Shown here piece by piece: positions 1-64,000 of a DNA stretch of 64,000 nucleotides. Position 1 is the stretch's first letter; each line of letters opens with the position of its first letter. This DNA comes from Diadema setosum (Eukaryota; Echinodermata; Echinoidea; Diadematoida; Diadematidae): the NCBI RefSeq assembly GCF_964275005.1, contig NC_092700.1:24165674-24229673 (forward strand). The letters run 5' to 3'. Made by a program: the position numbers and the translations under genes. The notes beneath the pieces were generated by a model that saw nothing but the letters and a program-made list of their open reading frames with translations, was not told the DNA's origin and made no database searches.

Positions 1-190
1 CATCGAAGTGAATCTCAACACTAAAATCGATTTTCCATCGTGTGTGTTTGTGCCTGCTTTTGTTTGTTGTATTTTTTTTTTTGCCACGACTGTGTAATGG
101 TCTAGATTGTCTCATTCTCCTATAAGCAGAGTATATATTTATATATACAACTACATATAAAATATCAATTTTATTCTTCACTTTAACCAG

Positions 191-499
191 GCACTGTAGG
201 CACTGTCCCGACCGCGATCGGATGGAAAGATGAAAACACGCGTTTGCCATGTATGTTTGATGTAAGACCGCAAGCTGTGTACTGGGAGAAGGAGAACATG
301 ACGCATCCAGGACAGCCGCTGACCTTAGCTTCATTCTTTCAGCAGAAATTTACGAGCAAGATAGAAAGGTTCCACATGGACGAGGATTTCGGCCTCATAA
401 TTACCAACCTAGAAGTGTCTGATGAGGGTTACTACAAATGCCAAGTGGTGCTTCTAGATTTTAGTGATTTCTCGAATTCAACCTTTCTTACCGTGAATG
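191..499 (+). CDS. Copy A exon: V-set-like Ig domain
   Basis: Phase 1-1 exon of 309 bases, the usual layout for an Ig-domain exon. It shows the B-strand Cys in LPCMF, the core Trp in AVYW, and the D-E-G-Y-Y-K-C motif of the F strand. N-glycosylation sequons are NMT and NST. The acceptor is doubled: AG at 189-190 and again at 198-199, both keeping the frame, so the true start may be 191 or 200. The donor at 500 reads GTGCGT. Confidence 0.85.
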
Positions 500-2032
500 G
501 TGCGTTCAGAGTACAGTATAAAAGTGTTATAATAATCAGATTTATGATAAAGCGATATCATGCTAACACAATTAATCTGTTTGAAAAAAGGAAAATAACT
601 TCAACAACTATTACATGACCCTCCTTCGCCAATCAATTTGACGCAATCTCTTGGTCTTTTTTTTTTAACTCAAGCATAACCCTGGAGCCTGATGTACGTT
701 CTTAGTACTTTCTGAATGTCTTTCCTGTATAAAGTGCTCATTATGTTGAGACATGTCAGTGAAGGTCAAGACTGGTTTCACTGGTTGGTTATGAATACAA
801 TGAATCAATTATTGTAATCAGTAAACACAATCAAATCACTACTAGACTATCAAGGGATTATGCGACCATTTACAACGGTCAGTTGTGTTTGATCTTTGAT
901 AATCAAGATGGGTGTTTTGATCTCAATGAAAGAAGGAGAAATGGTTCACTATTTCAAAGCATTCGGCCGATGATGCAGATATCCTGTGCCTGAGTTGGTA
1001 TGGGATGGTATGATATGGTACGGTTTATTAGATAAAAGATATTCTCGCTGCCAAGCGGCTGAATTGCAACATTTGCTCACAAAATGATACTACAATACAA
1101 AGTATCTGTGAACACAAATGAAGATCATATTCGTTTTAAAATGCTAAAAACAAATACCTACACTAGTATCATCTATTTCATGGGGGTTAAAACAATCACT
1201 ATATCTAAGTGCGCATGGATATGTCAGGTGCGTAACTTGGTACCAATTATGTCCACGCAAAACGAAATAGGTGTTGTTATTCTATTTCATTTAATATTCT
1301 AAAACTTTTTTTTTGTCGAATAAATCTCCTTTAAGTTAAGTGCCCATGCCTGCCCAAGTGCACTCGGGACTAGTCTTCGATGAGTTTTATTGATATCGTC
1401 ACGGTTGTGAGTTTTACTGGCTTTATTATTCTTAATGCTGTCTTCGTTAATATAGTCTAAATAATTATTGCAATTCTCATTAAAATTACTCTCAGCCATG
1501 GCTAAGGATCATATCATCGAACAATGTGTCGAAGAGGTTCATGGTTTGAGTCCTTGCACTATTCAAACGTCGAAGGAAGCCCCAACTTTTCATCTTGACT
1601 GTCGGCTCACGGGTTTCAAGCCAAACGTGTCGCTTGTGTGGAGCAAATCGGGTCGAGCACTGCCTCCAGTGAGGTCCAGCCAGCACACTTCTCCAGACGG
1701 GACTTTCGAGAGATTTGAGACAATAACTGTTACAGCCAGTCACGACACGGAACAAAACTTCACCTGTACGACATCAGGTGATTCCGTGAACGGAACCTCG
1801 TCAAAGGTTATCACTGTTTTACCTTTGAAAGGTGGGCAGTTAAGAAATATTTACTTCTATTAATCACTTTAGTACTTAATTATGTTTTTATACTAAGAAT
1901 CTTTTCTTTATTGTACATTATACGATACATTATTATACTGTTAGTACAATACTATGCAACAATATACTTACATGCATATAACATAATTGATATAATCATA
2001 TATGATATATATATATATATATAGTATTTATA

Positions 2033-2086
<54 letters not shown>

Positions 2087-5000
2087 AGGCATATTATATA
2101 TAATATACTTAATCACATAAGATATATATATATATATATATATATATCAACATTATATATAGACAAACATATATCAATACATTACATAGATATGATATAA
2201 TATTGTACGACACATACGTGTGTGTTGGCAAGACTGTGCGAATGTTTATCAGGTTTTTGTTTTCTTTTCCTTGTTTTTTTTTACCCTTGCACAGAGTGAG
2301 GTTAAAGACAACTGAATAATAGTTTTCTAAAAAGCAGTCTTGTCAATTGTACTATTTCTGACATTAAAAATACACTTCTGGTAAATAATGTTATCATTCA
2401 AAATCATACAAACCATATTTGAGACGCATCATACTCGATTTTCAAAAAGAGAATTTATCTATCACGTAATCTATCTGAATGTGATATTGGTTTAACCGTT
2501 TCTTGCTTAAGTTCGTTCAAATCTACAATTTTATATCATATCATAGCAACAAGATCACACAAGCTCATTGCATATAATTAAAGGCTTACATTATAGTGCA
2601 TCAACTTGCATTTGACTCTCTCGACAGGATAGAGAAATTAAGACATTTGAAAATAGTAATGTGACATTTGATTGTGTGAACAATGCATATGCTTGTCTGT
2701 TTGTAAAAAAAAAAAAAAAGAAAACTGAAATTATGTTTATGACTTGTCCCTCCGCCCCCCTAAAAACCAACTTTGCCTTAAGGTACAACAGAGGAAAAAT
2801 ATAAAGAAATGCAAATGCAGCGATCTAGATTGAAATGTGCCATTTCAGCAAAAGAAATACAAACTAATATGTATATATATATAATATATGTATCATATAC
2901 ATATGTTGAAGAAAAAAAAAAAGAAACCCCAGAAATTTAGCAATTTCAATTCTCAAACGGGATTATAATGGTTCTGCATGGGTATAGAAATCATGTAAAT
3001 ATCATAATTTATATTGGCAGTTAAAATGTGTATATCATAATACCTATCAGTTTTTCCACACATTATTTCTGTGTGTTGCTTTCCTTTCAATTTGTAAATG
3101 CTCGGTTTACCCGTCCGTTTATGAGATTCCTTCCTCTTTCATGTACTTTAACCCTTTACTATACACAACGGGATTGGATATTGCTTTAATGGGGGATTCT
3201 TCATCCTAAAAATTACAAGTTCATTAATATCAATCGTTTATTGTGGTCTTTGTTACGTTTACAGAAGAAAAAGACACTTCATCAGGTCCAAACAGAATGG
3301 GGCTCGGAATTGGACTGACGTTGTTCATTCTGGTCCTAGTGATAATAGTACTCTTTCTGGTAACTGGAAAGCTTTTGCAGAAGTACAGACCAGAAATCAT
3401 GCCTGAAGGTAAATAATATGTCATATTTGAGAGTATGCTATGTAAGTCAATTTGCTTGTTTCTTTTTTTTTAGTTTTCTTTTTTTTATACTTCATTGTGC
3501 TTTTGGGGATTTCGAGATTTCTGGTGAATTGCTCGTCATTTCTTTCTAAAATAGGTGGTATGCATTTACCTGCATAATCATTTCTATTTTTTATTTGGCA
3601 GAATCCTTTTATTAATTTGTTATTTCTGTACAACGTTCGGACTCTTTTTCACTGAGACCAATGTATCATTCTTCATAGTGTCTTTATCACATCCACCTTA
3701 GGAATAACGCCGAGTAGTAGTTGTCGTACTATATCTCGACTGTGACGTCATAAAGGCGTCATATCGCCTGTATTCAAACAACTATCAAGCATCACGAATC
3801 GACGAAATTTTGTTTAAAAAAATAAGTCATGGGTTAACTTCTGCGAGATTGTGGTCCGCACACGGGAAACTTAAAATGGTAAACCCAAGCTGTGACAGCC
3901 TGTGACTGAAACAAGTGACCGTGTGGAAATAAAATGAATGAATGAATGAATGAATTTACGTTTCAATCCCCTGTCACATCGTAAACATATAATAGTATGG
4001 CCTAGAACAGGTATCTTGTAAGACCTACAAAACGAGTTCACCGACCTCAAAACAGAGCCCTGTTTTATCAAAAGATATAATCGATTATAAATTTCTTTAC
4101 CACACATGCTGCCATAGACTAACCATGGAAATCAATGCAAATCAATTACACTAATCATAAAACAGGGTCCAGTATATGTCTTTGCATATTTGTTATTGAA
4201 CTGTACTTATGATGTCATATTCTGTGCATTTTTATGTCAAAACGTGGAAAGTGTAACTTACTGCAATATTTGTCTATACATTTTGTATACTTAACGATGT
4301 TCATTATTTGAATTGTATCTTCGTGTATCTGGATTAAATTTCTCGCAATTTGATCAGAGTAGGTTTCAAATTTTGAAGTATAGTTGACGGCATTGTAAGA
4401 ATCCTTAAAGAGTGCATAGTCGACAACTTAAAGAGTGCATAGTCGACATCTGGCCAGAAAATACTCTTCTGTACAAGTCTGCGGGAGATCAATTATTTCA
4501 GACATCAAAGTATACCTTGTTTTTAACGAAAATGAAATTTATAAAGTATCGGTAGTCTCATGTTGAGACGTCATTTTACATACTTTCTTATCGTATCTAT
4601 GCCCAAAGTAACATTACACTGTATATGAGCTGACACACTTTGTTAGAGACTATTCCTTCAATGAGCTACGGTGCGGATGATGATATAGGGATTACTGGTT
4701 GATTCTTGATAATGACTGCACAAATAGCATCATTTTGTCATAAATATTGAAAATAAACATTGCCCATTGCTAAAATGAATTTCCTCAGTTACATTATGTA
4801 GCCTCGAATTATGGCAAGATTGCACAGTCCCCAAGCGCTCCTAAAACAAAAACAAAAAAACAAAAAACAAAACCAATAACAAATAACAAACAAACCAACT
4901 AAAAGAATCTTGACTACTTCTTATCGTGTTATTTCTCTTTCTCTACATTTCTGACAAACTGTATAGGATTGACATGGATTCCATGCTGGAAGAAGCCATC

Positions 5001-8000
5001 AGAGAAGGACATTCCACTCATAGAGCGGAGGGGTAATATGACGTCTTGTACCTTCCGTCTCCCCCCCCCCCCCAACAAAACAGAACACAAAAGAACAAAA
5101 AAAAACACACACATACACCCATACACACACACACACACACAAAACGAGATCTTCCGGAACGATAACTTTAAAAATAGTTAATCAATCCAAATATGAAACT
5201 ATTACATTACCCACATCCATTACCCACATCTTACAGAAAACACCATCCGATTTGCTTCAGCGGTTGAAGGAAAATGGGGATCTTTGAGTATGTCAGGAAT
5301 AACTTCCCTCCAAGTTCTGCCCATTGTGTTCACACATTGATATGCAGTTCCAATTTGCTTAACTTGGAAGAATCACAGACCCATGCATGACATGCTTTAC
5401 AATGATCCACATTTCTCTGTGAGCACTTGACCAAATTAAATGGAGCATTCTGCAAAATAAAGGTAAGATGATATATTTTTAGACCCTGAAATAACATTTT
5501 AGTAAGTTTAGTAATATTGACCGTTATCAATGCGGAAATCCGATTGTATTTTTTTTTTTTTTTAATGGGGGAGGGGACATATACGTGTATATTGCACGAG
5601 GGCGTGGGTGGGCAATGGGCATGCTGTATTTTTTTCTTTATTTCAGGATTGAACATCGAAACTAATTACACCGGTGTAGGTGCTCGTCGAATGTCTACAA
5701 TAGCATCGTAATTAATCAGGTTTTCTGTTTAACTGCACTTTTTCGGTATTATTTTTAAGCTATCTAGTTTGCATCATTTTAGTGTTAAGACAAATATCTC
5801 AGCTTAGATAAGAGGGCAGAGAAGATCTCAAGCTTGTTAGATTTTTTATATACTCCTTAAATGAATAAAAGTTTGTTTTCATTAAACTATTCCAATTAAT
5901 TCCAAGCTATTAAAGTTCATGTGTCTTTGTCTATTTCCAATGATTTTTTTTTTTTTAATCGAGTCAAATTGAAATTCAGAAAGAATATAGGATAGCTAAC
6001 CTGCTGTGATCGTGGTTGGTTTGGTTATACTATAATGTACTTAGTTTCCCGGTGAGTACATGATTGAGAGAAACACCAAATTACCGAACTGTTCTTCTGT
6101 AATAGTGCGTATCTCTTCAATAATTATTGCTTTCGGAACTTTAATGTCTTGTAGACAAAGATGGACGACACAAAACCAGAAAGCTGTATTTGTGGCTTCT
6201 TTGTATGTATGTATGTTTGTTTGTTTGTTTTTACATAGCCCGAGTGCGAGAGGATCTTCGAGATAAAATACGTAACTACAGACCGGGGAGTGCCCGGGAA
6301 ATGAACCTAGGCGATCTGAAGCTAGTCAACATCAATCTATTCGGACAGATGAGCGCAGGAAAATCTGCCTTCATTAACTCGCTTTTCTTTGCCTTCAAAG
6401 GTAAGTCTGCATATTCTGTTGGGAGATTACTTCGTAGCTAAAGAATTGTCCTCGATGATTTCAAGAAGGTAAGGTGATTCATGATATTGTAACAAAACAG
6501 TCCTGCATGTATCCGTGAGTTTTACAGCGAAACATTGTTTTTCTGCTGTAAAGATGATATCCTCATCTATACAACATACTACAGTGTATATCGTAAATTT
6601 ACAGACGCAATACACCTTCCTCTTCTCTCAGAGCAATTCTGTTCTAAAACTCAACTTGATTTGATATAAGCATGGAAATAAAAACAAATAGAATATGAGG
6701 AGTGGTCAGTAATACTTTCAGCACATCCGTAAGGATGAATTACAGTCAAACCTGTCCATAGCGGCCACCCAAGAGAAACGGAAAATGTGGCCGTTATAGA
6801 CAGGTTATCTAACTTAGTGTGCATTGCTTACATGTACATCATCGTTGTATCCTTAAATGTACATGTATGTGTATACGTATGCACACACCGTGTGTTTCGT
6901 GCATTTAAACATGATGGTGTATATGAAATTGTTGCACAGTAGTATGTGTATTGTCTTGAAGAAAGCTTTACACTAGTGCATTATTACGATTGAATGAGGG
7001 ATGAATGCAGCAATGGCGATCACTGAACGTTGCCCGCACGGCTAAAAAGCAGAAAAACACGCTGAATCATCGGCTCGGCTACGTCTCCATTGGGTTTTTG
7101 GCCGCTATAGACAGGTTAAAGTCGACCGCGGGAAACAACATTTGTGGCCGCTGGCCGCGTTAGACAGGTGGCCGCTATACACAGGGTCTCTAACAGGGCT
7201 TAACTCTCGGGGGGGGGGGGGGGGGAATTGGGATTTTTCAGTGGCCGCTATAGACAGGTGGTCATAATAGACAGGTGGCCGCTGAGGCAGGTTTGACTGT
7301 ACGCTGAAATAAAAGACAACAGGATTTATATGCTAATTAAGAAAGTAATGGATTTATGATAAGACACTCACTATTGCACTCGCACAGCACTCACCCACAT
7401 CTTCTTTTCCCCTCTTAAGCATACTATTGTAATGTAGAAAAAAACACCCTGTACTTTTTGTGAGAGGCACACCTGAGTTATATTTCCCAATTAAGCCATC
7501 TGAGCCCAGTCAAGCTATGCTTACGCGGGCGGTCTCCTGCAGCTTCCTTATTGAATCAAATGTACTGTCTTATTTGTATTATATGTAACTATAAATGTTT
7601 TACAAAGATTTACGTTATGCGTGTAGTATAAACTGTACTTTTGTGTGGTTCCTTTGTCATTTGGTTATGTTTTGTTTAAATTTTGTCACATTAATGTTAT
7701 TAATTTTTTATATTTTTTCATTTGTTTTCATTTGAGAAGGAAAATAAATACGGACGAACAAACGAACGAATATAATTCATTCATTCATGTTTTTATTTTC
7801 ATTTTCAATCAATATACAAAGGGAATACAAACGTCAAATGAGTACATATCTTGTAACATTATAATACATATTGTTTCATAAAGGACTTTGTGGAAAATTG
7901 AGGGGCTGCTAAAAAGCGAACTTGCATAGTGCAGTCCCCTCACTTACGTTACATTACTACAGTACATAGCTCACAATACTACAATACGTGTACCGTACAA

Positions 8001-11000
8001 GTTAATCATTGAAAGTATACACTTTTCATTACATCAATGGCAACATGAAACATCCACTTTCACACACACACACACACACACGTACACACACATGCATACA
8101 TATACATACACACACAGAAGAGAGTAGGGAAAGAGAGGGAGGGAGGGAGAGGGGGGAGTGGTATAGAGAGAGAGAGCGAAGGGCAGGTAAGTATTCTCGA
8201 TGCAGGGCAAAGAAAAGAGAAAAATAATTCCAAAACAGGCAAACTAATCATTGGGTACATAATAACTAATCAAATATTTCTTTAGATTACTAGAAAATGA
8301 TTTCAAACTAGGGAATTCCAAAATTTTGGCCACTATAAATAAACGTAGATTTCATATACAGAGTTCGAGTAAGGGGCAAATGATACTCGTCTGTTTGACG
8401 AGTGGGGTATTTATGGATACTTTTATTCTTATTAAACATATTTTGAAGAACTAAAGGGAGTGAACTGTTATGTAAACTATACATAAATTGACCAAGATAA
8501 TAATAATACAAATCCCTAACTTTAAAAACCTTATTTTCCACAAATAAATCACGAGTATGGGAATATTTGGAGGTATTACATATTACTCGAAGTGCTAAAA
8601 AATAAATCTATCTAAATAAGTTGTATGTGTATTCCCCATACTATAATTCCGTACGTTAGATAAGGTAAAATGAACGTTGAATATAACATTAACAACGTTT
8701 TAACAGGAAAAAAAAACAACTATACTTTATCAATTACACCTATGTTACTTGAAATTGTACGGCATATACAATCTATATGTTGTTTCCAAGAGAGCTTATT
8801 ATCTACAGTTAGACCGAGAAATCTAACAGAATAAACCCATTTATCACTTCATTTTCAAAAATTATATCATGTGGCAATCTATCAAGGGCATTACAAAATA
8901 ACATCACACTTGTTTTATGTGAAATAAAAGATTTACGTATGATAACAGAAATATTTAATTCACATTTATCGAATATTGGCCGGAATCTTTGTGAAAATAT
9001 CCCGTTGTCTAGTGATATGTTTTATGATTACTTTATTTCACATCCATCATTCTTAATTTTAGAAATAACATTTCATTCCTTATGCTTAATCAATGTTTCA
9101 TTATTCAATTTCCAAGTATTACGCATATCATTTTTAAACAAATCTAATTTTCTTATATGATAATTCTTTTTTTCTTTACGCAATTCCATGGTGAGAGTAT
9201 TTTTATATGCAGTATATTAATTACTTATCACCGGGATTGCTGTGTTTTTTAACCTTATATACATAATATAGATTATTTTTACGATTAAATGAACGTAATA
9301 ATGACTTTGACACCCATGGCAATCTAAGATCACACTTGTAATTACGCAACTTCTTTCTAACTAATGGAATATGCATATCTAATAAAGTAACAATCTTATT
9401 TATGAAAAAAATATAAGCTATATTCGTATCTTGCAACACATATAAATCAGACGATGCGATTTCCATCAAAGACTCTTGAAACCGGACTATATTCTGAGAT
9501 GTAAACTTACGCCTTCTTTCATAATTTTGAACTTTCTTAGTCTTTAAATGTAAAGATGAGCACATGTAAATTGCATAATGATCAGATATATCCGTAAGTA
9601 TAATAGCAGAATCAGGAAGAGGGTTAACATTCCAAAAAAAATATACATATCTATTAAAGTGGCAGATTATTCTGTCACACGGTTTGGTTTTGAAATCAAG
9701 GGTGAGAAATATGCAGAGAGCATAATATTGAGAAATTCCTCGGGGTTATACAAATCATTACATTTACTTAAATCAATATTAAAGTCACCCATTAGATAAC
9801 ATTCTTCATTTGAAACTGAAGGTTCTTGTAATATTTCATAAAAAAATTAAAAAAACCCTATTTTATATATGAGTATAACGATACTGGGGATTATTTCCTA
9901 CATGTATGTATTTCATTAAATTTTAGTAAACATCCCCCTCCATGGCTGACCTTCAGAAAGTTCAAAATGCAGGGTCATAGAGAGTTTGAGCTGCTGTACC
10001 CATACATGTGCCAAATTTGATGGCAATACATGGAAAATCAAGATAACGAAGTAATTCTATATGGGGCTCAATGTCTCCCCCTCCCCCCCCCCTCCGAGTC
10101 CTGGTAATGTCAAAATAGCTTGGGTTTTATAGGATTAAATATGCCTCTCGTACAGGAACATTTGACGATGTAGCAGCTGAAGGAACTGCTGAGAGCGGGG
10201 GTGGTCACACCAAACAGCGTAACCACCATCCGTTGACTGACTACATTACAGTGCAGGACAACCGTGGAATGCAGAACTTTGACTTAGATGAACTAGACCG
10301 GATTAAAGATGAAATAAGTAAGTTCAACGTCCAACGTCATATTCTTACTCAAGGGGAACACGAGGATGTACATAGGAGGAGAAAGGGAGCGATAAATGAA
10401 ATTATTCTTTCTCACTTTCCGTCGACATTTCTAGAATCAGTTTCATTGTCACGACATTAACATCGTTTTTAAACCAATATCTGATAATGTAATTGTACTT
10501 AGTAATAAGGCACTGACAATAGAAACGTTGTATTCTTAGAGTTAATTTATATCACACTGTTGATTATCAAAAAAAAAGTTTCAATGTTTATCATTTTTTT
10601 TTTTTTACCATAGGTACCAGCTGATACTTTACCATTTGCCCTGCCAGGAGAAGCGATTTAAAGCGTGTAGGGGTTGTACTGATTAGGCAATTTCAAGAAA
10701 ATCCTAACTGAGAGTAGATGCGTGCAATGATAAACAATGTACCTCTTGCTTTCCCATGCATGTATACAGTTCATCATGTTCATAACATTACCGTAGGATA
10801 TTTGAACTAACATTTATTTTGACAGTGAGTGTCAATAACATTAACACGTTGTTAATGCTGACTATTTTTTTTTTCAGAGGGTTGCAGAAGCATGGACACG
10901 GAGCACAAAATAAAGAAAGACAAGTCTCAAGAATGCCATGCAGCTGTCTTAGTATACCACAAAACGTGAGTTAAACATCAACTGGAAAATAAAAGAAGTA

Positions 11001-14000
11001 GGCCCTTCATGTATATATGAAATGATTAGACAAAATGGAGCATGTTAGATTTCACTCTATTTGTTATTTGTATAAGGGAATTTGTCTTTTGCACTATTGT
11101 TATACCAAGTATACGAATTGTGAAACGCAAATGTATATTCATGATGCTCTCTATACCGGATCGATTAAAAAAAAGAAGAATCCTAAGGCTGCTTCCTTTT
11201 GTGAAGCCGAAGTATGAACTAATCTTATCCATACACACAGAGAAATTAGGGTTCTATTAGGGTTCTTATTTGCACCCTACGAGCAAATCTAACTAAGTGG
11301 CACCTTATAGGGTTCGGGATGGATGTAGAGGTGCAAATCCGAACCCTAAAGGGAGCCAAGTCTTAAGGGTTCGAATTTGGAACCATTCCATAGTCTTTCC
11401 CGAAAGCTGACATGTGGGTGTTGAATGGTGTTTGCTTAAAATGCCACACTATTTTTGGATATTATCGTATATTTTTATTTGAAAATATAACTACACGTTG
11501 TTAAAGACTGACAGTGTCATCCGTAATACTGTACTAAAAAAATACTACTTGAATTAAACATTTGTTTTTTCTTCTCGCACCGGGATCAAGAATATCATTT
11601 CAATGACGTTATCATAGAGAGAAAGCAAACGAGTACAAGTACACGTATTATGCGTGCACTTGACGCGTGGACCGTTGAGCACTTGGTCAATGGCAAAACT
11701 AAAATCGCATGCGCACGCCACGCCGTAGGTCGCGCGGTATACGTACGTGCATACTACTGACGTTCCTCGTTTGGAATGGACAGACGACCGTGAGGTTTGG
11801 ATGATGAATTAATCTTTTTGATGGGCCAAACGTTGTGAGTAGATAATTGTACTGTAATTCCGTTGAAAATATTTCACAGTGATCGATGATATGTGTGAAT
11901 TATGCTCATAGAATGCTGAGTGGTGAAAACTGATGCGAAAGAGTTGTATCGAGGTACGTGTGTACTAACATGTCAGAAGTGCGATCATACATACAGTAAA
12001 GCATAGCGAATAAGTCAATGAAAGTGCACGTTAATACGGAAAGCCTCAACCAAGGTACTAACTACGACCAACAGCCCCATATGCATAGCGTAATTACGCT
12101 ATGCGTATGGGGCTGCTGGACGCAGTTACCAAGGTACGTACGTAAATAGGTGACCGGATATTGTCGCATCATTTTCGTTAATGGGAATTATTACGTTTGA
12201 GCCGAGTTGAGGCTCAGTTGGATATTGGTTTCTGTGAAGTTGACAGAAAGAACGATGTAGGCATGTATGATGTGCCTAATGAAGAAAAATAGTGTTCCTG
12301 GTTCATTTAGGAGAATTTAAGACATGTATGAAGATTGAAGTCAGAAAATTTAGGTTGGCCTTGACTCCTTGTTGTCTATCAATGAAAATAGAATGTGTGT
12401 TATAAACATAAAATGTCTGTTATCACAGAGCATAAGCAATGATACACGATATGTGAATTTAGATAATATCCACTGGAGAAGTTGCATGTGCTAGACATGA
12501 CATAAAATAAGTCACACAAACAAGGTATGTAAATGGTAAATCACTCCAGAAGTTCAAATACTTGATCCCATACTTTAGCAGGTAGATATTCCAATATTGA
12601 CTGTATGTTGAACTTTGTTTTATTCAATTACAGGTTGAACCTTGCTGATCCATGCTGATGCATGGTGTTAGCTTGGTCTCATACTGGGCCAAAGGGACCT
12701 GTGTTTGATTGATTATTTATCATCGAGTTCACTATGCATGAAGTTTAATGATGGTCTTCAGGATGAGTGATGCAGGTCAACCTCGAGAGACTGGTGAGCC
12801 ATATAGGATGCCAGAGCTGGAGATGGAAGATGTTCAGGATGTCAATCCTGGTTCCTCGTTGAGTCAGTGTGGAAGCCATGCCAGTTCTTCTGAGAGTGAT
12901 GGCCAGAAGGGCATATTATTTGGCAGCTGAAGCAGCTGCTATAGAAACGCATAAAAAACTAGAGCTCGAGGAGTTTCGACTTATGCAGCGTAAGATGAGA
13001 TTAGCTATGAAGACCATGCTGCATGTTGCTGAAGCAGAGGAGCAGATATACCTTGACTACGAGAACAAGAAGTTGGGAGTCGGCTTTCCTGTGAAAGCAG
13101 AGGATGAAACCTTGCTGTACCCAACTGAATGTGCCAACCAACCAGTACACACGAGTGCACCGATTTCCCTGACTAGAGAAGTAGCAAAAAAGTTATTTTC
13201 AAATTTTCTTTGACTTTTAGCAGATATAATGCAAAAGCCAATAAGATCATCAGCATCATGTAGTATCCCTGAACCAGGTTTGATGAAAGCCCATCAATTT
13301 TTCCGTAGATACATCCGTACAGACCGGGAGACAGACAGGCAACCTGAAAACATATGCCTCCGGCACCATTCAGGGCGGAGGCATAATAATGAGACTCCTA
13401 TATGTCATGTATGTTTAAACCATATAAAATTTGAGACGGGCCACATTGAATTCCCCCCCCCCCATTAGAATTGCTAAACACCACGGCTCTAGAAACATCT
13501 TTCCATTTTAATCCAGAAAGTAATCACCTCCCTGTTTTTAGCCGAGGGTGAGAATAAAGCCACTCCATGAAATGAAGATTAGCATTTTTTTTTTTGCAAA
13601 ATATATGTGAAAATGTCTAATTTCATAGATAACAGTAACTATTTATTCTGTCTTCTAAACTGTTGTCAGGTTATTCCCTTTCTTAGAATGCACTGGCCTT
13701 TAATATTAACAAGAATACTCTAAAGAAATATATAATAGAAAAATACAAGAGAACGAACTTGCAAATTACAAATTTAAACACAGTCTAAAAAGAACTTGAC
13801 TTCTATTCACTTTTATCTTCTTCTTTTTTGGGGGGGGGGGGTGCATAATGAATGAAAATATGAATCTGCTAATGGATATGAAATACTCAAAGTATGCTTT
13901 CCATTATATTTCATACTAGATGGGGTTAGTTTGTATTGTTCATATTTTATATAGTTATTTCTTCACCATCGATAGCCTCAGTGCTTCAACAACACATGCA

Positions 14001-17000
14001 CACTTTGAATTGATTGTTTAAGTAGGGAACACAAAAAAAATAAGTCGCCTGCTGTTTTTTGTAGTAGACAGCCACACAATAACATGTCAATTTTGGGCAA
14101 TCTCTGGCAATGCAATGTCATAAGTGGAGTAGCTTTGTGACACTTGACAAAAGCATGATTTTCTCACAAACCCTTTATGTATATAAGGATTAAAAAAATA
14201 GAGTTTGTTCCAAAACCTGAGAAAGCTCAACATATCATATCTACTTCTTTTTTTTTTTTTTTTTTTGCATATAAAAGAACACTGGACTTCACTCTTTAAG
14301 AAGGCAGAAACTATTATCAATTCCTTACATACGTCAGTGACTTGTCAAGGAAATGTGCATGTTTTTCCTAAAAGAAAAAAAAATGAAATTCTTTTTAGGT
14401 TTTCCTTGAATTGTTCTACGCATGTGACATCATAAACTCTTCTCACTCTGCTGCGACTGCACAAATGTTTTAAAGATTATTAACTTTTGAACTGAATGTC
14501 CGCTTTTCAATTTTTTTTTCTGATGTGTTCTAATAGTATAAGCTAGCTTGGGGTACCAGTTTGAGCATGTGCAGAAAAAGGTTATTTGTACCGAGAGACA
14601 GGTTGGTTTTTTTAATTTCACTGAGATAAGCATGTGTAATGCTAGGATTATTCATGGAATCCTTATAAATGGTGCCTGCCAGTACATCCACTTGACAGCA
14701 AGCCTGGTATTTGGCAATGTTAACACACAAAAAAAGTTTGTTAACATATTCAAGACAGCACTTGATAAAATAGATGATTCCCTAAGTGTTGATTGACGAA
14801 CCATACTGGTCACTTCATCTACACTGGTTAGGTTCATTCTTTGTTTGAATATGAGTTCCATAAATGGCTATGGTGGGCAAGCTGCTGCATTATGTCACTT
14901 TGCATTGAGTGAAGTGCCTAACCAACTGAGAAAAATGAAAGGTCATTTGTACCTATGTGCACATGAGCTATCTCCGGACTGGCTTATTGCTGCGCATTCA
15001 CTCAATCCACATGTAGGTCTATATGAAGGTGGACTTGCCCTCTAACTCTGATTATAATTTCAAGCTTTCTTTAAGTAGGTTGTATAAAGTGGTGATATAT
15101 TTGTGTAAGGTTTGGTGAAAATTAAGTGTTGAAATCATAAATGATTGGGAGAGTTGTGAGACTGTAACATCAACACTTGAGGTATTTCTCGTGCATGATC
15201 ATAAATCTCTGTAAAATATTGATGGTAATAGTAATAATAATAATAATAATGATGATAATAATAATAGGAATAATAATGATGATAATAGTAATAATAATAT
15301 ATTTTGCTCCCGATCATTATGCTTGTGATGGTGCCAATACCAATAACTGCTTATAAATGTGAAAAATCGACTGCTCTTTACAATATTTTGAATGTTGGGG
15401 CTAAACTGCATACATTGTGTAATTATATTTTTGGTCTACTGAGTACAATGTGCTTCTTGTTTCCATCGCTTGGAAAAAAAAAACCCAATGTATCAAAAAA
15501 ACAAAACTGTTTTTAAACTTGTCTCACTGAAGACATATTCCTTCCTCTTTATGTCCTGTTTGTCATACCACTGATTGGTTAACCTTATTTTCCCTTTCTT
15601 AGGTAACATTTTCTGTGGAATTGTTAGTGTTAATTTGATGCAATAAAAAGTGTATTCAGATGTGCTATTCTGCCCGAGATTTATAACTGGGACATATCTT
15701 TAGCTGTGTGCATAAAAAAGTAACCAAATTTAGATGTGCATTCTTCATTTTTTGATTCTTTTTTCACCTTATCATTGGTGTAATTGTATATGAAAAACAA
15801 AATGTGAAGTATACTAATTGTATAATGGGGCACATTCGCAAGCTCTCAAGCTTGGAATTGGATGGAATATGTCAGTACAAGTAGTGAGTTTCAAATATAT
15901 ATGACAGAACTTTGCCATACCCTTCATTGTTTTGGCAGTAACTTGTGTACAAGAAATCAGAGTTGACATATCGCTGTTAATGTCTAAGAGCGTCATAAAG
16001 GTGCTTTTGATTACCGTAAGATGTACCGGTAAATTCAAGGTACATATCTATGATCCATTCTAGAAGTAAAAGGACAATGTGAAAGATATTTGTCACATAG
16101 TTTACTATTACTCTGCACAAGCTTCAGGGATTTTTTGTATAAAAAGAATTAGTGCTTTTTGTCAATGTGGTAACTTCCTTTAAAAGAAGCAAAAGTAATC
16201 ATTTGATGGAAAGAACAAATATTTTTCTTCTTATTCAATGTACTGACCAAATTTCATACATTTTTGATTTACATTGCCCTTTTTATGACAAAATATGCAT
16301 CTCGTATGAGAATTTGTAGAAATACAATGTATATTTGATGTTCATTTTAAAGTAAACCATGAAAAAGAAAATCGCTGTTAACTTGTCCCTCTTCCATGAG
16401 ACATATAATAAAATGTTAATAATTTATATGTAAGTATGCACTGTATTCATCATGTTTATGTTCTATTTGTTGTTGAATTGAAGTCTCTGACTTCAGTTTT
16501 CGAAAGATTGTGGATTTAATTGACTGAGAAACTGTGTGTAAATCTGTGCATGCTATTTTTGCTTCATGTCTGGAGTGTTACCGTAGGTAATTGTTTGTGA
16601 AGTCAGTGAATGCATCCAGTATATGATTATTTTGGTTTAAAAAAAAGGTTATAATTTTCACCACATGGGGTGCAGAAAGGTAACCCTAAATAGAGACGTG
16701 TGCAAATTGTATTGCATCCTATATTGCGGTGACTTTATCACCCCATAGGGTGCAAAATTACAACAATAACAGTATGAACCATAATGGGTACAGGTATGAG
16801 GTGCAGAAGGGGAACCCTGTATAGAGGTCCATATTTGCACCTTATAGGGTGTTGAATATAGGGTGCTAAATAAGAACCCCCCAAAATAGAACCCTAAATG
16901 GAGCCGCTGGTGTTACAACGATATGAACCTGAAAGGGTGCAAATTTGCACCTGAATTTTTGTTCACCCTATGGGGTGCAGAAAGGGAACCCAATGGAGGG

Positions 17001-19484
17001 GTGCAAATATGCACCATATCTGGTGTTAAATATAGGGTGCTAAATAAGCACCCTCAAAAATAGAACCCTAAATGGAGCCGCTGGTGTTACAACGATATGA
17101 ACCCTATTGGGTGCAAAAGGGAACCCAATGGAGGGGTGCAAATATGCACCATATATGGTGTTAAATATAGGGTGCTAAATAAGCACCCCCCAAAATAGAA
17201 CCCTAAATGGAGCCGCTGGTGTTACAACGATATGCACCCTCTAGGGTGCAAATTAGAACCGTAATTTCTCTGTGTGTAGTTTCTGCTATACGTAGGACAG
17301 GATGGGACAAATTACTGTAAACATTCAACTCGCGATAGGTTAAGCGTGTTTTCAGATAGTGCGATATCCGACGGAAATCCCTCAATACTTTAATGACATA
17401 CTTACAGTAGGAAGTCACGGTGAACAGCCGCCGAGATTGAAAATGACATTGGGCATGCGATATTCATGAAATAAAAATCGCAGAAAATGCACATTTTTTT
17501 GATAAAGGAAAACAAAGTCGGATGGCTTTTACGTCCGCGATATTTTGCCTTATATTCTATGCACATTATGATGTAGAAGCAGAACACATTTGTAATAATT
17601 GCAAAAACGTTAATTAACAAAGTACATGTAAAAATGAGTAGCAAGATGAAGAAAACATATGTATTCGCATATTTTGAATTAAATAAGGAAGGGGATGGAA
17701 ATAGAGGGTACCACTAAAATGCAAACCTTGTACTATATGAGACCTTCAGAAAATACATGAGAAAATGAGTAATGAATTAACAAACTACAAACCCATATAA
17801 AACAAAATCAAAAGAGCCAATGTCAACTGACATGAAATGAACTTAAGAAGGAAAGAAAAAGAAGATTAAAGGGGAGAAATGAAACTACAACACCGCCATC
17901 GTGGACAGAAGAAAAGTGGATCTCATGATGTAAGAATATTGATTAAAATCAACCGGGATTGAATATATTACAAAGAATGTTTGTGTACAAAGTTATACCT
18001 GTAAGATTGAAGAAGAGCTGACATAAAAGAAGGAGAGACTAGACACAATGGTATATACCGTGTGATAACAGGAACATAATGCGGAGAACTTGTGTTTGAC
18101 AGGTTATTTTTCTCTAATGGCAAAAAATACATATCTATTATCGTTTAATGGCTAAATGAATGGTGACTTGATTAACATAATTAAGCGAACATAATGCAGT
18201 TGTATACAATAAGATTTCAAAAAAAAATGTTCATTTATTCTATTATCAAAAAGTGTTATTCGCATCACAATGTGTAGTAAATAGAAATGTTTTTGCTTTG
18301 ATTTGCAGGCAGATAGGCGAGCATGAAGCTCATAGATTCATCCACCACTTCTTCCAAGAGGTGAAGAAAATTCATGGTACGTTTAATTTGCTCCTTCTCT
18401 TTTTAGATACGTGTTCTTGAGATGATAAAAATAAGAGCATTGAAGTCAAATAATCATCTTGTTGAGCTGAAGTGACAAGACACAGCTTGTTCGATGAATA
18501 AAGATCACAGGCACTGCAAATACAATAATTTAATTTCTAATGATAGCAATCATCCTCTACAGAATCTCCGTTCTGTTGTCATAAACTATTTTTCAAGAAA
18601 AATGCAGGCTATACGCATATAAACTTGTCCTTTTTCACTATTTTTTTTTTGGTCAAGAAGCCATTGCAGAACTCGTGCAGTCACACGCGTACTTTTAAAG
18701 AACACAAAGGAATCCTGCGATTCCAATACGTGTGAGAAAATTGAGTTTCAGACCACTGAAACCATCAGTTACACAATACTTGTGATACCTTGTTCACAAT
18801 ATAGCTATGCTTGTGAATCAGAGGAATTTTTAATCCTTGATGACTACTATACTATATTGAAATCGACGTAAGCTCATTTTGGTCAGGTTTACGTTCTAGG
18901 ATTTTCTGCGTCGTATCCTGTTTGATTGTTCTTCATTTCACATTATCTGTTTGCATTTTTTTAGTCTGTGAAGTTTGAAAAGTCAGGCAGATTGTCGGAT
19001 ATAATATGGCGGCAGATTTGGAACAAACAAAGATGATTAGATGGATGTAGAGACAAACTCTCAAATCACTGTGTAACTATGACTCAGAGACATTCGGGTT
19101 TTCTTCACTCTCTTTACATTTTTCATCTCACACTTTAGCTTGCATTAGTCAACGCACAAACATGTAGAAACACACAAATATATAAATGCATTCATATATG
19201 AAGAGTTTGTTCGCAAAAAACGATAAGTCCATATTTGCCAAATGGAGATATTTGCGATTAAAGGTCAAGAGAAATAAAGAGAATAAGAAATGTTTTGGTT
19301 CTTTTGACCATAACTTCAAAAATGTACCTTTATATGTAGTGACCAATATATCATTTAAAAGATATTATTTTGTACTTTATGACAGAGACCGTACTTCAAA
19401 ATCTTCAGAAATGGACATATCGGTTTTTGCGAACAAACTCTTCATATACAGAATAATGTATGACATATATGCGTAATAAATGCA

Positions 19485-19529
<45 letters not shown>

Positions 19530-19624
19530 GAGGGTCTTATTTATCTATATTTTTTAATTTGCAATTATATTGACTAAAACAAACATCCTCTTTGCCAACA
19601 GAAGTTGTCAAGTGGTTGTTGTGG

Positions 19625-19658
<34 letters not shown>

Positions 19659-20258
19659 CTATATGGGTATGTGCTTTTGGTAGACCCTCTATTTGGACTT
19701 GTCTTTTGAGGCATTACATCAGGCGTTACACTGTCCTGAAGTTGAGCAAAGATGGAAAGAGATATAATTGCTAACTGAAGATCGAAATTGCTTTGACTTT
19801 CATCACTTCGCGCGATATTGAAAATTTGCTTGCGTCAATTTCGGGACATTACGCCAGCCATGGTGACTCTCCACTCAAAATGTCTCTTGAATCTTCCCTC
19901 AGCGTCTTCACCACTGCTCGTTATAACTCACGGGGATGAATACCCAGACGCCAGGACTGTAGTTCAGAATGTCAAAAACTTCGTCGGCGACCAGAAAAGA
20001 ATCCTTTTGTTGGCTAATTACAGAGAGGATGATCACAATGAGGACGTCGAGAAGGACATCGAGCTGTTGCAGTTTCTGTGGACGACTTTGAAGACTTGCG
20101 ATCAGAATGCCTACAATCTTGCTATCAAGAACGAGGAGATTATTGTCGAAGAGCCCAAGCCAAAACGTCCCACCACTTCCTCTCAAAGTCATCGGGAAAG
20201 AGAAGCGCAAAGACCTAGCGTAAAACCAAAAAATGAAAGCTCGTGCAGTGTAATGTAA
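191..20258 (+). CDS. Copy A: Ig-Ig-TM-IFI44-like GTPase gene (9 exons)
   Basis: Seen: nine exons (191-499, 1496-1831, 3265-3408, 4967-5032, 6239-6400, 10156-10317, 10878-10965, 18309-18376, 19858-20258), all with AG/GT borders, join in one frame of 578 codons plus stop. Every junction is phase 1 except the phase-2 junction after 10965. Residue order, counted from the split codon at 191: V-like Ig 1-103, C1-like Ig 104-215, TM helix about 226-250, linker 264-285, GTPase from 286. The GTPase has P-loop GQMSAGKS (321-328), DNRG (374-377) and THGD (469-472), and the protein ends in CSVM. The signal-peptide exon should lie left of base 1, as in copy B. Known: IFI44 proteins carry a P-loop GTPase fold and respond to infection in vertebrates. 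Inferred: a surface Ig receptor with a cytosolic GTPase effector. The exon chain is manual, without transcript support, so small exons could be missed. Confidence 0.82.
500..1495 (+). other. Intron of copy A
   Basis: Intron between the two Ig exons. No coding signal, repeat family or RNA gene is recognised. The acceptor at 1494-1495 follows a T/C-rich stretch. Confidence 0.7.
1496..1831 (+). CDS. Copy A exon: C1-like Ig domain
   Basis: Phase 1-1 exon of 336 bases, the same length as its partner in copy B. It has a B-strand Cys in FHLDC, Trp in LVWSKSGR and an F-strand Cys in NFTC. Sequons NVS, NFT and NGT suggest an extracellular, glycosylated domain. The DGTFERFETITVTA stretch with the closing Cys looks like a C1-type D-E-F strand layout. 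Donor at 1832 (GTGGGC). Confidence 0.85.
1832..3264 (+). other. Intron of copy A with AT microsatellite
   Basis: Intron. It holds (TA)n and (TG)n tracts around 1996-2150 and A or T homopolymers. No gene is seen. Confidence 0.7.
1996..2150. repeat. (TA)n / (TG)n microsatellite cluster
   Basis: Interrupted TA dinucleotide runs with a short GT run near 2073-2087, followed by another TA run near 2121-2148. Confidence 0.9.
3265..3408 (+). CDS. Copy A exon: stalk and transmembrane helix
   Basis: Phase 1-1 exon of 144 bases. A short polar stalk is followed by about 24 hydrophobic residues (beginning MGLGIGLTLFILVLVI) and then a basic stop-transfer KLLQKYR. This predicts a type I single-pass protein. 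Copy B keeps the same GPN-x-x-x-x-LGIGLT start and TGKLLQ end. No ITIM or ITAM tyrosine motif is visible. Confidence 0.85.
3409..4966 (+). other. Intron of copy A
   Basis: Holds an (AATG)n run at about 3931-3956 that looks like a LINE 3' tail in plus orientation, a 25-bp direct duplication (AAAGAGTGCATAGTCGAC) near 4407-4447, and an A-rich (CAAAA)n tract near 4843-4895. No coding exon is recognised. Confidence 0.6.
4967..5032 (+). CDS. Copy A exon: cytosolic linker
   Basis: Small phase 1-1 exon of 66 bases that follows the TM exon. It encodes LTWIPCWKKP and then a charged tail ending LIERR. Copy B has the matching, shorter exon (36196-36243) with LSRIPGWKKP. The shared IP-x-WKKP core supports both as real coding exons. 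Confidence 0.75.
5033..6238 (+). other. Intron of copy A with C-run, (CA)n and a possible alternative end exon
   Basis: Contains a C homopolymer near 5061-5073, a CA tract near 5104-5140 and the candidate terminal exon at 5647. The acceptor for the P-loop exon (6237-6238) follows a (TTTG)n tract. Confidence 0.6.
5647..5711 (+). CDS. Possible alternative terminal exon (short-tail isoform)
   Basis: After acceptor TTTCAG, a phase-compatible frame of 20 codons runs to TAA at 5709-5711, and an AATAAA signal follows at 5864-5869. If used after the linker exon, it would give a membrane Ig protein without the GTPase. There is no copy B homologue at the same place and no transcript evidence, so this is a suggestion only. 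Confidence 0.25.
6239..6400 (+). CDS. Copy A exon: GTPase G1 (P-loop)
   Basis: Phase 1-1 exon of 162 bases. A basic, helical lead (VREDLRDKIRNYRPG) precedes beta-1 VNINLFGQMSAGKS and the following helix SAFINSLFF. This matches the IFI44 P-loop style (FGQISAGKSSF in the family). Copy B is nearly identical from VNINLF onward, which shows purifying selection on this motif. Donor GTAAGT. Confidence 0.9.
6743..7299. mobile_element. pogo/Tigger-like MITE
   Basis: Ends CAGTCAAACCTG and CAGGTTTGACTG are inverted, each flanked by TA (6741-6742, 7300-7301). The inside repeats short stretches about gccgctatagacaggt in both orientations. TA target site and CAGT start fit the pogo/Tigger group of Tc1-mariner. 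No transposase is present. Confidence 0.75.
7470..7772 (+). mobile_element. LINE 3' UTR and tail (plus strand)
   Basis: The 3' end of an L2/CR1-like element ends in AAATAAATACGGACGAACAA-like sequence with a GAAC microsatellite tail (about 7751-7770). Orientation is taken from the tail. No ORF remains. Confidence 0.45.
7777..9830 (-). mobile_element. LINE ORF2 relic (endonuclease, RT remnant, C-terminus)
   Basis: On the minus strand the pieces come in the right order. Endonuclease motifs GDFNIDL and SDHYA lie near 9790-9560, then the linker domain (9221-9565, open for 114 codons). RT remnants follow near 8840-8700 (FLGLTVDNKLSWKQHID), and a C-terminal piece ends near 8308. The catalytic core of the RT is missing or scrambled, and stops and shifts are present. 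The (ATGA)n tail at 7777-7790 marks the 3' end. The family looks like L2/CR1/Jockey. Confidence 0.75.
8063..8182. repeat. (CA)n and (GA)n microsatellites
   Basis: CA-rich tract (8063-8117) followed by a GAGA/GGGA-rich tract (8118-8180), inside the 3' part of the LINE relic. Confidence 0.9.
10156..10317 (+). CDS. Copy A exon: GTPase switch region (G3-like DNRG)
   Basis: Phase 1-1 exon of 162 bases. A Gly-rich acidic loop leads to beta strand TDYITVQDNRGM and helix FDLDELDRIKDEI. In IFI44 relatives this place holds a DTxG motif followed by a similar acidic helix. Here the D-x-x-G is DNRG. Donor GTAAGT. The lower identity expected of this loop may explain why no copy B partner was recognised. 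Confidence 0.8.
10878..10965 (+). CDS. Copy A exon: GTPase core strand
   Basis: 88 bases, phase 1 in and phase 2 out. It encodes a charged turn followed by ECHAAVLVYHKT, which fits the IFI44 strand before the G4 motif (RIHCVxxVxDA type). Acceptor TTTTTTCAG, donor GTGAGT. The frame joins 10317 and 18309 without a break. Confidence 0.7.
12072..12115. repeat. 44-bp near-perfect palindrome
   Basis: Two 22-base halves starting CAGCCCCATA and ending TATGGGGCTG meet at TAA/TTA, with one mismatched pair. It sits in the left third of the 6-kb transposon. Confidence 0.9.
12748..13213 (+). pseudogene. Gag-like coiled-coil ORF relic, frameshifted
   Basis: Two overlapping frames (12748-12930 and 12869-13213) look like one protein split by a shift near 12905. 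A Ser-rich stretch (SSSESDGQ) is followed by an Ala/Glu-rich helix (AAEAAAIETHKKLELEEF) with coiled-coil character. Such a Ser-rich lead plus A/E/K helix is familiar from N-terminal Gag-like regions of BEL/Pao elements in invertebrates. The match is by style only, and the relic could belong to the host transposon. Confidence 0.4.
14540..15045 (+). pseudogene. Transposon-internal coding relic, shared with the 46-58 kb composite
   Basis: Open stretches 14548-14796 and 14845-15045 are about 75% identical, by eye, to 47530-47960 and to the reverse of 57150-57740. Shared words are CNARIIHGILINGACQYIHL here and CDVMIIQVIIMSGACQHIHL there. The layout is faintly like the CD-x-PGS-x-HDS region of Harbinger (DDE_Tnp_4) transposases, but key residues are absent. 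Treated as a degraded transposon ORF of unknown type. Confidence 0.35.
15224..15302. repeat. (AAT)n microsatellite
   Basis: ATA/AAT trinucleotide run with GAT variants. Confidence 0.9.
16680..17265. repeat. Subterminal tandem repeats of the 6-kb transposon
   Basis: Units of about 135-170 bp, each with AACCCTAAATGGAGCCGCTG, GTTACAACGATATG and GGTGTTAAATATAGGGTGC, occur near 16889, 17063 and 17198 with a weaker unit before. They end at the right TIR, as transposase-binding subterminal repeats often do. Confidence 0.8.
18309..18376 (+). CDS. Copy A exon: GTPase helix before G4
   Basis: 68 bases, phase 2 in and phase 1 out, encoding QIGEHEAHRFIHHFFQEVKK. The first base completes the Thr codon begun at 10964. 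A second AG three bases further on would put TAG in frame, so the start at 18309 is fixed by the reading frame. Donor GTACGT. Confidence 0.7.
18377..19857 (+). other. Intron of copy A with MITE and (TG)n tracts
   Basis: Holds a foldback MITE (19195-19446) and two TG microsatellites (about 19492-19522 and 19627-19658). No other exon is seen. Confidence 0.65.
19195..19446. mobile_element. 250-bp foldback MITE
   Basis: The ends TATGAAGAGTTTGTTCGCAA and TTGCGAACAAACTCTTCATA are inverted. The TIR extends about 35 bp, with the next pairing blocks CGATAAGTCCAT and ATGGACATATCG. TA-rich flanks suggest a TA target site (mariner-like). Confidence 0.8.
19858..20258 (+). CDS. Copy A last exon: GTPase G4 region and CaaX tail
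   Basis: Final exon, phase 1 in, stop TAA at 20256-20258. After ACGCCAG the frame reads MVTLHSKCLLNLP, then strand SPLLVITHGDEYPD. THGD stands where IFI44 relatives have a T-x-x-D (LLTHVD type). Acidic helices follow, then a basic, Ser/Pro-rich tail ending SSCSVM. CSVM fits a CaaX box with Met at X, which favours farnesylation. The polypyrimidine tract before the acceptor is weak, so the start is the least certain border of the gene. Confidence 0.8.
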
Positions 20259-20980
20259 TCCAACATTTTATGCCCGCCCTTTATTGTCAACTCAGTCCTG
20301 GTAAGTTTGTCTACGATTACAAGTTAGGAAAATATGCTATGGTCTGAAGGAAACATCATGCTGTTGATGGCAAGAAAGCAATTCTCACTGGAGTTATAGA
20401 GCCCCACTAAATGAAGGGTGAAAGTCGTTATAGACAATCATGTTCGGTTTGGATGCTGTTTATTATGTCAATACCTAATTCAGTCATAACTTGGGGAACT
20501 TCAGTTGTCTGAGAGAGAGAGAGAGAGAGAGTGAGAATGCAACTGACCATTTTCCATAACCCAGTGAATTATCTTTCTTGAATCATTTGTTTTATATATA
20601 AGCCCCTCCCATTTTGACCGATATGTTATAAGTCTTTTATAACCGATTATGTCTGTGTGATAGTGAAGTCGGGTATAATAGAGGGTCTTCATCTTGCCAG
20701 TTTGGAGTAGACAAATTTTCCAGTCCAGTTGCAGCAAACAGTTTTCTACGCGTGTGTTTTCGTCTGGAGGTATAGACATGAGTTAGATTATGTGCCCATG
20801 TGTGTGTGTGTGGGGGGGGGGGGGAGAAGGTGTGATACTTAATCGAAATAAAAGAAAATAAACTCCCTAATTGGGGAAATGAGGGTAGAAAGGGGAAAAT
20901 GAGACTGATTTGCCGTTTGATGATATTAATGTGGAGGTTTATTACGCAGTGGACATGATGGATAAAAAGGCAATGCCAAG
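20259..20980 (+). other. Probable 3' UTR and flank of copy A
   Basis: No coding signal. AATAAA signals lie at 20847-20852 and 20857-20862 and could end the transcript. A GA microsatellite (20511-20532) and a TG/G run (20804-20823) are present. Confidence 0.45.
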
Positions 20981-20982
20981 TA

Positions 20983-21536
20983 CAGTAGGACCTCCAATAT
21001 CCGGCCACGTTGGGACCGGCAGGCATCCGCGATAATCGATTTAGCCGGATACGAGATATATCATGCTCAGCACAGCACTTTCCAGCATGATTATGCTAGG
21101 GGTATACTTATATTATTACCAATTCGCTATTATTATGATTATCTGCATGTGTCATATCTAATTAATTGATACTAACATGAAACGAAATATAATAGTAATA
21201 TATCCTTCACGTATAATGTTTATATGATTGATATTGACCAATAATGGGATCGACAGTTATACTGTAACCACTGCTGTGCACTCAGTGCCAGTGACACGTG
21301 CGACACATTACCTGTCATTGACGTCGTCTCACGAACTGACTTAAAAAGTTACAATCCGCTGCAATGATTAGAAGATGTCCCGACGTGTATTCGCACGATA
21401 ATGGTTGAACTTGTGTTCGTTTTGAGTGTGACTGGCACTAAAAATGCAACAAAATGTAACAAGATATGTAAGCCAGTCGACGTCCGGATAACAGAGAATC
21501 TGGTTAAGCAATGGCCGGATAATCGAGGTCCCACTG
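20983..21536. mobile_element. pogo/Tigger-like MITE
   Basis: Left end CAGTAGGACCTCCAATATCC and right end (minus strand) CAGTGGGACCTCGATTATCC are inverted. TA flanks both sides (20981-20982, 21537-21538). This is the classic Tigger end style. No transposase remains. Confidence 0.85.
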
Positions 21537-21538
21537 TA

Positions 21539-22027
21539 TGACACGTCTACGACCTCGTGATCCTATCCTCGATGTACGTCGCAGACATTAAAGTAGATGA
21601 TAGACGATGAAAACAAAGAGTGTCACGCCGTGACATATTCGCCAGCGAGAGATATTTTGTGTGCAAAGAATTTGCAATGAACTGTCATTTGACCATTTTC
21701 GTCCCAGTCAGCCAAATTCGTAGGGCCGAATGCCTTAATGCATGAGTTGTGGTAAGAACTACAGTGTAAATACAAACGGTTTTCAGTTTAGCGAAGTAGA
21801 ATCTCAGAGAGGAGAATGAGCAGCGGCATGGGACATCTAGCCACAGTACGTTAAAAGTAATTATTGTCAGGCCTCAAATTATTGCTTTATTCTTCGAATG
21901 TGCATTGAAAGAACATTGTATATTTGGCGTTAATTTCACTTTAATGTGGCAAGCTACGTACAGCACACATGGGTTGCCAATATAATGTTTTAAAACAGAG
22001 GCTGGCGTTCCTTGAGTGAGAGACCAG
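21539..22027. other. Intergenic DNA
   Basis: No gene or clear repeat apart from the start of the 22-26 kb repeat unit near 22000. Confidence 0.6.
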
Positions 22028-22165
22028 GGGGGCATTTCATGAAGCATTTTGTCCGACAACTTGTCGGACAAATTTGCTCTCAGCCAATCAGATGCAAGGA
22101 TTTCAGTAGCTTTTAACATTTTGTCAGACGAAATATCTGACAAAATGGTTCATGAAATGCCACCC
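22028..22165. mobile_element. 138-bp MITE in one array unit
   Basis: Ends GGGGGCATTTCATGAA and TTCATGAAATGCCACCC form an imperfect TIR, with further pairing of TTTGTCCGACAA to TCTGACAAA. Sister units near 23111 and 24577 read GAGACCAGAGCC or GAGACTAGAGCC without the insert, so they show the empty site. Confidence 0.8.
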
Positions 22166-22799
22166 AGAGCTGCGGCGTAGGGTCCCGCTGGGTATGTGGC
22201 TGTAACTATAATAGTGCATTAGAGAATCTACTGTCTATTTATTGTGTATATGTTTTGCTTATGTTTAGCGAATCGTGTATTTTGTACCGTTTCCGATCAC
22301 CGTAAACTAAACAAAAAAAAAGTTTATGACCGAGGTTTGGAAACTAAATTGGAAAATCGTTATTGCCATCAGTTTTGTTGAATGACACAAGTCAACTGGA
22401 GAATGGAGTGAAAATTCACTTCAGACTAGAGGGTGCGCTTAGCATGTCATCATGTATGAAAATATATTTATGCCATTTTCCTCAATTTTGGAGCTTTTGA
22501 TGACTAAAGCTGGTTATTCCGAGACCAAAGCGATGCCTTTTAGATGTGGTCAAACATATTTTAGGTCTTGACTTCATATTTGACAAAATGAAATTGAAAC
22601 GTCTGCGTCTGTGTGTGTGTCTGTGTTTGTGTATTATAGTCATTTTCACGATTCTCATGTGATAGATCCACGGCACAGTGGAGGTGAAGAAGTGATGTGG
22701 GTTGGGGTGAGGTGGATGGGCAGTCAGTAGGAAGCAGTGTAAGTAGATAGCTAGCAAATTGCAAGAGCAGTTGCATATGTTACGCTTGTATGTATATGT

Positions 22800-22903
22800 T
22801 GATATAATATGTATAGTAACACTTCTGATATAATATGTATTGTAACACTTCTGATATAATATGTATTGTAACACTTCTGATATAATATGTATTGTAACAC
22901 TTC
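22800..22903. repeat. 26-bp minisatellite, four copies
   Basis: Unit TGATATAATATGTATTGTAA followed by CACTTC, repeated four times with one base change. Another array unit has only one copy (near 24120). Confidence 0.9.
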
Positions 22904-25900
22904 TGGAACTTGAGAAAGTAGGTTGAATCCGAAGGTGCGTTTGTATACTTTATATGATTTCTTTTAATGTGTGCTGTTTTCAATGCATCATCTATAATTA
23001 TGAGGCTAAATGACGCTGTATAAACTAGTCGCATTTGTGAGACTGTACATGGTGTTGTAATGCTGGTTTGCATTTTTTTTTTCCACAGAGGCTTTGGTTC
23101 CTTGGGTCTGAGACCAGAGCCGCGGCGTAGGGTCCTGCTGGGTGTGTGGCTGTAACTATAATAGTGCATTAGAGAGTCTATTGTCTATTTATTGTGCATT
23201 TGTTTTGCTTATGCTTCTCGAATTGTGTATTTTGTACCGTTTCTGATCATCGTAAACTAATTTAAAAAAAAAAAAAAAAAACTTACTCAGGGGTCTTGGA
23301 CAGTGTACAACATTAAGAAGAAGAATATTTGGAAACTTAATTAGAAAACCGCTGTTGCCATCGGTTTTGTTGAATGACACAAGTGAACTTGAAAATGGAG
23401 TGGAAATTCACTTCCCAGGGTGCGGTAAACATGACATCTTACATGGATATGAAAATATATTTATGTTATTTTCCTCATTCTTGGAGCTTTTGATGACCAG
23501 AGCTGGTTATTTCAAGACTAAAGCGATGACTTTAAGAAGTGTTTAAACATATTTGAGCTATTCAATACATATTGAAATTGAAATTGAAACGTCTATGTGT
23601 GTGTGTGTCTGTGTGTCTGTGTGTATATACATAATCATTTCATGATTCTCTTGTGATTGATCCACGGCAAAGCGGAGGTGAAGAAGTGATGTGGGGTGGG
23701 GGTGAGGTGGATGGTCAATCAATAGAAAGCAGTTAGTAGATAGCTAGCAAATTGCAAGAGCAGTTGCATTATGTTACGCTTGCCATTTTCCGCAGTCTTG
23801 GAGCTTTCAATGACAAGAGCTGGTTATTCCAAGACCAAAGCGATGCCTTTTACATGTGGTCAAACAAAGTTGAGGTCTTGACTTCGTATTTGAGAAAATG
23901 AAATTTAAACGTCTGCGTGTGTGTCTGTGGTGCGTTTATAATAGTCATTTTCACGATTCTCATGTGATAGATCCACGGCACAGTGGAGGTGAAAAGTGAT
24001 GTGGGGTGGGGGTGAGGTGGATGGGCAATCAGTATAAATAGGAAGCAGTTAGCACGTTTAGTAGATAGCTAGCAAATTGCAAGAGCAGTTGCATATGTCA
24101 CGCTTGTTGTATGTATATGTTGATATAATATGTATAATAACACTTCTGACTGTTCACTAAATAATCAGGAGGTTAAGCAAACATGCACATTACTAGTATT
24201 TACTCATACCGAGCAAAATCAAGCAAATATAGAAAATGTATATTTCCCTAATTCATGCTATTATCTCAGTGATGTTCATGAGACAGAAAAAAAGAAGAAT
24301 CATGTCATTGAAATCGTTTTTATTGTGAAGTATATTAATGAGAACATGATTGTCTGTAAAAAAAAATCCTTCGAATGGTGTATTCCTGTGAATTGCCTTG
24401 CACTTATACCGTATACGACGTCAATATCCGTTCTAACCAGTGTTATCAATGTCCTCTTTTTGCAAAGACAAATAAAAAACAAAAACACAAATAAAAACGA
24501 AAACCGGACGTTGAGAGACTGAGAAACTTGAAAGTAGGTTAAATAGTCAAAAGGCTGACGTTCCTTTAGTGAGAGACTAGAGCCGCGGCGTAGGGTGCCG
24601 CTGGGTGTGTGGCTGTAACTATAATAGTGCCTTAGAGAGTCTATTGTCTATTTATTGTGTATATGTTTTGCTTATGTTTCGCGAATTGTGTATTTTGTAC
24701 CGTTTCCGATTACCGTAAACTAAAGAGAAAAAACAAAAGAAAACACCTACTAAGGGTCGCTGGACAGTATACGAGAAGAAGAAAAAGAAGAAGAAAAAGA
24801 AGATTTGGAAACTAAATTGGGAGACCGTTTTTGCCAACAATTTGGTTGAATGACACAAATCATCTTTAAAATGGAGTAAACATTCACTTCACAGGGTGCG
24901 GTAAGCATGGCATCATACATGTATGAAAATGTGTTTATGTCATTTTCCTCAACTTTGGAGCTTTGATGACTAAAACTGGTTATTGCAAGACTAAAGCGAT
25001 GACTTTTAGATGTGATTAAACATGATCTCTTCACTACATATTTGACGCAATTAAATTGAAACGTTTGAGTGTGTGTGTTTGTCTGTGTGTGTATCATCAT
25101 TATACATAATCATTTCACGATTTTCATGTGATTAATCCGCGGCACAGTAGAGGTGAAGAAGTGATGTGAGGTGGAGGTAAGGTGGTGGGCAATCAGTTAG
25201 ATAGCAGTTAGCATGTAGTTAGCAAATTTGCAAGAGCAGTTCCATAATATGTCATTGTTGTATGTATATGTTGGTAGATGTAATGTATCACTTTAGACTC
25301 TTCGCTATTGAGGTCAAGCACGCGTGCACAACATTTAATCATACTGAGCAACATCAAGCAAAATTGAAGAATGTCTATTTCCCTTAGTCATATAGACTCA
25401 GTGGTGTTCATGTGACAGAAAAAAAAAACAACATTAATGCAATCGTTGATTTTGGATAATCATGCCGTAATTATTGCCTAAATGTTGAAAATAAAGTAAA
25501 AATTGTAGGTACAAAATGTTTGTCTAAATATTACACTGGATGATCGGTAAAGCCTGATTTGAATGCACAGTTATAACTTTGTTTAGACATGAACGATGCT
25601 ATGGATGTTTACGAGACAGACATGAGTTCGGATGTCTATCCCCAAACTCTTGTGAGGTATTAATGAGAACATAATTCTCTGCTAAAACTTGATCCTTAGC
25701 GAATAGAGTATACTCTGTGAATAGCGTTGCACTTGACACCTTATACTAAGTCAATAACCGTTCTAACCAGTGTTCATAGAGATATTAGTATATATCTCTA
25801 TGCCAGTGTTATCAATGTCCTCGTTTTTGCAAAAACAAGTAAAAAACCAAAACAAAATAAAAACAAAACCGGACGTTGAGAAACTTTGAAACTTGAGAAA

Positions 25901-26095
25901 AGAAGTTACGATGGTGCGTTTGAATACAATTTATTTTAGTGTGTTGTTTTTAATTTATCATCTATGAGGCTACAAGACGCTGTCTAAACTAGTCGCATTT
26001 GTGATACTGTACATGATGCCTTGATGCTGTTGTTGTTGTGGTTTTTGTCGAGCAAACCGGAGGTGTGAGGAGAATAAGGGATCGCCTGCGGCGTT

Positions 26096-26180
26096 TGTCC
26101 GTCCGTCGTCCGTCCGTCCGTCCGTCCGTCCGTCGTCCGTCTGTACGTCCGTCCGTCGTCCATCCGTCCTCCGTCGTCTG
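26096..26180. repeat. (CCGT)n microsatellite
   Basis: Tetranucleotide CGTC/CCGT run with GTCGTC breaks. Confidence 0.9.
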
Positions 26181-26619
26181 TCCGTAACGCTACAAAAACT
26201 TGAATAACTTTCTACTGAGGATTTCAATTTCAATCAAAATTCAATCAAACGATGGAATTCAAAATACATACATTTCGAACGTTGCTTTCTTCTTGGCTGT
26301 ATAGAGGTTCCTAAACATAATACATGTCTTTGAATTTTCTGTGAATTTACAGCCAGATTCTGTGACTTTATTGTCAATGACGACATTATGTCTTTCTCGT
26401 TAATTCTCAGCGATTTGATGAAATTATGATGTCATTTTATATTGTCACGCATTTTGGTGAGACGTTTGATGTAACATGTGTATATAGCATTACACATGTT
26501 TTTCATTGCTTTCATAATTATTGTACAAATCTATGCAAAGGATGTCTCGCCAAGGCTATTACAAATTACAAGTTTAGCTAGCTCGATGTCAATTGCTTTG
26601 CATTCAGCGGAGTTCTCTC

Positions 26620-27187
26620 AAGGGCTTTTTACACTTGTGTTTCTTAACCCCGGACTTTCTCTGACCCAGGACTATCGTTAGTCCCGTACCAATTTTTTCA
26701 GCTTTTTACACTCGCCAATTAGTCCCGTACTATTTCTTGTCCGGGGCTAAGGAGAAAACTGACCTTTTTACACTCGTCTTTCTTAGCCCCGGACTTTCCA
26801 AACCACATGAATATTCATAATTACGCTGTGTACTGTACACGTACACGCACGCACCGGCAGCACTTGATTACCTCGTTTCTGATTGGTCAGTGAGGGTCGC
26901 ACTTCGTCTCCGTCGCTTAGCCCAGGATTATTTTTTCGTTCTGTTTACACTCACTTGCTTGGCACCGCAATTGCGGTGCTAGCACCGCAATTGCGGTGCT
27001 AACCCCTGCTATTTTGCAGGGCCAGATAGTACCGTACTATCGGTGGGGCTAGCCCACTTTGGCAAAAACGAGTGTAAACAGAAAGTGGGCTAAGGATAGT
27101 CCCGTACTATCGGTGGGGCTAAGGCCCCCCCTTAGCCCCACCGATAGTCCGGGGCTAAGCAAAAATTTACAAGTGTAAAAAGCCCTT
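26620..27187. mobile_element. 570-bp foldback MITE with internal palindromes
   Basis: Ends AAGGGCTTTTTACACTTG and CAAGTGTAAAAAGCCCTT pair. Further inside, words such as TTAGCCCCGGACT and GGGGCTAAG repeat in both directions. Two abutting copies of AGCACCGCAATTGCGGTGCT-type palindrome lie at about 26963-27001. Confidence 0.8.
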
Positions 27188-27560
27188 CTTTGTTCATCTT
27201 TCTTTGTCCTTCTGATCTTCATTAGTCTGTTTTGCGCTCTCACCACTTTAACCTTGTGCTCGCTTGTTCTTTTGACCTTCACATGTCCTTTTGTGTGCTT
27301 CCCTCGCTTTGACCTTGCTTTCACTTCAGCACTTTCGCTTTGTCCCTTCTCACTTTGACTTTACTTGGTCTTTCAGAACTCTTGCCTTGTTCTCCTAAGC
27401 TCAACTTTGTCCTGACTTTTAGAATCCTTGCCCTTACCCTGCGCCCTGGCCTCTCACTGTCCTTCAGCCTTTTCAGCTTGCTCCCTTTGCCCTTAACTCT
27501 CACTGTCCTTCAGCCCTTTGTGCTTGCTTCTTATCTTGACTTTCTCCTGTCCTTGTATCC
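27188..27560. repeat. CT-rich degenerate tandem repeat
   Basis: Repeats of the theme CTTTGACCTT, TTGTCCTT and CACTTTCGC without a fixed unit. No protein is recognised on either strand. Confidence 0.45.
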
Positions 27561-28955
27561 TCTCCTTCCCTACATGTATGACTTTGAATTTCTTATCTAT
27601 GTTCTCAAAGACGTCCTTCTTTTTTTCTCTGCAGCGCGATAACCGTCTTTCTCATGACCTTCATGACAGGTCCTCTTTATCACTCTCGAACAAGAGGAGC
27701 ATGTTTGAAAGGGGTATGTAAGGCAGACTTTATGCTTATCTTGGGGTTCACTTGCTTGGAAGAATTATTGAGAGGAGATGGAGTGAAGAGTTTGTCAGCT
27801 AAGAGCGAAACCCGTGTTTGGACAGCGAGAGAGTAACCAACTAAAGAGATAAAGAGTCAACCAGTCAAGAAACGGTCTCCAGTCTTGTAAGCTTATTGTA
27901 TTGGTTAGTTATAAGTCCTTCACCTCTCATGCCGGGCGAGACTTCCTCAAAATCCATCCCTGTAACTGTGTTCGAGTGATTCTTCATAATAAAGTTCTTT
28001 AAACGTGATTTCTGCCTGATGACTGTAATTTTTTCTTGACCCTCGGCATCCTTCGACAATGAACTTCAACATATAGCGGGACTTTATTTTGGGACATTCA
28101 CAGAAAAGGAATTATATTCTGCCACCTTCGACAATTATAAGTATAAGCATAATACAATATAATTGCGCATTCGTTGTTTTACTTGACAGATATTGTACAA
28201 CTATTTTTCCAAAAGACAGTGACACACAACTTTTCAAGATAATCATTACTCCAAAGGGGTTGGATGCATTTACCATTCCCTCCTTTCTGCAGGAGGGAAA
28301 ATTGCAAATGTCGTAGAAATACACCTTTTTTTTTCTTCAGATACACGAGATCCTAGAGCAAGAAATGTGATGTCAAGGCGTGTCTTGAGTTTGATCGCAA
28401 AGTAATTAGAAAAAAAAAAGGTAGAAAGAAATAAAGAGGGTTGGGGAATCTATACGACCGTCCGGCAAGGTGACTGAAGTAGAAAGCGGTCTATCAGAAC
28501 AAGGTTGTACATGTATCGTGCACGTCATAATAGTTTTATATTATTGATAAGAAAATGCATCCTCTATTAAAGTGATTGGTTGATTGAGCTTCATAGATCG
28601 TTCACATTTCAAACTAATTCCGAATACATGTATTTGCAAGTTTGACTCTCCATGATACACTATTTCGAAAATATCGTCAGTTTTTATTACGTCGTATTTC
28701 TTTATCGTGTTTATAGGCGGCACTATTTGTGAAATGATGTCCGACCTAATCTTGTGGTAACAATCAACTCATCAAAAATGCAAGTATTCAACGGCCATAC
28801 GAAGGCTCGAATACTACTAGTAGGGACAACTTTTGTAGTATCACGACTGCTACATTTTTTTGTCTTTGGTTTTGAAATTTCTGATCACTTTCTTTGTGGT
28901 CAGTGGCCTGATACTAATAGAGCGCCAGCTGCTGATAGGCATTAATTTGTAAAGT
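27561..28955. other. Intergenic DNA, no gene recognised
   Basis: Several short open frames exist on both strands, but none has a recognisable domain or codon pattern. An AATAAAGTT word near 27989 might belong to a retroelement end. Nothing firm can be said. Confidence 0.5.
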
Positions 28956-28959
28956 AATT

Positions 28960-29113
28960 TTCCCTTAGTGAGAACTGTACACACTCAAAATACATTTGTT
29001 TATACGGACCCAGATTTTGGAATAGCTTAGATAATGATCTAAAAGAATCTGTGAAGTTAATTACATTTAAGTATAAACTCAAAAAATATTTGTTTTCTAA
29101 ATATACCAGTTAA
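28960..29113 (+). mobile_element. LINE ORF2 C-terminal fragment (plus strand)
   Basis: A frame ending at TAA 29111-29113 reads ICLYGPRFWNSLDNDLKE and then LITFKYKLKKYLFSK. The GP-x-x-WN-x-L plus F-K-x-K-L-K-x-Y-L pattern is the hallmark C-terminus of L2/CR1/Jockey-type ORF2. The rest of the element is not seen upstream. Confidence 0.7.
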
Positions 29114-30054
29114 TTCTGTTCAATGAAAAAACCCTTCATGTTTCACTTTTCCTTTTTTTTTTTGTACCAAATTCAAGATTTCATTTTATGTTAAACAGAA
29201 CTAGATATGTTTTTTTTTTTTTAACGAATCATAGCAAGAAACCAGACCGATGCAGTTTACCGTGCTTTGTGACAATTAACGGAGGCATGTATGCTACCCA
29301 CCTTGCCGCCATGCGTCGAATGTTTCAGCAAGTCATGTCATGCCGCCCGCTACATAGTAGTAGTTCGGATTATTCATACTTTGCCTGAGATATTTTTCTC
29401 ATAGAAAAATAACATACATGTGTGGGTTCTTATACTATCATAGGAATATGTGGAAAACTTCTACCATGAAATGTTGCTGATATTAGACATTCAATAAATC
29501 ATCAAATTAATTGGCGAATGCTCTATCATGGAGTATTCCAGACTGAAATCATATAATATCATTCCATGTTAATATCCCACCCTATTGCTGCAGAAAATAA
29601 AAACATGCCCCTATTATAACTTGTGCACCTGACGCCATGTACACTGTCTTTGCATATACTGGGTAAACACAAGTCTTAGATTAATCTCCCTTTGGACCTT
29701 GAACTATGTCTTCAATTACTCGTAGATAAGCAGGCATTGTAATTGGTGCTCTGCATCTTTGAAATTTAGCGTAGGGGCGTATATGGAACCTTCGACACGG
29801 CATTTCAGCGTAGAATACTAAGTAGCCAGACGTCACCAGGAGAGAATAACGAACCGTAGTTTGGCGTGGTTCGGATAGGTGCAGGAAATCCTACCTTGGG
29901 CAAAGGAGGCCCTACTATTTCGATGCGGCACGTTACAATGAACGACGAAATCGCGCCATTCCCGCGACCGTTTTATGTATTCATTTGACCGAATAATTTT
30001 TTATTGTCACAATCTGCCGTCAGTTGGTTTTCTCAATTTCTTTTTTTTTTTCAG
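29114..30054 (+). promoter_or_regulatory. Upstream region of copy B (promoter not resolved)
   Basis: Between the LINE fragment and the first copy B exon. No TATA box or clear immune-type binding site was identified. A T-run and CAG (30041-30054) just before 30055 could be an acceptor, which would imply a 5' UTR exon further left. Confidence 0.3.
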
Positions 30055-30093
30055 TCATTGACAACTTCCACACTGTGGTGCCCTACAGTCGTA

Positions 30094-30166
30094 ATGGAAA
30101 GAAGCAACGAACTCATTTTTCTTTTTATTGTGACCGCTTGTGTGTTTTGTTGTCCTGTTGCAAAAG
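30094..30166 (+). CDS. Copy B exon 1: signal peptide
   Basis: ATG at 30094 opens a frame of 24 codons plus one base. MERSNELI is followed by a hydrophobic core FLFIVTACVFCCPVA, a typical signal peptide, then donor GTAAGC. The phase-1 end fits the V-domain exon. An in-frame upstream reading exists from 30004, but the T-rich acceptor at 30054 and the signal-peptide shape favour 30094. Confidence 0.75.
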
Positions 30167-31740
30167 GTAAGCTTACACATAATTCTTTGAAACTGTATTT
30201 GCGTAAAGAGATTTGATTCAAGTCCCAACCTACGTATTCAATTGAAGTCTTTTCAGTTCAATTCAATTTCATTGCATAATAATTGTGTTGCACCTCTTAT
30301 TAGCATGAAGATGTGCTGTGTATTCTTCATCTTTACCAATATTTTCAGCCTAGGTCATAATCTAGGACACTTTGAAGATATTCAGGAAAAAAAATGTAAT
30401 GATGATAATCTAAGTTCGCTAAAACGTAATGAAAGAGAACAATAAATGATTTATTTCACTTTTGAATTCAATATATATGCTTAATATGTTGCTCTCCATT
30501 GTAACACATGTCCTTGATTTACAATCTAGAATTTGAACGAGTAGTAAAGTTGGAATGTGATTTTGGAATTAAGCTACTCATAGAGACAACACTATTGATC
30601 ATTAGTAGGAGAGGAGATATGATTGCCTTTACCCAGGAATGTTGTTGAAAAAGCCGACTGAGATATATGATTACCATACTGATTTATTTACAAGAGTAAA
30701 GGTCCTAGACACTATGCGATAAGCTTACTGCACAGGCTTTTTTTTTTTTCTGCAGATTTAGCCGTAGGCCCATCGCGCTGGTGAGATTTTGGATTTACAG
30801 AAATTACTCAAAATATTACACCGAGAACTGCAATTAGTCTGCTCTAAAATTGTGAAGTTGTTAGTGTACTAAAACGGCATTTTAGACACATCTTTTGCCG
30901 GATAGGTAGGCCAAGAGACAATAATGCGTGCGGATGGTACAATGGTACACTCCTGCAGCTCCTTTTTCATGTCTTCAAATTTTCGTAGTTTCAGTCATGA
31001 ATTATGATAGAAATTTACATAGAAAATGACTTTGCAAACGTTTAGGGGAATTTTCCACTGCTCAGTTGGCATGTGCGTGACGTGGAGTGAATACTATGAC
31101 TGCATGAGGAGATGGGATTTATTGTTACAACAGGAAAGATGTACTTTGTACCTGATATCATCATGGTGGTATATCGAGAACTGGGTAATTTTAAGTCATT
31201 GAAAGAAAGATAAGCAGATATATGTGCACTTAAACGACAAGGTCCATGTTTCAAGGAACATGATCTTTGCTCGCACATTGGTGATATACGTTTATAATCT
31301 TGTTCAATAGTAGTATTGGACCTAATCTTGTCGCTGATGGTACACGGTGTAAAAGACGACGCAGGTTGTAAATTGGAATAAGTGGGAAAAGATGCACAAG
31401 TGCATATAGGAAATTCATATTGAAAAGATAAAGGAGTGGGTATGATGATTATACGAGAATTGATAGTAATGAGGGAAAGCTTTTTGCAGTCCTATTGGGA
31501 CTTTGGGAAGCGACTGCCAATAGAACGAAATTCGTCGATTTTATATCTATCTGGTTATATCATGACTCGCTGCACTGATGATGAACAGTAATAGTGCTGG
31601 CATTTTACAGCTGTGCCGGTGATTCATTTCATTTCATTTCATTTCATTTATTTCCAAAATTCTCATTAAAATGCATGTAACAAAGACAAAGTGGAGATAA
31701 ATAACATTACATTTGGTAACAGTATACAGTCATGTACAAT

Positions 31741-31780
<40 letters not shown>

Positions 31781-34700
31781 GGAGATAGAAAAAAATGAAA
31801 TTCTAAGAGAGAAAATGGAGGAGCCAGCAGAGGCCATTGGTCTTTCTACCTGTAACGGCTGGACTCCCACTTGAGATTGTATGTACATTGTAATATACGC
31901 TTAAAAGAAGGGAAAGAAAGACAAATAACACAAAAACATAAAAACAGGCAAACTATGAGTGAAAAATGTGTAAAAATACACATTGAAGACATCACGTGAA
32001 TGTTTGATAAAACTTCTGCAAAAACTAAAATTATCTAACAAATATCTATTATATCTATATACGTTTAAAAGAGGCAAGGGTAGGACATAACTTCACTTCA
32101 TCAGGCACAGAATTACCAACATGTACTTCTTGATATTTAACCAGGGAGGTGAGACACCTCCCTGATTTAACAGATCTTTGCGATGTAACATATCTAAGAT
32201 GGGTAAATATACATTATAGTTACCAGTTTGTCTAGTGTTATATGAATGAATATCTCTCGTACATTTGAACATTGAACTGCACAGTTGGATTGATATTATT
32301 TAGGACCTATGTTTTCCATCTTGATGGAAATAATTCAAGAGCCAGCAAAGATTAATACTATCACCCTCACTGCAAGATACGCAGTACTATAACTACATGT
32401 GCCCAGAACAACTATAGGCCAGATAAATTAATGTAAGATTTCTCTATCATTGTTACAGACTTCTTAATCATAATATACTATATGAATATCCACCAGGAAG
32501 GTGAATACGTTTTCTTCAGTGTTTCATGTAAAACACTCGTTGAGGTGATCATAGTGTTCATCGTAAAAAACAGAAAAAAACAAACAAACAGAGTTGATTG
32601 ACTGTAACCCTTAGTTCAACGAGGTAGCAACAATTCACACCGTAAGATAAAATCAGAGAATACATGTTTAATGGATAGCAAAGGGCTTCATTTGGAAACA
32701 GATGAATTATCAGCACGCAAGCAGTGGTGCCCCCTCCCCCGAAAAAAGACAAAATTATAGCCAAATGAAACTTCATGTGCAATGGAAACGCTTTTTGCGA
32801 AGCGTTTCGTTCTGCCACATGGAAGGATTTGAAACACTTTGGGTTCGTAGTCAATTTGCTTAATATACAGCAGCTGATTCTTGCCAAGATGCTGAAATAA
32901 TGTATGAAATATTGCGAACTTAACCAACTATTTTTTTTAATGTCTTACGTTCGTCACACACCTTCGTCAAGCCTCGATGGTAGGTACCGACCCTATCGCT
33001 GAAGGATGGAAAGGGAACGACATCCGACTGCCGTGCATCTTCCACGAGGAGCCCTTCGCTGTGTACTGGTCGAAAGAAAACAGGTCAGAACCTGACCAGT
33101 TGACGAACAAAGCTACTTACTTCAACGGGGAGTTCTCCAGCAAGGAGAAACGATTTGTTATCGACACAAGCTTCAATCTCGTCATCACAGATCTGGAGGT
33201 GGCGGATGAGGGTAACTACCATTGTCAAGTGGTTCTAGAGTCTTTCCAGGATTTCTCGAATTCCACCAGTCTCACCATAAATGGTAAGTTAACAGTTCAC
33301 CAAAGCAGGGTTTACATACTCTTAAAACGGAAGAATGGAAAACGGAGATGATGATTTTGATTTATATAAGTTGTCACGATTGCTGAAAAACAGAAACAGC
33401 AGAACGATACAATATTCTTGTCATGTGAGTGAAACTTTTGTGAAATTGCAGGCTTATAGATGCAAGCGATTGCTGTTGGGAGGTGACTCAATGGAAGAAA
33501 AAAAAATGTGTTTCTTTTACTGGAAAAGAAAGCTCTCCAAAAAAGGAACGCAAAAGTGCTGCTGTTCTTCATCGACACTTTCGTAGTAAATTATACGTCA
33601 TGAACAGGTCGTGCATAAATAGATACGACAGAAAGCATACTGTACAAGATTTACCAAATATGCGAATGCAAGCCAACGTAAGTGCCAGCTGGTTTAATAA
33701 CTGCGTGTGCATTTGTTTTCCTGCAAAAAGAAAAAGAAAAAGTACTTTGCCAACCTGCATTTATTAGAAGAAAATTGTGATATAACATGCTAGGTAGTTT
33801 CATAATGTCACGATAATTTTCTTTTAACGTGTCTATGCAAGTGAAGAATAAGTGTTTGAAACTACATGGAGTGAAGATTTTTTAATTGGATTGTAAACTT
33901 GCTCAATCTTAATTCTCATAAAGTTATACATGCAGTATAGTGTATATAATAATAGAGCACAATTTTTATATGCAACATTGTCGTCAATGATTGTATAATA
34001 TAACATAAGTTTGCGTGAAACTATGTAGACATGCTTTCGATACACAAATAACCTGTAAAATTTACGTTGTACAGTCAAAGATTTTGTAGTATTAAGATCA
34101 TATTTGATAGTCATATATCATGTAAGGTTCTATGGAAGAAGAGAAAAAATTAAATAAAGTGAACTGAATTGAAATGAACTGGATACAAGCAGTAAAACAC
34201 ACTGATAACATCATTGCTGATGCGTCGTCCAATTTTCACAATAAATGCTCTTTGTTTATTGTTCTCTTCACGTGCGTATTACCTTAATTGTTGTCATCAA
34301 TCGTTCTTGAATCAGTCGCCATACTTATCATTGTCACTTCTGGCAGCCAAGGCGACTGAGCATATCATCGAGCAGTGTGTCGGACAGGTCCGCAGTTCGA
34401 ATTCTTGTACCATCCAAACGTGGAGGGAAGCCCCAACTTTTCATCTTGACTGCAGAGTCACGGGGTTTCGGCCAAATGTTTCACTCATGTGGAGCAAGTC
34501 TGGTCGAGTACTGCCCCCGCTGTGGTCCGACCAGTACACTTTGTCAGACGGAACATTCGAAAGACTCGAGACAATTACTGTTACCGCCAATGACAACACG
34601 GACCAAGACTTCAAGTGTACGGCGTCCGGTCTTTCAGTCGAGGGAACCTCAGCGAAAGTTATCACCGTTTTATCTTTTCATGGTAAGCGGTGAAGAAATA

Positions 34701-36956
34701 TTAAAGTTTCTCCTTTTGGTTTTCCTACAACATGTAATCTGGAAATGCTTTTTTCATTGCTTCACGATTCAGAATTATGAGTGCGCCCCGAAGACACAGC
34801 GTGTGCTTATCTTTTTTTTTCACCTTCTAGCTAATGTGGTAAATCAATGTCAACTAAAACGTCTTTCTTCTCAACCAATATAGTGTGATCATAGCTGGGG
34901 CGCATAGATAGTGACAATCTGTATTAAAAAAAACAAACAAACAAACAAACAAAAATCTCAATGAGGTTGAAGTTCGCTTCTCTTTCGTCATCTAAATACC
35001 AAATGTATTTTAAGTTTGTAGTTTCATATTGAGCTAATCTGAATCTCAACTTTAATGACACTATCCTCACAGTATATTACATCATTACTCTCTGTGGGAA
35101 CTACAATTGTACCTGACAACTAACTGAAAAAGATCTCTTCTTGTCTTTTCTTTTCATGAAACTGATCCTAGCTTGTAACTCTTTGTGATCTAATCACTTT
35201 TTGATTGGCTTGAGATGATCCACTTTTAATAACAAGGTGTCATTTCAAAGATTAGAGTGTAATCTGGTAACATGAATTATGGAGAAAAGTGAAAAATTCA
35301 TTTTGGCCTACTCATTGGGGGTGTCAGTGGGTAGTCATATCTATATAATATATGCATATATATATATATATATATACATATATATAGATATAAATACACA
35401 TGTATGTATTACATAACGGGCACACTTTATTCAATAACAGTGGTTCTTTCTTCCTGTCTTCTATATAACGGAACAAAGACGTCCCAGGTCCAAACAAAAT
35501 CGCACTTGGAATCGGCCTAACGGTTCTCTTCGTAGTTCTTGTAACAGTGATGTTTTTCGCGACTGGAAAACTTTTGCAGATTTACAAGCCAGAGCTCATT
35601 CCTGACGGTAATGTTAACGTGTCTTGTCTCAGACTTTATCTTTTTAAATCAATTTCATAGTTGGCTTTACACTAGCTGCAAATCGCAGTTTGATATCTTG
35701 CTTTTTTTCTCGGTTTTGGATGCATTACGAGTTGAAGGGAAATAAAATCTTCCATCTGATTTAAGATGTTGATTTCCATATTTACAGTAAACTCACCATG
35801 GGGAAATTATATATTTGAATTTTATGAAAAATCCTGTATCTTGTACCATAATGATAAAAACAGTGTAAAGAAAGAATTGCTTTTGGAGTTAGTTGGTTTC
35901 AAATAAATCTGGTCCCATAACCCAAGGGAATTGTTTAAGTTTAATGGTCAGATGGTTAAACATCAGTACTGGAGTTTAGTTTGGCTGTACACTTTGTTGA
36001 TTGTAATTTTCAGGACCGAAAAAATGTCGATGTCAGGCAGAAGGAAATGAAATAAGAAAACTTAGAATTCATCAAGAATAACGTTTTTACTTAGTCCTTA
36101 CGTGTTATACATGTTATATGTATTCCATAAACGTTTGGGAATTATCATTTATGCAGTCTTATCTTATAGCACTTCTCTTGTTTATACACTTGCAGGTTTA
36201 TCGCGGATTCCAGGCTGGAAGAAACCTCTCATAGATCCAAGGAGTAAGGGAATACATTTATCAAATAATATTGAAAAATCATGTTTTCTCGAATTTATGT
36301 TGTTGGCATAATGTTATTCAGGTTTTCTCGGCAAGGTTCATTAGCGCTATTCTGCAAGTGGTGCTTCTAGGACCAATATTAGCATGTAGAAGGTGAAACT
36401 GCTTATCAAAGGACAAAAAGGATGTCAGCCGCAGGTACGTTAGAACCCAGTATCTGCAGCTTAGACAACACGCAACATACCATCATGCCAACACCGCTGC
36501 CCATGCAACACAAAGTTTTGCAGTGTCTAATGATATGTCTTTCTCAACTGAATTAAGAATTTAGATATGATTCTTGTGGTTCTTTTGTTTCAATAATATA
36601 ATCGTTTTCCATTGACACTATTGTGGTGACATAAAATGAATGAAACAAATCCAAAAAAATATCACAATTTGATCCCTAAAAATGGATAAGGCCTTTCACA
36701 AAAAAAAAAAAAAAACAACTTCAACATATTCCTAGAAATAAAGCAGTTTCAGTGTCTCATAGTTGTAATGTTTTCTCCATGTTACGGTGCAAAGTCGAAG
36801 AGCGTGAAAAGCTACGAGCCAAGATAAGCGACTACCAACCTGGAAAAGCTTCGGGATGTGACCTTGGCAGCTTGAAGAGAGTAAACATCAATCTATTTGG
36901 GCAGATGAGCGCAGGAAAGTCCGCTTTCATTAATTCAATTTTCTTTGCTCTGAAGG
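30094..36956 (+). CDS. Copy B: Ig-Ig-TM-IFI44-like GTPase gene (5' six exons)
   Basis: Exons 30094-30166 (signal peptide), 32972-33283 (V-like Ig), 34347-34682 (C1-like Ig), 35479-35607 (TM), 36196-36243 (linker) and 36795-36956 (P-loop) join in frame. All junctions are phase 1, matching copy A exon by exon. The DNRG, core-strand, helix and THGD/CaaX exons are not recognised in the remaining 27 kb. Either the intron after 36956 is very long and runs past the window, or the gene is truncated. Exon lengths equal or nearly equal those of copy A, so the two arose by tandem duplication. Confidence 0.78.
31625..32300 (-). mobile_element. LINE ORF2 C-terminus and 3' end (minus strand)
   Basis: On the minus strand a broken frame reads DIHSYNTRQTGNY, then after shifts NSVPDEVKLCPTLASFKR. 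This is the usual H-x-x-x-TR and WNSLP-x-x-x-K C-terminal pattern of L2/CR1-type ORF2. A (GAAAT)n tail at about 31626-31650 marks the 3' end. An inverted repeat of TCAGGGAGGTG at 32140-32165 lies inside. Confidence 0.65.
31745..31780. repeat. (CA)n microsatellite
   Basis: CA dinucleotide run of about 18 units inside the LINE 3' region. Confidence 0.9.
32972..33283 (+). CDS. Copy B exon: V-set-like Ig domain
   Basis: Phase 1-1 exon, 312 bases. LPCIF, AVYWSKEN and ADEGNYHC give the Cys, Trp and D-E-G-x-Y-x-C landmarks. Sequons NRS and NST. It aligns to the copy A exon along its length, with the loops most different. As in copy A, a second in-frame acceptor AG follows 12 bases in (32982-32983). 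Confidence 0.85.
33284..34346 (+). other. Intron of copy B
   Basis: Several open frames occur but show no domain or conservation with copy A. No repeat family stands out. Confidence 0.6.
34347..34682 (+). CDS. Copy B exon: C1-like Ig domain
   Basis: Phase 1-1 exon, 336 bases, same length as copy A. FHLDCRVTGFRPNVSLMWSK and DFKC carry the Cys-Trp-Cys set. The AKATEHIIEQCVGQV lead-in matches copy A AMAKDHIIEQCVEEV. Acceptor TTCTGGCAG, donor GTAAGC. Confidence 0.85.
34683..35478 (+). other. Intron of copy B with AT microsatellite
   Basis: Holds an (AAAC)n stretch near 34927-34951 and a (TA)n tract at about 35341-35400. No exon is seen. Confidence 0.6.
35479..35607 (+). CDS. Copy B exon: stalk and transmembrane helix
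   Basis: GPNKIALGIGLTVLFVVLVT is followed by more hydrophobic residues and TGKLLQIYKPE. Copy A has the same frame and position. The acceptor is ambiguous: AG at 35477-35478 or at 35486-35487 both keep phase 1, a difference of three codons. Confidence 0.8.
35608..36195 (+). other. Intron of copy B
   Basis: Intron between the TM and linker exons. It contains the possible alternative terminal exon at 36014. Confidence 0.6.
36014..36081 (+). CDS. Possible alternative terminal exon of copy B
   Basis: After TTTTCAG a phase-compatible frame reads PKKCRCQAEGNE and on to TAA at 36079-36081. Placed directly after the TM exon it would give a short, basic, Cys-containing cytosolic tail and no GTPase. 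No AATAAA is seen close by and no copy A match is evident, so it may be chance. Confidence 0.25.
36196..36243 (+). CDS. Copy B exon: cytosolic linker
   Basis: 48-base phase 1-1 exon encoding LSRIPGWKKPLIDPR. It shares IP-x-WKKP with the copy A linker but is six codons shorter. Acceptor CTTGCAG, donor GTAAGG. Confidence 0.75.
36244..36794 (+). other. Intron of copy B
   Basis: Intron of 551 bases before the P-loop exon, with an A-run near 36701-36714. Nothing else is recognised. Confidence 0.6.
36795..36956 (+). CDS. Copy B exon: GTPase G1 (P-loop)
   Basis: Phase 1-1 exon, 162 bases. EEREKLRAKISDYQPGK precedes VNINLFGQMSAGKSAFINS, almost the same as copy A in the P-loop half. Donor GTAAGT at 36957. 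Then a long T-run begins near 36989. This is the last exon of copy B found here. Confidence 0.88.
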
Positions 36957-36984
36957 GTAAGTATTCATATCATTTTAGGATGGA

Positions 36985-36988
<4 letters not shown>

Positions 36989-37033
<45 letters not shown>
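36989..37033. repeat. Poly-T tract
   Basis: 45 consecutive T. Its length may be unstable or misassembled. Confidence 0.9.
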
Positions 37034-37034
<1 letters not shown>

Positions 37035-37729
37035 ATATAACGTGATAGTTCTTTGTTACAAAATTCAGGCAGAATGATTTCACTTCACTTTAAAGCATAT
37101 AAAAGCGACAGGACAAGACAGCGAATTTTGGCTTAATAGAATCTTGTTTTGTGGGAGTGTATGATAATTGTTCTTTGCGAGATGTAGTTGAAAGCACAGA
37201 ACGTATAGAAATAGATCGAAATCAAAAGTAAATCTCATTGGAATTACACGTAAGGCAAAGTCATGGATATCAAATCAGAAGTAGAGGTTACTGGAGGGAA
37301 ATATGTCTTAAACATTTAATGATCTAAATATCAGTGGGAAAAAAATGTCATGGTACAATTTCGATGGTAAAATACTTCATGGATATAAAAAAAGAAACTT
37401 AGATAGATTGATAGCTGGTACAATTACGTTTCTCACCAAAATCATTTCTATCACAGCAATTTATTATATTTGAACGGATTGAAGCCAAACTAGGGAAGTT
37501 GGTGCAAGGCAAAAATATCAGTGGTATTAAAGTTTAATGGGCGAAAATGTCAATGGTCAGGAGCGTCACCAGCTTTTTTTTCAAGGAGGGTGCGTTTTGA
37601 CACTAAATGTAGCGCGATTTTTGGACAGACATTTGGAATACAGGAAGCTCTCAATCTCCAGACTTTTAGTGTTTTTTGACGGAAACCAAGCGGGGAAAGG
37701 GCACCGGTCCGGCGTAGCTAGGATTTCTT

Positions 37730-38640
37730 CTGGGGGGGGGGGGGTTAGTATGCGAGGAAGCGAGCAAGGGGCACACGGGGGGGGGGGGGGGAGTGTGAAA
37801 ATGCCTGTTGTCCCCGCTCCTCCAACAATGAGAACTTTTTGCATTTTGATGTTGTAAATGGTGCAATTTGATGCAGGTTTTTTGCGTGTTTTTAGCGACT
37901 TGAAACAGTCCCACCTGTTTAAGGTAGCAGTACATTTTGTTGATAATTGTTGTTGAACAATGTGCCTATAAATAGTTATCATATCATTTCAATAAACTTC
38001 TTTTATTGATTCTTACGCTGATGTCATGAACGCGACCGAGCACGAGCTAGCGGAGCGAGCGAGGGGGGGGGGGGGGGGAGGGTGTGGGAGGGGGCCAACC
38101 CCCCTCCCACGGTTAGAACTGAAATTGCATTTTGATGTTGTACATGGTGCAATTTGGTGCATGTTTTTGCTTGTTTTATCGACTTGAAACAGTTCCACTT
38201 GTTTAAGGTAGAAGTATATTTTGATGTAGATTATTATTGAACAATAATATCTGCCTATGAAATAGTATCATCCAAATAAACTTCCTGTTTGTATATTTAC
38301 ACTGAATTTCATGAACGCGGCCTAGCAAGAGTGAGCGGAGTGAGTGAGGGAGAGGATGTGGGAGGCAGTGACCCCCTCCCACGGTGAGCACTTTTTGCAT
38401 TTTGATGTTGTAAAAACGTGCAATTTGATGCAGGTTTTTTGCGTGTTTTATCGACTCGAAACAGTCCCACTTGTTTAAGGTATCAGTACATTTTGAAGTA
38501 AATTGTTATTGAACAATTTGCCTATTTAATGGTATCCTTTAAATAAACTTTTAGCATTCTTTAGATACACTGATGTCATGAACGCGACCGAGCCCGAGCA
38601 AGGGGAGCGAGCAAGGGGGGAGGTTGTGGGATGGAGTTGT
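37730..38640. repeat. Tandem repeat, about 280-bp unit, three copies
   Basis: Each unit has GCATTTTGATGTTGTA, a stretch GACTTGAAACAGT with CACTTGTTTAAGGTA, then AATAAACTT, then ATGAACGCGACCGAG with a G-run. Units start near 37829, 38115 and 38387. G-runs follow the GAGCGAGCGAG word each time. Confidence 0.8.
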
Positions 38641-38910
38641 TCCCCCTAATGGATTATGGAATGACGGTGTAAAATGACACATTTCTGGCAGCAACATCAG
38701 GAAAACTGCATAACAATCAAACGCGAGCGAGCTTGAAAATTTTGACATTTTACTGAGCACCGGGCGCAACTGCTTGCAATAACTAGCAGCAATATCTGGA
38801 GAATGGCATAACGATTAAGTGCGAGCGAACATGAAAATTATGACATTTTACAGTCCAAAAACTGCCGTTTGTAGCTATATTTTTCGCTTTAGAAATAAAG
38901 GAGAGGGGGG
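38640..38910. repeat. About 162-bp repeat family, two plus-strand units
   Basis: Units with GGCGCAACTG, GGAGAATGGCATAACGATTA, ACATTTTACAGTCC and AACTGCCGTTTGTAGCTATA. The same family recurs at 45300-45660 (plus) and 48760-49680 (minus). Confidence 0.8.
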
Positions 38911-39533
38911 GGGGGGGGCGCACCGGACCCATCTGCAGGCAATACTAGTCCAGATTCTGGACGTTTTTTATCATTACGCATCCACGCGCGCTCCACAGCT
39001 TATCGCGCTATCCCCTGTAACCGCTCGATATCGATGAGGGCGCCAACAAAACCTGTCCGAAAAAAACGTCCAGAATGGTTTGACAGTGCGTAGGGTCAAA
39101 AGTTCATATTAGGTATGCTTACGTAATGCCCTATCTCTCGCAAGCTCATTGCGTATGCATGAAAACTAAGGGATCGATCACAGAAAAGTTATGTGGGATC
39201 GATCGATCTGCAGCCAGCTGTGTGCATTGCACCGTGAATACAGTGCGATCTGCAACAATTATGTGCACAGAGATGCCTGCATTTTTGCACAACACACATT
39301 ATCACAATCAAAGAGCCAACTCTAACTCTTTGATCACAATGCAATGCGATACATGTATTCAGTTCTTCAGTGATCCGTACCATGCATTGTTGCACAGCTG
39401 ATTCGTGCAACGTTTTTGACTGGCTGAAAGTTATGGTTGCAGTCATGTTATGTCCGACCTACTTTCACGTGGTGTTTTGGACTTTGTTGTGCCCAGATTC
39501 GATGATGACTTGAATATTATTCTTAAGATTGAA

Positions 39534-39696
39534 AATGGCGAGCTACAAATCGCCAGCTCGCCGATGTATGATTTGTGATGTGCCACTTCTAACGTCCAAA
39601 CACTACATAAAACTGCAAAGAACTCTGTGAAGGTCGTGAGATGTGGACCTCAAGAAAAGTTGGAAGATTTGTTTGGCGATGATATTGTTGGTAAAG
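39534..39696 (+). pseudogene. Orphan exon-like frame with CxxC
   Basis: ATG near 39534 opens MASYKSPARRCMICDVPLLT, which stops after 31 codons. A shift lets the frame continue as CGPQEKLEDLFGDDIVG up to a GTAAAG donor-like site. It looks like a first exon of an unknown zinc-binding protein that carries a frameshift. No family is recognised. Confidence 0.25.
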
Positions 39697-40652
39697 GGGA
39701 TCAATATTTTTTTTTTGAGGGGGGATTGTGCCAATCATATTCATTAAAGGAAATAATTTTGTCATCAATTATTCTTCCTTAATAATATTGTATGATGAAA
39801 TATTCAGAAATTAAAGAAATTCTTTAATTGACATAGGCACTTGTGGCCCACTAAATAACAATGTAATTTTGTTTATTATAAGCTCAGGGCTGTGAGATGT
39901 AGGTTCTATGAACCGCTACTTAGCTATGGTATACAAGATATCAAGCATATTCTGATCAGGGGTGGTGGAGGTGAAGGGGATAAGGTACTACCACATTACA
40001 CAATTTGTAGTGCAAAGATTTGAAGTACATGTAATGAACCAGAAGGTGCCTTTTTTAGAGAGCAGTCTAAATTTAAAGAATTGCGCTAAGTTTGTACAAC
40101 TTTTATAATTTTATTACCACTTCATGTAGGGCCTACTGGGCAGTTAGACCGACACTATTCACTTTGATAATTTCTGTAACAGAGACAATCAGACCAATAT
40201 TCCTGTTGTAAGAATACCCCGTCACTCAGTTTTTTGTTTGTGAGTCTTCGTGATATAGTAAAGCTAAACTTAGTAAACCAAGACGAAGACTCTTAAGAGC
40301 ATTTTTGCTAGAGATATTGGTCCATCTGTCTCTGGCATTACAAGTGAACAGTTTTGGTTGAACTGCCCTTCTGCATATGCATATAAAGGTTATATATATA
40401 TATATATATATATATATCTTCCTTTTTTTGGCAAACCATACCTGTATTTGCTCAAAATACTAGCTCAATGTATATATACATTATTAAATAAGTAGGCCTA
40501 TTCATATCAAAAGACAGTCTGACAAAGCAACTTGTTTTTTTCTTATTCACAAACATTTAAGGGGGATATCAGTGTGAAATTATGCTTGGGAAATGTGTGG
40601 GCCATGCACACAACACACACAAACACACACACACACACAAACATACACAAAC

Positions 40653-40689
<37 letters not shown>

Positions 40690-42559
40690 TGTTGGCAATT
40701 TGATTAAACCTCCTATTACAAATCACATCCAAATTAAAACATTGTATATGTACTTTGTACATACAGCTGTACAGTGTAGTAGACTTTACTTTTTTCAACG
40801 TTTATGGCACCTGATTATTGGCAAATAAGTTTAGATTTTTTTTTCAGTGTTGAGGTGTGGTCAGGAAATACATCAATTTATCACTATTGTACTTTGAAAT
40901 GTACAATGTACAGTGTACGTGTACATTACACATATGTGCAATATCTGTTAAACACACTGTGTAGTCTTCATCATTTCACGTACAGTAAGAGCAGACAGCA
41001 AAGTGAAAACAAATGAACTACGAGTAGTGTAATTTGAGCATATGTATAATTGTACATTTTTTTTATCACATTACTTCTTAAGCCTTCATTATAAAAATTT
41101 GGCCATGATGGTAAAACTGTTAATGTTGTACCAACTACCAAGAAAGTTTCGAAGCTAGCATCCCACTCCCAACTGTCAATAATGAGTTCAAAAAGTTGTC
41201 ACTCTGGGAAGGACATTCAAAATAATTCCTCAGGTGTATAAGTGTCTTTAAAGTTGGATATTCTGTGCCACCAATTACTCATAAGGAACTGAAATTAAAT
41301 GTTCTATAGTTGATAAAATATCAGGCATATTTCAGTTGTTTCTCCATGCTCTTGAAATTCCTTCATTATACACTTTCATTTGTACATGTACATGTACAAG
41401 TACTGTAATATACAATACATTTACAGTATATTCATGATAGTTCATGATCATTGTTCAACAACAGTGCATTATTTCAAACAAAATACATTGTAAACTGTTT
41501 GACTCTGAATTTTGATGTCAGAGAAATCATTTGATATGTCACATTTCAGTCTGATTACCATGTGTAGTAGACTCTCATTACACATCAAAAACACAGGATT
41601 AACACAAACTGGTTACAAGTTATGACAAAGAAATCTTTGTTTTTTCATTTGTTGCGCTTTACAACAATTCTTGGTAAAAAAAAAAATGCTTCAAAGTTCA
41701 AAAAAGAAAATAAATTCATTGCTACACAGTTCAAACTATAGGTACAAATGTTCATGTGCATTAACAGAACTAGTTTTAGTTTTATCAAAATGGGCCAAAG
41801 AACATACTGTACTTCTCATGAATGATTTTGTATGTAAAGAAAGTATTATATGTAAACAAGTTCTTGGTAGTTGTACAACTCACAAACACACTCTACACAT
41901 TTGTACACTTGTATGTACATGTATGCATAGATGAACATGCGATGTACAATTACATGTGCAGACAAACAGCATTTTCAGTTCAATTTTCAAACACCCACCC
42001 AAACACCCAAAACACACAGCCCATCCCCACTTGGCATGGTCTGTATGTACATGTACATGTAATCCACTACATCACAAAAACACAACCTTGAACTAAAATA
42101 TTTCAACTTTTCCATAATTTTATCACTTGTAATTACGATATGTACCCATCAACATGTCCGATGAAATGAAAATATTCACGCCTAAAAAACAAAGTACAGT
42201 ATGAAAAGTAGGTGTGTACAAATGTACATTGTATTTGCTTCCATGAATAAGAGCAAGGTACAGTAATTGCAGTGATAAAAAGAAAATTATTGTACATGTA
42301 GCATGGAACTGCAAAAATTCAGGTACACCAGAAACCAATGTACCAACCACTCACCATTACAAACCTTAAGGAGGAAAAACACCCACAGTGGATTCTTGTT
42401 TTAAAACAATCATATGAATTCTCTAAAAAACAATTTTCAAATCCCAAAGGTACAAGCTAAGCTACATGTACACGTGTATACGTGACATTTTTCATTAAAA
42501 AAAAATAAAAAATCTCAGCTACTATGTACAGCTGTACAGCTGTACATGATTCTTCATGT
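39697..42559. other. AT-rich DNA, no gene recognised
   Basis: Contains (TA)n near 40393-40418, (CA)n near 40608-40683 and many TGTACA/CATGTAC words (for example 41384-41400 and 42045-42060). Open frames here show no domain. Confidence 0.5.
42525..42546. repeat. 22-bp perfect palindrome
   Basis: TGTACAGCTGTACAGCTGTA plus CA, equal to its reverse complement. Confidence 0.9.
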
Positions 42560-43168
42560 TACCAATATATCTGATAAGGCCTGAAAATTTAGTGCTTTTA
42601 AAAAGTGGATATGATCGTCTAGATCACTTGGGCAGCCACACAAAACCGTACTGTATACGTTGCTTACGTCAACACCCAGGCCAGATGCAATGGTAGCTAT
42701 CAGAACTCTGATTTCACCATCTGTTGCTAACATGCTGTCAACAATTTCCTTTTGGATATCAGTTTCCATGTTCTGGTGGTACATATAAACTTATTAACAT
42801 ACCTGTGGCAACCTTCTGGAAGCAGTGCCATAAAGGTCGCGTACACATTACTGCACATTTTTCTTATCATCCTTTCACAACATGCACCATGGATCTTCAA
42901 GTCATCTGCCAGCCACTTGAACATTGTATCTAAATCTCTTGCAGCAGACTTGACCACATGTTTTATATTTTACTTGTCCGGCAACTGATTTACCCAGACA
43001 TAATTGCGAAGACCAAATTTTTCGATGATACCGCTACGCACATCTCTGGTTGCAGTGGCTGTCAGGGCAACAGCGGGACTGACGACTTGAGTTCCGATCG
43101 TAATTTACCAAATTTTCCATACACTGCTCGAAATGCTTTGGTGTCTCCAGATGCAGTCCCTCTATTTG
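42560..43168 (-). pseudogene. RecQ-like helicase fragment, broken
   Basis: On the minus strand the order is GDTKAFRAVYGKFGKLRSEL, then VALTATATRDV (motif III type), DLDTMFKWLADDLKIHG, MYHQNMETDIQKEIVDS, and IRVLIATIASGLGVDVSNV (motif V type) followed by PSDLDDHIH. These match the helicase C-half of RecQ-type proteins in order. Frameshifts occur near 43065 and 42790, one TAA lies near 42985, and the Q-x-x-GRAGRDG motif VI is replaced by unrelated sequence. A TTTCAAATAG acceptor-like border at 43168 suggests a former exon. No Walker A part is present. Confidence 0.7.
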
Positions 43169-44457
43169 AAAAATAAGAAAAAAAAAAAAAAACAGTAAGA
43201 TTAAAATAAAAAAAAAAATTTCTACATTGCACATGTGATTTCAATAATGCCTGCAGTCTCTTCAATGCATATCGCATAGCTATAAGACTGCATAATTTTA
43301 ATCTATAGATGAACAAGTATTGCAAGGGAACATAATGTGTAAACGATTGTAACAGATACGCCGAGAGAGGGCGGTAAGAAGAACGTAAGATGGCGACTGT
43401 CCTCAGAGGACCTATGTTGACGATTCGGTGCCGGAGACCGAATTAAAGTGTTCAAAAGGCAAACCCTGTCTGGTTCTAGTGTCATTCCCTGTTGTGCAAA
43501 GTTGTCCCCTTTCAGTATAGTACATTTGCATACTGAAGCATGTTCCTATTTGAGTTTTTTCTCGATGTACATGCACATGAAGAATTAGTCTGTGGGCCAC
43601 AGCGTGTGTCTCGATTGCTCCTCTGTCTGTGTAGAGGAGCAAAGCCGACGAGACACAGGCTGTGTCTCACAGATTAAAGCTAAGGCAGTAGGCCTATATG
43701 TGTAATTACATTTGTATGCGAGAAAGTTACAGTAGTTACTGTACTGTACAAAACAATTAAACCAGTGCAGTTATGGTGTTAACAATTTATTACAATTACA
43801 CAGGATTTGACTCAGCTCAGTGCACCTAGGAACACTCACAAGAGTAGTACTGTAGTAGAAGCCTGACATGTGTTTACCCTACCCGGCCCAGAGGCCAGAC
43901 ATTTTAACTACATTTAGTTTTACAATCATTTTTTTGTTGTTGTTCAACTAGGGGCCTACAGTTACAGTTTGTAATTCAAGACAAGAGACACGTAATGAAA
44001 GTTGCCTTGACGAATCATTTGTAGAAACTGGATAGATCTAACGTTAAATGATTAGCTCACCGCTAGGCCGCTTGAGTCTTCGACTTTGTCACGCAGGCCA
44101 AGCAAGATCCATTAGCCCTGCTCATCTGGTCCTAAATTAAAGACTTCAAAGGCATGACAAGAGCCACAGCTTTCGGAGAGTCTGGTCCATCATGAAGATC
44201 TAGTTTGCAAAGAATATCAACGCACAACGGTGCAGCTTGGAAGTTGGAACACCACACTATTGCCGAAACCAGTCGGCATGGAGATAAACGAAATCATGAG
44301 TCTATGACCACGCACGGAGAAACGAGTACCTGGGACTTCTAAGTTCTGGTTCTGCTGCTGCTCCCCGAAACCGTCAACGAATCCAAGCTTCTCAGTAGCA
44401 CATTGCATTGAATGCTCTTCTCATTATCACTGTCAGAAAAGCGACGCGGAGACGCTG
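43169..44457. other. Intergenic or intronic DNA
   Basis: No gene. An imperfect hairpin (GTGTCTCG, GCTCCTCT to AGAGGAGC, CGAGACAC) lies at about 43602-43658. Confidence 0.5.
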
Positions 44458-44489
44458 ATGTTGACATCCATTGATCATGCAAACAAGGT

Positions 44490-44649
44490 TTGGAGGAAAT
44501 ACTTGAAATGCTGCACAGATTTTGGTCGGAAAACGCAAGACTCGGAATCAATACGAAAAGCACATTTGTTGCACAAGCTGTATGCTGTACACGCGATCCG
44601 GGGGATCCCCGATCGAGAAGTAAAAGCCACCTCGAAATTGACATGTACG
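44490..44649 (+). CDS. Orphan exon-like frame, unknown protein
   Basis: ATG at 44490 reads MEEILEMLHRFWSENARLGI, then VAQAVCCTRDPGDPRSR and SHLEIDMY to a strong GTAAGT donor (44650), phase 1. The frame looks protein-like but matches no family I know and no partner exon was found. A second frame (from 44458) overlaps it, so coding status is open. Confidence 0.3.
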
Positions 44650-45299
44650 GTAAGTCACGATGCTTTAAATGGGCGAATATCTTTTTTACATGTATTTATC
44701 AATTTTTTTATTTTTGATTTTAAATTTATTTTTTTCTGTCGAAACATAGATTTAAAATGTTAGTTATTGTGATATTTGTAATTTAATTCATAACAGTTAT
44801 GGAAACGAGTAGAAGTTAGTCTTATTCTTACGCACGGTTTATGTACGTTCTAATTTCATTCTCCTCTTATGATCTCTAAAATATATCATTTGAGCAATTT
44901 TTAATAAAAAGAAAAATAATTTTGAAATTTCATCAACATATGTAGAGATTGATACAAGTATTGGCGTAAAATACGTATGTTATATTGCTACATGCAATAT
45001 ACCTCTTTGCAATAAGACTACAAGATTAGAGATCGATCGACTTTTTTCGATCCCACAAACGCCTGCTGGACGCGATCTCATCGACCAATCAGGATGCTCG
45101 AAATGAATGAGCGGGTGAGGGTGGGGCCAATTTTTTCCGAAATATTTCGGGGAGACTTGGCAAACCAGACTGGACTGTTTTGGAGGTCGAGATGCGTGCG
45201 TGCGTGGCAAATAATACACGAGCGTACGGTAGGGCATACGCGTGCTGTAGCGGTGTGTGCGCGCGGTAAATGATCACACAAAACAGTCCAGGCAGTGGA

Positions 45300-45660
45300 C
45301 TAAGGCAATACTGGCAGCAACACCAGGAGAATGGCATAGCGATTAAGTGCGAGCGAGCGAAGAGAGCGAACTTGAAATTTTTGACATTTTACAGTCCCAA
45401 AACTGCCGTTTGCAGCTATATTTTTTTCGCTTTCGAAATAAAGGAAGGGGGCGCACCGGGCGCAACTGCCGGCAATTACTGGCAGCAACATCAGGAGAAT
45501 GGAATAACAATTCAATGCGAGCGAGCGGAGAGAGCGAGCTTGAAAATTTTGACATTTTACAGTCCAAAAACTGCCGTTTGTAGCTATACTTTTTCGCTTT
45601 GGAAATTAAGGGGGGGGGGGAGGGAAGGGTGCGCCCCCGGATCCGCCACTGGTAGTCGAG
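45300..45660. repeat. About 162-bp repeat family, two to three plus-strand units
   Basis: Same family as 38640-38910, with GGCAGCAACA, GGAGAATGG and ACTGCCGTTTG. The last unit ends in GGATCCGCCACTGG. Confidence 0.8.
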
Positions 45661-45831
45661 GGTGTCGGTTTACTCATGATTGGGGGAGATATGACCAGCG
45701 AGGTGGCGTCGAAGACTTGATGGAGCGGGGGAAGGATGTCCAAAATTGCACTATAGAGCATCCTCTAATTGTGGGTGTTTGTTTATGTGTGTGTATTATA
45801 TACATGGAAAAGTTAGGAATTAGCCCGGGTC

Positions 45832-46232
45832 GCGAATATTTTTTCCGTACATGGAAACGCTATGGGACATGAATTATTCATAAGTTGAGCTGAAAGACTA
45901 AAGTGCGCAAGCGCGTGGACGAAAACTGTAGCTTGGCCAACTTGTACACAATGAACGGATGTTGCGACACGGATTGTCGCCCCTACACGGATTGTCGCCT
46001 CCTGCTCGGGGCGACAATCCGTGACGGGCGCTGGCGGCACGGATTGTCGCCCCCGTCACGGATTGTCGCCTGGCGACAATCCGTGACGCTTGTGCAGTTC
46101 CCAGTTTTTGACCTCGAAGGCGACAATCCATGTTGGCAAAAAATTTGTTGCGACACGGATTGTCGCCCCGTCACGGATTGTCGCCCCGGGCTCGGGGTGG
46201 TTCCTCCCGTGTTAAGCTTTGGTGGGATGGGT
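45832..46232. mobile_element. Partial copy of the axis element, with 14-mer array
   Basis: Matches the reverse of about 52835-53237, including the end sequence and nine CACGGATTGTCGCC words (both strands, 45964-46192). It breaks off after GGTGGGATGGGT, where the axis element goes on to its second end. Confidence 0.8.
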
Positions 46233-46765
46233 ATGACTGGTAAGTTACGCGTATGTGTGTGTGTGTGTGTGCGTGTGTGCGTTATTGTGAGCTGCATGAT
46301 ATGTGATGTGTATGATTTGTTGTGTGTGTGTGTGTTTGTGTATGTGTGTGTGTTTGGAGTATAATAATACAATATGTAGAAACTGTGCATGTGTGGTGGT
46401 TGTATAGTGGTTGTGGTTTGTTTGTCTGTGTGCATACGTGTGCCTGTATGCTCAGGGGCGGATCCAGGGAGGACCGCAACCGGCGCACGCCCCCCCCCCA
46501 TTATTTTTTGTTGAAACAAAAGAAATAAAGAGAAAAAAAATGGGGGAGGGGTGCGTGCGCCCCCCTTTAATTTTGTAAACACGCCCCCTCTTTACGGAAT
46601 TCCTGGATCCGCCCCTGATGCTTACGTGTGTATGTGGAATATAGTGGCGCTACTGTGGCAATACAAACGCCTTCAGAGTGTGTGAGCACGTGTTTAAAGA
46701 ATTCACCCCAGCGTTGATCTAAAAATAGTATGGGTGTGTCAACCAATATCAGCGGTGAGGCGGGC
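46233..46765. other. Spacer with (TG)n tracts and one MITE
   Basis: TG tracts (46252-46275, 46321-46355), a MITE (46453-46617) and unassigned sequence up to the next end copy at 46766. Confidence 0.6.
46453..46617. mobile_element. 165-bp MITE with CAGGGGCGGATCC ends
   Basis: Ends CAGGGGCGGATCCAGG and CCTGGATCCGCCCCTG are inverted and flanked by direct ATGCT (46448-46452, 46618-46622). The middle has C-runs. No coding capacity. Confidence 0.85.
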
Positions 46766-48759
46766 TGCGAATATTTTTTTCGTACATGGAAACGCTATGG
46801 GACATGAATTATTCATAAGTTGAGCTGAAATTTTAAAGTGCGCAAGCGCGTGGTCTGACTAAAATTCTATAGTATAGCTTGGCCAATTTGTACACGAATG
46901 AACGGACTCGCATATTGTACATACATACATGATCACGTGTGATCACTGCGTGCGTACGTACGTGCTCGCTATTCAGTTTACATTCGATTCGCAGTTCATG
47001 CAGGGAGGTGTTACAGAGATGGAGTGGCAACTCTTCGTAATTCATGCGAACACATGTTTAGGTTCAAGGCGTTACAATGGGATGTCTAGCATTCCATTAC
47101 GCTTTGAAGTCATGCTCGGCACCGCTCTAGTTGCAAGACGAAGTTCGGAGACGAAGAACGCATTTCACCTTTCGTTGAATTTCAAGCTTTATTTCACCAC
47201 AAAATTTTAAATGAAATACTCGAATTGATTTAGAATAGTTTAGGAAAGAATTCAATATTATTAACATGTATTTCTAGTTTCTTCGTAATTCGCAAATCGA
47301 AAGGAAATGAAAATTAGGCCCTCATAAAAACCCTTTTTTTTTTCTATAATGCGCACATTTCCGCATGATAATTTTCTATCTGTTAATAAGGGAATATTTT
47401 GATCTTTCAAATAAAGTACTCCGTTAAAGCGTGTTCCAGCGTGCTTTTAAACTATTTGCTGTAATTATTGTGAGTTTTACACTGCATTTTGATTCGCTGC
47501 TCCAATTCAAGGTACATTAATAAGCCAGTTCGGTGTTCCCTTTGAGCATGAGCAGAAAAAGGTCATCAGTACCGGTAGAGCATGTTGGTTTTTTTATTCA
47601 CTGAGATAAGCATCTGTGATGTAATGATTATTCAAGTGATCATTATGAGTGGTGCTTGCCAGCACATCCACCTGACAGCAAAAGCGGAATTTGACAATAT
47701 CAATTGAAAAGGATTGTTAATACATTCAATGCGAAATAATGAAATGGATGCTTTCCAAAGTGCTAATTGTGGATCATTCTGGTCACCTGGTCTGCGCAAG
47801 TTCATTTTCTGTTTGAACATGACTGATGAATTCCATAAATTGTTACGTAGGCTGAAATACCTTCTCTTGCTTGAAAACTCGTGGAGTGCCTAATCAACTG
47901 AGAAAGAAGAAAGGTCATTTGTACCGATGTGCCCATGAGCTAACCCCGAACTGGCTTATTCATTGTTGCCATCACATTGAAAGCCTGAGAGAGCGAATTG
48001 CAGTAGGAGCAAATATTTCTAGATGTGAGAGCGCTAGTCCCGATTATGGATGCTTTCTTTTGTCAAAGCACATGGGTGACACCTGTAGTTGAACGCATAA
48101 CTTCTCGGCGGTGCCGCGCATGACTTCAAAGGAGAGCTTTAGTTGCCTCTCCTTCTCTAGCACCTCCCTGGTTCATGAGCGCCCTACGTAACCCCGCATG
48201 CGGGGAGCGGAGAGCATCCTGATTGTCGCCGGCAGCCGGCGTGGCGAGCATAGTTCGTAGAAAGTGCAGTAGATTGTGGAGAGCAGGTACACGCGCAGCT
48301 CGCGTGAAATGTACAACTTTACAAGCTACAACCTCTGCAGCCAAAGGCTTGGAATTGATGCCACATTACCACTATTCGTACATGCATAAATGGCCAAATA
48401 AGAGCTCTTCCGAAATCTTTTGCACGCCCTTTTTGTCGGGCACTAGTACATGGCCGGCGCAGCCGTGGGGGCCGTGGGGGCTCGGGCCCCCACACTTTTT
48501 GTGCACCATACAAAGGAATACATAAGCGTAGGCGCCGGAAGTGGGGGGGCAGGGGGGGGGGGGCGGCCGCCCCCCCCCCCCCAATCCAAAAAGTGGGGGG
48601 CAAAACGATTTTTGCCCCCCCAAAAAGCCCCTCCCCCCCAAAAAAAAAAAAAAAAATAAATAAATAAATAAATAAATAAAACAAATAAATAAATAAATAA
48701 ACAAATAAATAATATAGATAAAATAAGATAGATAACGCGAAAAAAAAAAAACGTAGCTA

Positions 48760-49680
48760 CTATACAAACGGCAGTTTTTGGACTGTAAAATGTCAAAATT
48801 TCCAAGCTCGCTCGCTCCGCTCGCTCGCATTCAATCGCTATGCCATTCTCCTAATGTTGCTGCCAGTAATTGCCAGCAGTTGCGCCTGGGCTGCCCCCCC
48901 CCCTTAATTTCCAAAGCTAATATATATATATAAACGGCAGTTTGGGGACTGTAAAATGTCAAAATTAATGGTCAAATTTATTTGTTATGCCATTTTCCTA
49001 ACGTTGCAGCAAGTAATTGCCAGCAGTTGAGCCCGGTGCGCCTCCCCCTTAATTTCCAAAGCGAAAAACATAGCTACAACGGCAGTTTTTGGACTGTAGA
49101 ATGCCAAAATTTTCAAGCTCGCTCGCTTCGCTTGCTCGCATTGAATCATTATGTCATTCTCCTAATGTTGCAGCCAGTAATTGCCAGCAGTTGCGCCCGA
49201 TGCGCCCCATTAATTTGTAAAGCGAAAGATATAGCTACAAACGCCAGTTTCGGGACTGTAGAATGTCAAAATTTTCAAGCTCGCTCACTTCGCTCGCTCG
49301 CATTGAATGGTTATGCCATTCTCCTAATGTTGCTGCCAGTAATTGCCAGCAATTGCGCCCGATGCGCCCCCATTAATTTCCAGAGCGAAAGATATAGAGA
49401 CAAACGCCAGTTTTGGGACTGTAGAATGTCAAAATTTTCAAGCTCGCTCGCTTCGCTCGCTCGCATTGAATGGTTATGCCATTCTCCTAATGTTGCCGCC
49501 AGTAATTGCTAGCAGTTGCGCCCGATGCCCCCCCCCCTCTTAGTTTCCAAAGCGAAAGATATAGCTACAAACGGCAGTTTTAGGACTGTAAAATGTCAAA
49601 ATTTTCAAGCTCTCTCGCTCCGCTCGCTCGAATTTTATTGTTATGCAATTCTCCTGATGTTGCTGACAGTATATAATTTG
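48760..49680 (-). repeat. About 162-bp tandem array, six units (minus orientation)
   Basis: Units marked by AAACGGCAGTTTTTGGACTG start near 48766, 48932, 49078, 49240, 49402 and 49570. Each has AAGCTCGCTCGCTTCGCTCG and CCAGTAATTGCCAGCAGTTG. 162 is a multiple of 3, so a plus-strand frame stays open for 176 codons (48982-49512). I take that frame as a by-product of the period. Confidence 0.85.
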
Positions 49681-49870
49681 TCGTTTCACACCGTCATTCC
49701 ATAATCCATGTAAGGAAAACTTTCAATGTTGCTCAATGCGTTGTTGAATGTATCACATTCCGCAATGTTAATTGTAGTCCCATTATTGCGCACATGCATA
49801 CACACCGTCAAAATTACTTTTCCACAAGGTGCCCACCCCCAATGTTTCGACCCACCGTACGCCACTTTAC

Positions 49871-49891
49871 ACACACATATATATATATATA

Positions 49892-49968
<77 letters not shown>

Positions 49969-49999
49969 ATATATATATTAATATATATATATATATAGA

Positions 50000-50030
<31 letters not shown>
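49871..50030. repeat. (TA)n / (CA)n / (TG)n microsatellite cluster
   Basis: TA runs with CA and TG runs on either side. Can form hairpins. Confidence 0.9.
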
Positions 50031-50243
50031 ATTGTGTAACATTTATGTCTATCTTGAGCCCCCTCCAATATTTGCCCCCCCCCCCCAATCCAAAACTGCT
50101 TCCGGCGCGCCTGTACATAAGGTGTCATCACTTTGGGCCCCCACACTTTATTTTTAACCCGGAAGTACGTAAGTGGCACTAATATAGAAATAGATAGGGA
50201 TCTTGAAGTATGGCGGCGGTAAGTTTATGTTTCTTCTCTGAAG

Positions 50244-50470
50244 ACCTTTTTCTTTTTTGCTTGTCAGCTGAAGAAACCCGGCAGCGGACGGGTAGAGATG
50301 ATCTGAGGACCTCCTTTTTTGTTGTTGTTGTTGTTGTTTTTTGTTTTTGTTTTTGTTTTGCTTGTCAGCTGAAGAAACCCAGAAGTAGACGGGGAGAACA
50401 GATGAACTTTTTTTTTTTTTTTTTTTTTTTTTTGGCTTGTTAGCTCGTGAAACCCGGAAGTGGACCCCCA
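50244..50470. repeat. Three diverged units of about 100 bp
   Basis: TTGCTTGTCAGCTGAAGAAA with CCCGGAAGTGGAC-type ends occurs near 50257, 50358 and 50432, each preceded by a T- or GT-rich tract. Confidence 0.6.
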
Positions 50471-51019
50471 CACTTTTGAAAACACTGCGCCGGCCCTGTA
50501 GTATTCGTAAATACACCGCTACCACAGCTCACAGTAGGCCTACTTCGTACTTGGCTATGAAGCGGACATGCATGTGTTCACAATCGACTTCTCAGTGCTG
50601 CCAGTGACTCGAGCATTACGAGTGCACTTTCGAAATACAACGATAAGATCATTACCAATCCACATGTAAACTAATAATAGTAGATCGAACTTCCGTAGAG
50701 TCTGGTTCTGCGTTTTCAAACTGATTAGTCAATTAAACGTACGTGATATGTGAGCGTGATTGTACCCAATGTACAAAGTGTTACTGTTATCGTGTGTGCA
50801 ATGTGATGTATGTTGTAGAGCTATCGCAAGCGACAGTTCAGTTTCCTGCAGTTGTTCACTGATATGATCGGACGAACCTGTACCTCGTGAGGGCAGCAGT
50901 GACATGTTTACGCACACGTGCACAGCCCGCATTTAGAAACCATGTTCTCGATCGCATAAATACGTTCCATGTGTACACAGAGACTCCTGAGAGTAGGCCT
51001 GTGCGATCGAGTCCTTTTG

Positions 51020-51115
51020 TTGCGACATGGATTGTTGCCCCTACACGGAGTGTCGCCTCCTGCTCGGGGCGACAATCCGTGACGAGGGCTGGCGGCACGG
51101 ATTGTCGCCCGCCCT
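51020..51115. repeat. 14-mer cluster in left arm
   Basis: Four words of the CACGGATTGTCGCC family (two of them degenerate) in both directions. The inverse cluster in the right arm is at 54815-54905, with a duplicate at 55570-55660. Confidence 0.8.
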
Positions 51116-51786
51116 CGAAGCACATTTTGCTGGGTAATATCGTTCTGGACATAATCATTGAAATACTAACACATAACTTACATGGCTACATCCATGCAAA
51201 CATGCCACGTGAAAAGTCATGGTGAGGTTTCAAGGAAGTGTGTATGTGCGCGTGCACATGATAATTTAGTGTCCGTTTGTGCGTGTGTATGTGTGTGTGT
51301 GTGTGTGTGATGGAAGAATGTGTGTATTATGTCAGTTTTTTGCGTATGCGTTTTTTAGCTGCGCGTGGGGAGGGATACCTAGTAAGCTGATGCTGGCATT
51401 AAATGTTGATATTGATTTTATCAGCAGCTTTGAATTTGATGAGTTTGTTTGGCAGATTTGTATATGAATTCGGAGTGGAGGTTGCGTGCGGGCGGATGCT
51501 GCTTTTCTGCATGCAGTCCATTATGTCTTATTTATCAACATTGGGAAATCGTTTCATCAGGAAGGAATGTGGTATCGGTTCGGGCGTGCGTCGGTATGTG
51601 GGAGGGGGTTACATTTCGTTATTGCAAAAGTTTGTTATTCTGAAGGCTCATTCGTCCGAAGGCTCATTCCGATGGTTCGTTATTCCGAATTTCATTTTTG
51701 GATCAACGAACCTCTAGGTATAGGGAATTGTGTGTTTCGGATAAATGAGGCCTCGGAAAAAAACGAAACTTCGGAATAACGAACCT

Positions 51787-51821
<35 letters not shown>

Positions 51822-52699
51822 TATGTATGTATTTGGGTTGGTGAATGTGGGATGATTATAGGTTTTGTTTTCAGGGGTTGGTGGGTTGGGGATTGGATTT
51901 GAAGAAAGATAGTTATAAATGGTATGACAGATGTTGATAGGATTTAATATTTAGGATAGATGTAGGCCCTAGATTTGTTTCGGTTGGGGAGGGGAGGGGG
52001 TGGTCGGGGTTTCTTGTAACTGATTTCATTCTAGATTTGTGTAATGTATTTGTGGGTTTTTTTTTTTATGTATATGCCCTTGTAAGTAAGCAGGTGTTAC
52101 ATGATCCAAACCAATATATTCAAGGAATATAGGTTTGGTAGGGCCCTACATGTCAAAACTTTCTCGTGAAGAAATTATTAGTAGGGTTGGTCTATAATCG
52201 AGTTATCTATGTTGAAGTGAGATTATTTGAGGTATAAATTAACAAATGGATTTGTTTGTGTTTCGAATTGCCATTTGTAACTTTTTTTGTTCTTGTTACA
52301 TCCAGAATGGGTCGATTTATGAATGATTAGAATGAAATCAATAAATATCAAGGAAAAAAGTGTTGAGTTGGTTTATTTGCATTATGAGGATTTGTTTGAG
52401 TGCTTGTTGGTGTTTGTTTGTATTATGTATGTATTAGCAGTGTGCAATGGCAGTTCGCTTGTGCTAACATCAACTAACGATTGACAATTTTTTACGGCGT
52501 GTGGAAACTATTCGCTCATGCATAAAGCATGCCAAACCTATTCTGGGACAAAGAATAGTGGTATGGACGTTCTAATTTATAAGACTGATGGAAGGAAATG
52601 ACTGCAGTGAAAAATGAACAAAGACAAATAACATTTGGGGAGGGTACCTCCCTCGTATGTATTTTCTCTCGGTCTCTCTCTCGCCTAGCCCGCCCCGCC

Positions 52700-53237
52700 T
52701 GCGAATATTTTTTCCGTACATGGAAACGCTATGGGACATGAATTATTCATAAGTTGAGCTGAAAGACTAAAGTGCGCAAGCGCGTGGACGAAAACTGTAG
52801 CTTGGCCAACTTGTACACAATGAACGGATGTTGCGACCCATCCCACCAGAGCTTAAAACCGGAGTAACCACCCCGAGCCCGGGGCGACAATCCGTGACGG
52901 GGCGACAATCCGTGTCGCAACAAATTTTTTGCCAACACGGATTGTCGCCTTCGAGGTCAAAAACTGGGAACTGCACAAGCGTCACGGATTGTCGCCAGGC
53001 GACAATCCGTGACGGGGGCGACAATCCGTGCCGCCAGCGCCCGTCACGGATTGTCGCCCCGAGCAGGAGGCGACAATCCGTGTAGGGGCGACAATCCGTG
53101 TCGCAACATCCGTTCATTGTGTACAAGTTGGCCAAGCTACAGTTTTCGTCCACGCGCTTGCGCACTTTAGTCTTTCAGCTCAACTTATGAATAAGTCATG
53201 TCCCATAGCGTTTCCATGTACGGAAAAAATATTCGCA
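52700..53237. mobile_element. 538-bp TIR element at the palindrome axis
   Basis: TGCGAATATTTTTTCCGTAC and its inverse end the element. Pairing continues for about 150 bp (52700-52846 against 53100-53237). The centre (52882-53105) has nine words of GGCGACAATCCGTG in both directions. Both flanks are the inverted GGCGGGCTAGGCGAGAG / CTCTCTCGCCTAGCCCGCC of the arms. Confidence 0.85.
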
Positions 53238-56200
53238 GGCGGGCTAGGCGAGAGAGAGACCGAGAGAAAATACATACGAGGGAGGTACCCTCCCCAAATG
53301 TTATTTGACTTTGTTCATTTTTCACTGCAGTCATTTCCTTCCATCAGTCTTATAAATTAGAACGTCCATACCACTATTCTTTGTGCCAGAATAGGTTTGG
53401 CATGCTTTATGCATGAGCGAATAATTTCCACACGCCGTAAAAATTTGTCAATCGTTAGTTGATGTTAGCACAAGCGAACTGCCATTGCACACTGCTAATA
53501 CATACATAATACAAACAAACACCAACAAGCACTCAAACAAATCCTCATAATGCAAATAAACCAACTCAACACTTTTTTTCCTTGATATTCATTGATTTCA
53601 TTCTAATCATTCATAAATCGACCCATTCTGGATGTAACAAGAACAAAAAAAGTTACAAATGGCAATTCGAAACACAAACAAATCCATTTGTTAATTTATA
53701 CCTCAAATAATCTCCCTTCAACATAGATAACTCGATTATAGACCAACCCTACTAATAATTTCTTCACGAGAAAGTTTTGACATGTAGGGCCCTACCAAAC
53801 CTATATTCCTTGAATATATTGGTTTGGATCATGTAACACCTGCTTACTTACAAGGGCATATACAATAAAAAAAAAAAAACCCACAAATACATTACACAAA
53901 TCTAGAATGAAATCAGTTATAAAAAAAAACCCCGACCACCCCCTCCCCTCCCCAACCGAAACAAATCTAGGGCCTACATCTATCCTAAATATTAAATCCT
54001 GCCAACATCTGTCATACCATTTATAACTATCCTTCTTCAAATCCAATCCCCAACCCACCAACCCCTGAAAACAAAACCTATAATCATCCCACATTCACCA
54101 ACCCAAATACATACATACACCCACACACACACACACGAAGGTTCGTTATTCCGAAGTTTCGTTTTTTTCCAAGGCCTCATTTATCCGAAACACACAATTC
54201 CCTATACCTAGAGGTTCGTTGATCCAAAAATGAAATTCGGAATAACGAACCATCGGAATAATGAGCCTTCGGACGAATGAGCCTTCAGAATAACAAACTT
54301 TTGCAATAACGAAATGTAACCCCCTCCCACATACCGACGCACGCCCGAACCGATACCACATTCCTTCCTGATGAAACGATTTCCCAATGTTGATAATTAA
54401 GACCTAATGGACTGCATGCAGAAAAGCAGCATCCGCCCGCACGCAACCTCCACTCCGAATTCATATACAAATCTGCCAAACAAACTCATCAAATTCAAAG
54501 CTGCTGATAAAATCAATATCAACATTTAATGCCAGCAACAGCTTACTAGGTATCCCTCCCCACGCGCAGCTAAAAAAACGCATACGCAAAAAACTGACAT
54601 AATAAACACATTCTTCCATCACACACACACACACACATACACACGCACAAACGGACACTAAATTATCATGTGCACGCGCACATACACACTTCCTTGAAAC
54701 CTCACCATGACTTTTTACGTGGCATGTTTGCATGGATGTAGCCATGTAAGTTATGTGTTAGTATTTCAATGATTATGTCCAGAACGATATTACCCAGCAA
54801 AATGTGCTTCGAGGGCGGGCGACAATCCGTGCCGCCAGCCCTCGTCACGGATTGTCGCCCCGGGAGCAGGAGGCGACACTCCGTGTAGGGGCAACAATCC
54901 ATGTCACAACAAAAGGACTCGACTCGCACAGGCGCCAGGCCTACTCTCAGGAGTCAAAGACCCCGTTTACAGCCCGGCCTCAATTGCGCGGCCGAGCCTC
55001 GCAATTTTGTCCGTTTACACTGCTGGGCTCGGCCGCGCTTTTGATTCAAACCTTTCAATATTTTGTCGTAGTGGCGCTCTGCTTGTAAACAAATGCAATT
55101 TGGTATTGTCTGGTTTTCAGACCCTTTGCCAAATGAATTCCGTGGCGACGAAGTCGCCGTTCGGGCAAAGGCCTTTGCCGAAGGAAAGAATCCTTTGCAG
55201 GACAAAACCACCTTAAACTATACTAGTTTTCCACGTTGAGGGGGTTGATATCCTGAATAGCGAAAGATACAGGCAGAGGGTTTGGAAGCCAGACTAAAAT
55301 TGGCCGCGCAATTGGCCTCGCATTTGGCCCAGTTTGCGTTTACACCAAGAAGAGGCCGGGCTCTTCTTCCATCACACACACACACACACACATACACACG
55401 CACAAACGGACACTAAATTATCATGTGCACGCGCACATACACACTTCCTTGAAACCTCACCATGACTTTTTACGTGGCATGTTTGCATGGATGTAGCCAT
55501 GTAAGTTATGTGTTAGTATTTCAATGATTATGTCCAGAACGATATTACCCAGCAAAATGTGCTTCGAGGGCGGGCGACAATCCGTGCCGCCAGCCCTCGT
55601 CACGGATTGTCGCCCCGGGAGCAGGAGGCGACACTCCGTGTAGGGGCAACAATCCATGTCGCAACAAAAGGACTCGACTCGCACAGGCGCCAGGCCTACT
55701 CTCAGGAGTCAAAGACCCCGTTTACAGTGCGGGGCCGGGCTCGGCCGCGGCTCGGCCGCGGCCGAGCCCGGCCTCAATTGCGCGGCCGAGCCTCGCAATT
55801 TTGTCCGTTTACACTGCTGGGCTCGGCCGCGCTTTTGATTCAAACCTTTCAATATTTTGTCGTAGTGGCGCTCTGCTTGTAAACAAATGCAATTTGGTAT
55901 TGTCTGGTTTTCAGACCCTTTGCCAAATGAATTCCGTGGCGACGAAGTCGCCGTTCGGGCAAAGGCCTTTGCCGAAGGAAAGAATCCTTTGCAGGACAAA
56001 ACCACCTTAAACTATACTAGTTTTCCACGTTGAGGGGGTTGATATCCTGAATAGCGAAAGATACAGGCAGAGGGTTTGGAAGCCAGACTAAAATTGGCCG
56101 CGCAATTGGCCTCGCATTTGGCCCAGTTTGCGTTTACACCAAGAAGAGGCCGGGCTCGGCCGCGGCTCGGCCGCGGCCGAGACCACCTCCAGAGCGATGC

Positions 56201-58476
56201 CAAATGCGAGGCCAATTTTGGCCTCGCATTTGGCCTTTTGCGCGTTTACACTGAAGCGGGGCTGGGCTCGGCCGCGGCTCGGCTGCGGCCGAGCCTCGCA
56301 CTGTAAACGGGGTCTCTGTGTACACATGGAACGTATTTATGCGATCGAGAACATGGTTTCTAAATGCGGGCTGTGCACGTGTGCGTAAACATGTCACTGC
56401 TGCCCTCACGAGGTACAGGTTCGTCCGATCATATCAGTGAACAACTGCAGGAAACTGAACTGTCGCTTGCGATAGCTCTACAACATACATCACATTGCAC
56501 ACACATAACAGTAACACTTTGTACATTGGCTACAATCACGCTCACATATCACGTACGTTTAATTGACTAATCAGTTTGAAAACGCAGAACCAGACTCTAC
56601 GGAAGTTCGATCTACTATTATTAGTTTACATGTGGATTGGTAATGATCTTATCGTTGTATTTCGAAAGTGCACTCGTAATGCTCGAGTCACTGGCAGCAC
56701 TGAGAAGTCGATTGTGAACACATGCATGTCCGCTTCATAGCCAAGTACGAAGTAGGCCTACTGTGAGCTGTGGTAGCGGTGTATTTACGAATACTAGTGC
56801 CCGACCGACAAAAAGGGCGTGCAAAAGATTTCGGAAGAGCTCTTATTTGGCCATTTATGCATGTACGAATAGTGGTAATGTGGCATCAATTCCAAGCCTA
56901 TGGCTGCAGAGGTTGTAGCTTGTAAAGTTGTACATTTCACGCGAGCTGCGCGTGTACCTGCTTTCCACAATCTACTGCACTTTCTACGAACTATGCTCGC
57001 CACGCCGGCTGCCGGCGACAATCAGGATGCTCTCCGCTCCCCGCATGCGGGGTTACGTAGGGCGCTCATGAACCAGGGAGGTGCTAGAGAAGGAGAGGCA
57101 ACTAAAGCTCTCCTTTGAAGTCATGCGCGGCACCGCCGAGAAGTTATGCGTTCAACTACAGGTGTCACCCATGTGCTTTGACAAAAGAAAGCATCCATAA
57201 TCGGGACTAGCGCTCTCACATCTAGAAATATTTGCTCCTACTGCAATTCGCTCTCTCAGGCTTTCAATGTGATGGCAACAATGAATAAGCCAGTTCGGGG
57301 TTAGCTCATGGGCACATCGGTACAAATGACCTTTCTTCTTTCTCAGTTGATTAGGCACTCCACGAGTTTTCAAGCAAGAGAAGGTATTTCAGCCTACGTA
57401 ACAATTTATGGAATTCATCAGTCATGTTCAAACAGAAAATGAACGTGCGTAGACCAGGTGACCAGACTGATCCACAATTAGCACTTTGGAAAGCATCCAT
57501 TTCATTATTTCGCATTGAATGTATTAACAATCCTTTTCAATTGATATTGTCGAATTCCGCTTTTGCTGTCAGGTGGATGTGCTGGCAAGCACCACTCATA
57601 ATGATCACTTGAATAATCATTACATCACAGATGCTTATCTCAGTGAATAAAAAACCAACATGCTCTACCGGTACTGATGACCTTTTTCTGCTCATGCTCA
57701 AAGTGGAACACCGAACTGGCTTATTAATGTACCTTGAATTGGAGCAGCGAATCAAAATGCAGTGTAAAACTCACAATTATTACAGCAAATAGTTTAAAAA
57801 CACGCTGGAACACGCTTTAACGGAGTACTTTATTTGAAAGATCAAAATATTCCCTTATTAACAGATAGAAAATTATCATGCGGAAATGTGCGCATTATAA
57901 AAAAAAAAATAGGTTTTTATGAGGGCCTAATTTTCATTTCCTTTCGATTTGCGAATTACGAAGAAACTAGAAATACATGTTAATAATATTGAATTCTTTC
58001 CTAAACTATTCTAAATCAATTCGAGTATTTCATTTAAAATTTTGCGGTGAATAAAGCTTGTAATTCAACGAAAGGTGAAATGCGTTCTTCGTCTCCGAAC
58101 TTCGTCTTGCAACTAGAGCGGTGCCGAGCATGACTTCAAAGCGTAATGGAATGCTGGACATCCCATTGTAACGCCTTGAACCTTAACATGTGTTTGCATG
58201 AATTACGAAGAGTTGCCACTCCATCTCTGTAACACCTCCCTGCATGAACTGCGAATCGAATGTAAACTGAATAGCGAGCACGTACGTACGCACGCAGTGA
58301 TCACACGTGATCATGTATGTATGTACAATATGCGAGTCCGTTCATTCGTGTACAAATTGGCCAAGCTATACTGTAGAATTTTAGTCAGTCCACGCGCTTG
58401 CGCACTTTAAAATTTCAGCTCAACTTATGAATAATTCATGTCCCATAGCGTTTCCATGTACGGAAAAAATATTCGC
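53238..58476. repeat. Right arm of giant inverted repeat
   Basis: Inverse of the left arm. It carries its own insertion (54959-56314), for which the left arm shows the empty site near 50977-50985 (GAGACTCCTGAGAG). Short frames in this arm are inverse copies of those in the left arm, and none is an intact gene. Confidence 0.85.
54959..56314. mobile_element. GC-rich TIR element in right arm, part-duplicated
   Basis: Ends GACCCCGTTTACAG and CTGTAAACGGGGTC. The interior repeats CTCGGCCGCGGCTCGGCCGC palindromes and GCGTTTACAC words. Sequence from 54611 to 55363 is repeated from 55364 on, so the element start (54959 and 55714) and the flanking 14-mer cluster occur twice. The first copy lacks the GC-rich palindromes. 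Confidence 0.75.
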
Positions 58477-58485
58477 GCCCGGGTC

Positions 58486-60490
58486 AAGTCTTTTTATGGG
58501 AATGCAATACATTTTTATTTAGACTAGTATGTAAAGCAACACTACAAAATCAATGATCTAGCTTTGATATAACGAAGCGTAAGGTATACAAAAGTGTACA
58601 TTCTACATCACATTGCGCAACATTGCACCGACTCTTTTTGCCGTTCGGATGTTCTGAATGCACTGCGCACATCCTCCTTATGATGTATGCAGAATACCAA
58701 CCATTAATCACGCTAAATCACAATCTTTTGTCGGCTCCGGGCTTTTTGAACAATGTTTCACATTACGACTCTACCTCTTGAATTATGGTTAAAAGAAATT
58801 ATAGAAAAATATCTTATTTCTTGATCACCCTTTCATGTCGATTTCAAAAGCAGTTTAATAACCCTTGAATTACCATTTTAGTAAGTCTTTTTTTTTAACA
58901 AGCGGATTGGGAGGGGGACCCCCCCCCCCCTCCGTAGTTACGTCACTGCTTTTGGGTGAAATGATTGGACAGATTTCTAACAAAAAAGCAGGAATTTCTT
59001 TTCATCGCGGGAATTATGATTATGTGGGGTGGGGCAAATGGTGCTCTTACCTTCCAATATTTTTATGGGGGCAACATTTTTTTTTCTTCCAAAAGCAAGA
59101 AAATCTTCTCACTTATTAATTATCAATCATTAATTATTGATTATTAATTATTAATTATCAATTATGGGGGAAAATTACAATATGCTTGCTCCTCCAATAT
59201 CTTTATGGGGGCAATTTTTTTTTTTTCTGTCAAAAAAAAATGATATAATTGCCCCTTCATTTTTTCATTTTTTATTTTTTTTTTTGTTGTTGTTAATGAG
59301 GCTAAGGCTCGCACTTGGGCTGGCAATATGGATTGGTCAGAAGTAACGTACATAGACCCTACATACTTGTAAGTAGCACACGTACATGCAAACGTGTACG
59401 TGCTCCGTACTGTACGGATGTACAGTACGGTCGATAAATAGTAAACACTGTATAGAATACTAGTAGATACGTATAAAATACGTGCTGCCAGAGCCAGGGG
59501 TGTAAATTGTTTTTGCCCACAAATTTATTGTCCCTGGTGAAAATAATAAAAATGAATTAAAAAAATAATAATTATTTAGCGTCCGGCGTTGATGTCGCTC
59601 GCACTCTGAGATATATATATATATTTCTTTAAAGGGGCTGAAGGGGGGGGGGGGTGCGTTCGCACCCAACGCACCCCCCCCCCCTCCCCCCCGTGACGCC
59701 CATGATGGTGCAAAAGTCAGGGGTAAACGTATGAAGGGTGAAAAATCCTATGTCAAGGATTAAAATGTCACAACAACAACAACACCAACGAGATATGAAA
59801 ACTCGTCACACTGAGGACGAGTTAGGTGATACGCTTGGGGTCATCAGATGTCGGTCATCTGTGATCGACAAAGAAAAGAATGTGATATAAGCACCTTGAA
59901 GTTATATTGAACCTGCATGCAAAACCGTTTCTCTAACCACTCGGGCACGGGACATCCACGAAAATGTTAAGACAAAAAAAAAAACCCCAAAAACAATGTA
60001 TAGATATAACAGGGGAAGAGTCAATGACCACTCAACAAACGTGGCCGCGTGAACATGTATTGCATTGCTAGATGGAAATGCGGCCTTTTAACGATTGATG
60101 TCGCTAGGCCATTTCTGGCAACTCGGGAAAAATACGTCCCGCAGACATACAACCTATAATCGGCTGGTTTTGATACCTTGCCTTTAATCACAATTTTCAG
60201 TGTGATGACGTCATCAAAGTACAAAACAATGACATGGTCTTGAAAGACAATTGTTCAAAGTACAACACCTCCGTCGTCGTCATTACATACTATGATCGGT
60301 TTGAAAAACCCAGCCTGCAGAATTTTGCAGCAGTCTAAGCAATGTGGTCTCCAACACAAAACAGAGTGATTGTGTGTGTCGGTGTGTGGCTGTGTATAGG
60401 TGCGTTTATATACGAACCTGATTTTGTACATGGACGAATGTGTAATACACCATTGAAGAAAAAAAAAAGTAAAATAGATAAGTATTTTGT
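58486..60490. other. Repeat-rich flank, no gene
   Basis: Holds a two-fold repeat of CCAATATTTTTATGGGGGCA (59055 and 59197), AT-rich ATTAATTATCAAT words (59115-59165) and a G-run/C-run hairpin (59644-59695) around GTGCGTTCGCACCCAACGCAC-like sequence. No exon of copy B is seen. Confidence 0.5.
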
Positions 60491-60491
60491 T

Positions 60492-60578
60492 TCGTGCTCT
60501 TATGGGGTTCGAACCCGCACGTTTGCAACCTTACGTCTCTGAGACGTCGCCTTTAACCTCTCAGTCATACATCTCGAC
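60492..60578 (-). repeat. tRNA-derived SINE-like unit 1
   Basis: On the minus strand GTCGAGATGTATGACTGAGA, then GACGTCTCAGAGACG, then GGGTTCGAACCCC. The last is a B-box and T-arm; the A-box is degenerate. A long variable region suggests a Leu/Ser-type tRNA ancestor. The 3' side does not pair with the GTCGAGA acceptor half, so this is not a working tRNA gene. Confidence 0.6.
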
Positions 60579-61758
60579 GAGAAAATATGAGGAACGTAAG
60601 CTTATATGTGAAAGATGACTCAGGAATCGTTTCGTCCACCTTCCATTCTCATTTTCAGTTCTATGCTGCAAAATTCTCAACCTGGTGAGAAGATCAAAAA
60701 ATAAAAATAATAAAATGTATGATTTCTGCAGCTTGTTGTCTCAGCTACAACATACTTAAGTTTCAGAGGAAATGAAGCAAAATCAAGTGAGGTAAAGGTG
60801 CTCGAGCGTTATCGAGTCAATGCATGGTTAAAAAAAAACAAAAATCAACTCCCATAGACATAACGTATAATCCTCGCTGATTTCGGTATCTTGCCTTTAA
60901 TCACAACTTCTAGCATGATGACGTCATCAAATTAGAAAATATCGATATGGACTTGAGAGACCGATGTTCAAGGTAAAGCATATTCATCGTACGTTGTCAG
61001 TTTGCTATTGACAAGACGACAGATGATGCGAATATGAGACAGCTATTAGTACCTGTATGAAATTATTATAGGCATGGTTATCAAATTCCCCTAAAATTTC
61101 CTTATAATTGCTTTATTTTTGCACACAGTTAAGTTATCCCTTTAAACTCGTCACAGTTTAATTAGAATCATTAACAACATACATTAGTACCATATTCAGT
61201 TCCATAGCTGATCACGTTTGCTAATTAATTAAGATTAATTGTCTAGAATGTGTCATATGGCCAACCTGTATACACACGTATATACACACACCCTGCTAAA
61301 TGTATGTATCAAACCTCTGTAACACAACTTTGAACTAACTGTAGGAATTATCGCTGCACTTATCATCCATACTTTTTATCACTATCTGAAACTCCACAAA
61401 AACAACTAATTGACAAATAATCATCAATACAGAAGACAGACTTAAAGGAACAATGCAAATACCTTTTTTACAATGTATAGCTTGTTACATGTATAAATCA
61501 GCACAAAGTAACCACGACTATATTGTGTTACTGAATTGACATGAACAAATTTCATTTTGTTACAATATACTAGCTCAGTTTGACAAGCCCAGCCTGCAAA
61601 ATTTGCAGCAGTCGAAGTAATGCAATCTCCAACGGAAAACAAAGGGATACTGTGCGAGTGTGTGCGTATAGGTGTGTTTACATGAGAACGTGATTTCTAC
61701 ATGGACGAAGGTGTAGTACTCAATTGAAGAAAAAAAGTAAAAAAAAAAATTACATTCT

Positions 61759-61846
61759 TTCGTGCTCCTGTGAGGTTCGAACCCGTACGTGTGCAACCTC
61801 ACGTTTCAGAGACGACGCCTCTAACCACTCGGCCATACGTCTCGAC
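61759..61846 (-). repeat. tRNA-derived SINE-like unit 2
   Basis: On the minus strand GTCGAGACGTATGGCCGAGT with TGGTTAGAGGCG gives a good A-box. GGGTTCGAACC gives a B-box. The acceptor ends do not pair. Together with unit 1 it lies in the two-fold composite repeat. Confidence 0.65.
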
Positions 61847-62762
61847 GAGAAAATTAGAGGAACGTAAACTTATGTACGTGAAAGATGAATCAGGAATCGT
61901 TTCGTCCGCATTCCATTCTCATTTTCAGTTTTAAATTGCAAAATTGTCAACATGATGAGGAGATTTCAAAGAATAAAATGCATGATTACTGCAGCTTATT
62001 GTCACAGCTACAACATACTTAAGTTTCAGAGGAAATGAAGCAAAATCAGCTGAGATAAAGGTGCTTAAACGTTGTCAAGTCAATATATGGTTTCTAAAAA
62101 AGTCACCTCCCATAGACATAACACGTAAACTTGTCCGATTTTGCGTCTTTACCTTTAAGCACAATTTAAAGCATGATGACGTCATCAAATTTCAAAACTA
62201 TGACATGGCCCTGAAAGGCAAACGTTCAAAGTACAATATATCTGAATTTGGGATAATATTGAGCTTAAACAACAGAGATACGAGCAAATGAATGTCACAA
62301 ACAGTACCTTAAAAAAATTAATTCCACTTTTTTGATTTCAGATGATGATATGATGACGTCATAATGTATTTATGGAGATATTGATACTTGAAACGTTATT
62401 TCCAATTCATATGTTTTTGTAATATGCAATAAAAACATAGGGTAACCAGACGTTTTAGAGAGCTATGGCGAAATAAACAAAGACATGTTTTTCGCTATAT
62501 TTGCACAGAGACGCGCACACGAAATTTCAACTTTGACGCCAACGCATTCCTTTGTTATAGGTCGAAATTGATCGGAAATCAATGGATATTGTTACTTAAT
62601 GTATCAGGAATCCAAATCTGTCAAAAAATGTGCATTTTCATTTTGCTTACGCGCACTACGCGCGAAAATGTGCGGACGGACGCGAACGCGCGAAACGCTT
62701 AAAATTGTCTGAAACTTCGAGATTTCCCATTGGTAAGTTGTTTTGAGCCTTTTAAAAGTTTG

Positions 62763-62782
62763 ACGCGCGCGTACGCGCGCGT
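62763..62782. repeat. 20-bp CG-rich palindrome
   Basis: ACGCGCGCGTACGCGCGCGT, a perfect palindrome of alternating purine and pyrimidine in otherwise AT-rich DNA. Confidence 0.9.
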
Positions 62783-63110
62783 ATTAATGTCCTAGGTAAT
62801 TAGCATTAAAATGTAAGATAGAGCGTGACCTGAACTTAATGTCCACCGAAAATGATACAGAAATGACCTTTAGTTATGAAGTTATGATCGATCATGTAAC
62901 ATGGTCCGAAAATCACAAAATGGCGCCTAGATGACGTCATAGACATGTTACTGTCATGAAAACCTTATTGTGGCTAGATATTGTCATGAGACATGTTCCC
63001 TGAAAATGTCATGTCATTCTGTAATGTCACTCTTGAGATATTGATGACACAAAATTGTCCAGAAAGAAAGAAGAATAAAAAGAAATAAAGAGAGATTTTG
63101 ACAATCACAA

Positions 63111-63139
63111 TAGGTGATACGCTGATAGCGTATCACCTA
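63111..63139. repeat. Perfect 13-bp stem hairpin
   Basis: TAGGTGATACGCT, loop GAT, AGCGTATCACCTA. The half-word GGTGATACGCT also occurs at 59825-59835. It is probably the end of a repeat element. Confidence 0.85.
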
Positions 63140-63319
63140 ACTAGACTCGAAATTTGTCAAGACTGACAAATTAGGTGATCCGATTTTTTTTAAATCAATG
63201 ATTCGAGTTTTCACCTGAGATTAGGGACATTGGTCGTGTGATGTTTGGATTCTCATTTTGAAAAGGGAGTCAGACCTGCCATCTTGGGTACCGAATTCCG
63301 TATACACTATCAAAGATGC

Positions 63320-64000
63320 AGAATGAAGTATATTTGACCTTTGACCCCACTTTGCACCCCCAAGATGGCATCTGAGCAAAAAGTGGTTATTTTGTGAAAT
63401 GATTCTTGTAACATGGTCTTTGCGTGTGTAAAATATGGGAAAGATAAGACATGTATTCACCAAGATACAGGAAGAAACATTTATGACCTTTGACCCTAAT
63501 TTACATACCCAAGATGGTGTCTGATCAAGTAGTTGTTATTTTATGAAATAATGTACGTAACATTAACTAAACATGTGCAAAATATGGGGTTGATAGGGGC
63601 TATTTTTCTTGCGTTATTGCAAAGAAAATTGGAAAAAGAAAGATGAAAATACATCGAAGATAACCTTTAATTCAACCACGTTTTTGGACGTGATCCCGAC
63701 AACATATGAAAAACAAAGGGGACACGTACGATACCGCAAAGTCTCAGCTACAACATATTAAAATCTAGGAGAAATTCACCGAAGGGTAAATGAGCTAGTG
63801 CTCGATAAAGACAATCATGTCAATTTTCACATCTAGAAAAATTCCCTCCCATAGAGATAACACGTCATAACGAAGATAAAGAAAGAAGTACATATGACCT
63901 TTGACCCCGATCTGCACAGACAAGATGGCATCTGAGCAAAAAGTGGTTATTTTGTGAAATGATCCTTGTAATACGGTCTTTACGTGTGCAAAATATGGGG
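63320..64000. repeat. TGACCTTTGACCC repeat family, three or more units
   Basis: ATGACCTTTGACCC with CAAGATGGCATCTGA and GTGGTTATTTTGTGAAAT occurs near 63331, 63483 and 63896. The last unit runs off the window end. No coding sequence. Confidence 0.8.

Follow-up and report, generated by a model that had tools for sequence, protein, structure and literature searches.

An Ig-Ig-TM-GTPase gene of Diadema setosum predicted to belong to an Ig receptor family whose effectors bind nucleotides

Introduction

Membrane receptors that combine Ig domains with a NACHT domain are a known kind of protein, AjNLRC4 from the sea cucumber Apostichopus japonicus having already been described (PMC8699970; PMC11932488), and its Ig ectodomain is reported to bind microbes (PMC8699970). 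The gene presented here lies in a window of 64,000 nucleotides (the whole stretch of DNA analysed) and resembles AjNLRC4 in coming from an echinoderm and in the predicted combination of two extracellular Ig domains, a transmembrane (TM) segment, and an internal nucleotide-binding P-loop domain. However, the internal domain is a predicted GTPase instead of a NACHT domain, and AjNLRC4 is reported with two TM segments and is not reported to have a CaaX box. The GTPase version is without a published counterpart in the literature searched, which covered few subscription papers or preprints and yielded no Ig-GTPase receptor of this layout.

IFI44 is an interferon-induced, cytosolic protein with an N-terminal TLDc domain, and guanylate-binding proteins are also cytosolic, some of them with a CaaX box, and have neither Ig domains nor a TM segment. 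The window protein differs from IFI44 in carrying Ig domains and a TM helix instead of TLDc, whereas it is similar to the CaaX-bearing guanylate-binding proteins, by description only, as an immune GTPase with a prenylation box at its end. Compared with butyrophilin/B7 proteins (e.g., BTN3A1), it has no B30.2/SPRY domain (at E up to 10, Pfam finds none in the joined protein), and the members of its family carry a GTPase or a NACHT domain inside; some butyrophilins are without B30.2/SPRY as well.

Results

Gene structure and predicted architecture

All nine exons of the gene (copy 1) were located between positions 191 and 20258 of the forward strand (Table 1), the eight introns being all GT-AG and seven of them in phase 1. 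Joining the exons gives a single open frame with the predicted order V-type Ig, second Ig, single TM helix, juxtamembrane exon, and P-loop GTPase. The first-pass annotation had proposed nine exons in one frame of 578 codons; exons and frame hold, whereas the length is 562 codons, the larger figure being consistent with an acceptor of the last exon 45 bases earlier. The acceptor at 19903 is supported by P0001, a 540-residue NCBI record named "uncharacterized protein [Diadema setosum]", which is 100% identical to the copy 1 model over 94%, apart from an additional Gly where exons 5 and 6 meet and a different last dozen residues. The layout is also found in a relative from D. antillarum. In-frame splicing, the match to a database record, and the dN/dS between the two copies of the window rule out a chance string of open reading frames, and the Ig-Ig-TM-GTPase architecture is confirmed as that of a predicted protein. 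No signal-peptide exon of copy 1 was found within the 64,000 nucleotides; the gene is thus incomplete here, with its 5' end outside the window. Scanning the window for Rfam families and tRNAs gave no match.

Table 1. Exons of the two gene copies in the window
Feature	Position	Strand	Basis
Copy 1, exon 1: V-type Ig domain, phase 1-1	191..499	+	Pfam V-set 41.0 bits (exon alone); splice sites
Copy 1, exon 2: second Ig domain, phase 1-1	1496..1831	+	Pfam C2-set_2 27.1 bits (exon alone; cut-off 21); splice sites
Copy 1, exon 3: predicted TM helix, residues 229-247 of joined model, phase 1-1	3265..3408	+	Kyte-Doolittle 3.25
Copy 1, exon 4: juxtamembrane GLTWIPCWKKP..., phase 1-1	4967..5032	+	Matches GCGW[IN]PCWRRP of NACHT-type relatives
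Copy 1, exon 5: GTPase start, lead-in R..LR.KIR.Y.PG and G1 GQMSAGKS, phase 1-1	6239..6400	+	Motifs, joined model
Copy 1, exon 6: GTPase with G3 DNRG, phase 1-1	10156..10317	+	Motif, joined model
Copy 1, exon 7: GTPase	10878..10965	+	Splice sites; P0001 match 100%
Copy 1, exon 8: GTPase	18309..18376	+	Splice sites, joined model
Copy 1, exon 9: GTPase G4 THGD, NY...KD motif, tail, C-terminal CSVM (CaaX box), stop	19903..20258	+	Motifs, joined model
Copy 2, signal-peptide exon	30094..30166	+	81% match to P0004 residues 1-27
Copy 2, exon 1: V-type Ig	32972..33283	+	Homology search, joined model
Copy 2, exon 2: second Ig	34347..34682	+	Homology search, joined model
Copy 2, exon 3: TM helix	35479..35607	+	Homology search, joined model
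Copy 2, exon 4: juxtamembrane	36196..36282	+	Homology search, joined model
Copy 2, exon 5: GTPase P-loop exon	36795..36956	+	Homology search, joined model

A second copy (30094-36956, forward strand) shows the same first five exons in the same order and phases, and 354 of 366 residues are identical to the D. antillarum protein P0004. Exons 6-9 of this copy were not found between its exon 5 and position 64000 (E up to 1e-3, among the matches listed). The dN/dS between the copies is 0.209 over 333 codons, exons 1 and 4 being saturated at synonymous sites, and falls to 0.135 in the P-loop exon; the five shared exons are under purifying selection.

Ectodomain, membrane helix, and juxtamembrane segment

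The two Ig domains and the single TM helix of the first-pass annotation are borne out, the joined protein scoring 37.2 bits for V-set (Pfam, cut-off 26) and exon 2 alone passing the cut-off for C2-set_2, which replaces the C1-set type guessed earlier for the second domain. With a Kyte-Doolittle mean of 3.25, the one strong predicted TM helix makes a cytosolic location less likely. Moreover, exon 4 carries GLTWIPCW, a juxtamembrane motif of the GCGW[IN]PCW type of the Diadema family; in its general form, G..[INH]P[CG]W, the motif occurs within 60 residues of the TM helix in 48/77 NACHT, 8/17 GTPase, and 3/14 other records. Among the matches listed, the folds that appear closest to the predicted ectodomain model are those of butyrophilin/B7 proteins. 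For the model of P0095 (pLDDT 79), the fold matches listed are Ig structures, none bearing on the GTPase fold, and the model of P0004 was poor (pLDDT 48.9) and was set aside.

A Diadema family with two kinds of effector

The gene had been put forward as a candidate new innate-immune membrane protein, and the family search rules out that it stands alone: the Ig-Ig-TM part of a relative, P0008, retrieves 102 proteins, all of them from Diadema, and copy 1 belongs to a branch of this large and mostly Ig-Ig-TM-NACHT family. The same query finds P0003 (E 9.4e-74) and P0005 (E 3.7e-70). Altogether 108 records were collected, 77 with NACHT, 17 with a GTPase or a piece of it, several of these being fragments, and 14 with neither. 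P0008 itself scores 83 bits for NACHT (Pfam), whereas the joined copy 1 protein gives no NACHT match at E up to 10. The ectodomains of both are homologous, with 48% and 52% identity in the two Ig domains, and the Ig-Ig-TM-NACHT proteins (P0008, P0023, and others, uncharacterized in NCBI) are also alike in the TM helix and the juxtamembrane motif. In P0023, NACHT is followed by repeats that appear LRR-like. AjNLRC4 is described without LRR or CARD, and by layout it resembles this NACHT branch.

In the ectodomain tree, one change between NACHT and GTPase suffices; it was built by a quick method, the dividing branch has a support of 92.8, under the 95 mark, and 18 of the 108 records (16 NACHT, 1 GTPase, 1 neither) were left out with a TM helix absent or too near the start. 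From the family search, the split of effectors, and this tree it follows that the window gene is, as predicted from sequence, the GTPase branch of the Diadema Ig receptors with nucleotide-binding effectors.

In two species, several loci have joined Ig-TM-GTPase models, the distant P0078 and P0095 among them. For one D. antillarum locus there are two separate models, P0006 with Ig and TM, which stops after exon 4, and P0009 with the start of the GTPase, on a contig of the same length, a split that counts against a single receptor.

The G domain and its kinship to IFI44

G1, G3, and G4 are conserved in all seven family members with a full G domain. A profile of seven Diadema G domains scores 22.2 bits against human IFI44 and 22.1 bits against IFI44L, covering the P-loop region and the C-terminal NY...KD...L motif, although the best single stretch reaches just 18.1 and 12.3 bits, respectively; GIMAP2 (4.8 bits) and IRGM (4.5 bits) remain at the level of shuffled sequences (up to 7.8 bits). 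These four reference sequences are not database copies. No PDB chain exceeds 16.4 bits with the profile, Irgb10 being among the best with 15.9. Moreover, the hhalign alignment reaches the lead-in helix of IFI44; the reference IFI44/IFI44L and the window G domain are alike in the P-loop region with its lead-in helix, the TH.D-type G4, and the C-terminal motif. However, TLD gives no match in the joined copy 1 protein at E up to 10 (Pfam), whereas the reference IFI44 matches it with 35.2 bits, and a plain IFI44 orthologue is therefore ruled out. The label of IFI44-like GTPase thus survives as a statement of nearest kinship and not of orthology: judged against these references, the predicted GTPase of copy 1 is closest to IFI44.

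The copy 1 GTPase lies below every Pfam gathering score (MMR_HSR1 16.0 against 21.9, Dynamin_N 16.6 against 27, AIG1 16.0 against 27), which counts against the receptor reading. Its paralogue P0095 passes the MMR_HSR1 cut-off with 24.4 bits. AIG1 weakly matches all five close members (best E 4.2e-5), and in P0004 the match, of 21.3 bits (cut-off 27), extends over most of the AIG1 length. IIGP, the IRG domain, is not listed for the copy 1 protein and scores 14.6 bits in P0003 (cut-off 24). No PDB chain matched significantly in the sequence searches, whose best E values were 1.5, 0.17, and 0.044. In a search with a short-word prefilter and limited lengths, 2 of 2729 candidates were GTPase homologues at E up to 0.01, both from Diadema and none from outside the genus.

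C-terminal CaaX box

A CaaX end is present in the window subfamily, namely the copy 1 model, P0002, P0003, P0004 (CSVM), and P0005 (CTVI), whereas it is found in 0/77 NACHT members. The subfamily probably carries a prenyl group. P0001 ends without CaaX, and this counts against the box in the product of copy 1.

Discussion

We propose, with a probability of roughly 0.6, that the gene product is a single-pass surface receptor in which ligand-induced clustering would drive the internal GTPase at the membrane, most plausibly promoting uptake. The ectodomain would bind a microbial or host-surface ligand and cluster, bringing the G domains together so that they dimerise in a GTP-dependent manner, like other large immune GTPases. 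Kept at the membrane by the TM helix, and probably also by the prenyl group, the G domain would then act on the ligand-bound membrane, most plausibly promoting its uptake, as AjNLRC4 does via its NACHT domain. Ligand binding would in this way be coupled directly to the GTPase. The published description of a related protein from a sea cucumber places NACHT outside and Ig inside (PMC13133943), which counts against the proposal and leaves the topology predicted for the window protein tentative.

The signal could also run in the opposite direction, the cytosolic GTPase sensing and reshaping the ectodomain for another cell, like BTN3A1 through its B30.2 domain. The butyrophilin/B7 folds that appear nearest to the ectodomain model, among the matches listed, and the name "butyrophilin-like protein 1" given by NCBI to P0007 speak for such an inside-out sensor, which we nonetheless regard as unlikely. 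Less probable still is the same receptor with a GTPase of the GIMAP/AIG1 or IRG family: the AIG1 matches of the close members and the rank of Irgb10 among PDB chains would favor it, but GIMAP2 and IRGM stay at shuffle level against 22 bits for IFI44/IFI44L, and the hhalign match extends into the IFI44 lead-in helix.

A fusion of gene models, with an adjacent Ig-TM gene and a GTPase gene unjoined in most transcripts and a short form reading through the exon 4 donor, would account for P0006, which runs through exon 4, and for P0009, which begins just before the G domain, and in the window the exon 4 frame is open up to 5181. However, joined models recur at several loci of two species, the distant P0078 and P0095 included, all eight joints are in frame, and copy 2 preserves exon order and phases, making this fusion very improbable. 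Finally, adhesion molecules, JAML and nectins among them, commonly have V-C Ig pairs, and the protein could serve adhesion or self-recognition with the GTPase as a nucleotide-locked scaffold lacking a switch; the retention of G1, G3, and G4 in every full G domain and the strong constraint on the P-loop exon leave little room for it, and we consider it the most doubtful of these explanations.

For the family as a whole, the surface receptor reading suggests, more tentatively and at somewhat less than even odds, a two-effector system in Diadema. An expanded family of butyrophilin-like Ig ectodomains would be wired directly to one of two effectors, a NACHT ATPase or an IFI44-type GTPase, with neither adaptor nor kinase in between, a single ancient swap having taken place behind the shared juxtamembrane exon, and the GTPase arm, tethered by TM helix and prenyl group, would act on the membrane where its own ectodomain bound the ligand.

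To our knowledge, in vertebrates recognition is linked to immune GTPases solely through the interferon induction of separate cytosolic proteins. If the proposal is true, an animal receptor couples the recognition of its ligand, with no step between, to a large immune GTPase. It would also place more than 100 predicted Ig-NTPase receptors in Diadema, a genus for which mass die-offs from a scuticociliate are on record (PMC12865139). It would then be testable whether surface NLR-like receptors are an innovation of echinoderms in general, and the one exchange of effectors in the ectodomain tree would represent a natural experiment, with NACHT and GTPase compared behind the same ectodomain.

Anatomy and constraint of the window gene

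The first-pass annotation proposed a new membrane protein, an Ig receptor fused to an IFI44-like GTPase, and the layout of Ig domains, TM helix and GTPase holds: the nine exons of copy 1 join with GT-AG borders in a single frame of 562 codons, and P0001, an uncharacterized Diadema setosum record at NCBI, is 100% identical across 94% of the length of the joined protein, which marks the window as sea urchin DNA. Seven of the eight introns are in phase 1, the usual phase for shuffled extracellular modules. No signal-peptide exon of copy 1 was found within the window, and the model of P0006, a D. antillarum record, carries an extra N-terminal stretch relative to copy 1, signal-peptide-like by eye. 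Also, this model reads through the exon 4 donor, so a short form of copy 1 lacking the GTPase would be possible.

Features of the two gene copies and their surroundings in the window
Feature	Position (nt)	Content
Copy 1	191-20258	Nine exons
Copy 1, exon 1		V-type Ig domain
Copy 1, exon 2		Second Ig domain; best Pfam match C2-set_2
Copy 1, exon 3		TM helix
Copy 1, exon 4		Short juxtamembrane segment
Exon 4 open frame	4903-5181	Stays open beyond the exon 4 donor, to 5181
Copy 1, exons 5-9		GTPase and tail
Copy 2	30094-36956	Signal-peptide exon, then counterparts of copy 1 exons 1-5, through the P-loop exon
Downstream of copy 2	36957-64000	Exons 6-9 of copy 2: none found
Inverted repeat	46761-52837 / 53100-58481	Large; pieces 97-99% identical

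P0001 is spliced differently at its 3' end. The window frame ends in CSVM. WCSVM closes three family records (P0002, P0003, and P0004) and WCTVI a fourth, P0005, and because this tail is conserved, the unspliced ending is favored for the window gene over that of P0001. A C-terminal CaaX box of this sort is found in 0 of 77 NACHT records and is absent in P0078 and P0095, which form a second, distant GTPase-type lineage with a G domain nearer canonical.

Copy 2 shares 354 of 366 residues with D. antillarum P0004, which runs on into a complete GTPase, exons 6-9 included; whether a long intron, truncation, or the assembly accounts for their absence from copy 2, the inverted repeat occupies the region where they might be sought, being itself either a true palindromic duplication or an assembly fold-back. 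Comparison of the two copies gives an overall dN/dS of 0.209; by exon, the ratio is 0.25 (second Ig), 0.27 (TM), and 0.135 (P-loop), synonymous sites being saturated in exons 1 and 4. The dN values peak in exon 4 (0.398), followed by exon 1 (0.363), and exon 2 has the smallest (0.186). Therefore, all tested Ig, TM, and GTPase exons are under constraint.

A family of Diadema receptors

The annotation recognized the parts correctly and missed the family, a Diadema context of Ig-NACHT and Ig-GTPase receptors. A query with the Ig-Ig-TM part of D. antillarum P0008 (E up to 0.01) matched 102 proteins, some covering it only in part, every one named D. setosum or D. antillarum. With earlier matches, the family reaches 108 records, which local profiles divide into 77 NACHT, 17 GTPase or pieces of it (several being fragments), and 14 with neither. 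Both types have a common ectodomain, at about 50% identity, and a common juxtamembrane motif (48/77 NACHT and 8/17 GTPase). In an ectodomain tree of 91 sequences (61 NACHT, 17 GTPase with the window copy included, and 13 neither), a single NACHT/GTPase label change is needed, and 200 label shuffles needed at least 12; the dividing branch has a support of 92.8, under 95, and since the tree is unrooted, either direction of swap fits. One contig of 37886898 bases, which also carries P0001, accounts for 8 of the 10 GTPase-type records from D. setosum.

Other layouts occur. P0059 and P0104 are modeled as family ectodomains with several TM helices and a Pfam "rolling stone" domain, either another effector or a model error. 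P0097 has Ig domains, a TM helix, and LRR-like repeats, and a NACHT looked for in it was not found. The endonuclease-type domains of P0080 (PF14529 and PF03372) perhaps come from a mobile element. Among P0010-P0012 and P0014-P0020, several have a doubled V-C ectodomain with the TM near residue 450 or further, some with almost no cytoplasmic tail.

Identity of the GTPase and possible mechanism

The G1 (GxxxxGKS), G3 (D[NT]RG), and TH-type G4 motifs are conserved in all seven members with a full G domain. The GTPase of the window member falls below the cut-off of every Pfam model; that of P0095 reaches MMR_HSR1. Against a profile of seven G domains, IFI44 and IFI44L each score 22 bits, equivalent to an E of about 7e-4 in a set the size of the PDB; the match comes from two stretches, the P-loop region and a C-terminal NY...KD...L motif, with GIMAP2 and IRGM below 5 bits, shuffles at most 7.8, and a best score of 16.4 among 177635 PDB sequences. 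The hhalign comparison concurs, its alignment taking in an R..L...R.Y.P lead-in. An IFI44-type domain is thus most likely, not proved, with reference sequences that are not database copies; a main rival is a GTPase of another family, for which a weak AIG1 match in 5/5 close members counts.

Anatomy, family, and constraint are established for the window gene at the sequence level. As to mechanism, ligand binding would cluster the receptor, and clustered G domains could meet and switch through GTP-dependent dimerization, as other large immune GTPases do. The G domain, putatively anchored twice, by the TM helix and by a prenyl group, may act on the membrane under the ligand, the likeliest outcome being uptake, by analogy with the sea cucumber receptor AjNLRC4. 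The other main rivals are inside-out signaling of the butyrophilin kind, and split gene models with Ig-TM and GTPase as separate products, in line with P0006 and P0009 (also D. antillarum) being modeled apart.

Relation to known echinoderm receptors

Putative TM receptors whose ectodomains are of V-C1 type are reported from sea urchin genomes, as is an expansion of NLRs (PMC3308324). According to the cited papers, AjNLRC4, with two Ig domains and a NACHT, resides at the coelomocyte membrane, binds microbes through its Ig domains, dimerizes, and is internalized, its NACHT being linked to actin and promoting uptake (PMC8699970); it also forms an assembly with a caspase (PMC11932488). In another sea cucumber protein, the Ig part reportedly lies inside and the NACHT outside (PMC13133943), so the topology of the Diadema receptor is to be read as predicted. 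The AjNLRC4 authors state that they were aware of no prior Ig-NACHT protein (PMC8699970), and no Ig-GTPase receptor was met in the literature searched. By its sequence, the window protein is an echinoderm Ig receptor with a predicted nucleotide-binding effector, which is a GTPase, whereas that of AjNLRC4 is a NACHT. The Ig-NACHT receptor being already known (PMC8699970), the GTPase as effector would be the new element.
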